Part shown: piece after piece, positions 1-64,000 of the stretch | Layout of the letters: every line of letters begins with the position of its first letter | How positions within the stretch are numbered: position 1 is the first letter of the stretch | Source of the DNA: Onthophagus taurus | Taxonomy: Eukaryota > Arthropoda > Insecta > Coleoptera > Scarabaeidae | Direction of reading: 5' to 3' | NCBI RefSeq assembly: GCF_036711975.1 | Contig: NW_027248939.1 | Coordinates: 186,001-250,000, forward strand | DNA: 64,000 nt | The notes under the pieces: generated by a model | Database searches by the model: none | Told to the model about the DNA's origin: nothing | The model's input: the letters and a program-made list of their open reading frames with translations, nothing else | Program-made: the position numbers and the translations under genes

Positions 1-166
1 TTTCATATAATATTTATTTAAAATAAAAATATTTGATTAGAATTATGTTATAAAGAATTTTTATTAATGATTTTGTTTTAAAATATCAACATTGCATATC
101 GCAGTAATACGAAGTTAGTTTGTTTCAAATTTTCCATTATTTATTTTAAAATTTTAAACAAATCTA

Positions 167-1898
167 TCATATATTTAATTCTTCACTTAATTTATCAACA
201 TATACAAAGATATTATCAATAATCTCCTGCGCCTCCTCTCTACTTCGCACCATATTCTCCTTCAAACTTAGAGCCAATTGAAGACGGTTTTCATACGAGA
301 ATACGTGTAATCTAAAACCTAATCGAATATGTTCCGGTTAAAATTCAAATTAGCATTTTAACATTTTATTTTAATACCAATGTTTTGCAGAAACGGAGTA
401 AACATCATTACTGCTTTTATGTCACACCCAGCCAATGACACTGTTTGTAATCCTCCAATATTACTCAGCCCTGCTGTTATGTTCGAAGTAATTGCCCCGA
501 TATATTTAATCAAGGACGTTGGTATTAAATGTAATAACTTTGAAAATGTTTGAATCGCCTTAAATACAATTTTTTTTAATTAAATTTATATATAAGAAAA
601 ATACTTACTAAGCTATCAACAGAACGTTTCGATTTTTCGACTTCAATTTTAATCGATTTGATCCGATCCAACATAGACGATCCTTTCTGCATACTCACAA
701 GGGCATTGATAAAGATTCCCGTTGATTTATTAGTTATATTATTGTGATCATAAGTTCCGTTAATTATGTCTTCGTCGATTGGTTTAAGTATAATACTCGT
801 TGTACATTTATCCATAACCTTACCTCTTTTCGCTAAAATATTTGCTAAGCTAGCTGTTAAACCAGCCATTAATATTTCACCAAATCCAACTTGGAGCTTA
901 TTTTTAAGTTTTTTTATTATAGGAATATATTTTATTTTATCTTCTAAATAAAAAACAACGTGACGTTTATTATGTGGAGTTTGAAACGCGGGTTCATCTA
1001 TTTGATTACTTAATGGGTTGCGATAAAAATAAGTATAATCCAAGGTGAAGGTGGGAACTGTTTTATTCCTCGCATTAAGTTGCATAGGTTCAGGTTGCTC
1101 TTTATGCACCATAACGTTATTTAATAATCCTAGAAGAGAAGGGCCATCGCCTAAACAATGTCTAAATACGAATAAAATCGCTGTTTGCTTTTGCGATTTA
1201 TTTTCTTTGTCCCACAAAATTGGCTGAGTAAATATTTCACCGTACCACAATCTTTTTTGGTTACAAAGATTAATCATGTATTTATTTTCGATATATTCAA
1301 ACAATTCTTCCCTACTTAAACATTCTTTATTACTAACATTATTAATGTTGAAGCAATCCTCCGAAGTTAATTGATTCTTTAGGTAATAGGCGTACCCCAA
1401 ACATCTTTCCACGGTACAGGATAACTTATAAGAACTGTTATGTACAGTTTTAAACATTTCTTGAACGCGCTTTTTAAGGGTGAAATCATCTTCGTTGTGA
1501 TTCAAAATTATCATGCATGCAACGCCTATTTTTTCCTCCGTGGATTCAAAATAACCATCTAATCCTTGTAATCGACCTCCGTAATTGTTGCCGAGTTTAC
1601 AAGTTAACCACAAATCCATCCCCCACAAAAAACACTGTATAATTAACATAAAAACGTTCAAAACCGTCATGGTTATAATCGATAATGTTACAAGACATGT
1701 TTGTATTAATAACCCAACGAAACCAGATTCTTTTTTAAGAAATCCCGGCGGTATTCCTAGCAAATTCTAAAATATAATTGTGTAGTAGTGATAATAGTAT
1801 AAACTTTGACCGCGAATTTAAACAAAAATTAAAATAAATTTAATACTCACTTTGATGAAGCAATATATTGATACAAATTGATGGAATACAACTTTCAT
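167..1898 (-). CDS. wax synthase / diacylglycerol O-acyltransferase-like protein, four exons
   Basis: This gene reads as complement(join(167..318, 378..558, 609..1766, 1851..1898)), about 512 residues, with GT/AG introns of 50-84 nt and phases that keep the frame open. The ATG at 1898 opens a 16-codon first exon that joins the long exon in phase 0. The product resembles the WS/DGAT acyltransferase family, which esterifies fatty alcohols or diacylglycerol with acyl-CoA, usually at the ER. A hydrophobic segment lies near residues 30-60. The family motif HHxxxDG appears as RHCLGDG in the long exon, so the first histidine is replaced by arginine while the second His and the DG are kept. The last exons match the family's C-terminal region. 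A fatty acyl-CoA reductase, which makes the alcohol substrate, lies at the far end of the window. Exon choice was made by eye; the family call rests on motif and layout. Confidence 0.8.
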
Positions 1899-2099
1899 GA
1901 TGCCTCTTCTCCGAAAACACTGAAAGAAATTGCGAGTGAACACGAGTATTGACCTAATTTTCGTGATAGTGTAAAAAAAATAATTATTCAAAATAAATTT
2001 TGCGATAAGAAGTTAACGGAGTTATTAATAAACATTGCACCAATTTTAATTTAATGAAGAAACAAACGCACTAAAACTTTAATCTTTAATCTTTCATTT
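1899..2099. other. upstream region of the acyltransferase gene
   Basis: AT-rich sequence upstream of the acyltransferase start codon. No open frame or clear TATA element was recognised. It probably holds the promoter. Confidence 0.3.
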
Positions 2100-2875
2100 T
2101 CCTCAAGGCCATTAGATTTGCAATTTTTTCTTCGAGATTTTTTTTCCAGGAATTTTTCTTATTAAACACAAAATTTTTAATAATAAATTTTTTTAATCTA
2201 ATCATAAAATACAGTCTTTTAGCTTTAATTTGCGACATAAACCATCACTTTGCATTTAGTAATAATTTCAAAGCGATTTAATAAAAATATTTCTTTTTCG
2301 TACACTTTCCAAAATAACCAAGATTTGTAATTTTTGCTTCGAGATATTTTTTTCCAGTAGTTTCTCTTACCAAAAAATAAATAAAAGAAATTAATCGATC
2401 GTAATTGATAATAATATTATATAATTATTCGTGAGATCTTCATCAGAGTATAAAAATTATGTTTCTTAAGGAAATAATATAAATGAAACCATAAAACGTG
2501 TATAACAATAATTGGAGATATAAAAAGTTTATGAAAAATAAAACGTGAAAGGTGACTACTATATTGAAATAAACATACCGTATGTAGATCGAAAAAAACG
2601 ATCGAAATATTAGTATGAAATAAAATTGTTTCTTTTTATAAAAAAGATTGTCTCACGAATAATTATTTAATATTATTCTCTTACCAAACACAACGTTTTT
2701 TTAATCTAGTCATAAAATGGAGTCTTTTAGCTTTAATTTGCGACATAAACCATCGCTTTGCACCTAGTAATAATTTCAAGGCGATTTAAGGAAATTCTTC
2801 TTTTTCGGACACGTTCCAACATAACCAAGATTTGCAATTTTTGCTTTGAGTTATTTTTTCCAGAAGCTTCTCTTA
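2100..2875. repeat. left part of a tandem repeat (about 200-bp unit)
   Basis: A unit containing 'tcttttagctttaatttgcg', then 'cataaaccatc.ctttgca', then 'cgttccaacataac' recurs around 2200-2370 and 2700-2875. It resumes at 9267 after the copia insertion, so the array was split by that element. The first two units are separated by a MITE (2411-2677). No protein is encoded. Confidence 0.7.
2411..2677. mobile_element. MITE-like insertion with about 27-bp imperfect terminal inverted repeats
   Basis: The left end (2411-2436, ending cgtgaga) is the inverted complement of the right end (2651-2677, starting tctcacg), with small differences. The stretch interrupts a tandem repeat unit, has no open frame, and is very AT-rich. 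The superfamily was not identified. Confidence 0.5.
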
Positions 2876-3040
2876 TGTTAAAATTAGTAATGATTTATTT
2901 ATTTAAAAAACAAAAGACAGTAGTTGTTGATAAAAAAAATAAAATAGCGCGACGAATATTATTGATTGATTATTGAAGCAGAAGAAATAAATAGATTATT
3001 ATTACAAGATAAAAGACCTTTAAATAACTAACAATTAAAA
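2876..3040 (+). repeat. 5' LTR of the copia element, internally shortened
   Basis: It matches the 3' LTR at both ends but lacks roughly 55 bp of it in internal deletions. The primer-site-like sequence follows directly. Confidence 0.8.
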
Positions 3041-3260
3041 AGTTATGGGCCCAGACTTCAGTAGATAAATTTAAAAAAAATAAATTTACGTAACCTTAAA
3101 AATAAAAAAAAATAATAAAACATAATGCAGTCGACTAGCTAGACGTCCCAAATAGAACAATTAAATGTAGAAAACTATTATAATTGGAAGTTCCAGATGG
3201 AAATGATATTAGATTAACAAGGAGTTCTACAAATGGTAAAACCTGATTGATCAGTCTAAG

Positions 3261-3890
3261 ATGGATGAAACAGAAAAGTTATCTATCAAGAAAAGCGACA
3301 GCAAAGCGAAGTCGCTGATTGTGCAATGTGTAGCGGATAGCCAGTTGGAACATTTACGAGAAAAAAAAACAGCAAATGAGATGTGGAAAGCATTGGAGGA
3401 ATGTTTGCAAAAGAAAGGTCTGCCAGGGCAAATGTTTCTCAAGAAGAAAATGTTGGCAATAAAATTGAAAGAAGGCGAGTACCTGAATAAATTTATAAAT
3501 GAATTTGAAGAAGTTTTAAGACAATTAAAATCAAGTGGAGCGGAATTGAAAGATGAAGATGTAATTTGTAATTTATTAATGGCATTACCTCAATCGTTTG
3601 CAACAATTGCTACGGTTATTGAAAATTTATCATCTGAGGAATTAAAATATGATTTTGTGAAATCAAAACTGTTATTGGAATGTGAAAAACAAAAAATAAT
3701 AAATAATAAAAATAATTTTGAGAACAGTACAGGCACTAACCACCTGGCATTTATGACTGATAAATCATGTTACAAATGTGGTAAACGGGGACATTTTAAA
3801 AAGAATTGTTGGTGTAATAAAGGAAGGGGCAGTTCTGAGGCAAGAGGTTCAAACACCTGGAAGGTACTCAAGAGGACGAGGTTATGGTAA
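3261..3890 (+). pseudogene. copia gag (UBN2 domain plus zinc knuckle)
   Basis: The 209-residue frame shows the copia-type gag (UBN2) pattern, with TANEMWKALE near residue 40 and LLMALPQSF near residue 110. One CCHC zinc knuckle follows (CYKCGKRGHFKKNC, near residue 170). Gag forms the particle and binds the RNA. The frame breaks shortly after the knuckle, and the true gag start probably lies upstream of 3261, where the frame is also broken. Pol motifs follow in the usual order. Confidence 0.8.
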
Positions 3891-3966
3891 TCAACCGAGA
3901 AGTAATTATGTCAATAATGAAGAAAAGAATAACAGGGGAAGCTGATTATAGTGTTCCTGACAAAAG

Positions 3967-4225
3967 TTGTGGAGAATTTTAGAACGAATTAAACGAAACT
4001 AGGAGAATCCCTGGTTGCGTGGAACATATCGGCGCAGCGACAACCGATAACCGATGCGACTCGAACCAGCGAGGTGTAACGTTGTTCGAAGCGCATCGCA
4101 CCCTTACTTTATTAAACGTTTTATTTTCTGTTGTTTCTTTTATAAAGTTACTTTGTTGTGTTATTAAAAAGTAAATAAGTAAGCTTTTTATGAACCGTGG
4201 TGAGTTTTATTGAACTATTTCCACA
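3967..4225. mobile_element. 259-bp LTR-like insertion inside the copia gag-protease region
   Basis: The segment starts TTGTGGAG and ends TTTCCACA. It is flanked by AAAG on both sides (3963-3966 and 4226-4229), and its removal restores the expected gag-to-protease spacing. Its GC content is higher than its host element's. The size, the TGTGGA/TCCACA ends and the 4-bp duplication fit a solo LTR of a gypsy-type element. A SINE is not excluded. Confidence 0.5.
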
Positions 4226-4959
4226 AAAGCGTATGCTTTATGGAAGAATTGGATACAAATAAGCAAGCAAGTGGGACGGATTTAAAATTCGTTATAGATT
4301 CAGGTTGCACTGATCATATAGTCAATGATAGGCAGGTATTTAAAAATCTATTAATGTTAAAAAATCCAATTAGAATAGCAGTGGCGAAAAATAATAATAG
4401 TTTGGATGCGGTAGGGATAGGAAATATATCAGTATATAAATATAATAATAATATATAAAGTATTATAAATAACGAAAAAATTTTGTGTAACATTAAGAAT
4501 GTTTTATATGTTCCTAATTTAAGACAAAATTTATTACCTGTTAAAAAATTAGAATCTGGTGGTATGAAAATAATTTTTGAAAATGCTGAAGCAAAGTTAT
4601 ATAAAAATAATAGATTGATAGGCATAGGTGAACGAAAAAAATTATACAAAATAAATTTTGAAATAATAAAGGGTGAATGTTATAATACTCAAAATGATAA
4701 TAATGAGTTTATAAAATGGTATCGTAGATTTGCGCACTTAAAGTATTTAGGTTTAAGTAAATTAATAAAAGGAAATTATGTGAATGGGATAAATGACAAA
4801 ATACCAATAGAAGAAATAAATTTCTGTGAACCTTGTATTGCGGGCAGGATGTCTAGACTACCATTTAGAACACGAGCTAAAAGTAAACGATTGTTAGAGA
4901 TAATACATACGGATGTTTGTGGTCCTATAACACCAGAATCGAGTGATGGTCATAGCTGA
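4226..4959 (+). pseudogene. copia protease and integrase N-terminal part
   Basis: Two frames together give the copia polyprotein middle. The aspartic protease motif DSGCTDHI lies near 4300. Then comes the integrase zinc-binding region (a His near the WYRRFAHLKYLGLSKL segment and CEPC further on, 4715-4840) and the first catalytic-core segment IHTDVCGPITPES (about 4905-4945). Stops at about 4456 and 4957 interrupt the frame. The core is then split by the mariner insertion at 5185. Confidence 0.8.
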
Positions 4960-5184
4960 TATTTTGTAACTTTTATTGACGACTATTCACATTTTACAAC
5001 AATTTATATGATAAAACATAAAGGAGAGGTGTTTGATAAATTTAAAGAATATTTTCAAATGACTGTCAATGTTTGGAATGAGAATATTTAAACTTCGGTG
5101 TGATAACGGAGGGGAATGTATTTCTAAAGATTTTAAATTGTTTTGCAAAAATGAAGAAATAATATTAGATTATACAATACTATA

Positions 5185-6788
5185 CAGGTGATTCATTAGC
5201 TCTATGGCAAACTTTGGCAGATGAAAGGTGATGCGATTCTAAGAAAAAATGTTATATGAATATGGGTCCGATTCATTTTGGTTAAAGAGTTACAAGCCTT
5301 TGAAAATTTTACACAGTTTAATAGGCAAATGAAAATGTAACATAAAAAATAAGTTTAAAAAATAAGTTTAAAAATTGTTCGAAATGTCCGCCTTCAGCTT
5401 GAATGCACGCCTCACATCGACGAAGTAAAGATTCTATCACACGACGTATGATATTTGGATCATTCCGTATGCTATTAGCTGCATCTTGAATTCTGTCCAG
5501 TAGTTACTGACGGGTAGTAATTTCTACATGGTACACAAGCTGCTTCATGTGTCCCCAGAAATAATAATCCAGCGGATTTAGATCTGGGGATCGTGGTGGC
5601 CAGACTACTGGACCTCCATTGCCAATCCATTTGTTTGGAAAATGTTCATGTAACCAAGCGATGACTTCTTCTGAAATATGAAACCACATATTTTGAACGA
5701 TGTTAAGTGGTGCGTCGTCGATAAAATCGAAAAGGTTATGTCCCAAGAGATTTCTGTACACATTTGAATTTAAGCGTTCATTTATCACCCATACAGGTAG
5801 CAAAGAATTGTTAAAAATGCCACCCCAAACGTTTACACTAAACCGTTGCTGAAATCTTCCTGGTCTAATTGCATGTGGATTTTGCAAGGACCACACATGT
5901 TCGTTATGATAATTATTTATGCCGTCCCTAGTGAAACACGCTTCATCAGACCACAGAACTTGGGAAATGAAGTTATTATTTTGAGCATGTTGCTGAATAA
6001 TCCAGTGGCAAAATGCTAAGCGTTGCTCAGTATCTCCAGAATGTAATGCTTGAACATTTTGGCGATGAAACGGATGTAACATTTCTCGATTCAATACACG
6101 CCATACAAAACTTTGGGATATTTGTAACATGCTCGCTATACGCCGAGTACTAATTGAAGGGTCGTCAAGTACTAAATCAATAACACGTTCTTCATTTTGT
6201 ACATTCACATCATGGGGACGAACGGAATGTAGTGGAGCGGGGTTACCTGTTTCTCTCAGTCTGCGAAATGATGCACTAAACACTGTATGGGCAGGTTGAT
6301 GTCTATTTGGAAACCTACGAAGGTATTCTCTTGCTGCTTGCCGAGCGTTTCCGTTACAAAGCCCGTATACAAAAATAATATCTGCATATTCTTCAGTCGT
6401 AAATACATGCATTTTCGTTTTCGATCAAAACTCTGACAATTATAAACTTTGAAACACACAGAATAGAGTAAATTGAAATGTTTGACGTAAAGAACTCAGT
6501 TTTGTTATCACAGCCAACTCTGTATTTGTGTTTCATAATTATTGTTGCAAATCTTTACTTCGTTACATTTGTTACATTTACGTTGTTACGTTTCGAACAA
6601 TTTTTGTAATTTTTAAACTTATTTTTTATGTTACATTTTCATTTACCTATTAAACTGTGTAAAATTTTCAAAGGCTTGTAACTCTTTAACCAAAATGAAT
6701 CGGACCCATATTCATATAACATTTTTTCCTTAGAATCGCATCACCTTTCATCTGCCAAAGTTTGTCATAGAGCTAATGAATCACCCTG
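5185..6788 (-). mobile_element. Tc1/mariner superfamily element with about 190-bp terminal inverted repeats
   Basis: The ends CAGG(G)TGATTCATTAGC and their inverted complement are flanked by TA on both sides (5183-5184, 6789-6790). The inverted repeat stays nearly perfect for about 190 bp. The element cut the integrase frame of the copia element, which resumes at 6791 in a TPEHNG context. One transposase gene lies on the minus strand. Confidence 0.88.
5504..6412 (-). pseudogene. mariner-type transposase with a DUF4817-like N-terminal domain, catalytically broken
   Basis: The frame of 302 residues starts at the ATG at 6412. Residues 5-60 resemble the DUF4817 helix-turn-helix region of a mariner-related family. 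The first catalytic Asp is in VLWSDEACF, and the last in WPPRSPDLNPLDYYFWG. The segment that should carry the second Asp, after NMWF, is missing: the sequence runs straight into HISEEV, so about seven residues have been lost. A TAA stop at about 5504 also truncates a frame that continues open to the inverted repeat. The enzyme is therefore expected to be dead. Confidence 0.82.
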
Positions 6789-6790
6789 TA

Positions 6791-7421
6791 TATACCAGAA
6801 CATAATGGAGGTGCAGAAAGAATGAACAGAACATTGGCTGAAAGAGCTAGAACAATAATGTATGATTCTAAAGTACCGAAACAATTATGGAATGAAGCAT
6901 TGTTATATGTAACTTACATTCTAAACAGATGTCCAACAGAGTCATTAAAAGTTAAAGTTACACCTGCAGAAATATGGTATGGTAACAAACAAAACTTAAG
7001 CAATATTAGAGTATTCGGGACTCTAGCGCTAAGTCACATTCCCAAAGGAAAGAGAGATAAGTTTGATTCAAAGGTAGAAAAATGTATAACTGTAGGATTT
7101 GTACAAAACGGATATAGATTATGGAACATAAAAGAAAATAAATTAGAAATAGCAAGAGATATCAAAGTTAATGAAAATTGTTTTCCTTGCAATAAAGATA
7201 TTGTAAGAATAAACATAAATGAACATAATAATAAAAACGGAGGGAACGAGGAGACGTTAGCAGACGAGTTAAATGAAAGTACTGAAGTGGAAAAAGAAAA
7301 TGTATCAGTTGAAGATGAAATAAGAAATGATAGTGGAGAAGAAAGTAATACAAAAAGGAGTAAAAGAGAAAAAAGATTACCAGCATGGCAAAAAGATTAT
7401 GAAGATATATATGGCATATGA
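6791..7421 (+). pseudogene. copia integrase C-terminal part
   Basis: After the mariner element the frame resumes with the conserved NGGAERMNRTLAERAR context, which includes the catalytic Glu. The copia signature WNEALLYVTYILNRCP and an acidic linker follow. The frame shifts into the reverse transcriptase near 7400. Confidence 0.8.
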
Positions 7422-8945
7422 TGCAATGAATTATGTAGAGGAAGTTCCAAAGGAGTATGAAGACATAGAAAAATGTGAAGACAAGTATTATTGGTTAAAA
7501 GCAATGGAAAGAGAAATTGATTCAATAGAAAAGACAGATACGTGGAAAGAAATAGAAAAACCTAAAAATGCACAAATTTTGAGAGCAAAATGGGTATACA
7601 CTAAAAAACCAATGGAAGCAAATATAGAAGAACAATATAAAGCTAGACTTGTAGTCAAAGGTTGTGGCCAAAGAAAATCATTTGATTATGAAGAAATTTA
7701 TTCACCTGTAGCAAGGATGTCATCGATAAGAACAATACTAACAATTGGAAATCAATATGGATTTGTATTTAGACAGTTAGATATAAAAACAGCGTTTTTA
7801 AATGGAGAATTAAGAGAAAATATTTATATATATCCACCAAAAAAAAGTAACATGTAAAAGAGGAAATGTTCTAAAGTTAAATAAATCTCTATATAGTCTT
7901 AAACAAACTGCGAAATGTTGGAATAAGAGAATTAATGATTTTTTGATAAAAATTGGATTTACCAGATCAATTAATGAATATTGTTTATATACTAAAGGCA
8001 ATTCTGCAGATATTATATTTTTAATTTTACTTGTTGATGACATAATTTTGGCTGGAAATAAAATAGATAATGTTGAAAAGTGTATAAAAGAACTGACGAA
8101 TGAATTTGAATTAAAAGATAAAGGCAATTTGAAATACTTCTTAGGCTTAGAGATAGATTACGATATAAAGAAGGGAATATTGAAAATTAGTCAAAGAAAT
8201 TATTTGTTAAAAATTTTAAAGCGTTTTAATTTTGAGCATTTTGAACCTATAGATCCCAAATTGAAAATAGAAGTTAAAGAACATGAACATTCAAAACGAC
8301 CTGTCAGAGAATTAATAGGATGTTTGATATGTTTGATATATTTGATGTTAGGATCAAGACCTGATATAAGTTTTGCTTTGAATTATTTTACAAGATATCA
8401 GGATAAATATCAAAGTTATGTTTGGACACATATGAAGAGATTGATGCGATATTTAAAAGGAACAGTAGATATTAAATTAACATACAAAAGAAATGTTGAG
8501 GAATTACCATTTAAATGTTATGTGGATTCAGATTGGGCAAGTGATGAGTATGACAGAAAATCAATTACAGGATATTTGATACAAATATTTGGAAGCACTA
8601 TACTGTGGGTAACAAGGAAACAAAATAGCATAGTAATGTCTACTGCAGAATCAGAATTGATTGCTTTATGCTCAGCCGTACAGGAATGCTTGTGGTTGCG
8701 AAAATTATTAAAAGAACTAAATATAAATTATGATTATATCAAAATATTCGAAGATAATCAAGCATGCATTTCAATTATAAAAAATCCTGAAACATTGACC
8801 TAGAATATCATTTTATACGTAACCATTTAGATAAAGGTGAAGTAGTTGTTGAACATGTGAGTTCTAAAAATCAATTAGCTGATATATTGACAAAAGGGAC
8901 AAATAAGTATGATTTTGAGTTAAATCGTAACAGATTAGGTTTATA
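7400..8945 (+). pseudogene. copia reverse transcriptase and RNase H
   Basis: Consecutive frames encode the copia RT, from KWVYTKK and ARLVVKG to RQLDIKTAFLNGEL. A stop at 7855 breaks it, and it continues in another frame with LLVDDIILAG (the active-site DD pair, near 8035). RNase H follows with CYVDSDWASD and STAESELIAL, then FEDNQACISI. A frame change near 8803 precedes the C-terminal tail, which ends at about 8955. The order and motifs are diagnostic of copia. The stops show it is not functional. Confidence 0.85.
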
Positions 8946-9040
8946 TTTATGTTAAATATTAATATTGTTCAATTATAAAGTTTGTTTAAGTTAAGGATAG
9001 TTTATTAAATTAAGAGAGTGGAGTAATCATTAAGGAGGGG

Positions 9041-9260
9041 TGTTAAAATTAGAAATGATTAAATGACAATGTAAAAACATCTTTGATCGTAGATAGTATT
9101 TAAAAAATAAAAGACAATAGTTGTTGATAGAAAAAATAAAATAGCGCGACGAATATTATTGATAAGAGAGTTCATTATTAAATGTTGTATAAAACAAGCA
9201 GAAGAAATAAATAGATTATTATTACAAGATAAAAGACCTTTAAATAACTAACAATTAAAA
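9041..9260 (+). repeat. 3' LTR of the copia element
   Basis: It begins TGTTAAAATT directly after the polypurine tract and ends AACAATTAAAA. It is longer than the 5' LTR and followed by the hexamer CTCTTA. Confidence 0.82.
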
Positions 9261-9266
9261 CTCTTA

Positions 9267-9600
9267 TTGTACACTACATTTTTTTAATCAAGTCATAAAA
9301 TAGAGTCTTTTAGCTTTAATTTGCGACATAAACCATCGCTTTGCACCTAGTTATAATTTCAAGGCAGTTTAATAAAAATTCTTCTTTTTCGGACACGTTC
9401 CAACATAACAAAGATATGCAATTTTTGCTTCGAGTTACTTTTTCCCAAAGTTTCACTTATTAAACACTACATTTTTTAATCTAATCACAAAATAGAACCT
9501 TTTAGCTTTAATTTGCTACATAAACCATCGCTTTGCACCTAGTAATAATTTCAAGGCTGTTTAATAAAAATTAGTCTTTTCAGACACGTTCCAACATAAC
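9267..9600. repeat. right part of the split tandem repeat
   Basis: About one and a half further units of the roughly 200-bp repeat seen at 2100-2875, recognisable by the blocks tcttttagctttaatttg and gacacgttccaacataac. The array ends at about 9600, where a non-LTR fragment begins. Confidence 0.7.
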
Positions 9601-10145
9601 CTGGATTCTGGATTCGCGGGAATGCAGGCTGAACCTTGGAGGCAAAGGCTAGAATTTCTCCTGGTTGTGCTGCCCTGATTCCACTCATGCGAATCTGGAT
9701 ATCTTCAAAAATGTATAACCTTAATGCTCGGAGGGCCATGCAGTCGCATAGAATGTGTTCCGCCGATTCCTCCTCGCCGCATCCTCTGCAGATGTCGGTG
9801 TTACTTATTCCTATGTTCAGTAAGTGCTTCTGTAGATGCCAGTGTCCACTGATTAGACCTATGACCAAACGTAGGTTCTCCCTGGACAGCCTCATAAATA
9901 AATCTGTTCGTTTAGGACCAGGGTACATCAGAGCCTCCTTGGCTTGGCGACATCCTGGTGTCCTGTCCCAGTAGTTTACAAACTTCTTACGTGTTTCCTC
10001 TTTTTGAAGCTCTATTAAAGACCTTATTGTTGGGGTAATGAATGGTTCTGGCGATCACGGAGGATCGCCTGCAGCTTTCCTTGCCAGTTTGTCCATCATG
10101 TCATGAAGCTTATTTTCCGAATGACCCTTTGTCCAGCGATCGTAA
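9551..10145 (-). pseudogene. non-LTR retrotransposon fragment (region C-terminal to RT/RNase H)
   Basis: The minus-strand translation contains LVIGLISGHWHLQKHL and the zinc-knuckle-like CRGCGEEESAEHILCDC. This combination is typical of the C-terminal end of R1/jockey/I-clade ORF2 proteins. Upstream on the minus strand the frame continues to about 10145 with a broken RNase H-like segment. It is a 5'-truncated relic. Confidence 0.7.
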
Positions 10146-10525
10146 TTTAATAATAATAATAATAATGTTTATTAACCCATAGCACCATTATAAACCCCAA
10201 TAACAAAATACTTAAAAACTAAAATAAAACCAAAATGAAATGCCATGAGTTAAAAAGGACCACGTCAGCATTCCCAGTGGGTCAGCTGTTTTTCATTGGT
10301 CCTTTTTCTACATTTTGTATAAATAAACTTAAACTTCATGACGGCAAACGGAAATAGAAAGACTAGTTGTTACCAAAAACTTAAAATTAATACCAATTAT
10401 ACATAATAGTAAGACTAGCTTTCTAGTAAATAAGAAGAGCTAAGACAAGGAAAGGAGAAGAAACACGAAAAAACAATAAAAGAAAGAAAAAAGAGAAAAA
10501 ACAAAAAAAAAAAAAAAAAATTGAT

Positions 10526-11005
10526 TCATATGTCATCACAATTCTGCTCATTCAATAACTCAGACCTATATATCACCCTGAAAACCCGCTCAGATTCCTG
10601 CAAGACCGAAAGTGGACAGTTATTCAACAAATTAGGCACGCAATACGTGAAAGATCTTTTAAAAATTTCCAGTCGATGCTGGGGTATTGTTAACGTATGT
10701 CTGTGCCTAATATTAATATTATGAACGTCTGTTCGAAATTGAATTTTGTTGTATAAATATGGTGGACATTTGGTAGTCAGAACCTTATGGTAGAGGCAAG
10801 CAGAGTGAAGAGCCCTACGACGTGACATATTCAACCAGCCCACCCATTTTAAGGTGTATGAGATACTCGCATATTTCCTAATGCCATAAATAAAACGTAA
10901 GCACGCATTCTGAACTCTTTGAATTCTTACCTTGTGAATATTATCAATACAAGGGCCATATAATACATCACCGTAATTAAAGATCGAGAGAATCCGTCCA
11001 CCCAT
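10526..11005 (-). pseudogene. jockey/CR1-like ORF2 C-terminal fragment
   Basis: The 159-residue frame has the FNYGDVLYGPC...RIQRVQNACLRFIYG block found after the RT domain of jockey/CR1-type elements. PPYLYNKI and FRTDVHN follow. A homologous fragment lies at 21148-21453. No RT core remains. Adenine-rich and (taa)n tracts are nearby. Confidence 0.7.
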
Positions 11006-11530
11006 AATTGGAGGACAGTCTCGTCAGGCATGGATTGTTGTCCTACCTTTATTTCATACGGTCGTTCGAAGATAAAACGCATTGGAATCGTATCTACCCT
11101 GCCATTCAACAGCGGCTGTTTGCTACATGCCTCCTCCCATAGCTGGCTAGTCGATTTATAGAGTCATTTATCGTTAACCGCTCGCAGCCGGATCATTGTT
11201 GCTATCACCACCTCCTCTACGTGATAATTAAGAGAAGGAAGGCACGGTACATTCTCCATTGCTGTTGTTCGAGTGGTTATCATCGAGCCAGTAACGTAGA
11301 GACAAGCCAGACGTTGCAATTTTTGTAGTTTCAAAACAATCGTTTTATTTCTAACTCTTGGCCACCAGTTTACGGTGCCGTAAGTTAACATTGGACATAT
11401 CACTGCAGTGTACATCCACAGGGATATTTTGGGCGTTAAACCCCAGGAGGTCCTAACGGCCCTTCTGCACTGAGCGAACGCAATGCGTGCCTTATTTATC
11501 TTACCTTCGATATGCGGTCTTCAAGTCATG
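11006..11530 (-). pseudogene. second non-LTR ORF2 fragment (R1/jockey-like)
   Basis: The minus-strand frames at 11164-11530 contain MYTAVICPMLTYGTVNWWP, KLQKLQRLACLYVTG and MENVPCLPSL. This is the thumb and connection region of R1-like reverse transcriptases. At 11006-11160 the frame continues with the NGRVDTIPMRFIFE and LWVDGF region that opens an RNase H domain. It abuts the preceding fragment, so two relics are stacked. Confidence 0.7.
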
Positions 11531-11856
11531 TTAAAAAGTGAGCTACTGCATCTTGTTAAAGAAAACGCAACGTCAACTTCGTATGACGAAGATATTTGTA
11601 AGTGTTGTTTTTTTTTTTAATAAATTCATATTTATTGCAGTAGTATTTATTGTAGTATTCTTAGATTGACAATAGAGTTGCTTAACTCTTGTATTATATT
11701 AATATAACTATATTACTGTTTAAGTGTGATTTGTTTCCGTCTCTTTGTTTTAAGAGTTTAGTTTTTTAAGAGTAATTGGTTTATTTGTAAATATTGTAAA
11801 TATTTGTATATATTATATCTTTGTTGTTAGCAATATCAATTGTTGCTCTTGGATAG
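11531..11856. other. intergenic, no gene seen
   Basis: AT-rich sequence with no recognised coding signal between the non-LTR relic and the 83-bp tandem repeat. Confidence 0.4.
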
Positions 11857-12109
11857 ACCTACAAATTTCCAGGTAAAATTAACAAAGAAAACCTTTCACT
11901 TGTTTGTTGTTAACAATCTTAATTGGTTTTCTGAGTTTAACCTACAAATTGCCAGGTAAAATTAGCAAAGAAAGCCCTACACTTGTTTATTATTAACTAT
12001 CTTAATTGGTTTTCTGAGTTTAACCTGCAAATTTCCAGGTAAAATTAACAAAGAAAGCCCTGCATTTGTTTGCTATTAACTATCTTAATTGGTTTCCTGA
12101 GTTTAACCT
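11857..12109. repeat. tandem repeat, about 83-bp unit, three copies
   Basis: The phrase ACCT(A/G)CAAATT(T/G)CCAGG recurs at about 11857, 11940 and 12022. Each is followed by similar text ending CTTAATTGGTTTTCTGAG. A partial copy precedes the array. Confidence 0.8.
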
Positions 12110-12797
12110 AATTAAAATTATTCATCGTTTTATCCTAAATTAATAATTAATTCAGGATAAAATTAATAAATAAACCTTTTAACTATATTTGTTTTGCAAA
12201 TAATACATTAATTTTTTCAAATTCTTATCTGACTGTAATGGATGGTTTATTCTCGTATAGTGTAGCTGCGCCTTATAGACCCTGGTGGGAATAGGCGGTT
12301 ACATAAAGAAGGAACCGATCAGCCCTTTTTTTGTAAATACCTGTCACGGTGATTTACCACTGCACAGATTCGACGGCACGACTATAGTTATAATCAAAAT
12401 ACTATACATGTAAAATCCTATCTAATTGGGGGCTAACTTCACATACGTCCGTTCCACGGTTACGAAAAGCGAAACACCCTACTCACCGCAAGATAAAATA
12501 TCGATTGTTATCAGAAATAATCCAAATACGCACCAACAATCCAAAAAAAACCACTCAAACTTACGGAGCCGACGAAAACGCGTGCAACCGCAAACCGACT
12601 TTTTATAAAATATTGATTATTAATTAAACCTAACTAATAAATTTGTAGCTAAGGGAAATTTTGACTGATATGGGTTGTTTGGCAACTATTATGTCCCAGT
12701 AAAGTTTCCCGATTAAAATCTGAACGACCCTGTATATGTATCCAATTAAAAAAGCTTACTTAACAATTGAAAGACCTAGATGACGCTTCTGCAACAC
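12110..12797. other. intergenic, no gene seen
   Basis: Noncoding AT-rich sequence up to the LTR of gypsy element A. Short open frames here lack family features. Confidence 0.4.
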
Positions 12798-12985
12798 TGT
12801 AATGGTTGGTGATGATGGTGTAAAATGATGGGATCTCCGGGTTAGAATAAACGCATAGTAGCTTCTCTTAATTACTGCATTTATTGACAACACTTAAGTT
12901 ACACGACGTGTCACCTTTCAGTAGCTTGAGTGTACTCTCTTTCCGAGCGATGACCTTTCTGAGCGATATCTTAACCTACTTAACA
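12798..12985 (-). repeat. 3' LTR of gypsy element A
   Basis: It lies beyond the end of the integrase gene. It differs from the 5' LTR in a block at about 12915-12965. Confidence 0.85.
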
Positions 12986-13129
12986 ATTCCTCCTAACCGC
13001 TTGAAAAAAAATTTTTTCTTATAAACTAATTTTTTTTTTTTATTTATTTGTTATACAATTTTATTCTGTTTTTATGTACTTCAATACATTTACCATTAAT
13101 ATTAATTACTACATTTGGTGAACTAACTT

Positions 13130-13813
13130 TTACAATTTTATACGGACCATTATACAATGATTCATACTTTGAACAGCTTCATTTCGTAATAAAACCTTAT
13201 CTCCTACCTTATAATCTAATGGATTACTTTTTTGGTCGTATTTTATTTTTCGATTATATTTAGATGCATTCAAATTTTGTTCTGCATCTGCCCAAGCTTG
13301 TTGAAGTCTATATTTCAACTGTATTGGGTAATTGTCATAATTATAAACAGGATCGACACAATTTTTTGTGTTTGATGGTAGTAATGCTGATTTTGCGAAA
13401 ACTAATTCATACGGGGTGAATTGCGTTTCTGTATGAACACTGTTATTGTATGAAAAACACCAATACGGTAACCAATGACTCCACGTATTCGGATATTTTG
13501 CAATTTGAATACGAATAAATGCCCCTAACGACTTATGCGAATTTTCTAAAGAACCTAGCGTTTGATGATGATACGCCGTAGAAAATAACTGCTTTATCTG
13601 AAGAAATTTACAGGCATCTTTTAACGTAGAAGCAATAAATTCTGTACCTTGATCTGATAAAATTTCAGTTGGAATACCATATCGTAATATGAAATTATCT
13701 ACCAGTGCTTTAGCAACCGTTACAGCTTCTTTATTTTTTAACGGATAACACTCAACGTATTTAGTTAAATCACATTGTAGTGTTAACGCATACTTGTTTT
13801 CACATTCATCCAT
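13130..13813 (-). pseudogene. gypsy A integrase catalytic core
   Basis: The frame shows CDLTKYVECYPL (first catalytic Asp), then LSDQGTEFIAS (second). A Glu follows in the SLENSHKSLGAF segment, giving a D,D-35-E type core. FTPYELVFAKSALLP is the usual end of the gypsy integrase core. The zinc-binding domain (13834-14037) is separated by a frame break. Confidence 0.85.
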
Positions 13814-13833
13814 TGATAATGGACCTATAAGAT

Positions 13834-14037
13834 CTAAGTGAATTTTTTGAAAGGATGTGGAAGCTTGGTTGTGATACTCATTGGCTCGATATTATGTTTT
13901 GAGCGTTTGAATTTTTGACAATCGTCACATTTTTTAACAAATGCTTCGATATCTTTCCTCAGTCCTGACCAAAAGTATGTTTTCTTTATATTATTAAACA
14001 TTCTATTTATTCCAGCATGTCCTCCTGTGGGTAACAT
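13834..14037 (-). pseudogene. gypsy A integrase zinc-binding domain
   Basis: It contains the HHCC pattern: His residues near GGHAGINRM and the Cys pair in KKCDDCQKF. KTYFWSGLRKDI between them is the conserved core of this domain. Confidence 0.8.
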
Positions 14038-14048
14038 GTGGTAATCGT

Positions 14049-14873
14049 TTAAAATGATTTGTTGTTTCTCTTTGTCGTATATTTCAAACAGATTTTTACT
14101 ACAGTGAGTTTTATATCGTTTTTGTTTAATTCTTTGGAATTCCGTAATATTTCACGAATTTCTGCGCGCTTATCGTCTTTTATAATTGTTAATTCTTTAA
14201 CATTATTTTCTTTGCATGCAATTAATAATTCTCTCACCGACGCTTCGAGTGCTGACGATGATCGAGAATTTTTTAGTAAATACATAATATTTTCTTCTTT
14301 TTGGTATACCACGCGCTTTTTATTTAAATTTATCGTACGATTCTTTGTTTCTTTCATAAATTCTTTCTCTGAAATTATTCGTAAAAGACAAAATTTTTTT
14401 GGACGTTTAATAAGTTCCACTACTCCTGGGTGATCAAGCCGAGAGAGCGGTACGTTTTTTGTGTCTACATCGGTATTAATTTTTGTCGATTGTGCTCTAG
14501 TAATAGCATATATCGCCTGAGTCATATTCACATTAATTTTTTTGAGTTCTTCAGAAGTGATTTCTATTCTTGATAATGCATCTGCAGCAACATTATCTTT
14601 ACCCTTAATGTATTTAATAGTAAAATCATATTCTTCTAGAACCAGACGAAATTTGGTAAGTCTACTGGATGGGTTTGTCATCCCAAACAGGTACACCAGT
14701 GGTTTATGATCTGTATATAAAACGAATTTTCGTGAGTACAAGTGTGGACGAAAAAATTTAACTGCCCAAACAATGGCCAAAAGTTCTTTTTCGATAGTAT
14801 AATTGTTACGCTTGGCTTTATTTAAAGATCTACTGGCATATGCAATGGGTTTATCATCACCATTTGATAACAC
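14049..14873 (-). pseudogene. gypsy A RNase H
   Basis: The frame starts in IAYASRSLNKAKRNNYTIEKELLAIVWAVKFFRPHLYSRKF, here cited in parts: AYASRSLNKA, then KELLAIVWAV, TDHKPLVYLF and NVAADALSRI. These are the standard Ty3/gypsy RNase H motifs. A long linker toward integrase follows. Confidence 0.85.
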
Positions 14874-15279
14874 TGCACCAATTGGATAACCCGACGCATC
14901 GGTTTTTAAAGAAAAAATATTTTCTTTTTTCTTGTTAACTTATTTAAAGGTATGGTTATATGAGCAAAATTCTTAATAAATTTTCTGTAATAATTTGCAA
15001 AAGCTACAAATCTTTTACATCATCGGAATTTTTCGGAATTGGATATTTTTGAATGGCAATTATTTTTTCCTTATCGCGTGCCACACCACTAGCCGAAATG
15101 GTATGACCTAAATACAGAATTTCCTTTTTCAAGAATTCACACTTGTTCGGATTTAATTATAATTTTACCTTACGTAATCTATTGAACACTTTTACATAAT
15201 TAAAGTTTAAATTATGTTTATTTAAATTATTTCCAAAAACAATTAAATCATCTAAATAAATGAAATAATTTTCATAATT

Positions 15280-16044
15280 TCAACCAGCCATTGCTATTGT
15301 CATAGCACGCGAAAATGCATTTGGACTTAGTTTAAATCCCATGGGGAGACGAGTCATCTGATATTGTACGCGATCAGTTGTAAACGCGGTATAGGGTCGA
15401 CTGTTAGGATCTAACTCGATCTGGTAATAACCTTGAGCAAGATCTAAATGAGAGAAATAAATTGCTCCTGAAAGAGAATCTAAAATTTCTGTTATTGATG
15501 GCAAAGGAAACTTATCGTCTTGAATTTTCTGATTTAACAATCTATAATCAATAACAACTCTCCATTTTCTATTACCATTTTGATCAACTTTCTTTGGAAC
15601 AATTAATAAGGGTGATGACCACTCTGATGATGCTTCCTCAATAATTCCTTGAGTCAGCATATTAGGTACTTGATGTTGAACTTCCTGCTTTTGCGCGTTT
15701 GGCAATCTGTAAGGTTTGACATATGAAAGTAACACCTTTTCATGTAACCGGATTGATTGTTTATAAATATTTGATGTATTCAATTTGTCACCCTCCAAGT
15801 GAAAAATATCTGAATGTTTAGCGCAAATACGTTGCACAGAATTCTTTTCTTCCTCATTTAAGTGAGTTGTCCGAATTAAATCTAGAAGTTTATCGGCTCG
15901 CTCTACATTATGGGTATCATTTTTAGCAAATTGACAAATTTCATAATATTTAAGATGGTCTACTTTTGGTTTAAAATTTTTTAATACAACATCGTCTTCT
16001 CTAGTATTCAGCAATTTCATAAAAATTAATTTGGAATTTGACAT
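15280..16044 (-). pseudogene. gypsy A reverse transcriptase, N-terminal half
   Basis: It shows IIEEASSEWSSPLLIVPKK, then WRVVIDYRLLNQKI, FSHLDLAQGYYQIE and TRLPMGFKLSPNAF, the conserved RT fingers and palm motifs. The frame ends in a stop just before the region holding the active-site DD pair. The stretch to 14873 is broken by stops. Confidence 0.85.
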
Positions 16045-16598
16045 AAACTGCTTGCTACGAAAACACCTTTACACACCTCCTCAGCCAAAACAACGCATTC
16101 TTCATTTGAGTCAATTGAGCAATATCGCACTATTTCACATCGTGCTGGAATTTTTGTGTAACTTTGCTGTGTTGACTGAATTGGCAAACAAAGGATGTCA
16201 TCGTTTACATTTAACTTTAATTCATATGTTTCGTAATCGATAATTCCGAAATACTTTTGAATAAAACCTAATCCCAATATTCCTTGCATACTACTGTCAA
16301 ACGACTCAATAATAAAAAAATCATGACTTAACGAAAAACAAGACACCTCCAAAGGCAAGTTTACAATTCCTTCAGAGTTTGTTGATCCCGCTAATCCTTT
16401 TATTTTCATATTGTTATTTTTTATTTGCTCTTGACCAGATAAATATTCCTTAAAAATAATACTAACCGATGCCCCTGTATCTAATAAAAATAAAAGATTT
16501 ATACCATTATACCCCAAACTAATAAAACTTAATTCATTTAAATTTTTATTAACATCTGAGACTAAAATGTTTCTATCAGACACGAAAAAACCTATCAT
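16026..16598 (-). pseudogene. gypsy A aspartic protease region
   Basis: LFLLDTGASVSIIF is the retroviral-type protease active site. It lies between gag and the RT frame, as in gypsy elements. The frame overlaps the RT frame end by a few bases. Confidence 0.8.
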
Positions 16599-16636
16599 CC
16601 GTGGTTGCTAATGGATGCTGTTCTGACTGATTTGTT

Positions 16637-17783
16637 TCAGCAGAGGTAGCCTATACGACCTCCATTTGAACGATCGTTAGAGCGGTTTTGAATATTATTA
16701 AAATTTCTCCTTCGACTAAATGAATTCTCTCTAAAATTTTGATTTGGAGTTTTACCACGACTATTGTTGTAATAATAATTATTTCTACCTCTATTATTAT
16801 TATTATCGTTATTATAATTACTTCTAAATTGAGTATTTGATCTTGGATTGAAATGACTTTGCGACTGTCGTCGATTCGTTGAACGAAAATTACCTCGTCC
16901 ACGCATGTAAAAGACATTTGAGGATCTTGACGGCTCTTCGTCTTTTGCTCCTCTTATAGCGTCACCCAATGACGAATAATTTCTCGCTTTTACTATGGCA
17001 CGGAGTTCACTATTATGTAAACCTGCTGCAAAAGCACTAATAGCAATATTTTCATTAACGGTGGTTAAAACTTTCATTGTTTCTACGTCGCCATCAGCCT
17101 GACTAATAGTAAGATTAACCAATAAATCCTCCACCTCTTTGCCAAACTCATCTATTGACTTTCCGGCCTGTCTGGAAGTATTTAATTTATGTGACAAAGA
17201 ACTGGCAGACTGTTTAGTTAAACAATAACTGCTTATATCTCTAACTAAATCTGTATTAGAGGGATACGCGGTTTTTAATCTAATTTTTGCACTTGGCGTT
17301 AACGTAAGTCGTTAACAAAACTTTGGCTGCAGCATCTAAAAGTGAATCGTAAAGCTCAATAGCTTCTATGAGGCGTTTCGTTACGGCTTCAGTACCGTCC
17401 ATAACAGGTAGCATACACGCTACGGTTCTAAGATCAAACTTTTCCGACATTTTAAAATTGTTTGGTTCTGATCCTTTTATCTGATTTTGACAATATTCTA
17501 ATCTATCTTCTAATGTTGCCCTAATATTATCTATAAGTTTAACAATTTTATCTACATATATTTTAACTTCTTGAACTAAAACTGAATCATGAGCACTACT
17601 ACTAAACTCTTTCCTTAAAGCAATAAATTTATTTTCCAATTGATTTAGTTTTCCTACCTTTCGATTGAGTAATTCTATATTAGTTCTTCTTTCAACTGAA
17701 TCTTTCTTTAAGTTCTTATGAAATAACAATAACTCTTCTTCTAACTCTGTCCACTTCTTGGTTGACATAAGGATAACTTTCAC
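16637..17783 (-). pseudogene. gypsy A gag, split by a frameshift
   Basis: Two frames (17280-17783 and 16637-17197) form one gag. The first has a long helical, coiled-coil-like N-terminus (start MSTKKWTELEEELLLF). The second continues with a capsid-like helical region and an Arg/Asn-rich tail (RGRGNFRSTNRR and runs of Asn) in place of a clear zinc knuckle. The join between them near 17200-17285 needs a change of frame. Confidence 0.75.
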
Positions 17784-17877
17784 TAATAACCTTTAATTGC
17801 TTTTATTGCACTTTATCTTCCACTGCACAACTTTCCTTCGATGATAATTGAATAGGGACGTGGGGATGTGAAGAGCG

Positions 17878-18117
17878 TTAAACTTCAGCTCTGGATGCGG
17901 CTCTTCTTAAGGTTCTTCTTTTTACATGGTGTGTATAAGCTTTCACCAGGCGTAACACGAAAGTAATCACCATCATAATGAACATTATATAGAATATTAC
18001 AGTAACATCATCATCCATCTTAATTTTATTTTTTTGCACCAAGAAGTTTGCATTAACTGCACCATTTTCGGTTAATTCCTGGTTTGTATTCGACTCTCTG
18101 CTATGATGTTTTCCCAT
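17878..18117 (-). CDS. 79-residue membrane protein ORF in the gypsy A leader
   Basis: The ATG at 18117 opens a 79-codon frame between the primer site and gag. It has a polar N-terminus (MGKHHSRESNTNQ), then a hydrophobic stretch of about 20 residues (VIFYIMFIMMVITFVLRLV). The C-terminus is strongly basic (HHVKRRTLRRAASR), so it looks like a single-pass membrane protein. I do not recognise a family. It may be a leader-encoded accessory protein of this element lineage, or a chance frame. The charge pattern and position argue mildly for a real protein. Confidence 0.4.
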   Translation of the reverse strand: MGKHHSRESNTNQELTENGAVNANFLVQKNKIKMDDDVTVIFYIMFIMMVITFVLRLVKAYTHHVKRRTLRRAASRAEV

Positions 18118-18172
18118 TTTCAATCTTATAATATTCTTAAAGCTCAGGGGCAAGCTCCTGGCAGGGTCGCCA

Positions 18173-18347
18173 TGTAATGGTTGGTGATGATGGTGTAAAA
18201 TGATGGGATCTCCGGGTTAGAATAAACGCATAATAGCTTCTCTTAATTACTGCATTTATTGACAACACTTAAGTTACACGACGTGCTACACAATACCTAA
18301 CATGCGTCATTTAGTGCTTACTATTAACTATCTTAACCTACTTAACA
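18173..18347 (-). repeat. 5' LTR of gypsy element A
   Basis: It is adjacent to the primer-site-like sequence at 18157-18172. The first 130 bp are almost identical to the other LTR. Confidence 0.85.
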
Positions 18348-18620
18348 ATTTGTTATTATTACACTACAACACAATTCTCAATTTAAATGCCTCACCCGGT
18401 ATAAATCAACATGTTTAGGTTATCCCAATAAATATACATACAATCAAAATTTGTTGTATACAATATTTGATTAGAATTGCATTATATATAAACCATTTTT
18501 ATTAACATAATTTTTTATTATTACAAGATTTTAACTTCCCTGTGAACAGTATGTATGGATATCGCAATAAATCGGCATTTTTTAAATCATCAATAAATAT
18601 TTAATACTACAGTTCTAAAT
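18348..18620. other. 3' flank of the CRAL-TRIO gene
   Basis: AT-rich, no open frame. TTTATT sequences around 18494 and 18508 would read AATAAA on the minus strand and could serve the CRAL-TRIO gene as polyadenylation signals. Confidence 0.4.
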
Positions 18621-19739
18621 TCAATCTATTGCTAATCGTCGAAAGCTACCATCAACACCATATTCGCTTTTAAAATAATCCTCTCGATTTGGTACAGGCC
18701 CATACAGTTTAATTGCATCCAATTTTGATTTAAACGTTGAGTTTTCGGTGGTTAATATTTCCCAATTCGCCGATAATTCCTCCATTGTCCTATTTGTTCC
18801 TCCAATATCACGAGGAAGAAGATCTTTGGGGACCTCCTTGTACAAATCGTCAATATTTTTATGGATCATAAGCTAGGAAAGCAGAATGTTATATTGTATT
18901 ATTTAAAAACGAAAACTTACTCTCTCTTTTAACTTTGGCGATAAAATCGCTTTTAAAATGACTATAAATGGTGTTACTACTGGGTGTGCATTTAAAATGT
19001 GTACATTTCTTATCCGAAATGGTAACACATCGAAGTACATTTTAATATAATTACGCACAGAAACTAAATCTACTTTAGTCATTAAAGAAGCGGTTACGTT
19101 TTTAAGATCGTGGATTGCTATAACACCGGAACTTAAATCTTCGTGTAATAAATAGTCGACTGTAAAGAGAAATATTACTTTAAATGTTATTAATAAGTTA
19201 ATTTGTTACATAGAATCGTTCCGTATTTTAGGACTGAATTGAAATTTAAATCGTCGACATCTTCTGGTTGAGTTATAAACACTCTGTAACCCTTTTCCGT
19301 TAAATTTGGTAAATAACACAAAAATCTTCACAAAAAAAATTGATATTAATTAAAAAATAAATTTAAATAAAATCTTACTTTGAAATATAAATTTTTTGTA
19401 AATACTCTCGAGTCATTTCGCGGTTTTCGTAAAACAATTTAAACTTTTCTCTGGAAATAAAATAAAGGTCTAATTTTTTCTTGATTTTTCCGACGTCGAA
19501 TTTGCATAAACGGATAAAGTTTTCAAGTAATTTTTCATCTGTAATTTTTGTTTATAGGATTAGGTTAAAGTAAAAAAAAAGTACTCACCGATTTCGTTCG
19601 GTAAATGATTTTGATGTTTTAACCATTCATTAATTAATTGAACACGATTTTTGAGTCTTTCGATAGTTTCACCCAATTCCTCCTTAATTCGTGCCGATTG
19701 ATTTTCATTTGGTAAACATATAACTCCATCTTTAAGCAT
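18621..19739 (-). CDS. CRAL-TRIO domain protein (clavesin / alpha-tocopherol transfer protein-like), five exons
   Basis: I read complement(join(18621..18872, 18921..19159, 19210..19325, 19379..19538, 19589..19739)), 305 residues, with four introns of 48-53 nt, all GT/AG, and compatible phases. The ATG at 19739 opens an N-terminal helical segment. The CRAL-TRIO N domain (DEKLLENFIRLCKFDVGKIK, residues 51-70) follows, then the lipid-binding domain with the family patterns GVIAIHDLKN and FRIRNVHILNA. The C-terminus has LPRDIGGTNRTMEEL and ends YGVDGSFRRLAID, a typical insect ending. Such cytosolic proteins carry small hydrophobic ligands such as tocopherol, retinoids or phosphoinositides. Length and layout fit a complete gene; the ligand cannot be told. 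Confidence 0.88.
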
Positions 19740-20160
19740 GTTTTAAATTATTGTCACTGTTTTGTTTAATGTTAGAGAACTCTAACAATAACTTGACACT
19801 GAATGAAGCAAAGGTTTGGATATTTAAATAATTTATACACGAATTCATGTAAAAACAAAATAAACGGCGTAATTATGCAAAATTTTATTTAATCGGGTTT
19901 CAAGCTATTGGTTAAATTGCAGATAATTTGTTTGTCTATATAGATACAAATCAATTACTGTTAGTCGTAAATGCGATTTAAAAATGAACGAAATGATGAT
20001 TTAAATAGTTATTTTTGATACAAGATAGCGAAATGAAATTTTTGCATTTGAGAACGAAAGTTCGTGAATCGTTCGAGAATTTGATTATTTTGTTCATAAA
20101 AATAAATTAACAATTAATAGTATCAAATTCCTTGATTGTCGTAGCAGTACACATGCTGAA
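19740..20160. other. upstream region of the CRAL-TRIO gene
   Basis: AT-rich, no coding frame recognised. It probably includes the promoter of the gene reading leftward from 19739. Confidence 0.35.
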
Positions 20161-20511
20161 CGTAATAGTTATTTATATTACAAGTGGGCTAGAAACTTAA
20201 TTACTGTACGAGTGTGGAGAATTGCACGACGAGGTCGTAGACCGAATCGTGTAATCACACGAGTACTGTAATTATGCTCTAGCCCACGTGTGATATACTT
20301 AATTCAATAAATTAAGTCTGTTCTGATTAGGCTAAAAATGCGTTACGTAATGAAACCAGTGCGGTAATGAACTTCATTACGTAACTCAAATCACCTCAAA
20401 TGAGTGCGGTAATGATGACTTATCCAAGCAGTCGTAGATAAAAGACTTAAAAGACTCTAATAATTATGTAATTATGTTTCTAGCCCACTTGTAATATAAA
20501 TAACTATTACG
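20161..20511. mobile_element. MITE with perfect 36-bp terminal inverted repeats
   Basis: 20161-20196 (CGTAATAG...AGAAAC) is the exact reverse complement of 20476-20511. The 351-bp interior has no open frame but contains another palindrome, GTTACGTAATGAA/TTCATTACGTAAC (about 20343-20385). No flanking duplication is obvious. It is probably a non-autonomous DNA transposon of unassigned superfamily. Confidence 0.7.
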
Positions 20512-21060
20512 TCCTGTTGACAAAAAACTATCGTTTTGACGGTCGCTAAGTACTGTGTTCGAAAAAATTGTTTTTTATTATTTTATTTCTTGTAGGTAAT
20601 TTTCAAAATTACTATGGAAAAGAGGACAACTTTTTATTGTGAGCTGGACTTTTTAATGACAAAACATATGTACAGGGTTTGCCACGACGAGCTATGTCTA
20701 TATGTATATGGAAAGCTACTGGTACTATTTCTGTGAATATTTGCAAAAACATTCTCTTAGCCATGGTAAAAAAACTTATATATAATATATTAATTACTAC
20801 TAAGTGGGAGCTTTTTGAAATGACAACATCTATTGACAAAGAGCTGTTCGTCGAATTGATAGTGAAGGATATCGTTGAAGGTTTCTAGGTTTTTAATAAA
20901 AGAGCTTCTTCCCAACTACATGTAAATGTATTTCACCCAAAGGTTTGTACAATTCTGATGCTTACAAAAGAGTAATCAATTTAAAGTATTACATATTAAT
21001 TAATTTGCTGAGTCTACATTTTATAGTTAAAGGTTTTGTAATTTATTTCAAAAATTTTTA
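20512..21060. other. no gene seen
   Basis: Short frames on both strands at 20610-20890 lack any recognisable domain and show no splice or start context that would support a gene. Confidence 0.4.
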
Positions 21061-21064
21061 AAAC

Positions 21065-21480
21065 ATTTTAATAATAATAACAATAATAATAATATGCATA
21101 AGATGCAAACAAAAGAAAAATATGAAATATGTCGCCCCCTCCTACTTCTACAGATTCCCGTGTCCCTGTATTAACACTGTCCTTAATCGCCTCTTAAACT
21201 GCCACTCAGACGAGCACACTCCAACATTCATAATAATATCATTAAATATTTTACTAATTTGATAGGTAAAACTGTTTTTAAAGAATTCAGTTCTGTGTAT
21301 GGGCAGCGCTATCGTACGTTTAAATCTTATATTAAGATTGTGCACGTCCGAGCGGAAGGTAATTTTATCATACAAATATGCAGGTTTCTCCTTGGTGACC
21401 GCATTGCGAAACAACAATGCCGAGTGCGCCAAACGTCGCGACTGCATGTCCATCCAGCCGATTTCCGACAGTTTACTACT
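21065..21480 (-). pseudogene. 5'-truncated jockey/CR1-like fragment
   Basis: The minus-strand frame (21148-21453) carries RRLAHSALLF, YLYDKITFRSDVHNLNIR and a closing region homologous to the fragment at 10526-11005. A (taa)n-like tract at 21070-21100 marks its 3' end. The 5' end coincides with a palindrome at 21470-21500. Confidence 0.7.
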
Positions 21481-21489
21481 TACAATGTA

Positions 21490-21895
21490 AGTAGTAAACT
21501 GTTAGTAAATTCATTGGGACCCGTAACAACTTTTTTCCCTCATTTAGTTGTAGATATCAATAATTTAGATAGAGAATGGAGATTGCTTCAGAGTAGTGCT
21601 GAAATAGATAGCAGTCTAGAAACTTTGCAATTTTGGAAAAAAGTTTGTAATCTTCAGAAAGGTGACGGTACACAGCTTTGTTCAGAACTGCATAAATTTG
21701 TTAGTGCACTGTTGGTTTTACCACACAGCAGTGCTTGTGTTGAGCGCTTTTCAGTACAATTAATTTAGACAAAACGAAAATTAGAAATAGGCTTTCCATT
21801 GAAACATCTGGAATACATATCTGGAATCAGTCGTGTTTTAATTTTGAGGTTACAGATGGTGTTTTAAAAAACATTCTTCGTTAATGTACACAGAC
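21490..21895 (+). pseudogene. hAT-type C-terminal dimerisation domain fragment
   Basis: The translation shows LHKFVSALLVLPHSSACVERFS, the hATC signature (LPHSSA..ER). A stop at about 21768 follows, after which the same frame runs on with the KRKLEIG region. A poly(A) signal-like AATAAA lies near 22003, so a retrocopy or transposon relic is likely. No catalytic part is present. Confidence 0.6.
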
Positions 21896-22741
21896 AAGTA
21901 GTTTATGTATGCGATTTCATTTGTATTTGAGTTTTGTGCTGTTAACATATTGTTGTTAACTTACTTTGAGTTTTATTTTGTTAACTTATATTCATATTTT
22001 AAATAAAAGCTATTTATGAACAATTTGTTTTATTGTAATTGCGTTGTAGTATTAAACCCAGTATTATAAATATTCTAGGTATCGCAAATTTATTATTAAT
22101 TGTAAACAGAAAATCTGAAAAAGTACAATAATAATTATTTGTGTACCGAGGTAGGGAAATTTGTCTTTTTTAAGTGGAGGCGTAGTCAAGGTCAGACGAT
22201 CTGGTGAAATCTGGTGATTTTTTAAAGCGACCTCTGGTGAAAAACAAAATTTTCATCTGGCAACTCTGACTTACATGGTCCCTTCGCTTCAACCCAAACA
22301 ATAGTCTTATATACAGGAGTTTTGAACTTTTTGAATTTTAGACTTAAGTACACAAGACAAAAACGGATAATACAAGCAATCCGCAAAATTTAAGTGCGAT
22401 AACACTATGCTGTCACATACACTGTTAAAAACATGGACCTAAATTTAACTCTTTTTCACTACTAAATCTGGAAGTTCCCTCGCGACCATCTGTTTCGGAG
22501 ACTAATTTTACGGAGTTAGAAATTTAACAAATATAAATTGCCAAGTGTAGTTAAATTCCTCCTAAAACGTAGTTATAGGTTATACATAAGGTGGAGGAAT
22601 GCGACTAATGATAATTGTTAATTAACTGATTTTATGTTGTTGAAAGGACACCTTTACGGATATTCTGAACTCTTTATACATAGTTAAACTAATCTTGTTT
22701 TAGTTAAAAATATCCTCGAAGGAGGTAAATCTAACACCTTA
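21896..22741. other. no gene seen, repeat-like sequence
   Basis: AT-rich with short repeat-like phrases such as 'ctggtgaaatctggtga' near 22200. No open frame is convincing. Confidence 0.4.
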
Positions 22742-22986
22742 CAGTAGCGTTTCTCAACCTTTTTTTACTCGCGTACCCCCTGACCTATCATCAGTGCTCC
22801 ACGTACCCCTTCTCCATGATATGCATATTATAATTACTAATATGTACATATAGGTACAGTAATAACTCTATAAGTCTATAACACTGAAATATTTTTATTT
22901 CTACCAGTTGTTACAAAATAATGCATATTATATACTAATTATACACATTTAGTTAAACTAAAAAATGTAAATATGTAAGATGCACG

Positions 22987-23755
22987 TTAATGAGAACCTT
23001 GAGGCTGTTTGGCAGCACTCAGTAATTTGAAATCTGGATCGGAAGATGATAAATATAGTCTCAGGTTCGAACTTACACTGGCAAGTCTGTTCCTGTACTT
23101 ATTTTTTAAACAAGTATAGGACAAAAAAGCTCTCTCCACTAGTACGGTGCTTGTGAACGGTAACAAAATAGTTATTGCTTTGTTAAATAATTCAGGATAT
23201 TCTTCTTTCAAGTCAGCCCAGAATGAAATGAGGGATTTCTTTTCAAATTCTTGCTTAAGTGAAGAATCCATTTTCAGTTCGATCAAGTTAACTTTTTCTT
23301 GAAGTGATAGAGATGCACACTCGAAATACTTTTCACTGAAAGCCTTTCAGTGAAAGGGTACCAAATCCAGTAATCGTCTGTTCTACGTTTGGGGAAATAT
23401 TTGTCGAAAGCAGCCTTCAGTCCATTCAGATGTTGTATAATTTGCTTCTTAATTTCTAGAGATACATGAGCATCCGTTTCAGAGAGAAAATCGTGTAATG
23501 TTTCAAAAACTTCAGATTGGTTTTTCTCAATACATAATTTCCAAAATTCTAGTTTTCTAACGAAGACTCAATTTTGTCTGTAACTTGGAATACAGTTACT
23601 GCACTGTTTTGAAGAGACAAATTTAGCTGGTTTAATTTCGAAAAGATATCGGACATGTATGCAAGGCTTTGAAGCCATTCATGATCATCAAATTTAAATG
23701 AAAGTCGGAAAGGGTGGTTCTCAAGGAACACTTTGACTTCATGCCTAAGTTCAAA
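22987..23755 (-). pseudogene. hAT transposase C-terminal part
   Basis: Broken frames carry the region after the catalytic core (HEWLQSLAYMSDIFSKLNQLN). Near 23200-23050 lies the hATC dimerisation motif in the form LPFTSTVLVERAFLSYTCLKNKYRNRL. It continues the frame ending near 23760 after a frameshift. Confidence 0.75.
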
Positions 23756-24930
23756 CGTGTAAGAACTTTACCCCGAGATAGCCATCGAACCTCAGTATGA
23801 AGGAGTAGGGTTTTGTGAATACTACCCATTTCTTGACATAATGAAGAGAATAACCTTGAATTCGTGTGGTGGGATTTGATGAAATTGACCACTTTTACTG
23901 AATCGTCCAAAACATCTTTCATACTAGTAGGAAGGCACTTTGATGCAAGAGCTTGTCGATGAATGCAACAATGTGTCCACTGTACTAAAGGAGCTACTGC
24001 TTTGACACATCCCAGGAGACCAGAATAACAACCTGACATAGATTTACCACCGTCAGTACATAATCCACAACATTTTGACCACTTTATTCCCTTTCTAGTA
24101 AAGTAGGAATCAATGGCATGAAAAATATCTGCACCTGTCGTGCGTTCGGAAAGAAGATGACAAAGCAAATGTCCTTCTACAAATTCATTTCCTTTCAAGT
24201 ATCTTGCAATAACCATCAAAACAGCAAATTGTGCTACATCAGTACTCTCATCAACCTGAATGGAAAAATATTGACTGTGATTGATTTCCTTTATCAACGT
24301 CTCCTCCATATTAGCAGAAATTTCCTTGATTCTACGAGACACAGTATCATTGGAGAGAGGAATAGCATTAATTTTCTGAACATACTCATTACCGAACATG
24401 CAAACAACTGCGTCTTTAAAGCTGGACAAAATCAAATTTTCACCAATCGTGTGATTTTTACCATTTCTGGCGATACGGTAACTGATGCGATAGGAGGCCT
24501 CAACAGCATCTTCATTGGTACAACCAGAAGTTAAGTACGTGTCTATATTCGACTTATTTTTATTTTCGAGCAAACGCTTAAAAAAGGCCAGACCTTTATC
24601 TTTGAAATCTACGTGTTTGGTTTGCAAATGGCGACTAAGTAATGAAGGTTTCATACTACCGTTAGATAGTACTTCCCCACAAACAACACGCTCAGGTCTA
24701 GGGATGCTATCAATAATTGTGAATGAAAATCCATAGGACAAATACTCTTCACTATATTTTCTTACTTTTGTCGGTTGGAGAACTGGAACTGGAAGCTTAA
24801 TTTGGCTGACACGCGGCAACTTCTCCTTAGGTTGCTCCTCACAAGGACTGGTACTCGATGATGGAGGATCACTTACCAAACCAGTAATTTTTCTTTTTTT
24901 AAGAGTGCCAAATTTTAACCATTGATCCAT
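23756..24930 (-). pseudogene. hAT transposase N-terminal and catalytic part (ZBED/SCAND3-like)
   Basis: The ATG at 24930 opens a basic N-terminus, then a BED-like zinc-finger region with VVCGEVLSNGSMKPSLLSRH and a second His nearby. The RNase H-like core follows with SIQVDESTDVAQFAVLMVIARY (catalytic Asp), GLCTDGGKSMSG (second Asp) and CCIHRQALASK. EVRWLSRGKVLTRL closes the intact part. The reading frame shifts near 23760. The organisation is that of the hAT group that also gave rise to domesticated vertebrate ZBED/SCAND3 genes. The frameshift argues against domestication here. Confidence 0.8.
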
Positions 24931-25427
24931 GTTTAAAAAAACAAGTTACAATAATTAGAAAAGTAAGTAGAGCACTCTTCACTTTGAGAGCAAACTGGGA
25001 ACTGATTCAAAAGAATATTACGATAATAAAAATACAGAGACAGTTCGGGGACCCTTCCTAACACACCAGGATAAATACTGTAATAATTGTTCATCCACCG
25101 CTTAGGCTACCCATTGTTAGATGGCGGCGCAAGTAGTTTTTCAAATTATAATTTTATGGTAATGGTTCAAAATTTAAATAAAGTAGGTTTTAAGTTATTG
25201 TCGTTTTGTGTAATAAAAATACTCGGCATCATTCAGAAAACAATTACTTATTTTGATTTGTCATAATTAAATGTTATTTGGATGGAAATGCCATTTATTA
25301 CAACAGCTTTTTATCTTTTCTCTTTACTTAGTCCGCCATTACATCTTTTTTTACGCGTACCCCTTGAGACCATTTCACGTGGGGGTTTCCCCCTGGGGGT
25401 ACGCGTACCACAGGTTGAGAAACGCTG

Positions 25428-25596
25428 TCTTAAATGATCTATCGACTGTTAAAGTCCTGCTACAAAAACCTGAAACACCCTGTATATATTTGAAGAACCT
25501 GCGTTCCGCTCTGTATTGAAACGTTATCAACAACGCTATCGTTTGCATTGAAACATTTTGTTGAAGTTTTCGGCTCGTTATCAAGTCAACTAAGCC
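25428..25596. other. 5' flank of the H2A pseudogene
   Basis: It carries a gtcctgctacaaaaacctga...accctgtata phrase typical of a transposon end. No gene is recognised. Confidence 0.3.
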
Positions 25597-25976
25597 ATGT
25601 CGGGCGAGGAAAAAGTGGTAAAGTTAAAGGGAAAGCAAAGTCCAGATCCAGTCGTGCAAGATTACAATTTCCTGTTGGTCGTATTAACCGATTGTTGAGG
25701 AAGATCAATTACGCGGAACGCGTAGGAGTTGGAGCTCCCGTATATTTGGCGGCCGTAATGGAGTATTTGGCAGCCGAAGTTCTCCAGTTGGCCGGTAACG
25801 CTGCGAGAGACAACAAAAAGACCCGTATCATCCTTAGACATTTACAAGTCGCAATACGTAACGACGAAGAATTAAATAAATTACTATCCAGAGTGACGAT
25901 TGCTCAAGGAGGTGTACTTCCGAACATTCAAGCTGTTTTGTTACCTAAGAAGACCGAGAAAAAAACCTTAATTTAA
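25597..25976 (+). pseudogene. histone H2A pseudogene
   Basis: The translated frame from 25602 gives [19 protein letters not shown] followed by the complete H2A histone fold and tail (about 124 residues). Between the ATG at 25597 and this frame there are two bases where three are needed, so a one-base deletion in codon 2 breaks the start. Several nearly invariant residues have changed, including LELAG to LQLAG in the nucleosome acidic patch and IPRHLQLA to ILRHLQVA. The tail is also altered. A replication-dependent histone 3' stem-loop relic follows at 26008. No other core histone genes lie nearby, so this is an orphan, decayed copy. Confidence 0.85.
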
Positions 25977-26007
25977 TTACAACTTGGCCACTCCATATTA
26001 ACAAAAC

Positions 26008-26023
26008 GGCCCTTCTCAGCGCC
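26008..26023 (+). terminator. histone mRNA 3' stem-loop (one stem mismatch)
   Basis: GGCCCTTCTCAGCGCC can fold as a 6-bp stem with a C-C mismatch at the fourth pair and a 4-nt loop. The consensus of replication-dependent histone mRNAs has a perfect stem. It sits 32 nt after the H2A stop. Confidence 0.75.
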
Positions 26024-26480
26024 ACAAAAAATATAGTGGAATAATGAAATATCGATATCTGCGGTTGTGTAAATGTATCAACATAATTCAATATCAAATA
26101 ATATATGATATATTATGTATGTATATACATTTTAAACATGACGTGTAATATCAAAATATTAATACGAATCAAAGGTACTGTTGTAACACTAGAAAATCAT
26201 TTAATTACAGTCAATTTTTTTATTGACTTTTCCAAATATCTTGTCACTTAAAAATCAACGAAAACTGATAAATTTACCGAAAAATGTCATGTGACGTCAA
26301 CAACAACGCTAACAATGTATTTTCGATTTAACATTGGTCCTATTAATTGTTTTTTCCACATGCACGCACACAACACCAATAACACCAGTAAGTAAAAATG
26401 AAACTTTTTGATACTATAACGCATATTTTCGGGTTAAAGTACCCTTGTTCCTTTGGTTTTCTACGTACAATGACTAAGGA
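26024..26480. other. no gene seen
   Basis: AT-rich sequence. Its right part (about 26340-26480) is a diverged direct relative of 32380-32490, so it belongs to the repeat complex to the right. Confidence 0.4.
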
Positions 26481-27176
26481 CCGGTTCTTCAGTCGCTAGA
26501 TAAACTCCGGTTAAATAAATCTCGGTATAACTTGAAAAGTCAATTTTCTTCAGTTTAAAGATCGATATATCGAGAACCGTCCGATGAAAAAAATTGCGGT
26601 TAGCTTTGTTGTATTCACTGAACATTTCTATGTGACATAGGTGAATTTGAAAATTTTCGACTCCGCGGTTTTCCTAAAATCGCAAGTTAAATGAAAAAGT
26701 AGTCGATTTTTGACGGTGCCGGTAACTTTGTCCATTTCGCGATTTTTTTTCTCAAAAACTATCCGACGAAAAAAATTCAAATTTGAACAGGTGGTATCCT
26801 GATGTGTTCTTAATGATGTGCATATTTAATTTTTTCGATATTCCATATAGTTTCGCGGAAAATCGCGGTTTAGTAAGATGCGGTATAGTCGAAAACGGCT
26901 GGTTGGATTTTAACGCGGTTTTAACCAAAATGTGGTAAATAATTGTGTTTGTCGAATCCTGTTATGGGTTTTTCAAAGTTTTGTCTCTTTAATTTTTTTA
27001 GAATAATTTACGCGAGCTATAAATTAAAAAGAAACAGAAATAAGCCATGCGGGGAGAGAGGGGTTCCGTTCAGTTGGAAAAGATGGTGCTGGTGTATGTT
27101 CCAGGCTGGCTTCGACGTGGCGTACTGAAGTCTAGTCTGAAGGGATTCCGGTAGACCTTGCATCAGAACGTATCAA
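26481..27176. repeat. left arm of a roughly 690-bp inverted repeat
   Basis: The arm begins CCGGTTCTTCAGTCGCTAG and matches the reverse complement of 29465-30160 over its length with scattered differences. The region is rich in palindromic phrases such as gatcgatatatcgag. The small open frames in the two arms are mirror copies and not convincing genes. A Tigger element fills the spacer. Confidence 0.8.
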
Positions 27177-27187
27177 TATATTATATA

Positions 27188-29274
27188 CAGTAGATGCCGC
27201 TTTATTGGACCACTGGATAAACGGACCAGCCGTTTATATGGACCAAATCGCCAAAAACAAAATCAATTACTCTTATAAGTTGATCCACTTAATCGGTCCA
27301 ACATTCCGCTTAATCGGAGCGCACGGTTTTACTTGTCCCCACCATTCTGTTAGTGAAGGGACAAGTTTGTATGTGTTAATGTGCACGAGTAGTGGAAAGT
27401 GAAGTCAGTACGATTACTTTAAGTCGTTCACACATCAGTAGAATCTTTTTAAAGACTAAAAGGGAGTGTGTGGAAAAAATGCCACGTCAAGACCCCTAAC
27501 ATTAGCACAAAAATAGAAATATTAAATAAAATTAAAAATCAACCGCCTAATATCATCCAACGAGAGTTGTGTCAGATAACTGGAGTGCCAAAATCAACTC
27601 TTTTACGGTTGATGAAGGAAAAAAAATAAGATTGGTGATTAATGGCAAACTACAAATAAAAATTCCTCACGAAAACGAAAGCATGGAGGTAAAACTCCTC
27701 ACATAGACGAAGCGCTTAACCGATGGTTCGCAACGGTTATTAGTCGAGGTTCAGAATGAGTGGTACAATACTAAAAGAAAAAGCAGACAATTTTGCTAAA
27801 AGGCTACCAGGTCATGAGAATTTTAAAGCAACTGATGGGTGGTTATCTCGATGGAAGGTCAGACATGGAATTAAATGTAAAAAGGCGCACGGCGAAAAGA
27901 ACAGTTCTAATGTTGAGACGGCAGAAAAATGGAAAGAAGATTTACCAAACCTCTTAAGATTATATGATCCGGATAACATCTATAACTCTGATGAAATAGG
28001 TTTGTTTTGTCGTGCAACACCTGATGGTTTTCTTGTGTACAAACATACAATATTAGCTGGTCATAAAAAGCGTTAGATCGAGTAACAGTGTTATGTTGTT
28101 CCAACATGTCCGGTACTGATAAACGGAAACTATTAGTAATTGGTAAAGCAGCAAAGCCGCGTTGCTTTAAAAGATTAAGGATGGATTTCTTTACCTGTAC
28201 AATACGAATCCAACCGAAATGTTTGGATAACCGCGGAGATTTTTAAGCGTTACCTAGAAACTTGGGATAAAGAATTGACCAAAAAAATAAAGAAAGATCA
28301 TTTTAATGGTCGATAATTGCGCAGCACACCCTCCAGTGAATGATCTACAAAACATAAGAATTCAGTTCTTACCACCTAATACGACGGCAATAACGCAGCC
28401 CTTGAATATGGGAGTTATTAAGAATCTTAAAATATTGTGTCGTAAAAATTAACAACCTACATAATCGACAAGATAGAGGAAAACATATTATCGTTGTCGT
28501 CAACCTCAACAGAAGTAAGCGCAAAGATAAATATTTTCCAGCTATTCACTTTATAGCTGACAGTTGGAGTGAAGTCAAGAGCGATACAATACGTAATTGT
28601 TTTGGGCATTGCGGATTTAAATTGTATTCTGACAATAACGATGACACTCGAGAAGATGATAAAATTGCTGACAGTGACGATATATTGACGATGCGCTTGA
28701 GTGTGTCAATCAAGACGAAAGTAATTATGAAGACGAGATTATTAGAGAATTCGCAGATAAGTCAGTTGTAGAAGTCGTTGAAGAAACAGATGAGGCGACA
28801 GATGATATGGAAGTCCATACAATCACTCATAAAGAGGCAAAATATAGTGTCAGTAAATTGCGGCGGTATTTCCTGCAAGATGGCTGTCAGAAAGTCCTAT
28901 TGCCTCGCTAAATTTATGCGAAGACTTTATCTACAAAAATGCTTCAAAATCTATTCGTCAAACAACACTAGACGAATATAGAAAATTAGATCACTAACAT
29001 TTTAGTAGACTGCAATAATATTTCTTGTTTTATTAGTTTTGTCTTAAGAATCTTACCTTCGTTTATATTTTAATAAATAAAATTATTATTAATTATTATC
29101 AGAGTATTCAACTGGTAATACTAATTATCTACTTATCAATTTGTGCACTTATTTAGTTATTTATAGTTTGATGTAAAACCAACATTTTGCGTATAGTATG
29201 GATAAAGGGGTCAGCCACTTATTTTGACCAAATCGCGTTCGAACAAATGTGGTCCGATTAAGCGGAATCTACTG
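27188..29274 (+). mobile_element. pogo/Tigger-type DNA transposon, decayed
   Basis: The terminal inverted repeat CAGTAGATGCCGCTTTATTG and its diverged counterpart (ending GCGGAATCTACTG at 29274) are flanked by TA (27186-27187, 29275-29276). The interior encodes a CENP-B-like transposase with many stops. It lies between the two arms of a large inverted repeat. Confidence 0.82.
27480..28760 (+). pseudogene. Tigger/pogo transposase relic
   Basis: The best frame is 27756-28076. It has a CENP-B type helix-turn-helix (FKATDGWLSRWKVRHGIKCK), then the DDE core start YNSDEIGLFCRATPDG. Later motifs in other frames include GKAAKPRCFK and GNNAALEYGSY-like text near 28380-28440. Stops near 27490 and 28074 and beyond show decay. 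Confidence 0.78.
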
Positions 29275-29286
29275 TATTTGTATTTT

Positions 29287-29415
29287 TCTGTAGTATTTGT
29301 TTATTTCACTTTACCTTTACCATTCACGCATATACCATGTAATATATTGTAAGATATTGAAAAAAATACGCGCGAAGGTAAAATGAAATAAATAAATATT
29401 ACAAAAATATACCAA
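29287..29415. repeat. small inverted repeat, MITE-like
   Basis: GTAGTATTTGTTTATTTCA at the left is mirrored by TGAAATAAATAAATATTAC at the right, enclosing a short AT-rich spacer. It lies at the inner end of the right inverted-repeat arm. Confidence 0.5.
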
Positions 29416-29464
29416 ATAATTATACGAAAAATATTCCAGGGCGCGAAATGCGTCTTGAGCGTCT

Positions 29465-30160
29465 GTTATGATACATTCTGAGACGGAACTACCGGAATCC
29501 CTTCAGATTCCAGTACGCCACGTCGAAGCCAGTCTGGAACACAACCAGCACCACTTTTTCCAGCTGAATGGAACTCCTCTCACCCCGCATGGCTTATTTC
29601 TGTTTCTTTTTAATTTATAGCTCGCGTAAATTGTTCTAAAAAAATTATGGAGACAAAACTTTGAAAATCCAATAACAGGATTCGACAAACACAATTATTT
29701 ACCATATTTTGGTTAAAACCGCGTTAAAATCCAACCATCCGTTTTCGACTATACCGCATCTTACTAAACCGCGATTTTCGGCGAAACTATATGGGATATC
29801 GAAAAAATTAAATATGCACATCATTAAGAACACATCAGGGTACCACCTGTTCAAATTTGAACTTTTCGTCGGATAGTTTTTGAGAAAAAAAATCGCAAAG
29901 TGGACAAAGTTGCCGGCACCATCAAAAATAGGTTACTTTTTTCATTTAACTCGCGATTTTAGGAAAACCGCTGAGTCGAAAATTTTCAAATTCACATATG
30001 TTACGTAGAAATGTTCAGTGAATACAACAAAGCTAACCGCATTTTTTTTCATCGGACGGTTCTCGATATATCGATCTTTAAACTGACGAGAATTGACTTT
30101 TCAAGTTATATCGAGATTTACTTAACTGGAGTTTATCTAGCGACTGAAGAACCGGCCCTA
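29465..30160. repeat. right arm of the roughly 690-bp inverted repeat
   Basis: Reverse complement of 26481-27176 with scattered changes, ending GACTGAAGAACCGG. Confidence 0.8.
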
Positions 30161-30214
30161 AAACGTCTTCATTTACCACCTACCTGCTTGGCCCGTGTGG
30201 ATCTGAATGTTAAA

Positions 30215-30290
30215 GTTCGGGAGCCTAAATTTGTGAATTTGTCCGGGAGTAGCTCCCTACTCGCCATATTGGAACCTCCTGGAATTTACC
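30215..30290. repeat. 76-bp outer inverted repeat, left copy
   Basis: This segment contains gtccgggagtagctccctac and is the inverted complement of 32569-32645 with few differences. The pair encloses the Harbinger element. Confidence 0.75.
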
Positions 30291-30840
30291 GACCACACGG
30301 TAACCTGTGTGTCGACTCATCTCGACAATCTGAAGCGCGCACTGTAGAAGGCATGGGATGATCTCGATGTTGAGTACTTCTCTGTCACACTGACTGCGAC
30401 CCTCAAGCGTCAGTGGCCCTATGTGAAGGCGAAGGGTGGATACTTCGAACTCGGCTTATACAGCGTTTTTGTTAATGTTTGAATAATATTTATGCCAAAC
30501 TTCATGTCTCTATAGGTTTCCGCAAATCCTGTCTGTTCATTTTAAGGTTATATTTGATACGTGATAATTTTTATCACAATCAAGAAATGAAAGAAAACGC
30601 GTGAGAAGAAATTTCTCGTGAAATGAAAATACCGGGTAAGTACCTAATATTGCATTGTAACCTTATTTATTGTTATAATACGACTACATTTTTTATATAA
30701 TAATACATATTATTGGAGTTATCTTCGACCTCTCTGAATCCGTTCATTTCTCCAAGGAACAAGTCCTTCAGGCGTAGGTATTGAAATATTCTGAGAATTT
30801 ATCTAGAACATTCATCGTATCACGAGTATAAATTGTCTCG
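30291..30840. other. no gene seen
   Basis: Noncoding sequence between the outer repeat and the Harbinger transposase. No terminal repeats of that element were identified here. Confidence 0.35.
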
Positions 30841-30856
30841 CATATTTCTAATACGG

Positions 30857-31620
30857 TTAAACTTCTAAACCTTCTGATACTTCTGTTTGCTGTAGTTCAT
30901 CAGGTTGCCACGAACATTTATCATTTCTTAAAAACTTGTGCAAGCAAGTAGCTGCTATAATTATTTTGTTGAGGTGTTCAGAAGTAACGTATAATTTTTT
31001 GAAAAATATCCTAAACTTTTTAGAAAGTAGACCATAGGTATTTTCGCTACATCGTCTAGCTCTGCTATGTAGGTAATTGTAAATTTTTTTCTTGTTATTT
31101 TTTCGGAATTGTAGTCCAGTATATGGACGCATGAGATTTGTAGTTAGAGGAAAAGCTTCATCTCCTACAATTACATGACGCATTAAAATATTACTTCCAG
31201 ACAACTTTTTTGGTCAAGGTTCATTCAATGTACCACCATTTAAAGCTCTTCCTAGTGCTGAATTTTTGAGAACTTCTCCATTACTGTTCTTACCATAAGC
31301 CTCAACATCGATGGTAATAAATCTTAAGTCAGCATCGACTAGCACCATCAGGATAACACCGAATACTTTTTTATCATTAAAATAAGTTGACCCACTGTTT
31401 GATGGGTTTCCGTCAAAACATGCTTCCCATCCAAAGCACCTATACAGTTTGAGTAGTTCCATTTCGTACAAAAATCTTTTTCTATGTTTCGGCACTGTAT
31501 CGTTGTTGGTGATAGCATAACAATGGAGTGAAATTTCGAGCAAATTTCAGTACAAACTTCATAAACAATGTTTCGAACTGTTGACTCCCTTAATCGGTAG
31601 CTAAATGCCAAACTAACGAA
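30857..31620 (-). pseudogene. PIF/Harbinger transposase, frame-broken
   Basis: Three overlapping minus-strand frames together give a Harbinger-type nuclease. FCTKWNYSNCIGALDGKHV carries the first catalytic Asp, followed by YFNDKKVFGVILMVLVDADL with the second. Near 31170, VIVGDEAFPLTTNLMRPY is the diagnostic block of this superfamily. RRCSENTYGLLSKKFRIF precedes the C-terminus. Frame changes occur near 31350 and 31210, so it is not expressed intact. Confidence 0.82.
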
Positions 31621-31639
31621 TGAATCAACATGTCCAATA

Positions 31640-31795
31640 TTGTCTTTTTCAATTCAATATTGTAAAAAAATGGAGTGATTTAAAAGATTGCTACAGAAAG
31701 GCAAAGGCTAAAAGGCGTGTTAAAAGTGACGATTCTGCGGATAGTATCACAAAGAAGTGGAAGTACGAAGATGAAATGGAAGATGGAAGATGAAA
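31640..31795 (+). pseudogene. MADF-like DNA-binding protein fragment of the Harbinger element
   Basis: The plus-strand frame reads NIVKKWSDLKDCYRKAKAKRR followed by a charged linker. This looks like the end of a MADF/Myb-like domain that Harbinger elements encode next to the transposase. It is divergent to the transposase, as expected. Confidence 0.5.
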
Positions 31796-32568
31796 CTCGT
31801 GTGTTCTGTTAAATACATTGTGTTGTAGATAGTGGATTGGTATAGTATTGCGCAAAATAAAGTCGTGAATTAGTCGTGTACGCGTACAGGAATAGGTCAA
31901 ATTTGTACGGTTGTTTGGTTGGAACGAACTTATCTTAACTACATATTATAACTTACTACCATTAAAAAACACAATGTTGTTTGTTATATTCAAATATCGA
32001 AGAATCTACTAAGAGTAGGGTTTTCGTTCGTTCATTCTTATACGTAACACGTTAACAATAAAATCGGTACACACTATTCTCATGAAAGTTGAAGAACATT
32101 TGCACTTACTTTTTTTTTAGTGAAATATAAGGTAAATAAAAAAGGTATAATTCAAGAATCGTCGTGTCGCTTAAAAATCGACAATTTTTGTTAATCGATG
32201 GGAAAAAACTTAAATAAGGCGTTACAAATTAAAAAAAAGTATGGAAAAGTGTAAAACTTACCGAAAAATCACTATTTTCATCAACCATTTTAATCATACA
32301 TTCTCGCAGCACCACCGGTAATATCAATCCTATCCTTTTCTATTTTCACAGCCGACATACTGACATAACATTAATCCGATAAAATGTATGAAAGAATTAA
32401 CAATTTGTTTTTGTTACTACACATATGTTCGGGTGAAATAGCCTTGTTTCTTAGGTTTTCGACGCACAACGACTAAAATGTCGTTGTTTGCCCCATCTAC
32501 CTGAAACTGTCTGGTTGGAGGGTCAGTCGAAAAAAAAACTTTTCAATCGACCAACAGGACCGACACAC
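31796..32568. other. no gene seen
   Basis: AT-rich spacer with a diverged direct relative (32380-32490) of the sequence at 26340-26480. Confidence 0.35.
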
Positions 32569-32645
32569 GGTAAATTCGAGGAAGTTCCAATATGGCGAGT
32601 AGGGAGCTACTCCCGGACAAATTCACAAATGTAGGCTCCCGGACT
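32569..32645. repeat. 77-bp outer inverted repeat, right copy
   Basis: Inverted complement of 30215-30290. Confidence 0.75.
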
Positions 32646-32929
32646 TTTATGACGCCTTGTAGAAACTAAAACAGAGGAGAATAAATAGACATAATAATGG
32701 AAGAAATAAGTAATGTAATATCAATACTGAAGGAAGACAAAACTGGAGGCTTAGAATGAGATAAGGAATGAGGAAATAAAAGCAGGAGGAAACCATATGA
32801 TAATAATATTGAAAGAAGTATTCAACAACTATCTGAAACAAAACATGATATCTTATAACTGAGTCGTAACCAAACTCATGTTAATCTATAAAGAAAGCTG
32901 ATAGAGAGCAGATAAGTAAAGATAGGCCC

Positions 32930-34860
32930 CAGCCCCAGCCTCGGTAAATCAACCGGTTGGGATTCCCCGCCCTACTCTCCAGGACATTAAGCGCTACTGC
33001 TCCGTCGCTCTCGCAAGACTCAGAATAACGACGCAAAAAGATTAACTCCCAAAAGATTCTGAATTCCAGAAGATTGCTGATATGCAGCAGATCAATAACC
33101 TGATAAAAGTAAGTGCGCTTCTTAATCTATACCCTCATCAACTTCCTGAGTCGCGAAAAAACCGTGTTTCATATCCACACCCCCAAAGGAGAACGAGAGA
33201 AGGCTTTTGTCCTCGACTGTCTCCCCAATGAAATTGAAGTAGAAGATATCGTCAAAGAGCACGATGACATCCACAAGATCAATAGGATTTAATCCCAACA
33301 GGTTCTGAGTTCCAGGACATCGCTGATATCATGCAGCAGATTAACAACCAAATAAACGTAAGTACGGTCCTTAACACCCTTAAATCCTTCCTTTCTCAGT
33401 TTGCGAAAAGCCGCTTCCCCGGTTGCCTACTAAGTTACTCAACAGCTAATGACCAACTTTTCCAATTCAAGAAACTGAATCCTCGTCCCATTTAACTTCA
33501 ATAGCCTCATCCCCAAATGGAAATCATCGAATTTCTTAATCGTCTTAAAGTAGATATCCTGCTTGTTAACGAGACAAAGCTAATAGCAACAGATAACATT
33601 TTCATCCCCTGTTTCGTCATGTACCGCAAAGACCACACCCGTAGAGCCCGTGAAATGGCAATCCTAATTAAAAAATTTCCGTCAATCAGCAGCAACCCTA
33701 CAGTATTTTTTATTTATATAACCGATCTAGACCAACTCCTAGGCCGCTACAATAAAATCATCGTCCTTAGTGAGTATAACCGGACACGTATCCTGGGGTT
33801 GAAACAATAATAACACAAAAAGCCCCACAATCCATCAGTACAACGAATCCTACAACGCCTTCGTGCTGGCCTAAAAAAACCCTACACACTACCTGGACAA
33901 CGACTGGTTTCCAACCCCCATCATCGAATCTCCCGCAGAGGACGAAAATTAATTAAAAAAACCCGACTACCGTTCACCGCCAGTCCTTATGGTATTCATC
34001 AAGAACCGTAACTCCCATCGCCGACTATTCCAACTAACCCATAACCTCTCCGCAGGAAACTTCTATCTACCAAGATATCCACTCAGTGCTTAAAGCTCAC
34101 AAATATAACCTTTGGAAACAAAAACTATTCGCTCTAAACCCCAACGATAACTTCATACTCAACGAGGTCAGGAAAATCAAAAACAAATTTAAACCTATTC
34201 CCGCACTAGTAAACAATAACGAACTCATCTACCACTACATGGATATACACAAAGCTACGCCAAACTCCATGCCCGACCAGGAATACATCACCACATTCGT
34301 ACACCTCTCATAACCCCTCCGGTAGTCAAATTAATTATCAAACCTCTAAAATCTTGCAAAGCCTCCGACCCGGACGGTATATAAAACATATTTCTTCATC
34401 ACCGTCGCAAAAAAACGAGTGTACAACTTATGTACATCTTTCGCCGCATTCTTAAATTTCAACTCTTCCCCGGGTCATGGCAAATCGCTACCATAGTCCC
34501 AATACACAAGCCAGGCAAAGTTCCTTCTAACCCCACCAGTTACTCCTGCCAGCACTTTCAAAAGTAATAGAAAAAATACCAGAACGCCTGAAAAGTTACA
34601 CGCAAATTTATAACTGCATTCTTAATCATCAATTCGGATATTAATCTCACTACTTCATCACGCATGAAATCACCCGAATCATCACCGATACCATCGGCAA
34701 CTCCAACAGACGTTCCTATACCACCTTGGTATCCCTAAACCTAGAGAAGGCATTTGATACTGCTTGGATTGATGATTGGATAAAACGATCACCTCATAAT
34801 ATCCCCCACACCTGATCAATCTTACTTACAGTTACCTAACAAACAGGTAAATTCAGGTCA
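32930..34860 (+). pseudogene. jockey-like non-LTR retrotransposon relic
   Basis: Broken plus-strand frames run in jockey order. The gag-like tail has FHIHTPKGEREKAFVLDC near 33170. The endonuclease start is EIIEFLNRLKVDILLVNETKL at 33517. RT pieces include LNLEKAFDTAWIDD near 34735. Many stops and missing segments show it is dead. The higher GC of this stretch fits an older insertion of different origin. Confidence 0.7.
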
Positions 34861-35112
34861 AAATTAATACTACTGCCTTACACGGAGGGGACGCTAAGCC
34901 GTCAGTGCCAGCATCAGTTGTACAATATCTGGCGTGGTTAGTAGAAGGGTAGGAGAGGTTAATGGCCACACGTCAAAAAAGGACACAAAACCTCTGGAGA
35001 TCGCCAAGGCTTAATTTGGGTGTAGCACCATCACCCAAATTAATCGGTCAGATAATCGCAAAAAGAATAGAGCAAAACCTTCCACCTAAGCAAGAATAAT
35101 ATTTTTTATGAA
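34861..35112. other. no gene assigned
   Basis: Possibly the front of the following Penelope-like relic, but I see no domain here. Confidence 0.3.
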
Positions 35113-35307
35113 ATGATGTCTATCAATACGTTTCAATTCTCGAAATACGAAATAACAGTGGCCTATAGCAATAAAAATACAATACACAACTTACTATCCA
35201 ACCATCGCCTAAATAATAATACAAAAATTCTCCAGGAAAGTGGTGTTTATAAAATTGTATGTGAAGAATGTAATAGTATATATATCGGACAAACTGGACG
35301 CAGACTG
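35113..35307 (+). pseudogene. Penelope-like element, RT end and first half of the GIY-YIG endonuclease
   Basis: The frame ends with SGVYKIVCEECNSIYIGQTGRR, the GIY-YIG nuclease motif in the form seen at the end of Penelope-like RT proteins. It is preceded by the NTIHNLLSNHRLNN linker. The Maverick element interrupts it at 35308. The frame continues at 51717 once one copy of the 6-bp duplication is discounted. Confidence 0.85.
35302..35307. repeat. target-site duplication AGACTG (left) of the Maverick element
   Basis: AGACTG is repeated at 51711-51716 immediately outside the right terminal inverted repeat. Six base pairs is the standard length for Mavericks/Polintons. Confidence 0.95.
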
Positions 35308-35905
35308 AGTAGTATAGATTCGCCGATTCAAGAACCTCCTCCTCGAACCTGCGTTCTAGGAGGAGGTTCTTGAATCGGCAAATTTTTTGGGGGTCAGAGG
35401 AGGTTCGATGAGGAGAGGAGGTTCTTGAATCGGCGATTCTTTTGAGGGTCGGAGGAGATTCGATGAAGAGAGGAGGAGGTCAATTAACTTGAGAAGGTCA
35501 TGTTATTTTGACGAAATTATTAAAAATTTATCTTTATTAAAAATTTATCTTTATTTAGGTTATGTTATTAAAAATTTATATGTAACCTGTTTACCTAGAT
35601 GAAAACAATTACTATGTTTATCCTTCGACGCTTCTCAATGAACTGTTAATGTTTTCGATATATCTCTTAATTTATTATTATACACAAAGGTATACGGTTT
35701 TGAGACATGTAGGTATACAAACAAGTGAGTCATAACTTACCTGCGAGATATTTTTTATTTTATTATGTAAAGGTGTACAGGTATTTAAGAATATGCGAGG
35801 AGGTTCTTGAATCGGCAAATTTTTTGGGAGGACAGGTTTGAGGAGGACAACTAACTTGTTAGTAGTAGATGAGTCATGATCCACCTGCGAGATATTTTTT
35901 AAGAG
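35308..35905. repeat. left terminal inverted repeat of the Maverick element
   Basis: It matches the reverse complement of about 51084-51710 from its first base with several small indels. It contains the phrase GAGGAGGTTCTTGAATCGGC at about 35358, 35419 and 35798, plus an inverted copy at the tip. Similarity fades after about 35905. Confidence 0.9.
35322..35379. repeat. hairpin at the Maverick tip: 22-bp perfect stem, 14-nt loop
   Basis: 35322-35343 (GCCGATTC...CTCCTCCT) is the exact reverse complement of 35358-35379. The same structure occurs at the other end of the element (about 51639-51696). Confidence 0.9.
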
Positions 35906-36035
35906 CTTCTTAATAAATTTGTCATGCGTTTTGTCTGACGTCTCACGATATAATGACATGTTAGAACATGTATAATAGATATATTCGGTAATGATGTAAA
36001 ATATTACTCCCCCCACCAGCAACCTTATGTATTGC

Positions 36036-36043
36036 TATAAATA
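36036..36043 (+). promoter_or_regulatory. TATA box of the first rightward Maverick unit
   Basis: TATAAATA lies about 30 bases before a likely start region (36066-36090) and upstream of the predicted 5' exon that ends at 36171. Confidence 0.6.
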
Positions 36044-36170
36044 CAAACGTTGGTCGAAGTTGTACCGCAGAGTGTTGTGCTTCAGAGTAAGGTTTTTGTG
36101 TATTTAGTACATATTAAAAATATCGTGTAGATTTTTGGTGCATTTAGTACAGAGGATTTTTAACGTAACG

Positions 36171-37135
36171 AGTAAGTAATTCAAATGTAATACAAGTAGA
36201 TAATGTACTAATGTAAACAATAATATTGATGTTTAGTGGCAACCAGACCGAACCCCAAATGTCCAACTAAGAGAGCTGCTGTAAATTCATTTGAAAAGGG
36301 TGAAAATAAAAAACCTGCCCGAAACATCAAAATGGAGGGTAATTGTAATGAGACAACTGCAACAAATGTGTCGCTAGGAAGTGATAATCAAAGAAAAAAG
36401 GATGTGGTATTCGATGGAATTAATTTGTTGCCTTCCGACTTAGCGGAGTACGTATTTCCTAGCAATCAACAACATTATGTAGAAAATTGTGGAAAGTTAC
36501 CTTTCACAAGTAACGTAGTATTAAATGAAGCAGTGAAAAATAATCTCCAAAAAGGTAATCAAGCGCCATTATTCTCCGAGAGTACATATTATTTAAATAA
36601 AAGTCGAACGAAATGGATATCGGTTGGCATGTCTGCCAATCTACATTTTGATCCGGTTATAAGATTAATGGGAAAAGGACAATGCATAACTTTTACCGAA
36701 GACGAATGGAAAAATGTGATTAATAGCAGACAATTGATTATGAATAGTTTTGTTGGTGATTTATCGACACCACCACATTTCGTTGTAAGCGGCGTGACCT
36801 GCAGCAGCCAATGGATAGAAAATGTACGAAAAGTGTTGAAAATGGAAAGGGGGTCAGAAATATTTTACCTGGCTTACGACTCGTTACACGAATTGTGGAA
36901 ACTTAGCGATTTAGTTTCGAGTAGGGTAGAAGTATTAAAGTGTATGGAATATAAAAATTATTACGATAGCGTGATCGATGTGGTATCAACAATGCAAGGT
37001 GATATAAAATCGAATATATTGGTTGCTTCAAACGGTGCACCAAGTGAACATTTGTGCGTAACTAAAGAACTGCTCGTATACGGTATGGATAAGATATTAC
37101 TGGATTTAGATTTGCACGCATTAATGAAGATGTGA
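36171..37135 (+). CDS. Maverick protein of unknown function (299 residues), start codon made by splicing
   Basis: The frame is open from 36237 to 37135 but has no ATG at its beginning. A 65-nt intron (36172-36236, GTAAGT...TTTAG) would join A36171 to TG at 36237-36238. That produces an ATG with A at -3 and G at +4, in frame with the whole protein. The next in-frame Met is about 30 codons later (near 36332). The product starts with a basic Lys/Arg-rich region, then a mostly globular part with ISVGMSANLHFDPVIRLMGK and TFTEDEWKNVI. I do not recognise its domain. By position, next to the TIR, it could be an early regulatory or replication factor. The intron model is inference. Confidence 0.75.
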
Positions 37136-37145
37136 AGTGAATAAA

Positions 37146-37370
37146 ATGGAAAAAAAAGTGACGTTTTGCGAATCGAAAAATAGAGTGTACCGAATGCACA
37201 CTTGGACGTTTGCTTACAGACAATCAAGGATAAGTGACTGGGAAGAAAAGATGTTGGACGGAATTAGATTTAAGACTAGGATAAGAAACGTAAATAAGTT
37301 ATTAGAAAAATATTTAGATGTAGATTATAGATTAAACATATATCAAGAACGTTTTAGCATTGTAGAGTAA
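37146..37370 (+). CDS. small Maverick protein (74 residues), unknown function
   Basis: The ATG at 37146 lies 8 bases after the stop of the preceding gene. The product starts MEKKVTFCESKNRVYRMHTW and continues with many Arg, Tyr and Trp residues (FAYRQSRISDWEEK). From memory, similar small proteins with an FCE...VY.MHTW..AYR pattern occur in other arthropod Mavericks, but I cannot verify this here. A polyadenylation signal follows at 37511. Confidence 0.6.
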   Translation: MEKKVTFCESKNRVYRMHTWTFAYRQSRISDWEEKMLDGIRFKTRIRNVNKLLEKYLDVDYRLNIYQERFSIVE

Positions 37371-37510
37371 TCGAAATGTTTTTAACTGAGTAACGATTAA
37401 TTTTTAGGATAGGTATTAGTAGATTTAAGTGTAGCTGAATAATAATAATAATATTAATAGATTTAAGTATAAATTAAGAGCAAAACTGTTTTTGTAAAAT
37501 ATTTAAAAGG

Positions 37511-37516
37511 AATAAA
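37511..37516 (+). terminator. polyadenylation signal AATAAA of the first rightward unit
   Basis: AATAAA lies 140 bases after the stop of the 74-residue gene and before the capsid block. Confidence 0.5.
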
Positions 37517-37592
37517 AGCTTAAAGCACAACAGCAGAGCTTCATTTCTAGTTTTTAACTGTGAAGAAAAGGAAGAAGGAGTGAAATTATAAA

Positions 37593-38510
37593 ATGAATTT
37601 GTTAGAACCTAATCGTAACAGTTATCGTTTGACAGGCAAACGAATTGGTCGAGGATTTTTTAACAAGTTGATAGATAAACTTCCGATAGAACTTCATTTG
37701 CCAGGATATAATTTTTGTGGACCGGGTACCAAGTTGGAAAAGAGATTATCGAGAGGAGATCGAGGCGTGAATCCATTAGACGAAGCGTGTAAGAAACACG
37801 ATATAGCATATACGGTCAGTTCAAATTTAAAATTTAGACACGACGCAGACAGAGCATTATATAAAGCAGCGAAAGAACGAATACGAAATAAAGAGTCTAC
37901 TCTTGGAGAAAAAGTGGCATCGTCCGCAGTTGCCGCCTTAATGAAAGCAAAAGTAGCGGTCGGTATGGGCGTAGGTAGAAAAAGAAATCGTACGGGTCGA
38001 CGACCTTTAAAAAAAGTCCGAACGCGTGTAAAGCGTGGTGGAGCTATATCTTTTGTAGATGCACTTCGATTCGCTCGCAACGCAATATCGAGATCAGGTG
38101 CTAAGAATTTGTTGACAAACGTTAAAGCGGCGTACGGAGCTTTGAAAAAGATAAGAAAAAGAATTTCCGAACCTAGAGGTCGAGTTATTCGAATTCCGAA
38201 AACGGGAGGATTTTTACCTTTAATTCCCCTGTTCGCAGCTTTAGGTGCCCTAGGTAGTATCGGCGGTGGTGCTGCCGCTATTGCAAGAACTATAAACAAC
38301 GCGAAAACAGCTAGAGAGCAATTAGATGAAGAACGAAGACATAACAAGGCTATGGAAGCAAAGGCCGTAGGTAGCGGATTTTATATAAAACCATATAAGA
38401 AAGGTTGCGGTTTGTTTATTGAAGGAAAGGGGAATAATGTTGGCGGCACAGGTTACTTCAATAAGCCCTATAAGAAAGGTTGCGGTATAACCACTAGTTC
38501 AAAAAACTAG
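37593..38510 (+). CDS. phospholipase A2 domain virion protein with pX-like tail (305 residues)
   Basis: The N-terminal part is a parvovirus-VP1u-type phospholipase A2: the calcium loop YNFCGPGTKL (residues 39-48) and the catalytic HDIAY (His69, Asp70, Tyr73), with a later Asp in RHDADR. Such domains help particles cross endosomal membranes. A basic Arg/Lys-rich middle follows. Then come a hydrophobic Gly/Ala stretch (FLPLIPLFAALGALGSIGGG, near 208-235) and two copies of a KPYKKGCG motif (near 264 and 291). This tail resembles the adenoviral core or minor-capsid precursor type seen in adintoviruses. The stop at 38508-38510 directly follows a slippery heptamer (see 38501). It opens the capsid block. 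Confidence 0.85.
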   Translation: MNLLEPNRNSYRLTGKRIGRGFFNKLIDKLPIELHLPGYNFCGPGTKLEKRLSRGDRGVNPLDEACKKHDIAYTVSSNLKFRHDADRALYKAAKERIRNKESTLGEKVASSAVAALMKAKVAVGMGVGRKRNRTGRRPLKKVRTRVKRGGAISFVDALRFARNAISRSGAKNLLTNVKAAYGALKKIRKRISEPRGRVIRIPKTGGFLPLIPLFAALGALGSIGGGAAAIARTINNAKTAREQLDEERRHNKAMEAKAVGSGFYIKPYKKGCGLFIEGKGNNVGGTGYFNKPYKKGCGITTSSKN

Positions 38511-38887
38511 TTCGAATACCTCGTCGTGCGTTAACTAACGTCGAGTTGGAAAAGTTTGCGAAAGTACTAAAAATTCCACATTTTCGGGGTATATTTATGA
38601 GAGACAATCTCCCGAGTAAGATTAAAAAGAAGGAAAGAGGTATTGTTAACTTGGATAACTTGAAAGGACGAGGGACTCATTGGGTCGCCTATAAGAAAGA
38701 CGACAAGGACATATACTATTTCGACAGTTACGGTGATTTAAGACCGCCATTAGAAATTGAACAATATTTGCTGTCAGACGGTAGGGGTGGTCAAGTAAAG
38801 TATAATTACTGTCGATATCAAAGAGAAATAGATCAAAATTGCGGACAGTTGTGTCTGAAGTTTCTAAGTAATAAAAGAACCTATTAG
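38498..38887 (+). CDS. adenain-like cysteine protease (capsid maturation protease)
   Basis: The open frame runs from 38498 to the TAG at 38887. Conserved protease sequence is already present by the LEKFAKVLKIPHFRGIFMRD segment, upstream of the first ATG (38597), so the protein is unlikely to start there. Catalytic residues of the adenovirus-type (C5/Ulp1-like) fold are visible: His in GTHWVAY, Asp in YYFDSYG, and Cys in NCGQLCLKFL, with Gln four residues before. It would cleave capsid precursors, and the preceding phospholipase/pX-like protein is a natural substrate. Expression is best explained by -1 frameshifting from that gene, giving a fused precursor. A TTG start at 38546 is an alternative. 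Confidence 0.88.
   Translation, partial: FKKLVRIPRRALTNVELEKFAKVLKIPHFRGIFMRDNLPSKIKKKERGIVNLDNLKGRGTHWVAYKKDDKDIYYFDSYGDLRPPLEIEQYLLSDGRGGQVKYNYCRYQREIDQNCGQLCLKFLSNKRTY
38501..38507 (+). promoter_or_regulatory. candidate -1 ribosomal frameshift site (A AAA AAC)
   Basis: The heptamer lies in the X XXY YYZ register of the phospholipase frame, immediately before its TAG stop. A -1 shift enters the open frame of the protease, which is open from 38498 and lacks an ATG until 38597. Downstream, CTCG and CGAG at about 38520-38545 can pair, with a second short block inside, but this is a weak hairpin. A AAA AAC is one of the most efficient known slippery sequences. The function here is inference. 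Confidence 0.7.
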
Positions 38888-38917
38888 AGTCTAGAGACGT
38901 TTAGACGTTCAGAAGTA

Positions 38918-39649
38918 ATGGAGAAAGAAGCAATACACACGACATATACATTTACGTTGACTGGAAAGTCATCTGAATTGACTTGTAATTTTAATCCTCC
39001 GATCTATTTGAACGAATTTGGTAGTTACGAGTTGGCTCTTTTGAATTTCGAAACGTTTAATAGTTTAGCAAACGTTAATAAAAACAACAACGTAATCCAA
39101 TACGAAGATAAGACAGGACATTTTAAAAACAATATAATAGTACCTGTTGGAACGTACGATATTGATGATATTGCCGAGTTCGTGAATGAACAGCTAGACA
39201 AAAGACACGCTAAAAGTGTCGTAATAAGGATTAAGGGGAATAATAACACACAACATTCTTTAATAAAAAGTACCCGTCGAATTAATTTTGCATGCGATAA
39301 TTCTATAGGGCCGTTACTTGGCTTCAAGCCTCAAATATTACCTAGAGATACGGAAGTGGAATCCGATTTCGTAGTAAACATAAATAAAACGAACGCCTTA
39401 CAAATTTATTGTAATTTAGTGACGGGATCGTATAATAACGGAGTTCCCGTGCACGTTTTATATCATTTTTTCCCAAACGTTCCGGCAGGTTTTAAAATAA
39501 TCGAATCACCACAACTACCTATTTATTTACCGGTTTTAACGAACGTGATTAGTAGCTTAACAGTACGTATACTTGATCAGGACGGAAACTTGGTAGACTT
39601 CAGAGAAGAAGAAATAACAGTGAGAGTTCACCTGAGATCGATAAATTGA
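38918..39649 (+). CDS. penton-like minor capsid protein (243 residues)
   Basis: The ATG at 38918 is 30 bases after the protease stop. The pattern YLNEFGSYELALLNFETFNS near residues 30-50 and NIIVPVGTYDIDDIAEFVNE near 70-90 matches the single-jelly-roll minor capsid (penton) protein of Polintons. The protein is rich in predicted beta strands. It would form the fivefold vertices. It lies just upstream of the major capsid gene, as is usual. Confidence 0.82.
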   Translation: MEKEAIHTTYTFTLTGKSSELTCNFNPPIYLNEFGSYELALLNFETFNSLANVNKNNNVIQYEDKTGHFKNNIIVPVGTYDIDDIAEFVNEQLDKRHAKSVVIRIKGNNNTQHSLIKSTRRINFACDNSIGPLLGFKPQILPRDTEVESDFVVNINKTNALQIYCNLVTGSYNNGVPVHVLYHFFPNVPAGFKIIESPQLPIYLPVLTNVISSLTVRILDQDGNLVDFREEEITVRVHLRSIN

Positions 39650-39672
39650 ATTATTTAAATTTGACTAACGTT

Positions 39673-39864
39673 ATGACAGTGTTATATCAAAACAAAAGAA
39701 TGCGGTGGTCAAGAAGAGACAGAGCGAGAAAATTGTTTAATGGAGAAAACTATAAAGCGCGCGTCATCAGTCAACGTAGCGGCAGTAGAAGACGATCCAT
39801 TCATCGATTATCACCAGTCAATCGAAGGTATTTAGTTCAGTTAGGATACGAAGTGTTAAAGTAA
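39673..39864 (+). CDS. small basic protein (63 residues) before the major capsid gene
   Basis: The ATG at 39673 opens a very Arg-rich protein (MRWSRRDRARKLFNGENY, then RSGSRRRSIHRLS). Its TAA overlaps the ATG of the major capsid gene by one base (TAATG, 39862-39866). The charge suggests DNA binding inside the particle, comparable to adenoviral core peptides, but no family was recognised. The overlap suggests termination-reinitiation on one mRNA. Confidence 0.55.
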   Translation: MTVLYQNKRMRWSRRDRARKLFNGENYKARVISQRSGSRRRSIHRLSPVNRRYLVQLGYEVLK

Positions 39865-41123
39865 TGGACATTTTAAAAGTAACGGATAAGATAAAAACAG
39901 ATCACTCTATCGTAAGTTATGAATTCCATTCGCATCAACCGTTTGGATCGACCACGTTCGATAACAATGACGAAATTAGAATTTCAATTCCGGAAATAGA
40001 TAATTATACTTTACCGAGCGAGAGTTATCTATACGTCGAGGGTAGCGTTCGTAAGTTAGCCGCGGACGGAAGTATAACAAAAGATGCCAGCGCAACGGGG
40101 CAATTGGTTAACAATCCCGTTGCATTTATGTTTAGCGATATTCGATATCTTATTAACGGAGTACATGTTGATGGTGTGCGGAACGTCGGTATAAGCTCAT
40201 GCATGAAGGGTTATTTCTCATCTACACAGAACGAGGTGGTGAAATTAGCGAACGCCGGTTGGCACATAAAACCTTGGAAAGATGATATAGCGGGTGTTTC
40301 AAAGGCTTTAGATAAAAATGGAAATTTCGGTCTTAGCGTTCCGCTAAAATCGTTGCTAGGATTCGCAGAAGATTTCAGAAAGATCATGATGAACGTTCGA
40401 CAGGAACTTGTGCTAATTCGCGGACACGATGATACGGACGTCATCTTTCAACCAGCAGCCGCTCCGAACGACGAAAAATTGAAATTGATCATTAATAAAA
40501 TTATATGGAGAGTTCCTCACGTGGCGGTGGGATTACGCGAACAGTTGGCATTAACAAAACTATCAGAAAGAAACGTAGACATTCACGTTCCTTTTCGATC
40601 GTGGGAAATACACGAGTACCCTCAATTACCTCAAACTACGAAGCAATCTTGGGCCGTCAAAACTGCTCCACAATTGGAAACGCCTAGATTTATAATCATC
40701 GGATTTCAAACAAATCGAAAGGGTATATTTAAAGGAAACATGGCATTATTTGATAATATAAACTTAACGAACGTAACCGTTTTCTTGAATGGAGAACGTT
40801 TTCCGTACGATAATTTGAATGTGGATTTTGATAACAATCACTATGCGATTTTGTATGATATGTATTCAAGATTTCAGCAAGCATACTACTATCAAGAAAG
40901 CGAACCTTTGTTTTCACCGGAAGAATTTAAAACTTACGCGCCGTTAATTGGAATCGATTGCACGTATCAACAGGAAGCAATACATAAAAGCGGAGTAGAA
41001 ATAAAAATCGAGTATTCAACGAAAAATCCAATTCCGGAAGGTACGACAGCTTACGCATTAATTCTGCATGACAGAGCATTTGTGTATTCGCCTCTTACGA
41101 AAATGGTTAAGCAATTAATATAG
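39864..41123 (+). CDS. major capsid protein, hexon-like double jelly roll (419 residues)
   Basis: The start ATG overlaps the preceding stop. The N-terminal part (SYEFHSHQPFGSTTFDNNDE) and DNYTLPSESYLYVEGSV near residues 45-62 match Polinton major capsid proteins. The C-terminal part FSPEEFKTYAPLIGIDCTYQ is likewise typical. The family forms trimeric capsomers with two jelly rolls per subunit. The length is slightly short for the family but plausible. Position after the penton and protease genes supports the call. Confidence 0.88.
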   Translation: MDILKVTDKIKTDHSIVSYEFHSHQPFGSTTFDNNDEIRISIPEIDNYTLPSESYLYVEGSVRKLAADGSITKDASATGQLVNNPVAFMFSDIRYLINGVHVDGVRNVGISSCMKGYFSSTQNEVVKLANAGWHIKPWKDDIAGVSKALDKNGNFGLSVPLKSLLGFAEDFRKIMMNVRQELVLIRGHDDTDVIFQPAAAPNDEKLKLIINKIIWRVPHVAVGLREQLALTKLSERNVDIHVPFRSWEIHEYPQLPQTTKQSWAVKTAPQLETPRFIIIGFQTNRKGIFKGNMALFDNINLTNVTVFLNGERFPYDNLNVDFDNNHYAILYDMYSRFQQAYYYQESEPLFSPEEFKTYAPLIGIDCTYQQEAIHKSGVEIKIEYSTKNPIPEGTTAYALILHDRAFVYSPLTKMVKQLI

Positions 41124-41196
41124 TGGTACTGTTGAAGCAACGTCATTTAGTGTATCTCTAAACATCGAAGGAAACGTTTGCATATAGTGGTATATT

Positions 41197-41676
41197 ATGG
41201 ATATTATGGTTTTTCAAAGGGATTTTATTATTTTGGACATTCAAGGTTTCACGGTAAACGATGAAGAATTTATCCCAAAGGAACTGGCTTCTTACGACAG
41301 TAATCATTGTATAAGTCATTACGTGTTTCAACCTAGTCGAAGCTTTTCTTCACTATCTACCAAATTTCGCAATACGGCGAATTGGTTAATGAGTCATCAT
41401 CATTGTATTGATTGGAACGACGGGTTTGTTCCTGCGTCTCGTTTCGATGAGATCGTTTATTATTTGTGTCGTTCGACAAAAGTAGCGTACGTAAAAGGAC
41501 GTGAGAAAGCTACATTTTTAAGAAGAATTTTAACAATACCGGTAAAAGAATTGCCGGAAAATGAATGCAAATTGGAGGTTGGTGCGCCGATGTGTCCCTA
41601 TCATAAAAAGAGACCAAGTATGTGCTCCTTATCGAATGTTTTTTATTTATTTTCATACGTATTCAGACATCTATAA
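41197..41676 (+). CDS. Maverick-associated protein, 159 residues, possible nuclease-like fold
   Basis: The ATG at 41197 opens FIILDIQGFTVNDEEFIPKE, then HHHCIDWNDGFVPASRFDEI and YVKGREKATFLRRIL. A C-terminal CPYHKKRPSMCSLSNVF carries a Cys/His pattern. From memory this is a family found in many arthropod genomes next to Mavericks. An RNase H-like or exonuclease-like fold has seemed plausible because of the early DxQG-type strand and conserved His/Asp/Lys residues, but catalytic residues are not proven. It sits at the end of the capsid block. Confidence 0.6.
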   Translation: MDIMVFQRDFIILDIQGFTVNDEEFIPKELASYDSNHCISHYVFQPSRSFSSLSTKFRNTANWLMSHHHCIDWNDGFVPASRFDEIVYYLCRSTKVAYVKGREKATFLRRILTIPVKELPENECKLEVGAPMCPYHKKRPSMCSLSNVFYLFSYVFRHL

Positions 41677-41732
41677 CTATATGTAAACGAATTGAGAAAG
41701 GCAGACGGGTAGTAGCGGTAGAGCAGTTCAAG

Positions 41733-42065
41733 ATGGAACGTCTTTGGCGGTTAGTTACCAGATTGGGACTTTCAACTTTTATAATTAATAAAGTGTGGGA
41801 TATTATGGAAAGATACGAATCTGATTTATCTTTTGCGAATATTAAAAACTACGAATTATGTTATTTACCAATCGATTATTATATCAATAAAGTAAAGCCA
41901 TTAGATTTGGCGGCGGTTTGGTTTAAATTACCGTTGAAGTATAGAAACGATGAGCGATTACAAAGCAAGCTGCCCTGTTTTGAACATTATAATTTGCCTC
42001 ATTGGGAAACGCATATTGATGGTCCACCATCGGCAAGAAAGGATTGTTCTTTATGTATGGTTTAG
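41733..42065 (+). CDS. small Maverick protein, 110 residues, Cys/His-containing C-terminus
   Basis: The ATG at 41733 (MERLWRLVTRLGLSTF) opens a helical protein ending with CFEHYNLPHWETH and CSLCMV. I do not recognise the family. Its frame is open upstream to 41622, overlapping the 159-residue gene in the -1 frame, but no slippery heptamer lies in the overlap. A weak intron (from GTATGT at 41618) could alternatively join the two. Confidence 0.5.
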   Translation: MERLWRLVTRLGLSTFIINKVWDIMERYESDLSFANIKNYELCYLPIDYYINKVKPLDLAAVWFKLPLKYRNDERLQSKLPCFEHYNLPHWETHIDGPPSARKDCSLCMV

Positions 42066-42104
42066 TATATAAACATTGTCAGTTATAGATTGTAAATTAA
42101 TAAT

Positions 42105-42110
42105 AATAAA
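42105..42110 (+). terminator. polyadenylation signal AATAAA of the capsid block
   Basis: AATAAA lies 40 bases after the stop of the last capsid-block gene, within a run of AT-rich sequence. Confidence 0.5.
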
Positions 42111-42239
42111 AGATTGTAAAAAGTGTAAAAAGTTGTTTTAATTTAAAAGAAAAAATAGTTAATGTAAATGAATACATGGTATGTATACATTGGGTTGGGT
42201 TGGTATGACTTGGGTTGTACATTGAAAAAGTATTAAATT

Positions 42240-42460
42240 GGAAGAAAAAAAGGAAGAAAGAAAGGGGAAAAAAAGGAAGAAAAAAGGAAGAAAAAAAAAA
42301 AAAAAAAAAAAAAAAAAAGAAAAGAAAAAGGGAAAAGGATTGTTTATTGAAGCTCCTCCTATGCTCCTCCCATGCTCCTCCTCAGGCTCCTCCCAAAGTG
42401 GAGATGGAAGAGTGGGGATGGGAGTGGGGGAAATCTAAAATTCCCCCCCCCCCCCCCCCG
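42240..42460. repeat. homopurine tract of about 100 nt and a 17-C run
   Basis: 42240-42338 contains only A and G on the plus strand, including an uninterrupted A run across 42300. The stretch 42443-42459 is all C. Short tandem CTCCTCC phrases lie between. The frames predicted here are artefacts of composition. Confidence 0.85.
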
Positions 42461-42569
42461 GTTGCCAGGAAACTAGAGCCAGAAAAAAAGTACCCCCACT
42501 CTAACTCCGCCCATTCCCCACTCCTCCCCCTTGTCACGCCCCACCCCACGCCCCCCTTCATTACTCTAC

Positions 42570-42602
42570 TATAAGAAGGCACCTCCCAGCCTTTGAAAGT
42601 CA
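42570..42602 (+). promoter_or_regulatory. TATA box and initiator of the leader-spliced Maverick unit
   Basis: TATAAG at 42570 is followed 32 bases later by TCACTT (A at 42602), close to the arthropod initiator consensus. The first predicted leader exon begins here. Confidence 0.6.
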
Positions 42603-43330
42603 CTTAAGTGTTTGTGTTCTTCAGTTTTTTTGGTAAGTACAACCTTCTTTATTATCATGTTTATATAACGTTCATTTTCTCTCCATCACTACAGCTCTTT
42701 CTACAACTTTCTCTTTTTTGGTGAGTAAAACTATATTTGTTTTGCATGTTTATATAATATTTAAAATTGTTTTTTTCCACTCCTAGACATCCTTGTTCAT
42801 TCAGCTTTCTCTTTTTTTTGCTGTGTTTTATTTGGTAAGTAACCTTTTCTACTTCCATGTTTATATAATATATTCTTGCTTTATTTCATCATGACAGCTC
42901 GTTCTACTTTGTTTTTGTGAGTACAACTTGTTTATTTGTTTGTTATGTTAAATTGATATTTTTTTCCCAATTCCTACAGGAGCTTACTGCTGATCAGTTC
43001 GATTAGACCGATCAGTTTTTAACATCGTAATTTCAGCAACTTTGCAACTTTTTTCTGGTAAGTATAGTCTCCTTTCTTGACATATATTGTTTTTAATCTT
43101 GTGTTTTTCATTCCTATAGCTCCTTCTATTTTTTCAAGTTAACTTTTATTGGTAAGCATAACTTTATTTTTTCGAACGTTTTATCATTCATATCCTATCA
43201 TTCAGCACTTTGTTGACAAGCACCCTCTGCAGTTAGATTTTAACGTGCAACTGTATTTTTCATCAAGCGATGTAAGTATACATGTTTTTTTTATTAAAAT
43301 AAAATTAATTAATTTTCTTTTCTTATCAAG
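42602..43330 (+). other. multi-intron 5' leader: seven predicted introns of 54-66 nt
   Basis: Predicted introns are 42633-42694, 42721-42786, 42835-42897, 42917-42979, 43058-43119, 43152-43205 and 43272-43330. Each has GT(A/G)AG(T/C) at its start and a pyrimidine-rich AG at its end. Leader exons are short (19-78 nt) and T-rich. The last intron ends exactly at the ATG at 43331. All seven ATG triplets between 42602 and 43330 lie in introns or across a 5' splice site. The first three introns share CATGTTTATATAA, suggesting tandem duplication of an exon-intron unit of about 110 bp. Confidence 0.75.
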
Positions 43331-44308
43331 ATGTCTCAAGACGGTTTTAGTCAAATTGATTTAACTGCTCCGGGTTTCGCCAGCCAGGAATCCTTTCTGT
43401 TAAACAGTTTTGACATAAACCTGTTGAACATGTCGACTGTTGAGAAGGCTCTGGATCCAAACGTGCAGCCTAATGAGCAGCCGATGGATCCAAACGTTGA
43501 ATCTAATGTGCAGCAAGCTACGGCGCTTCCAAACATCGCAGGTTCCTCGAAAGTCGACGATAAGAATGTGAAACACCTTTCACTTTCACTTCGTCGAAAG
43601 TCGGGGAACCGTGAACACCGGAAGAAGGGTGCAGGTGTGTGGTTACCGCCAGATAAGTATAGAGAGCTTCGACGGGAGACCCGTGCTCGTTCGCGAAGTA
43701 CCAAACACAAGCGTGTGTCAGTTGAACCTGCGACTCTGTCAAAGGTTGAAGTGACACACTCGGAAGTGGCTAGCGGCGATGAGTCCAACGACTCTCTTTC
43801 TTTAATGGCGGTATCCCAACACTGCACCGAAAACCGGACATACCTTAAAGCTATTAATGCAGCTTTTGTTTCTAAGGCTTCTTCTTCTAAAGCTTCGTCG
43901 ATTCCCACTCCCCCTACTAACATAAACATTCCTACCATAGAAGTTCCCTCATTAAGCCCGAAAGTACAAATCTTAAGGGTGGACACAATTCCCGCTACTT
44001 CAGTCATTTCCGATGTACCTGCCAGCCTTTTTTCAAATGCAATGTGTGCAGCAGTAGAAACAACCAAAGAGGAGATTTTGACCGAAATTAATATTTTGTA
44101 TCAAAATTTTTATAAAGACCTTCATGCAAAGGTACTTCAATTGCAGACCTCTTTGAGAGAACTTGCACAGTTTAGGGAAGGGCTGGCGTCGAGTTCTAAC
44201 CACTCTTTAACAACGTCACTCGACATCACCGTTGCAACATTAACCGTTGAAATGAAAAAAGCAGAATTCATTTTGTCTTCTTTACATACTAATAACTTCC
44301 CTTCCTAG
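43331..44308 (+). CDS. Maverick protein of unknown function, 325 residues, disordered with helical C-terminus
   Basis: The ATG at 43331 directly follows a predicted 3' splice site. The first half is low-complexity and polar, with DPNVQPNEQPMDPNVES repeats and a basic patch (RRETRARSRSTKHKRVS) near residue 120. VWLPPDKYRELRRE precedes the basic patch. The C-terminal 100 residues look helical and coiled-coil-like (ILTEINILYQNFYKDLHAKV). I do not recognise a family. It could be a structural or core protein. The stop TAG at 44306-44308 is itself preceded by a pyrimidine tract (CTTCCCTTCCTAG), a good 3' splice site for the next small gene. Confidence 0.65.
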   Translation: MSQDGFSQIDLTAPGFASQESFLLNSFDINLLNMSTVEKALDPNVQPNEQPMDPNVESNVQQATALPNIAGSSKVDDKNVKHLSLSLRRKSGNREHRKKGAGVWLPPDKYRELRRETRARSRSTKHKRVSVEPATLSKVEVTHSEVASGDESNDSLSLMAVSQHCTENRTYLKAINAAFVSKASSSKASSIPTPPTNINIPTIEVPSLSPKVQILRVDTIPATSVISDVPASLFSNAMCAAVETTKEEILTEINILYQNFYKDLHAKVLQLQTSLRELAQFREGLASSSNHSLTTSLDITVATLTVEMKKAEFILSSLHTNNFPS

Positions 44309-44317
44309 CTAAAAAAG

Positions 44318-44629
44318 ATGTCCGGTAGCAACAACTTCGGGAGGGTGCTCACGTTGGAGCGAAGAGTTGCGTCTTTGGAGGTCAAAGTAGATACCCTGTT
44401 TCAGCTGGTAGGCTATATCTATAATCTTTTTTGCACGTTTTTAATTTCATAATCTTCTTAGGTAAACAGTATTGTCTCAGAGTCGGCAGTGGTGAGAGGG
44501 CAGGTGCATGTTCAAAACATGCACATACACCATTGTTCGACTGGGATAGAACCTCCGACACCGACACCTGCAGCGCCTCCGCCCCCGTATGAAGTGCGGG
44601 ATGAACAGGAAGAGGAGGAGGAGTGGTAA
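44318..44629 (+). CDS. small spliced Maverick protein with coiled coil and PPxY motif (85 residues)
   Basis: I read join(44318..44407, 44462..44629). The 54-nt intron is GTAGGC...TTCTTAG, and both exons join in phase 0 and stay open to TAA at 44627. The first exon encodes a heptad-like helix (LTLERRVASLEVKVDTLFQL). The second ends in a proline-rich tail with PPPPYE and a run of Glu. PPxY motifs bind WW domains of NEDD4-type ubiquitin ligases; they occur in viral late domains and in the adenoviral protein VI (PPSY). The predicted alternative acceptor at 44308 would give this gene its own mRNA from the shared leader. Confidence 0.65.
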
Positions 44630-44647
44630 CCATTTTTCCTCCTCTTC

Positions 44648-44703
44648 CTTAGGTTAGGTTAGGTTAGGTTATGTTAGGTTAAATGGTTAAGGTATTATAC
44701 TTA

Positions 44704-44735
<32 letters not shown>

Positions 44736-44740
44736 CTTCT
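44648..44740. repeat. (TTAGG)n stretch followed by (TTA)n microsatellite
   Basis: Four near-perfect TTAGG units start at about 44648; this is the common arthropod telomere motif. A run of TTA/ATT triplets follows. It separates the PPxY gene from the ATPase promoter. Confidence 0.8.
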
Positions 44741-44754
44741 TCTTAAATATATGT

Positions 44755-44788
44755 ATATATAGTTTCTTTTGCTATATTTTCATTCAGT
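44755..44788 (+). promoter_or_regulatory. TATA box and initiator of the ATPase gene
   Basis: TATATAG at 44755 and the arthropod initiator TCAGT at 44784-44788 (A at 44786) are 31 bases apart, the canonical spacing. The ATPase ATG follows 31 bases later. Confidence 0.65.
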
Positions 44789-44816
44789 CTTATCCAATTC
44801 ATTTAGTACGAGAATC

Positions 44817-45521
44817 ATGATCGACGAGAAATTAAAATGTTTACCGCAACTTCTAACACTGCCTATAGTAAATTTTAGTAATGGTTCGGTCGAAGAACAC
44901 TTTACAAGACACAGCAATTTATTTGGTGGAAAATGTAAGCGAGGTTTAATTGTAGGACCCTCAGGTGTCGGAAAAACAAATGCTATGTTATCGCTTTTAG
45001 TTGCACGTAATGGGTTGCGCTTCCTAAACTTGTACTTATGCTCTAATTCGTTATACCAAAATAAGTACGATTTTTTAAGACGTTTAATTGAACCTATAAA
45101 AGATTGCGGTTACTATGAATTTTCTAATATAGACGAGTTCATTCGACCGGAAGATGCGAAAGAATATTCGGTAGTCGTATTTGACGATGTTTCCTGTACA
45201 GGTCAAAATGTCATTAAGGAATTTTTTTCGTATGGTCGACATAAAAACATTGATTGTTTTCTAATTTGTCAAAGTTATAGTGCAATTCCAAAACAATTAG
45301 TTCGCGATAATTGTAACTTTTTGGTGTTATTTAAACAAGACTTAACAAATTTAAAACACGTATTTGAAGATCACATAATGAGCGATATGGAGTTTCATCG
45401 GCTAAAGGAAATTAGCGATGCTTGTTGGGAGAATAGACACGGCATCCTAGTTATTGATTTAGATTGTAGTGTATCTAAGGGACGTTACCGTAAGGGTTTT
45501 GATAAATTCATTGAAGTTTAA
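44817..45521 (+). CDS. packaging ATPase (FtsK/HerA/A32-like)
   Basis: The ATG at 44817 opens a protein of 234 residues. Walker A is GPSGVGKTNAM, and Walker B is VVVFDDVSC. Later, CFLICQSYSAIPKQLVRDNC corresponds to the sensor/arginine region of the A32-like packaging ATPases. It would pump DNA into the capsid. Size and motif spacing fit Polinton ATPases. Confidence 0.88.
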   Translation: MIDEKLKCLPQLLTLPIVNFSNGSVEEHFTRHSNLFGGKCKRGLIVGPSGVGKTNAMLSLLVARNGLRFLNLYLCSNSLYQNKYDFLRRLIEPIKDCGYYEFSNIDEFIRPEDAKEYSVVVFDDVSCTGQNVIKEFFSYGRHKNIDCFLICQSYSAIPKQLVRDNCNFLVLFKQDLTNLKHVFEDHIMSDMEFHRLKEISDACWENRHGILVIDLDCSVSKGRYRKGFDKFIEV

Positions 45522-45572
45522 AACTAACGACTTCAGCTGTACAGTTCGTAGTAACTTCACATACATCATACA

Positions 45573-45824
45573 ATGAACAAGACGATAGCTGCAGAACTTA
45601 TCGCGGCACGAGAAGTCGTGAGAGACAAAATTCGTTCTTTAAAAGAAGACTTAGAGGAGTCAAGGATTCGGTCGGAAACCGCATATGCACCCATCGCAAG
45701 GCCCTTACAGGATATTGTCGCAAAACTTGACACTGCGCCTTTACTATCCATTCCAAAACGAAGTTTATCTCCAAAAGAAGAAAAATTGATATCTAAGAGA
45801 TGGAACTACGGATACAACGGATAA
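45573..45824 (+). CDS. small coiled-coil protein (83 residues), upstream part of a frame-split gene
   Basis: The ATG at 45573 opens a helical, charged N-terminus (ELIAAREVVRDKIRSLKEDL), then AYAPIARPLQDIV and KRSLSPKEEKLI. A stop follows at 45822-45824. The arrangement recalls two-part Maverick proteins with a coiled coil and a small C-terminal domain. The likely second part lies in the +1 frame (45790-46071). Confidence 0.6.
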   Translation: MNKTIAAELIAAREVVRDKIRSLKEDLEESRIRSETAYAPIARPLQDIVAKLDTAPLLSIPKRSLSPKEEKLISKRWNYGYNG

Positions 45825-46071
45825 TTATTACATTATTCAAAATTTAGGTTACGTAAGTAAATATATAAACTTTTTATATATTGGTGAAATAGTGAAATAC
45901 CGATTTGAAGGAGACGTTGAAATGATTATTAACGGGAGTATCTTCGATCCAAATAAAAAGTTAAATGTTCTCTTCTTTGGAGATAAAATAGTTTGCAAAC
46001 CCACAACGAAGACCACTTTACTCAAGAAACCATTTATGGTAGAACTGCTCATTGAAATATCCAGAAAATGA
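45790..46071 (+). CDS. overlapping +1-frame ORF, probable C-terminal domain of the preceding gene
   Basis: The frame is open from 45790 to the TGA at 46069-46071, overlapping the 83-residue ORF by 35 bases. It has no ATG until 45922. YIGEIVKYRFEGDVEMIING resembles the short C-terminal beta domain that follows the coiled coil in related Maverick proteins, from memory. Its TGA overlaps the integrase ATG (ATGA, 46068-46071). It may reflect a one-base mutation, a +1 frameshift, or an independent 50-residue product from 45922. Confidence 0.45.
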   Translation, partial: YLRDGTTDTTDNYYIIQNLGYVSKYINFLYIGEIVKYRFEGDVEMIINGSIFDPNKKLNVLFFGDKIVCKPTTKTTLLKKPFMVELLIEISRK

Positions 46072-47003
46072 GCGATATTAAAAGGTCCGTCGTAAACGAG
46101 TTGCACGCGTCCGCGAGGAAAAAGTATAAACGCAGACGTGTTATTATAAAAGGTTTAACGGACTTATTTCAAGCTGATTTAGTGGAGATGATACCTTATT
46201 CAAAAGCAAATGGTAATTTTAAATATATTCTAACAGTTATTAATGCTTTCTCAAAGTATGGATGGGCTGTACCACTAAAAAACAAAACTGGCAAAGAAGT
46301 TACGCGAGCTATGGAAACAATTCTATCGGAAAAGCGGAAAAACATACCGAAGAATCTGCAAACGGATAACGGAAAAGAATTTTACAATGAGGATTTTAAA
46401 AAGCTCATGTCACGATATCACATCAATCACTACAGTTCATTTTCCAATTTAAAGAGTTCTATTGTTGAACGGTTTAATAGAACAATAAAAGAAAAAATGT
46501 GGAAAGAATTTAGTATGCAAGGTAACTATCGTTGGTTGGAATTGCTTCCCAAATTAATTCTGGATTATAACAACCAAGTTCACAGGACGATAGGAATGAA
46601 ACCTAGCGAGGTAAATAACAGAAACGCATCGACACTGTTAAAAACTGTATATAATTACATAAAAATTGTCGATCCTTATACCAAAAAATTTAATGTCGGT
46701 GATCACGTCAGAGTGAGCAAGCATCGACACGCCTTCACCAAAAACTATACTCCCAATTGGTCTAACGAAGTGTTTACAATACATTCTGTTCGTAATACTT
46801 TCCCAACAACATATCTGCTCAAAGATGCATCCAATGAAAAAATTATGGGTGGTTTTTATCGAGAGGAATTACAAAAAGTTAAATATCCTGACGTCTACTT
46901 GGTGGAAAAAGTGCTACGGCGAAAAGGAAATCAAGTGTTTGTGAAATGGTTAGGATTAGGTCCGTCTCATAATTCTTGGATCTCAAAAACTAACGTTCTT
47001 TAA
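46068..47003 (+). CDS. Maverick integrase with C-terminal chromodomain
   Basis: The start ATG overlaps the preceding TGA. The retroviral-type core shows catalytic Asp in FQADLVEM, Asp in LQTDNGKEF and Glu in SSIVERFNRTIKEKMW, the D,D-35-E arrangement. After the core and the HVRVSKHRHAFTKNY SH3-like region comes a chromodomain (VYLVEKVLRRKGNQVFVKWL), about residues 270-311. Integrase inserts the element, and the chromodomain could direct it to marked chromatin. No HHCC zinc domain is seen. The 311-residue length and open frame are normal for Polintons. Confidence 0.93.
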   Translation: MSDIKRSVVNELHASARKKYKRRRVIIKGLTDLFQADLVEMIPYSKANGNFKYILTVINAFSKYGWAVPLKNKTGKEVTRAMETILSEKRKNIPKNLQTDNGKEFYNEDFKKLMSRYHINHYSSFSNLKSSIVERFNRTIKEKMWKEFSMQGNYRWLELLPKLILDYNNQVHRTIGMKPSEVNNRNASTLLKTVYNYIKIVDPYTKKFNVGDHVRVSKHRHAFTKNYTPNWSNEVFTIHSVRNTFPTTYLLKDASNEKIMGGFYREELQKVKYPDVYLVEKVLRRKGNQVFVKWLGLGPSHNSWISKTNVL

Positions 47004-47037
47004 AACGTATAAAGACCTATTTAAAAGTTTACAAGAC

Positions 47038-47043
47038 TTTATT
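47038..47043 (-). terminator. polyadenylation signal of the polymerase gene
   Basis: AATAAA on the minus strand, 63 bases after the polymerase stop, in the gap between the convergent integrase and polymerase genes. Confidence 0.55.
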
Positions 47044-47105
47044 AACAATCGAACATTACAAATACATTATTATTATTATTCTTTACAATTTTTTTTAAAT
47101 TAAAT

Positions 47106-50100
47106 TCATTTATTCGCATTCAATCTTTTTATCAACCAATGACCCCACGCCAAAGTATTACATCCGTTCGGTAATATGTATCGTTTATCATCGCACGATG
47201 AAAGAGCAATTTTATTCTTTAATTCGGTATACATAGTATGAAATTCTGACTTAAAAATGTACATTTTTTTATGAACCGATCCGCCACATTCAACCACACG
47301 TTTATAATCGGTCACGCTTAAATGTTTATCTATAACATATTTCTTTACTCCTTTAGCCTTCTTTACATTATCATTCAACAAGGTGATGCAGTACGCCTTA
47401 GCTCCTGTTCCAACAAATGACGTTATGCACCTGTTTGGATATTCATCTTTCATTCTTCCCAACACAGATCGACCGCGAGGTATATTGTGTATATTCTCTA
47501 ACGGATAATTGGACGTGTCAAAAAATTCAATATTTTCTTTTATATCCTCATATACATTGGGAGTAGTAATTTCTAGGATTAGGGAATCAGTATCGGTGTA
47601 TAAAAGTGTTATGTTATTTCCATATTTAAGTTTTAAGTAATCATAGAAGAAGCTGTACATTACGGTTTTCGAAAGCTCTAATATACTGAAACCCACATAC
47701 AGCGGTTTGCAATAACGAACTTCCGCGACGTTCAATTGAACGGCTATCAAATTATCGCAAAATATTTTCGAAGATTTAAAATTTGGTTTAGCTATTAGGG
47801 CTTCCACGCCCGGTTTCTTATGACGACATTCCCAGTGGGTAACTAGTCTTATATCCACTCGCTTTTCCACATTTTCCATTGTCTTACCGTATACGATGTT
47901 ATTCATTGCTTTGTAATGATTTTTTTCAAATTCATTCTTAGCTTTCGCACGTTTATCGGAATTGAAATCGATGTAGCTCCGCATCCAGTTGGATTGTTTA
48001 AATTCTAATACTCTGTAAATCTTCGTTAGTTTCAATCCGAACTTGATACACTGCTTTAGATTCACGTAATGAATGATGTATTTTGTTTTATTTTCCAAAT
48101 TTGCTATTAACTTTGCATTTTTTGAACCTGGGGGTACAATCCGTTCTGGACAAAATGGCAAATCGTTGTGTTCATCATGTATTGCTTCCGGATACTCTAA
48201 ATCTACCTCGAACACGTAACCCTTTTCGGAATCGTCTTCCGTATTGTAAATATCTAACTTTTGAATCTCTTCATCTGATAGCCATCGAAATCCCCCCGTC
48301 GGTAATTTTCGTCTCATTGCGTGTCCATACAAATTCGTAGCGTCGAGATACAAAATATAAGATGGGTCTTTGGTTTCATCAAATTCCATCATTAATTTAT
48401 TGTTAGCCTTCGCACTGCGTTTAGTGCACATACTTAATCCACCGCGAATACCATTTTTAAAGAAGTGTAACATGTCTATGTCCGTTAATAATTCTAATTT
48501 TACCCCTGTCATTCGTAATAATGCATCCCAACCGAAGCCCGGCGCTGTGAAGTAATGACATGGATCTAAAGAGTAATACTTCATCGAGATGGTTCGGAAA
48601 TTCTCAAATACGTCCGCCAAAAGTAAAACGTCAGACGTTAAATAAATGTCGCTATATTCGCCTAAAGTGCGACAGTTAAATAAGTTCCACACCGTTTGTG
48701 CACGACAATAATTTTCTTCGGTTATACTATCGTCGCATAAAGTATTGTAAAAACTACTTCGATCTGGCAGAGCGGTAAGATTCAGCTTTTCGAATGAATC
48801 CACAAAGGAATACGGAAAAACTCCTTTCTGACGTATAAGTCGAAACTGTTCTTCGTTCCTAAAATATTTTCTGATTTGAACGCATTGGTTGTCTTCCAAA
48901 AATGAACCCAACTTCTCTAGCGATAAAGCCATAAACCTAAATGAATCCACAAATCTCAATTTCATATGAACCCGCCTTAGCTTTCCCTTGCTGTCAATGT
49001 TTTCTCCTACGATAATTTTTTTCGAAAATGATATATACTTTTCTTTATTCTGTGCTATAACGTCCACGTCTTCTTCTTTTAATGCCATATCTTTCACAAA
49101 CATATGACAATCGTAGTTCGAAAGATTGTGAAAGAATATCGGTATGAACTTTGGTAATTGATAATTGATGTTACATACAGCATGTGCGGGTCCTCTATAC
49201 AACCCAGTTAGGTGATCATGATCGCACACTTTATTACCTTCTTTTATTTTGTGCGAACAAATGTGACAGATATCCTGCATCTCATGTATTAATCTATCAA
49301 TAGGTGGTAATGGGAGCATTTCTTTTGGTTGGCTTAAATAATTTTTGTATATATTCAGAACGTCATGTTCCAACTTGCTCATGAAAATTTGAGCAGCATT
49401 ACATCCGCGATATATTTCAAACTTCGACAATGATTCGTCATATGAACATTTTATATAATATGCAAATGCATAAGGTTCGTGTTTGAAACATTTGACGGAG
49501 TATGAATTATCATCGTTAAGTTCTGTTGCTTCCGCATCGGCGATCGGTTTCTGTAATGCTTCAAAATCTGCATACACCACGAACGGTATTTTTAATTGTC
49601 GTTCAAAATTTTCGAACTGTAGTATATTTTCCTTTTCTTCATTTCCATATTTATTTATTTTTAAATTTGTTGTTGGTAAAATTGCCCTTACCTTGCTGCA
49701 ATCGTCACTTTGATGACGGATAAGTTTATTTTCTGACGTAAAGAATACCAAGCATCCGTCGCAAATATACTTTTCATGACCATTCTGCGATGCTTGCGAT
49801 GATAGTAATCGAGACAGATTTTTTATCCAACAATAGTGACTATTCCCGGAATCATTTGTAACCAATAATAAATTTATATGTCTTTCTTCTTTTTGTCGAC
49901 ATATATACATTGTAATTATGTCATAATTCATAACACCGTCTTTAAAATACTCATTTATTCCATATACATTAATAGATAGTTTGTTCTGCTTTTCAAATAC
50001 AGGTATATCTCGTAATTTAACTGGAAAAACAATATTTGAATAGTCTAAGCCGCAGTCTAGGTAATTCGGATACGAAGATGTCCTCTGTGGTAAACCGTTC

Positions 50101-50898
50101 GGTTCATGTAGTGCGGATGTTACAGCCCATGCAAAACATGCATCATCCGCGTTTTGTATATTTATCACAGCACGCTTTGCTTTTATTTGTGATGGTAGAT
50201 CGATGTAATTAGATGCTCTGATAGGATTATATTTGTTTAAATTTAACTCCATATAGAGAATTTGCATTAAAGTCCATCCTAAATAAAATATTGAAACATT
50301 TATTTTATAATATATAGGTATATTATGTCACATTACGCTTACCTGAATCTCGTTCCTGGAATTCTGACATTTTTGATGAAATTTCATCAATAAATTCCTT
50401 ATATATTTTATACAGATCCGACGCTAATGATACTACCTTATTTTTCGTATTGAATGATTTTATTTCACAGTCTTCCTTTGATTGTAAAAAATACAAACCA
50501 AAACATTCCATATTTAATTTTACATTTCGGTGAATATCGATTGCGCTTTGTATTAGATTTAGTATTTTTTCTCGAATTCTATGAGAAAATTCATCCAAAT
50601 CCACAAAAAAACCTTCTTCACTTATTCGATAACTGACAATTTTGTCACCGAATGCTCCAGCTATTCTCTCCACTCCGTCATCGATTATAACAAAAGCGTT
50701 ACGCTTGTGTGCGTTGCTTCGTAAATGTGCAGAGTAACATTGTCTATTTACATAATCATCGCAAGCCTCACATTTTACTGCTTTTGGAATTTGCGGTGCG
50801 TCAAGCTTGATTCTCTTGCCAATACAAGATAATCGTTGATGTCTTTTTAAATTGTCAACTCGAGTAAAACTTTTTCCACAATCCTCACACACGACCAT
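47106..50898 (-). CDS. protein-primed DNA polymerase B with N-terminal zinc finger, two exons
   Basis: I read complement(join(47106..50278, 50343..50898)), 1242 residues. The 64-nt intron (GTAAGC...TTTAG) joins the exons in phase 1 through a Gly-Trp context that fits the family. Exon 1 starts with a C2H2 finger (CEDCGKSFTRVDNLKRHQRL) and a second Cys/His pair. Exon 2 carries an N-terminal domain with ADDACFAWAVTSALH and HYCWIKNLSRLL, a zinc-knuckle-like CDGC...H..C, then the exonuclease motifs (YADFEAL; FHNLSNYDCH). The polymerase motifs follow: YLDATNLYGHAM (A), AMNNIVYGKTMEN (B) and LYTDTDSL (C). It replicates linear DNA from a terminal protein. The frame is intact. Confidence 0.92.
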
Positions 50899-50967
50899 TT
50901 TACAATTTAATGTTGTACACTTCTACTTGTTATGAAAGAACTACGTCAATACCACATTTCGCAGGCG

Positions 50968-50973
50968 TTTATA
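50968..50973 (-). promoter_or_regulatory. TATA box of the polymerase gene
   Basis: TATAAA on the minus strand, 70 bases before the ATG at 50898. Confidence 0.5.
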
Positions 50974-51083
50974 AACCCTCACCGCTCCTGAAACTTATTG
51001 GGGAGGAGGAGGATGCATCGAGTGCGTTTGTATACATGTATATTTATAACTCCGTATACCTCTGCATAATAAATTAAAAAAAT

Positions 51084-51710
51084 ATCTCGCAGGTAGATCA
51101 TGACTCACTTACTAGTATTAAGTTAATTGACCTCCTCCTCGAACGTATCCCCCCAAAAAATTTGCCGATTCAAGAACCTCCTCGCATATTTTAAAGCTCC
51201 GTATACCTTTACACAATAAATTTTAAAAAATATCCCGCAGGTAGATCATGACTCACTTATTTGTATACCTACATGTCCCAAAACCGTATACCTTTGTGTA
51301 CAATAAGTTAAGAGATATATCGAAAACATTACCAGTTCATTGAGAAGCGTCGAAGGATAAACATAGTAATTGTTTTCATCTAGGTAAACAGGTTACATAT
51401 AAAGATAAATTTTTAATAACATAACCTAAATAAAGATACATTTTTAATAAAGATACATTTTTAATAAAGATAAATTTTTAATAAAGATAAATTTTTAATA
51501 ATTTCGTCAAAATAACATGACCTTCTCAAGTTAATTGACCTCCTCCTCTCTTCATCGAATCTCCTCCGACCCTCAAAAGAATCTCCGATTCAAGAACCTC
51601 CTCTCCTCATCGAACCTCCTCTGACCCCCAAAAAATTTGCCGATTCAAGAACCTCCTCCTAGAACGCAGGTTCGAGGAGGAGGTTCTTGAATCGGCGAAT
51701 CTATACTACT
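51084..51710. repeat. right terminal inverted repeat of the Maverick element
   Basis: Reverse complement of 35308-35905 with small indels, including an extra (aagataaatttttaataa)-type duplication near 51430-51500. It ends CTATACTACT, then AGACTG. Confidence 0.9.
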
Positions 51711-51716
51711 AGACTG
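51711..51716. repeat. target-site duplication AGACTG (right)
   Basis: Second copy of the hexamer at 35302-35307. Confidence 0.95.
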
Positions 51717-51986
51717 GACTTAAGATTGCATGAACACAAAACAAAAACAAATTCAAACGTTCACAAACATATACATACAACAGGACATATAATTGACTTC
51801 GATAAAACAAAACTATTACATAAATGTGAGAAGGGATTTAAAATGGATTTATTAGAATTATTAGAAATTGATATCCACAAAAAATGTAAAAACAATAACC
51901 TTCTTAATGATCAAATTGACATATTATATACTCCGTTATACTCCTTCTTAAAAACTAATAACTATTTCTTAGTGCATTTATTTTAA
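51717..51986 (+). pseudogene. Penelope-like element, second half of the GIY-YIG endonuclease and C-terminus
   Basis: The frame continues the GIY-YIG domain interrupted at 35307 (DLRLHEHKTKTNSNVHKHI) and ends with LELLEIDIHKKCKNNNLLN and LYTPLYSFL, a common C-terminal pattern in these proteins. No stop lies between the insertion point and the natural end. Confidence 0.85.
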
Positions 51987-52446
51987 ATACAAATTATTAA
52001 ATAAGTTCTTAAGTAATTTTTGTATATACATACAACACACACGTCTTTATACAATAAATAACCGGTTCGTTCAGATAATGTATTTCTTTGTTAAAGTCTT
52101 CCATTTTATAAGAAGTGCTCGTCCCGACGTTTTGTTCTTGTTTCTGTTTTCATTTTATTTCGTGACAGTTTTAATTTTTAATTTTTAACATTTTAATAAT
52201 ATTTTAATATGTTTAAACTTGTGTTGTATCTACATTTTCTAAATTTTAACAACTCTTTTTCTGACGTAAGTTTTTTTAGATAAGAAAAAAATTTTTAATG
52301 TGATTCTTCTATTTTATATTTTCCATTTATACAGGATTTGGCTGATGATGACTAGGTGTAATCGAAACCGGTACCATTAATAATAAATAATTCACAAGCA
52401 AGTAAGAAGTTTTTTATTAAATTAAACATTTTCCTTTACATATATA
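51987..52446 (+). mobile_element. 3' region of the Penelope-like element with a retained intron
   Basis: A probable intron at 52266-52334 (GTAAGT...ATACAG) is still present; Penelope-like elements are known to retain introns. CTGATGA (52342-52348) and GAAAC (52364-52368) after it recall a hammerhead-ribozyme core, a feature described in these elements. The region is cut at 52446 by gypsy element B and resumes at 59882. Confidence 0.6.
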
Positions 52447-52718
52447 AGTTATGAGTTACAGCCGGGAGGTTGTATTTTTAAAAAATAACTTATTTATTTG
52501 TTTCGTAATCGCGTACACCAAAAGACCCTTATGAAGTTACCTTAATGAATATTGAATTAACAATGATTTTTATTATTCGGAAACGAACCTTATTTATACT
52601 CTTTTCTTATCTGTTTACAAAAAAGAAGTAATATGAGAAAGTTATTCATTATAAAAATACTATTCTACGTCTTATTATTATTATTTGTTTATGACGGGGC
52701 ACCTGCTACCACATAACT
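52447..52718 (-). repeat. 3' LTR of gypsy element B
   Basis: Left LTR in plus coordinates; preceded by TATA. Confidence 0.93.
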
Positions 52719-54255
52719 CCTCCTTCCTTAAGTTCGGACTTCTTATCTTGAAGGACGACTGAAGATTTATCTTCTATTCTTAGGCTTCTTGATAATTTTC
52801 TTTTCAAATAATATTTTCGTAATTTGATCACTGACAGTATTAATACAATAACAATAACAAAGTATAATATAACATAATGAGCTGTATTGTTATGTTCTAA
52901 ATTTAAATGTTTTTCTTGTAATTCTATATTTATTTCCTTTAATTTAACAATGCTATGCTTTTCTGAATTAGTAACATTTATCATTCCAATATAAAATTGA
53001 TATTCTTTTAAAATTGTTTCATAATTTTGAATTATAATTTCATTAATTTGATATTTACAATCATTTGATTTTTTTTATAATATAGGTACCTAACAATACA
53101 TGATATTTGACATTTTTATTACATTGTTCTCTCAATTTTTGTTCTTTGTTAGAAATTATAACATACATTTGTGGAGTTTCAATAAATGTTAATGATTGAG
53201 ATTCTATTCTTTTAAATGCACAATTTTGTATTTTTGATTGAGTAACTAATTCGAATTCACATTGATCTTTAGATTTTTGTTTTGTTTGTTCTGTACATAA
53301 ATATTGATTTGGAATAATTTCTTTACATTGTTTATTTATTAACAAATAATCGTCTTTACCAATAGCAATATAATTATAATTATTTTCAATCATATAAGTT
53401 TTGTTTTTAATTATTATTGGAATAGGGTACAAATTATACAATTGACACTGAACTGTTTCCACAATAGGAACTTGAATAATAAAATTGTATGTGTTTTGGT
53501 ACCAATATGCTTTGATTTGAATTAAGCTTTCAATAATAAGAGTGTTTTCTACTAAAACGTTAAATGGAAATTTATGTTGTTCATCTAAATGAAATTGTTG
53601 TATTGCTTTAATTAATTCTTTCGGCTCTATTAACATAGCATGAAGAATATTCCTTTTAGCAAGATTAATTATTTCAATCAAATCACGTAATTTATTGGAA
53701 AAAGAGAGGAGATTCTCAGCTAATGTATTTATTTTATCTAATGTGAACAATTTCTCATTAGAATCCATTAAATTATTTAAATGTTTTTCAATAATTATGA
53801 AGTTTGAATTTATTTTATTAGTAGTTTCATTTATTAGCTGGAAGTTTTTATTTATCATATTTCCATTTTTAATTAAATCATTTATAATATTATCATATTT
53901 TTCTGCATCTTGTGCATCTAAGTTTCCCGTAATAAATTTAATTGCTGAACCTAAAAAGTTTGCTAGCCCTCTTTTCTTTCTAGAGGTTGGCATTAATGTA
54001 TTAATTTGATTGTGAACAGTATCTTTTAATTTTATGATTACTTGTAATTTAATCCTATAATTATTATCTTTGTTTGATTTATTTTCCTTAATAAATTCTA
54101 ATGCATAATTACTTAAATAACGATTTATCTCTAAAACTCGTTTTAAATCTATTCTAATAAATATTTTAGCGGTACTTAAGGTGTTGTACGCTGTGCCTAA
54201 ATTTATCGCGATTACTCCGTTTGGATCGGTGACTCGCTCGATTGATGCGATACAT
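52706..54255 (-). pseudogene. env glycoprotein of gypsy element B, frame-broken
   Basis: A splice-acceptor-like TTTTTCCAG precedes 54255, and the frame is open from there. The ectodomain contains a furin-type site RKKR followed by a fusion-peptide-like GLANFLGSAIKFITG near 53975-53930. This is the arrangement of insect errantivirus Env and baculovirus F proteins. A long helical region follows. At an A8 run near 53065-53072 the frame is lost, and a stop follows at about 53061. The missing C-terminal part, with a transmembrane segment (VILYFVIVIVLILSVI), is in the +1 frame at 52706-52984. The break looks like a one-base insertion in the run. Confidence 0.8.
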
Positions 54256-54398
54256 CTGGAAAAAGATGAATCTTAAGCTCTTGTGAATGTACAATTTTTG
54301 TTTTTAATTTGGCTTTTGGATTTAAAGGTTGAATTTCGCATTTATTATGCTCTAACAATTTTGTAATGGTATAGGGACCATGATATAGGACATTGGTT

Positions 54399-57068
54399 TT
54401 ATTTCCCTTTTGCTGTTTTCCAGAATACTGTCATACCGATTTTTAATGGTTGACTTTTACGTTTTTCGTTTACTTTAGCTGTAATCTTTTCTTTGTTTTG
54501 AATTAATCGGTTAGATAAGCTTTCATATAATGCTTTGCTTAATAACCTATGTTGTTGTATGTAATCTTCATATAGTTTTGCCTGATAATCTAAATTTATA
54601 GGGTCGTTTGCAGCTGTTCTGCCAAAAATAAGTTCAAATGGGGTAAATTTGCTACTAGAATGAATAGATGAATTGTAAGCTAATAATGCTCTGTCCATAG
54701 CTTCATCTTTATTTAAATCTTGATGTATTAATTTTAATATTCGAAAATGTTCATTTAACGTTGAATGTAAACGTTCTATGTCCGCGTTAGACTCATGATG
54801 ACCTGGGGTACCAGTATGTAAATTTATTTGATATAATTTCATTAATTCCGCGATAACTTTATTTTTAAATTCGGTGCCATTATCAGAAATAATCCGTTTT
54901 GGTATACCGAAATTTGAAAAGAATTTTATTAACATTCGAGTAATTTCAATTGCTGTTCTGTCTTGCACTTTATATGCTTGTGCATATTTTGAAAATTTAT
55001 CTATTAAGGTTAGAAACTGAAAATTATCTATTTTGAAAATATCTATGTGAATTATCTCAAATGGTTTAGAAGGTGTTTCTGTAATTTCTAATGCCGGTTT
55101 GTTTGGGTGTCTTTCGTATTTACATTTTTGACATATTTCACAGTTATTTATGAATTTAGCTACTTGTTGTTGTAAATTTTTCAAATGGAAATTTCTTTTT
55201 ATTCTTTCAATTGTTTCTGTAATTCCGCGATGGTTTGTTTTACCTTCATGATTTTGTATAATAATTTCTAATTGTTTTTCACGGTCTTTTATTATTTCTA
55301 CTCTTTTAGTGCATCGTGTTATTTTTAATGAATTTCTGTTAAAATGATTTAAATAAATTTGACTTAAAAGCTTATAAATTTCGTCATTACAAAATACGTA
55401 AATATGATTTTCACCTGCGTAATCTTTCAATACGTTAATTAATTCGTTTTTAGCTTTTTCGCGATTTAAATGTATTACATAAATTTTCTTTTGACCTAAA
55501 GTTATCTCAATATTACTCGGTAAATTATGGCTATAGAAGAAAAATTGAATTGGTTTTATATCGATGGGATCATTGGATATTGGAATTAATTCCTCATGTT
55601 CGCTAACTTGGTTGCTATTAAGGCTACTACTATATTCTGTACCTGCTTGTGCTTTTTCTGATTCTCTGTCACTAATTACATTGATTTCATCTAATTTTAT
55701 TCTGCTTAAAGCGTCCGCATTACTATTAATTTTTCCTTTTTTATAAATTATTGTGTATTGATATTCTTGTAAATATACTTTCCATCTTTGCATTTTTAAA
55801 TTATTATCTTTTAATTTGTGAAGCCACAATAAGGGTTTGTGATCGGTTACTAATGTGAAATGAGTGCCATAAATATAGGGCCTAAATTGTTTACATGCGT
55901 AAATTATTGCTAAGAATTCTTTTTCAATAGTAGAATAATTTATTTCGCTTTTAGATAGTGTTCGAGATGCATAAGCAATAGGTTTATCTTTTCCTATTGT
56001 GCCTTGGCTTAATATTGCGCCGATAGTATAATTGCTCGCGTCTGTTGTTATAATAAAATGTTTGTTGAAATCGGGGTATTGCAAAATAGGATCATTACAT
56101 AAAAGTTCCTTACATTTTTTAAAACAATCAATATATTCTTTATTCAAAATAACCTGTTCATTTTCAGCTAAATATTTTGTCATTGGTTTTAGAATTTTTG
56201 CATAATCTTTAATAAATCGTCTATAATAACCTAATAAGCCGGTAAATGCTTTTATTTCTGTTTTTGTTTTAGGTATGGGATATTTCTTAATGCTTTCTAT
56301 TTTGCTGGGATCTGGTCTTACGCCTTTATCCGTAATCAAATGACCTAAATATTTGATTTCTTTCTTTAAAAATTCACATTTATTCAAATTAAGTTTTACA
56401 CCGTTTTCTGAAAGTCTCTGAAATACTTGTTCTAATCTGTTTTTATGTTCTTGTAATGAAGTAGAGTAAATAATTATGTCATCTAAATAAATTTGACAAA
56501 TATCGTCTGTTAATCCGCGTAAAATGTTATTCATTGCTCTTTGAAAAGTGCTTGGAGCATTGCATAACCCAAAAGGCATGCGATTAAATTCATATAATCC
56601 TTTATCTGTAATGAAAGCTGTTTTATTTTTGTCTTCTTCTTTTACTTCAATTTGGTGGTAGCCTGAAGCTAGATCTAAACTTGTAAAATAATTTGCCCTT
56701 CCTAATCTATCTAATATTTCTGAAATGTTCGGTAATGGATATATATCTTTAATTGTGTTTTCATTAAGCCTGCGATAATCTATCACTAATCGCCATTTTT
56801 GTTCGCCAGAATGATCTATTTTTTTAGGTACCAAAGATATTGGTGATGCCTAAGGACTGTTACTATTTCTTATAATTCCATGTTTTAACATTTTATCAAT
56901 TTGTTTATTTATTTCTACTTTATGTGCATACGGTTTTCTGTACGGTTTTTGATAAATTGGGGTTTCATTACTTAATTTAATTTCATGTTTAATATTTGAA
57001 TGAAATGTTAACGATAAATCATCGTGATGGACAATATTTTTATATTTTAACATTAAGTTTGTTATCAT
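54399..57068 (-). pseudogene. pol of gypsy element B: RT, RNase H, integrase, with one nonsense codon
   Basis: The 811-residue frame 54399-56834 carries RT (WRLVIDYRRLNENT, SLDLASGYHQIEV, IYLDDIIIYS), RNase H (TTDASNYTIGAILSQ, IEKEFLAIIYACKQF, TDHKPLLWLH) and integrase. The integrase has a zinc domain with CEICQKC, and catalytic Asp residues in HIDIFKIDNF and ISDNGTEFKN, with Glu in the HESNADIERLH segment. Immediately upstream (56850-57068) the frame continues through QIDKMLKHGIIRNSNSP. It is split only by a TAG codon at about 56848. All catalytic motifs are otherwise intact. Confidence 0.9.
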
Positions 57069-57204
57069 ATCTTTTTCTTCTTTATTTAAATGTGACGTAC
57101 TTAATTGTTTTTTATTGCCTGATTTTGCATTTGATTTATGTATCGTTCATTTAATAACATATCTTTATTTGAATTTTGAAAATTAATCTCGTCAAATTTA
57201 TCGT

Positions 57205-57738
57205 CTATTCTGATGCTAAATAATTACAAGGAAATTGAATAGGATATTCGTTAAAATTTGCGATTTCTATTAATGTTTCGTGTTGGTTTACGGATACTAA
57301 TGAATTTGGAATTTCTACACCTTTTAAAATTACTCTATAACTTACTAAAACTTCTCCATTATTAACTTGAATAGATACTTTTACAATTTGTCTTGTTCTA
57401 GGTGATAGTTTAATTATGGGGTTATTTAAATTGAAATCAATAGTGGTATATCTAGTTGTTAATTTGTTGGTTTTAAAATCTAAATTAGCTTGAAATTTTG
57501 ATAGTAAATCGGATCCTACTAATCCATCATATTCAGAGTGAAATTCAACAATGTTGTATACATGTGTATCATATGGATCTTTAAATGTTTCTAAACTGGG
57601 GATTCTAATTTTATAACTATTCTTTGTAATTCCGTGCATAGTTTTTATATAATGTGGATCATAAATTAAATAACTCAGAAAATATTTTTCAACTAAACGT
57701 GGTGACATTATTGAAGATGTCGCACCTGTGTCTAACAA
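57205..57738 (-). pseudogene. protease of gypsy element B
   Basis: The frame opens with MLDTGATSSIMSPRLV, the aspartic protease active site, and continues with GLVGSDLLSKFQANLD. It is closed by a stop at about 57205. The stretch 57069-57204 needs two frame changes to reach RT. Confidence 0.8.
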
Positions 57739-57800
57739 AAATTTTGAATTATTTAATTCTGGAATAATTATATACGGTAATTTTGTTTCTTGTGTTACGT

Positions 57801-59084
57801 TTATTTCGAAGGTTTCGAACTGGTCGAGGCTTCTAAACGAAAATTTACATTTTCTAATTCGTTGTCATTGTCGGGTTCTGAATTATCGTAAAATTCGGGA
57901 TAATTTTCTTGTGAAAATTGTAGATTGTCTGTACTGTCTTCAGTATCTACGTATTGAAAATATTGACCTGTATTTTCATCGTAAAATAAATTATCATTTG
58001 TGTCAAAATCTGATTGCACTGATTGGGTATCATTAGGAATTTCTACGTTATTTAACATATTTCTTGGTCTTTTTAATGGAAATTTCATTGCAGAGAATGA
58101 AGGATCTATATCCATCTTTTCTGGTTTTGGATAATTTTGTTTAAAAAATTGGTTTGATTGATTTTGGAATTGGTTTGGTTGATTTTGAAATTGTTTTGGT
58201 TGATTTTGAAAATTATTTGGAAATTGATTTCGTTGAAATACTGGTCTTATATTTTTTCCTGATTTTGTTAATTGATATGTTTTATTAAATCCTTGTGATG
58301 GATATTGTTGTTTAAAGTTAAATTGATTTGGTGTTCTAAAATTTTGTTGAAAATTAAAAGGTTTTTCGGATGGAATTCGTACTGGAATAAATAATGGCTT
58401 TTTATAATTAAAATTTTGATTTTGATTTTGTGATTGCATTCTTAAATTTCCTGGAATTTTTGGAATTGTTTTTGGTGAATTTAAAGAATTTAATTGGGAT
58501 GGTTGTTTACAAAGATAGAGCCAATTTTGTCTTTCTAATACGAAAGACATAGCTTCTTCTAAACTTGTAGGGTTTTTATTATAACTTGTTTCGCCAAAAC
58601 TTTCATTTTGCATTAAATTTCTCAAATAAGTTTTTAAAGCAGTTTGTTTATACATGTCTGATTTTAATGTATCGTCTAGATTTTCTAATTTAACTTTAGT
58701 TAATAACAAGTTTAATGATTCCCTAATTCTGTTTCCTAAGCTATATGGATTTTCGTCTTTAATTGGTGTGATGTGCATTAAGTCTGTTAAAAGACAATCT
58801 TCTGTTCTTTGATCGGAATAATTTAAATTTAAACAAATTTTGATTTCCTGCCATGTTCTGAGCTCTCGAGAAGCAATTAAAGCTTGTGCCTCATCTATAA
58901 ATTTACCTTTGATAATTTTAATTATAAAAGAATTTATGGGATTATTTCGATCTGCTGTATCATAATAAGTTCTAATAAATTCTTCGACAGATTCGATAAA
59001 AATTGGTAAAACAATGGGGTTGCCATCAAAATTTGGTATGGCATTGACCTCTGTAGGTGTAATTGAAGCTCTTGTATAAGGCAT
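57801..59084 (-). CDS. gag of gypsy element B
   Basis: The best start is the ATG at 59084 (MPYTRASITPTEVNAIPNFDG, here given in part: MPYTRASITP), giving 427 residues. The frame itself is open upstream. A helical capsid-like part is followed by a Gln/Asn/Phe-rich tail with QNQPNQFQNQ repeats in place of zinc knuckles, as in the 17.6/297 group. The C-terminus is acidic. A GTAAGT at about 59161-59156 on the minus strand could be the donor for spliced env mRNA. Confidence 0.82.
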   Translation of the reverse strand: MPYTRASITPTEVNAIPNFDGNPIVLPIFIESVEEFIRTYYDTADRNNPINSFIIKIIKGKFIDEAQALIASRELRTWQEIKICLNLNYSDQRTEDCLLTDLMHITPIKDENPYSLGNRIRESLNLLLTKVKLENLDDTLKSDMYKQTALKTYLRNLMQNESFGETSYNKNPTSLEEAMSFVLERQNWLYLCKQPSQLNSLNSPKTIPKIPGNLRMQSQNQNQNFNYKKPLFIPVRIPSEKPFNFQQNFRTPNQFNFKQQYPSQGFNKTYQLTKSGKNIRPVFQRNQFPNNFQNQPKQFQNQPNQFQNQSNQFFKQNYPKPEKMDIDPSFSAMKFPLKRPRNMLNNVEIPNDTQSVQSDFDTNDNLFYDENTGQYFQYVDTEDSTDNLQFSQENYPEFYDNSEPDNDNELENVNFRLEASTSSKPSK

Positions 59085-59198
59085 TTCGGTATCAAAACGC
59101 AAATTTAGATTGTTTAAAGATTCAATTAATGACTCAATAGTGGAAAAAGTAAAGTACTTACAATGTAACGCCAATAATTAAGTTGTATAAAATGATTT

Positions 59199-59495
59199 TC
59201 ATTGAAATTTGGAAGTTTTCTTTCTTCGGGTTTCCTTTCTTCGGGTTTTCTTAAAAACTAAGTTGTTTTCTTCTTTGCTTTCGTGTGTTCTTTCGTTTGT
59301 TCGGAGTTCACCGATTTGAGGTTTCTCCTGGGATGGGGTTTTTCGGATTTTCTTTACAGGAAATTTTATTACTGTTATCCTTTCTTTTTGATGCTGGGAA
59401 ATTTTATCCACGGATCTGGGGGTTGTCGACAGTTCCAATTTGAGGTACTGTCTAGGTACTTCGTTGATACTTTTGTCGTTGAGGGCTGGAGTCAA
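59199..59495 (-). CDS. short leader ORF of gypsy element B (98 residues)
   Basis: A Lys/Arg/Glu-rich frame (FPVKKIRKTPSQEKPQIGEL) between the primer site and gag. No family was recognised. It may be a chance frame in the leader. Confidence 0.25.
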   Translation of the reverse strand: MTPALNDKSINEVPRQYLKLELSTTPRSVDKISQHQKERITVIKFPVKKIRKTPSQEKPQIGELRTNERTHESKEENNLVFKKTRRKETRRKKTSKFQ

Positions 59496-59606
59496 CGGCT
59501 TTGTTGGTTATCCACACTCAAACAGTTTTGTTAAAAATCGATTGAAGTCAAATCAAAACGATTTTCTCACTTCAAAACGATTACCGTGATCCTACTGACT
59601 GCGCCA

Positions 59607-59877
59607 GTTATGAGTTACAGCCGGGAGGTTGTATTTTTAAAAAATAACTTATTTATTTGTTTCGTAATCGCGTACACCAAAAGACCCTTATGAAGTTACC
59701 TTAATGAATATTGAATTAACAATGATTTTTATTATTCGGAAACGAACCTTATTTATACTCTTTTCTTATCTGTTTACAAAAAAGAAGTAATATGAGAAAG
59801 TTATTCATTATAAAAATACTATTCTACGTTTTATTATTATTATTTGTTTATGACGGGGCACCTGCTACCACATAACT
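59607..59877 (-). repeat. 5' LTR of gypsy element B
   Basis: Nearly identical to 52447-52718; the primer site is at 59606-59589 on the minus strand. Confidence 0.93.
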
Positions 59878-59881
59878 TATA

Positions 59882-60110
59882 TAAACTTGCAACATGGATT
59901 CCTACAACATCAATCCTGATAATAAGGCGAATGCCAAGATCTGCGTTGACTTGTTGAATATTATAAGTGCAAAGGCTTTCACGGCCGCTGTTAATTAAAT
60001 TAAAACTAAAACTAACACTAGCACTATCACTAGAACGAACAGTAGACCTAGAACTAGAAACTTTTGGGTTTTTTGAAAACAAAATTTAACGGTTCGGATG
60101 CCATGTGTGG
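59882..60110 (+). mobile_element. tail of the Penelope-like element after gypsy B
   Basis: It resumes the sequence cut at 52442 (one TATA copy removed) with acttgcaacATGGATTCCTA. A CA(C/T)TAG(A/C)AC-like short tandem stretch at about 60005-60055 follows. Confidence 0.5.
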
Positions 60111-60344
60111 TTTTATAGTTCATTTTTTTTATAATACCTGTCAAATTGTTGTAAAGTTGGCAAAATTTACAGGGAGTTTTGTTTTATGATGTTCTGAAGT
60201 AAATATGTCACACTAACGTTTGAGCTTTCGTTATTCAAAAAGAAAAGGTGCATAAAAAATGTTGTGGGGTGTTTATTTGCCATTTATTTACCTAGAAAAG
60301 GTGTTTTGTTCTATTTAATTACTATGTAGCACGTTTTTACAATA
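60111..60344. other. no gene seen
   Basis: AT-rich, without domain or repeat identified. Confidence 0.3.
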
Positions 60345-60555
60345 ATTCCTCGCATAACGAGCATAATTCGTTCCAGAATCTTACTCGTAATGAGAAATAC
60401 TCGTTAAGCGAAACAATGTTTCTTATACATATAAATAAGGGACACGCGTAGGGGAAGTCCTACGCGTGTCACTCGTTATGCGAAATATCGGTCGTTAACC
60501 GAGACAATTTTTTTACTCGTTATGAGACGTACTCGTTAAGCAAGGTTCCACTGTA
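60345..60555. mobile_element. MITE of mariner/Tigger type
   Basis: The sequence is built from inverted CTCGTTA(A/T)GCGA-type phrases and ends AAGGTTCCACTG before TA. The inner palindrome GACACGCGTAGG/CCTACGCGTGTC (about 60450-60480) gives a strong hairpin. No coding capacity. Confidence 0.55.
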
Positions 60556-61765
60556 CTTGGTTAAAATCGTATTTACCTAAACATTGATTACTATTTTGAC
60601 CTCAACTAGTTACTTACTGAAAATGTTACTAAAAATCAGGAAAACAACATACATTTTATAACGGTCCTAGATAATACCGACAGAAACCCTAAAAAATTTA
60701 CATTAACAAGTATTATAGAAAAAAAAACGAACTATAATGTCCGCAGAACGTGGTTAGTAAAAAAACAGCGAATTGTCTTTTTGAGTTTTTATTATTATCT
60801 CCTTAACTTTAACACAAGCTCGTATTCACTTATTCTATTTTGCTTATTTAACTACTTCTTGTTTACTTTAATTTACCATTGATATACATAAACTTCAACA
60901 CTCACCCTCAATGGTAAATCCAACCAATATTTTATAATTTATTTAAGAAACAAACTTAATTCTAAATTAGCGATCTAACATAGAACTTAAACTAATTGTA
61001 ACCCACATTTTAAACTAAAATTATTGAAAAATGTTACACATAATGGTTTGGTAAGGAAATCAGCTAGTTGCATGTTGGATGGTATGTATTTTAAAGTCAG
61101 AACATTTTCCTTAACCTTACTACGTATAAAATGAAAACGGATGTCTATATGTTTTAAACGTTTGTGAAACTCGGTTTTTTTTCATAAACGTTTTACTAAA
61201 TATTCCTTGTTTACCTTTAGGATCCCACTTCAGTCTTATTTCTTAAGGAATATGTACAGACACATTACAGCCAAAAGGTTTAAAGTGTTGTATCTTTACT
61301 GTTTTGTTGTGCCACAGCTCATATGAGCTTTTCAATTTTTGGGAACTAGAATCTGTTCGATTTAATATGTAAGTAACGGTATTTACCGTTAATCGATCTT
61401 TTTGCTGTGTAACAAGGTTGTTGCTGCCTCAACTAGGATTCTAATTTCCCTTTCTGGCCTTCCATTTTGTTGAGGTGTGTAAGCTACGGATCTCTGATGT
61501 CTAATACCTTTTTGTTCTAAACTCTCTCAAATGTCTTTATTTCTAAACTCTAATCCATTATCTGTCCTCAAAACTTCATTTTATGACTTGTTTCTCGCTC
61601 AGATAGGTTTATAAATTTTTCAATACATGACTTTACTTCAGATTTCCATTTAAATAAAGTACACGTACCTGTATGAGGAATAATCGTTCTTCAGGAGAAA
61701 AAAGTAGAGAGCGCCTCCCAGGGATGGATTTTCCATTGGACCACAAACATCCGCGTGTACCAATT

Positions 61766-62161
61766 CTAATTGTAATGTAGCTCTTGATTCACTATTTTTA
61801 AAAGGTAACTTATGTTGTTTTCCAACCAGGCAGTCTTCACATACAAAATTTTTTCAGTATCTACAAATTCTATTTTATTTTTTCTCAAAAATTCCCTGAC
61901 ATGCCAAATATTCTGATGAGCCAATTTGCAATGCCAACCTTTTAATGTGTCTACTGTTTTTGCTTGCATACATTGTGATATCAGGCCATTTTTACGGTCA
62001 GAACAACTGTCTTCATTTTGATCTGTAGTGTCATTGTGTTCAGAAACAGTTATTTTTGCTATGGATTCTGTCGAATTTTCCAGTGTGAACATCATTTTAT
62101 ACAATTTGTTTTCTCTTATTGCTACAGCTCTAATATTACCACCTTTATCTATAAATTGCAT
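61766..62161 (-). pseudogene. copia B integrase N-terminal part
   Basis: DTLKGWHCKLAHQNIWHVREFL is the copia pre-integrase zinc region; the expected C..C pair is partly lost. The frame ends without the catalytic core. Confidence 0.7.
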
Positions 62162-62445
62162 CTCGTATCATTTGGAGTCATAAAGCATCCTTTGTCAAGT
62201 GCACACCCAGCGGAAAAAAGGTTAAATTTTAATTTTCGAATGTAGAGCACATTTGAGAGAGTTGTTTCAATCAGTTTCTTAACATTGTAGGCACCCTTTT
62301 CACCATTTCCTAACTGAATCATTTTCCTTATTTTTAATTGACTCCTGTCTTTAAAAAGGTTTCTGTTCCATGACATGTGTTCGCTCGCTCCTGAATCGAG
62401 ACACCACTCCTTGCTTTTCATTTTATCTGTATACCATGAAGGCAT
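62149..62445 (-). pseudogene. copia B protease
   Basis: KSKEWCLDSGASEHMSWNRNLF holds the DSGA active site of copia proteases. LSNVLYIRKLKFNLFSAG is the conserved region beyond it. Confidence 0.78.
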
Positions 62446-63202
62446 TTGTCACATCTTTTTCCGAGATTAATTTTGATGAATTACCCTCACGTCCTTTGTT
62501 TTTAAACCAGCAACTCTGTACTGAATGGCCAGTTCTCTTGCATGCTTCACAGAACTTTTGACCTGTTCTTATATTTTTTGGTTCTACTTTATTTTTCTTT
62601 CTGTGAAAGCAGTTCTTTGCAATGTGGTTTGTCTTGGAGCAGATATAACACTGTTGTGGTGAATTATGGTTTTTTGAGCCTATCGATTTGGTTGCTAAAG
62701 CAGTAGTGTTATTTTCCAAGGGTTTAGACCTCTCTTCCTCCAACGACAGTCGTGAAGTGAGTTCTTCCAAATTTTGTTTATCCCCTGGCACAGATTCCCA
62801 AGCGGATCTAAATGTTTGAATTACCCCAGGAAGTGACATAAGAATTTTGGTCATTATCATTTTTTCTGAAAGTTCTTCGCCCATGGTTTTTATTTTTGTT
62901 TTTATATCTTCTACTTTTGATATAAACGTACTCACGGTACTGTTGAATTCGAGCATGGAGAATCTTTGCTGTAGGAGATGTACGCTAACAGCAGATTCCT
63001 TGTCATAGATGGCTTTTAGTTTTGTCCACATTTCCTTTGCTGTGCTACATGATAAAATATACGTCAATGGGTCTTGTTCCATTCTCGTAACAATTATTTG
63101 CTGAGCTTTGGCATCTTCCTCGATCCATTTTGTTAATTCCTCTCCGTTTGTTGGTTTTTGCTTTGATCCATCCACAATCTCAAAAAGACCACGACAGCCC
63201 AT
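62423..63202 (-). pseudogene. copia B gag
   Basis: It carries TYILSCSTAKEMWTKLKAIY and MIMTKILMSLPGVIQTFRSAW, the UBN2 gag pattern. A zinc knuckle CYICSKTNHIAKNC follows, then a second Cys/His group (CEACKRTGHSVQSC). The start is not certain: the frame continues upstream without ATG, and the first residues are missing. Confidence 0.78.
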
Positions 63203-63250
63203 CTCCTTGTCGTAGACCCTCGTGGCTTTTAAATGTTCTTGATAGATCTC

Positions 63251-63509
63251 GAGGTAGTGTTAATAACTTTTTTGAAGGTATAATAATTATGAAGAACGAG
63301 ATTAATAAAATCGATTTATTAGACGTAATTAGCAATTTAAGGGTAATGTTTTATGTTAACATTTCATTTTCTATAACTAAAAATATTTTCCTAAAACCCA
63401 CCTCAACACAACATAAATAAAACACAGCTTAATCAACAGATCTAATAGATACAATCTGAAAAATAAATATGTCCATTAAAAAGTTATTCATAATTTAATT
63501 CTTCACAAC
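63251..63509. other. no gene seen
   Basis: AT-rich spacer downstream of the reductase gene. No clear feature. Confidence 0.3.
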
Positions 63510-64000
63510 TTACATTTTATTACGCAGTTTGTAAATAGAATAATTTTCTGAATGTTCCTTAAATAAGTATTTGGCCGATGTCTTACAATTATTAATATTG
63601 TAATTTTCAAATTCTATTCCTTGTAAACGAGCAAGCATAGGAAACATCTTCTTATCATTATCGTCAAGTTTTTCGTTTAATTGTATACAATTGGTGTTAT
63701 CAAAGGACCATTTATTTAGTGTAAAGTGTTGCAAAACATTCCAAGTCTGTAGCAATCGTTTCTGAATGGCAGTCAAGCTTTAATTCATAAAAAATAATTT
63801 ATCTTACAATGATGTTTATCTATATTTATTTTATAGATACTTACAAAGGTTTCTGTAAAAATATAATCATTATAAAATCAATGGCCAGAGCTGGAATGAT
63901 ATGAAATAGAATCATATCGATCATGTATCGATAATAAGACTTTGTAGCAGTGAATTTGGGGTACCAGAAAACTAATTTAAATGGATGTTCCCGGTTATAA
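63510..64000 (-). CDS. fatty acyl-CoA reductase, C-terminal two exons (runs off the right edge)
   Basis: I read complement(join(63510..63777, 63845..>64000)), with a 67-nt GT/AG intron. The right exon has HPFKLVFWYPKFTATKSYYR and MILFHIIPALAIDFIMIIF, the hydrophobic region of insect reductases. The left exon has LNKWSFDNTNCIQLNEKLDD and later SAKYLFKEHSEN, the pattern of the C-terminal 'male sterility' domain. The enzyme reduces fatty acyl-CoA to fatty alcohol with NADPH at the ER. The catalytic Rossmann part is outside the window. The stop at 63510 fits the usual end. Confidence 0.83.

Follow-up and report, generated by a model that had tools for sequence, protein, structure and literature searches.

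A conserved slippery heptamer points to -1 frameshifting between a PLA2/pX-like gene and an adenain-like protease in Maverick elements of one beetle genome

The window analysed here, a stretch of 64,000 nucleotides of Onthophagus taurus DNA, contains a complete-looking Maverick/Polinton. In this element a gene with a phospholipase A2 (PLA2) domain is directly followed by a protease frame that overlaps its end. The features to which we refer are the following:

35302-35307 and 51711-51716, no strand: target-site duplication AGACTG, 6 bp, in the flanking sequence
35308-51710, no strand: whole Maverick/Polinton, 16.4 kb, with terminal inverted repeats at both ends (AGTAGTATAG)
35308-35555 and 51463-51710, no strand: inverted arms, 100% complementary
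37593-38510, plus strand: PLA2-domain (pX-like) ORF, ATG to TAG, zero frame (PF08398, E 1.2e-12)
37689-37892, plus strand: phospholipase A2-like domain, residues 36-103 (Pfam)
38259-38276, plus strand: candidate adenain-type cleavage site IGGGAA in pX (match to the consensus)
38370-38507, plus strand: C-terminal tail of pX with two KPYKKGCG motifs, directly 5' of the slip site (sequence)
38498-38510, plus strand: overlap of the two open frames, 13 nt (window sequence)
38498-38887, plus strand: adenain-like cysteine protease frame, stop to stop, -1 relative to pX (ORF reading and fold comparison)
38501-38507, plus strand: slippery heptamer A AAA AAC in the X XXY YYZ register of the pX frame (window sequence)
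38508-38510, plus strand: TAG stop of the zero frame, immediately 3' of the heptamer (window sequence)
38528-38530, plus strand: codon equivalent in position to the adenovirus 2 protease N-terminus; model residue 10 aligns with chain residue 2 (fold alignment)
38597-38599, plus strand: first in-frame ATG of the protease, inside strand 28-33 of the model (sequence and fold model)
38918-39649, plus strand: next ORF, with an ATG 30 nt 3' of the stop of the protease; its position makes it a candidate for the minor capsid protein
39789-41123, plus strand: double jelly-roll major capsid protein ORF, stop to stop (PF21738, E 7.5e-101)

The element also encodes a packaging ATPase (Pox_A32, PF04665) and an rve integrase (PF00665), each matched above the cut-off, whereas the ORF at 38918-39649 had no Pfam family match at cut-off. 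The presumed PolB ORF (47106-50327, 1073 aa, minus strand), which appears to carry PolB-type motifs, showed an endonuclease VII match in Pfam and PHROGs. No polymerase domain was found in it with these two collections, and a PDB sequence search gave only zinc-finger chains. Within 47106-50922 on the minus strand, a zinc-finger ORF of 199 aa lies upstream of this frame and shares its last 5 nt with it.

The original prediction had called the gene upstream of the protease phospholipase/pX-like. The first half of that description is borne out by the PF08398 match. The match to Adeno_PX reached only E 0.09, which is under the Pfam cut-off, and the link to adenovirus pX is weak. The candidate cleavage site in this ORF follows the adenain-type consensus [IL]xGG-[AT].

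When read in the pX frame, the junction consists of the codons AGT TCA AAA AAC TAG, and in the protease frame of TTC AAA AAA CTA GTT. Checking base by base confirmed what had been predicted here: A AAA AAC lies in the pX register at 38501-38507 with TAG directly after it, and the protease occupies exactly the -1 frame, open from 38498 with its first ATG at 38597. A long -1 ORF that overlaps the zero frame at the heptamer and is under coding constraint is present. Sites of the type A AAA AAC direct -1 frameshifting in retroviral gag-pro, as had been stated; the same statement extended to coronaviruses, where the heptamer is U UUA AAC, and in that part it does not stand. The 13-nt overlap offers two in-register places for a heptamer. 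With the remainder of the pX ORFs as background (heptamers at 15 of 1526 codon positions when six lineages are taken, and at 25 of 2514 for eleven representatives), a canonical heptamer would occur in the overlap of the window by chance with a probability of about 0.02. The eleven representatives used for the junction comparison were picked as examples of the heptamer.

It had also been proposed to look for heptamer, stop and -1 overlap in related Mavericks. Our survey covered one host genome of 291 Mb; all relatives come from it and share ancestry, and they are therefore not independent tests. The genome holds at least 40 near-identical copies of the region, the copy of the window included. 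Further protease families were found among the matches listed (at least 150 per search), so that totals are lower bounds. The groups F1 (that of the window), F2, F3/F3b, F4a-d, F5, F6 and F7 are examples of the families recognised among these matches, and the proteases of the other representatives are 44-58% identical to that of the window. From 102 loci we dropped ten (L001-L008 and L028 as duplicates, and L100, which contains L052) and added the window, giving 93 distinct copies. A copy was scored as having the full geometry if A AAA AAC or T TTT TTA was in register, the protease frame was open from the heptamer to the protease match and the pX frame was open for at least 40 codons upstream.

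The proposed conservation was indeed observed within the genome: 75 of the 93 distinct copies, from six lineages (F1-F6), had the full geometry, with two heptamer types in one register. By group these were 35/40 in F1, 12/14 in F2, 7/7 in F3, 2/3 in F3b, 6/7 in F4a, 2/3 in F4b, 6/7 in F4c, 1/1 in F4d, 2/6 in F5, 2/3 in F6 and 0/2 in F7. The heptamer was still carried by 11 of the 18 copies that miss the full geometry. In L012, L046, L071, L073, L075, L092 and L095 the pX frame is interrupted upstream of it, and in L051, L090 and L091 the protease is broken downstream. Another copy, L085 (C2:29164788-29166859), has lost 5 nt right after the heptamer, stop included, which places pX and protease in one frame of 378 aa. 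The remaining seven copies are without a usable heptamer: L079 has a run of 17 A with the frames out of step, L080 has no pX in front, L084 has one A fewer, L086 has lost 13 nt and L102 has an altered site; the other two are both F7 copies. Only one of the eight inner branches of the protease tree was well supported, and the tree does not give the order of heptamer gain and loss.

The pX part of the junction is likewise shared. A motif related to the KPYKKGCG tail occurs in the other lineages, and a similar cleavage-type site is found at the same place of pX in F1, F2, F3, F4b-d and F6, being absent from F4a and F5. In F3 (L055, L056, L077) the pX ORF is without the PLA2 domain, yet the tail and the frameshift arrangement are kept.

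Five of the six lineages use A AAA AAC. The overlap of F3 has no in-register A AAA AAC and instead harbours T TTT TTA, in the same register and with the same -1 frame open after it. This site is closer to the conserved motif of the pX tail, by four to seven codons, than those of F1, F4 and F5. The residue encoded before AAA AAC is S, A, Q, S and R in the F1, F2, F4, F5 and F6 representatives, respectively, while its codon always ends in A. Synonymous sites between these five lineages are near or at saturation, and synonymous choice alone would produce each heptamer with a probability of 0.05-0.17. Together, the A-ending codon and the different heptamer of F3 in the same register speak for selection on the slip site. 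The F5 copies L074-L076 have an extra in-register G GGT TTA upstream of A AAA AAC.

These data also bear on whether the heptamer might be an accident of A-rich sequence, or a relic, with no protease being made. The element is AT-rich, and the A AAA AAC lineages share ancestry. The chance of a canonical heptamer in the overlap, calculated with the background of 15/1526, is 0.02 for F1, 0.04 for F2, 0.17 for F3, 0.05 for F4a, 0.33 for F5 and 0.13 for F6; the product would be 2.7e-7 for independent lineages, but these lineages are related and their values cannot simply be multiplied. As there are moreover two heptamer types, purifying selection on the protease and many near-identical copies, we regard an accident or relic as extremely improbable.

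Slippage of the polymerase instead of the ribosome deserves more weight. In this case a base would be added or dropped in the A6-A7 or T7 run during transcription, and a minority of mRNAs would carry pX and protease in one frame, with an identical protein outcome. Every heptamer is part of a homopolymer run of six to seven (measured in ten representatives), and copies with longer A-runs exist (L071 with A8, L060, and L079 with A17). However, runs of six are short for polymerase slippage, and such slippage needs no codon phase, whereas A AAA AAC and T TTT TTA are both in X XXY YYZ phase with a last base other than G. We therefore consider transcriptional slippage improbable, though the strongest of the alternatives to ribosomal frameshifting.

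The structure model of the protease was compared to adenovirus protease (1nln, 1avp) and has an adenain-type (clan CE) fold, aligning to residues 2-141 of the about 203 residues of the adenovirus chain. H60, D75, Q107 and C114, presumably the catalytic His, Asp/Glu, Gln and Cys, are invariant across 11 protease sequences and align with the adenain line; the match is weak (E 0.025 at the level of the sequence and 0.17 at that of the stretch). According to the fold model the N-terminus of the domain lies about nine codons 3' of the slip site, and a start at 38597 would thus mean the loss of the first helix and strand. That conserved protease sequence precedes this ATG had been noted earlier, and our analysis agrees: the segment is conserved, and its Ka is well below Ks. 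Conservation, Ka/Ks and the fold model support the view that the protease needs its pre-ATG segment.

Such constraint argues against a separate start of the protease, whether ribosomes were to begin at the internal ATG (38597), use a non-AUG codon or reinitiate once past the stop of pX. In most of the heptamer representatives the first methionine is the one inside the core strand. The F3 and F5 proteases have other, lineage-specific methionines (residues 21 and 13), and the protease of L081 has none at all. A lineage in which the route of a separate start seems to exist is F7. Neither of its two copies, L052 and L099, has a canonical heptamer near the junction. The junction of L052 (AAAACACAATGAAAAG) is as follows:

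L052, 1-1963 (C11:12462032-12463994): stop-start overlap ATGA, pX to protease

Here, the TGA stop of pX overlaps the ATG of the protease, and the product (MKRAPLTDI...) begins at the start of the conserved domain. L099 has the same residues as L052 on both sides of the overlap; its protease is interrupted further on. In both copies the capsid frame remains open for 426 aa. That L052 is a degraded copy was ruled out by its intact capsid frame and ATG start. Relatives with the two genes unlinked and without a slippery site had been named as evidence against frameshifting. F7 is indeed without a slip site, but its pX and protease remain neighbours, and its protease can start at an ATG. Among the lineages, a slip site is thus present where the domain edge offers no start, and F7, which is without the slip site, has the start; single divergent copies such as L079 and L080 fit neither pattern. 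For the heptamer lineages, including that of the window, we consider a separate start highly improbable.

We also searched for RNA structures that might stimulate frameshifting, for which the expected place is 5-9 nt 3' of the slip site. No convincing structure was found 3' of the heptamer in the window lineage (z +0.7, -0.5 and -0.7), nor in F3, F3b, F4a-c and F6. The sole convincing case among the lineages is F5, where a strong hairpin (z -5.4) is located 9 nt 3' of the heptamer; F2 gave z -2.1 for 70 nt and -3.6 for 100 nt, and F4d z -2.0 for 100 nt only. A simple scan of the 11 representatives revealed no H-type pseudoknot, and an Rfam search no match. A AAA AAC followed by a stop may alone give a low slip rate, which could suit a protease.

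Splicing is a further alternative, in which an intron would remove the pX stop or join another leader to the protease. An AG does follow the heptamer closely in some lineages (CTAG in F1 and F4a). When the junctions were compared by eye, no acceptor was common in position, and F2 is without an AG in about the first 30 nt. Splicing would in addition leave the conserved heptamer and the shared -1 phase unexplained, and we judge it very unlikely, if slightly less so than a separate start.

We therefore regard -1 ribosomal frameshifting, yielding a minority pX-protease fusion, as very probable on the basis of the sequence comparisons, which supports the reading given in the original prediction. 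Most ribosomes on the pX-like gene would stop at the TAG at 38508-38510 and produce pX. A minority would slip back by one base on A AAA AAC, with the tRNAs re-pairing from AAA-AAC to AAA-AAA, miss the TAG and read on through the adenain-like protease. Slippage would thereby set a low dose of protease, while the pX part would carry it into assembling particles, where adenain-type cleavage could free it. Both the conserved pX tail on the fused end, kept even in F3, and the cleavage-type site in pX fit such a delivery.

The Maverick junction may work like that of retroviral gag-pro, with which it shares the heptamer type, a protease in the -1 frame downstream of another protein and a stop close after the site. 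In contrast to gag-pro, it belongs to a dsDNA element with adenovirus-like genes, its protease is an adenain-like cysteine enzyme and not an aspartic one, the partner is PLA2/pX-like, and no stimulator was found in most Maverick lineages. Adenain is translated from an AUG of its own, and its peptide cofactor, the end of pVI, is supplied in trans. The Maverick protease shares the fold of the adenovirus enzyme with its pVI-derived cofactor peptide (1nln, 1avp), but is without an AUG, would be joined in cis to the pX-like tail and has no counterpart of the last part of adenain. From the use of pVI by adenain comes the idea that the pX tail might act in cis as a cofactor of the protease. Mavericks could have reached the logic of gag-pro independently, through a scarce fusion of a particle-associated PLA2/pX protein with the maturation protease that fixes both the dose of the enzyme and its delivery, with the pX tail as a built-in cofactor or tether. 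The exchange of A AAA AAC for T TTT TTA, or of the slip site for ATGA, would then mean that evolution has preserved the link between protease and pX translation and not one particular sequence. We offer this broader view tentatively and hold it to be rather doubtful.

Searches of viral contigs (with protease and capsid protein), genome contigs and phages confirmed no relatives outside this genome. The original prediction knew of no description of frameshifting of this kind in Mavericks. In a literature search on frameshifting in Polintons, Mavericks, adintoviruses and adenain, with subscription papers mostly outside its scope, Buck et al. 2024 (PMC11071296) was the one pertinent paper among those consulted. 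The accessible part of that paper predicts slip sites near the end of some adintovirus Pentons, with possible Penton isoforms, and notes a similar relation for possible Hexon-Adenain ('Hexain') fusions predicted with KnotInFrame. This qualifies the prediction's remark, since a -1 frameshift joining a virion protein to adenain has been proposed there in the same broad virus group; the partner, however, is the major capsid protein, whereas here it is PLA2/pX-like and conserved in six lineages, and no comparison of lineages is given in the text available. The accessible text of PMC12567637, PMC11089739, PMC5803895 and PMC4028283 (the last for the protease) contained nothing on Maverick frameshifting. 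For the Mavericks of Spodoptera cells, the available part of PMC5803895 describes a PLA2-domain ORF ('CAP', 258 aa) and a PRO ORF of 133 aa, transcribed and in conserved ORF order. Such an ordered series with a PLA2-domain ORF and a short PRO ORF resembles the window, but there CAP and PRO are given as separate ORFs and both uses of 'frameshift' concern errantiviruses. The class of frameshift is old, while joining PLA2/pX to an adenain-type protease in Mavericks appears to be new, a priority that is not firm.

If the frameshift operates, Maverick protease annotations that start at an ATG would be wrong, and protease output would depend on how much of a probable particle protein is translated, which agrees with the virion-building view of these elements. 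It would also show that a dsDNA lineage uses the solution known from gag-pro, with a protease that is unrelated. The slip-site and ATGA lineages would form a natural experiment, and the many near-identical copies make the mechanism testable by RNA or peptide data.

Two further features of the window lie outside the Maverick. A Gypsy/errantivirus-like element occupies 52447-59877; its direct end repeats of 272 nt are 100% identical, one of its ORFs encodes RT-RNaseH-integrase, and another matches the Baculo_F envelope family. At 26477-27093 and 29544-30159, large imperfect inverted repeats (91-95%) surround about 2.4 kb and perhaps represent a separate mobile element.
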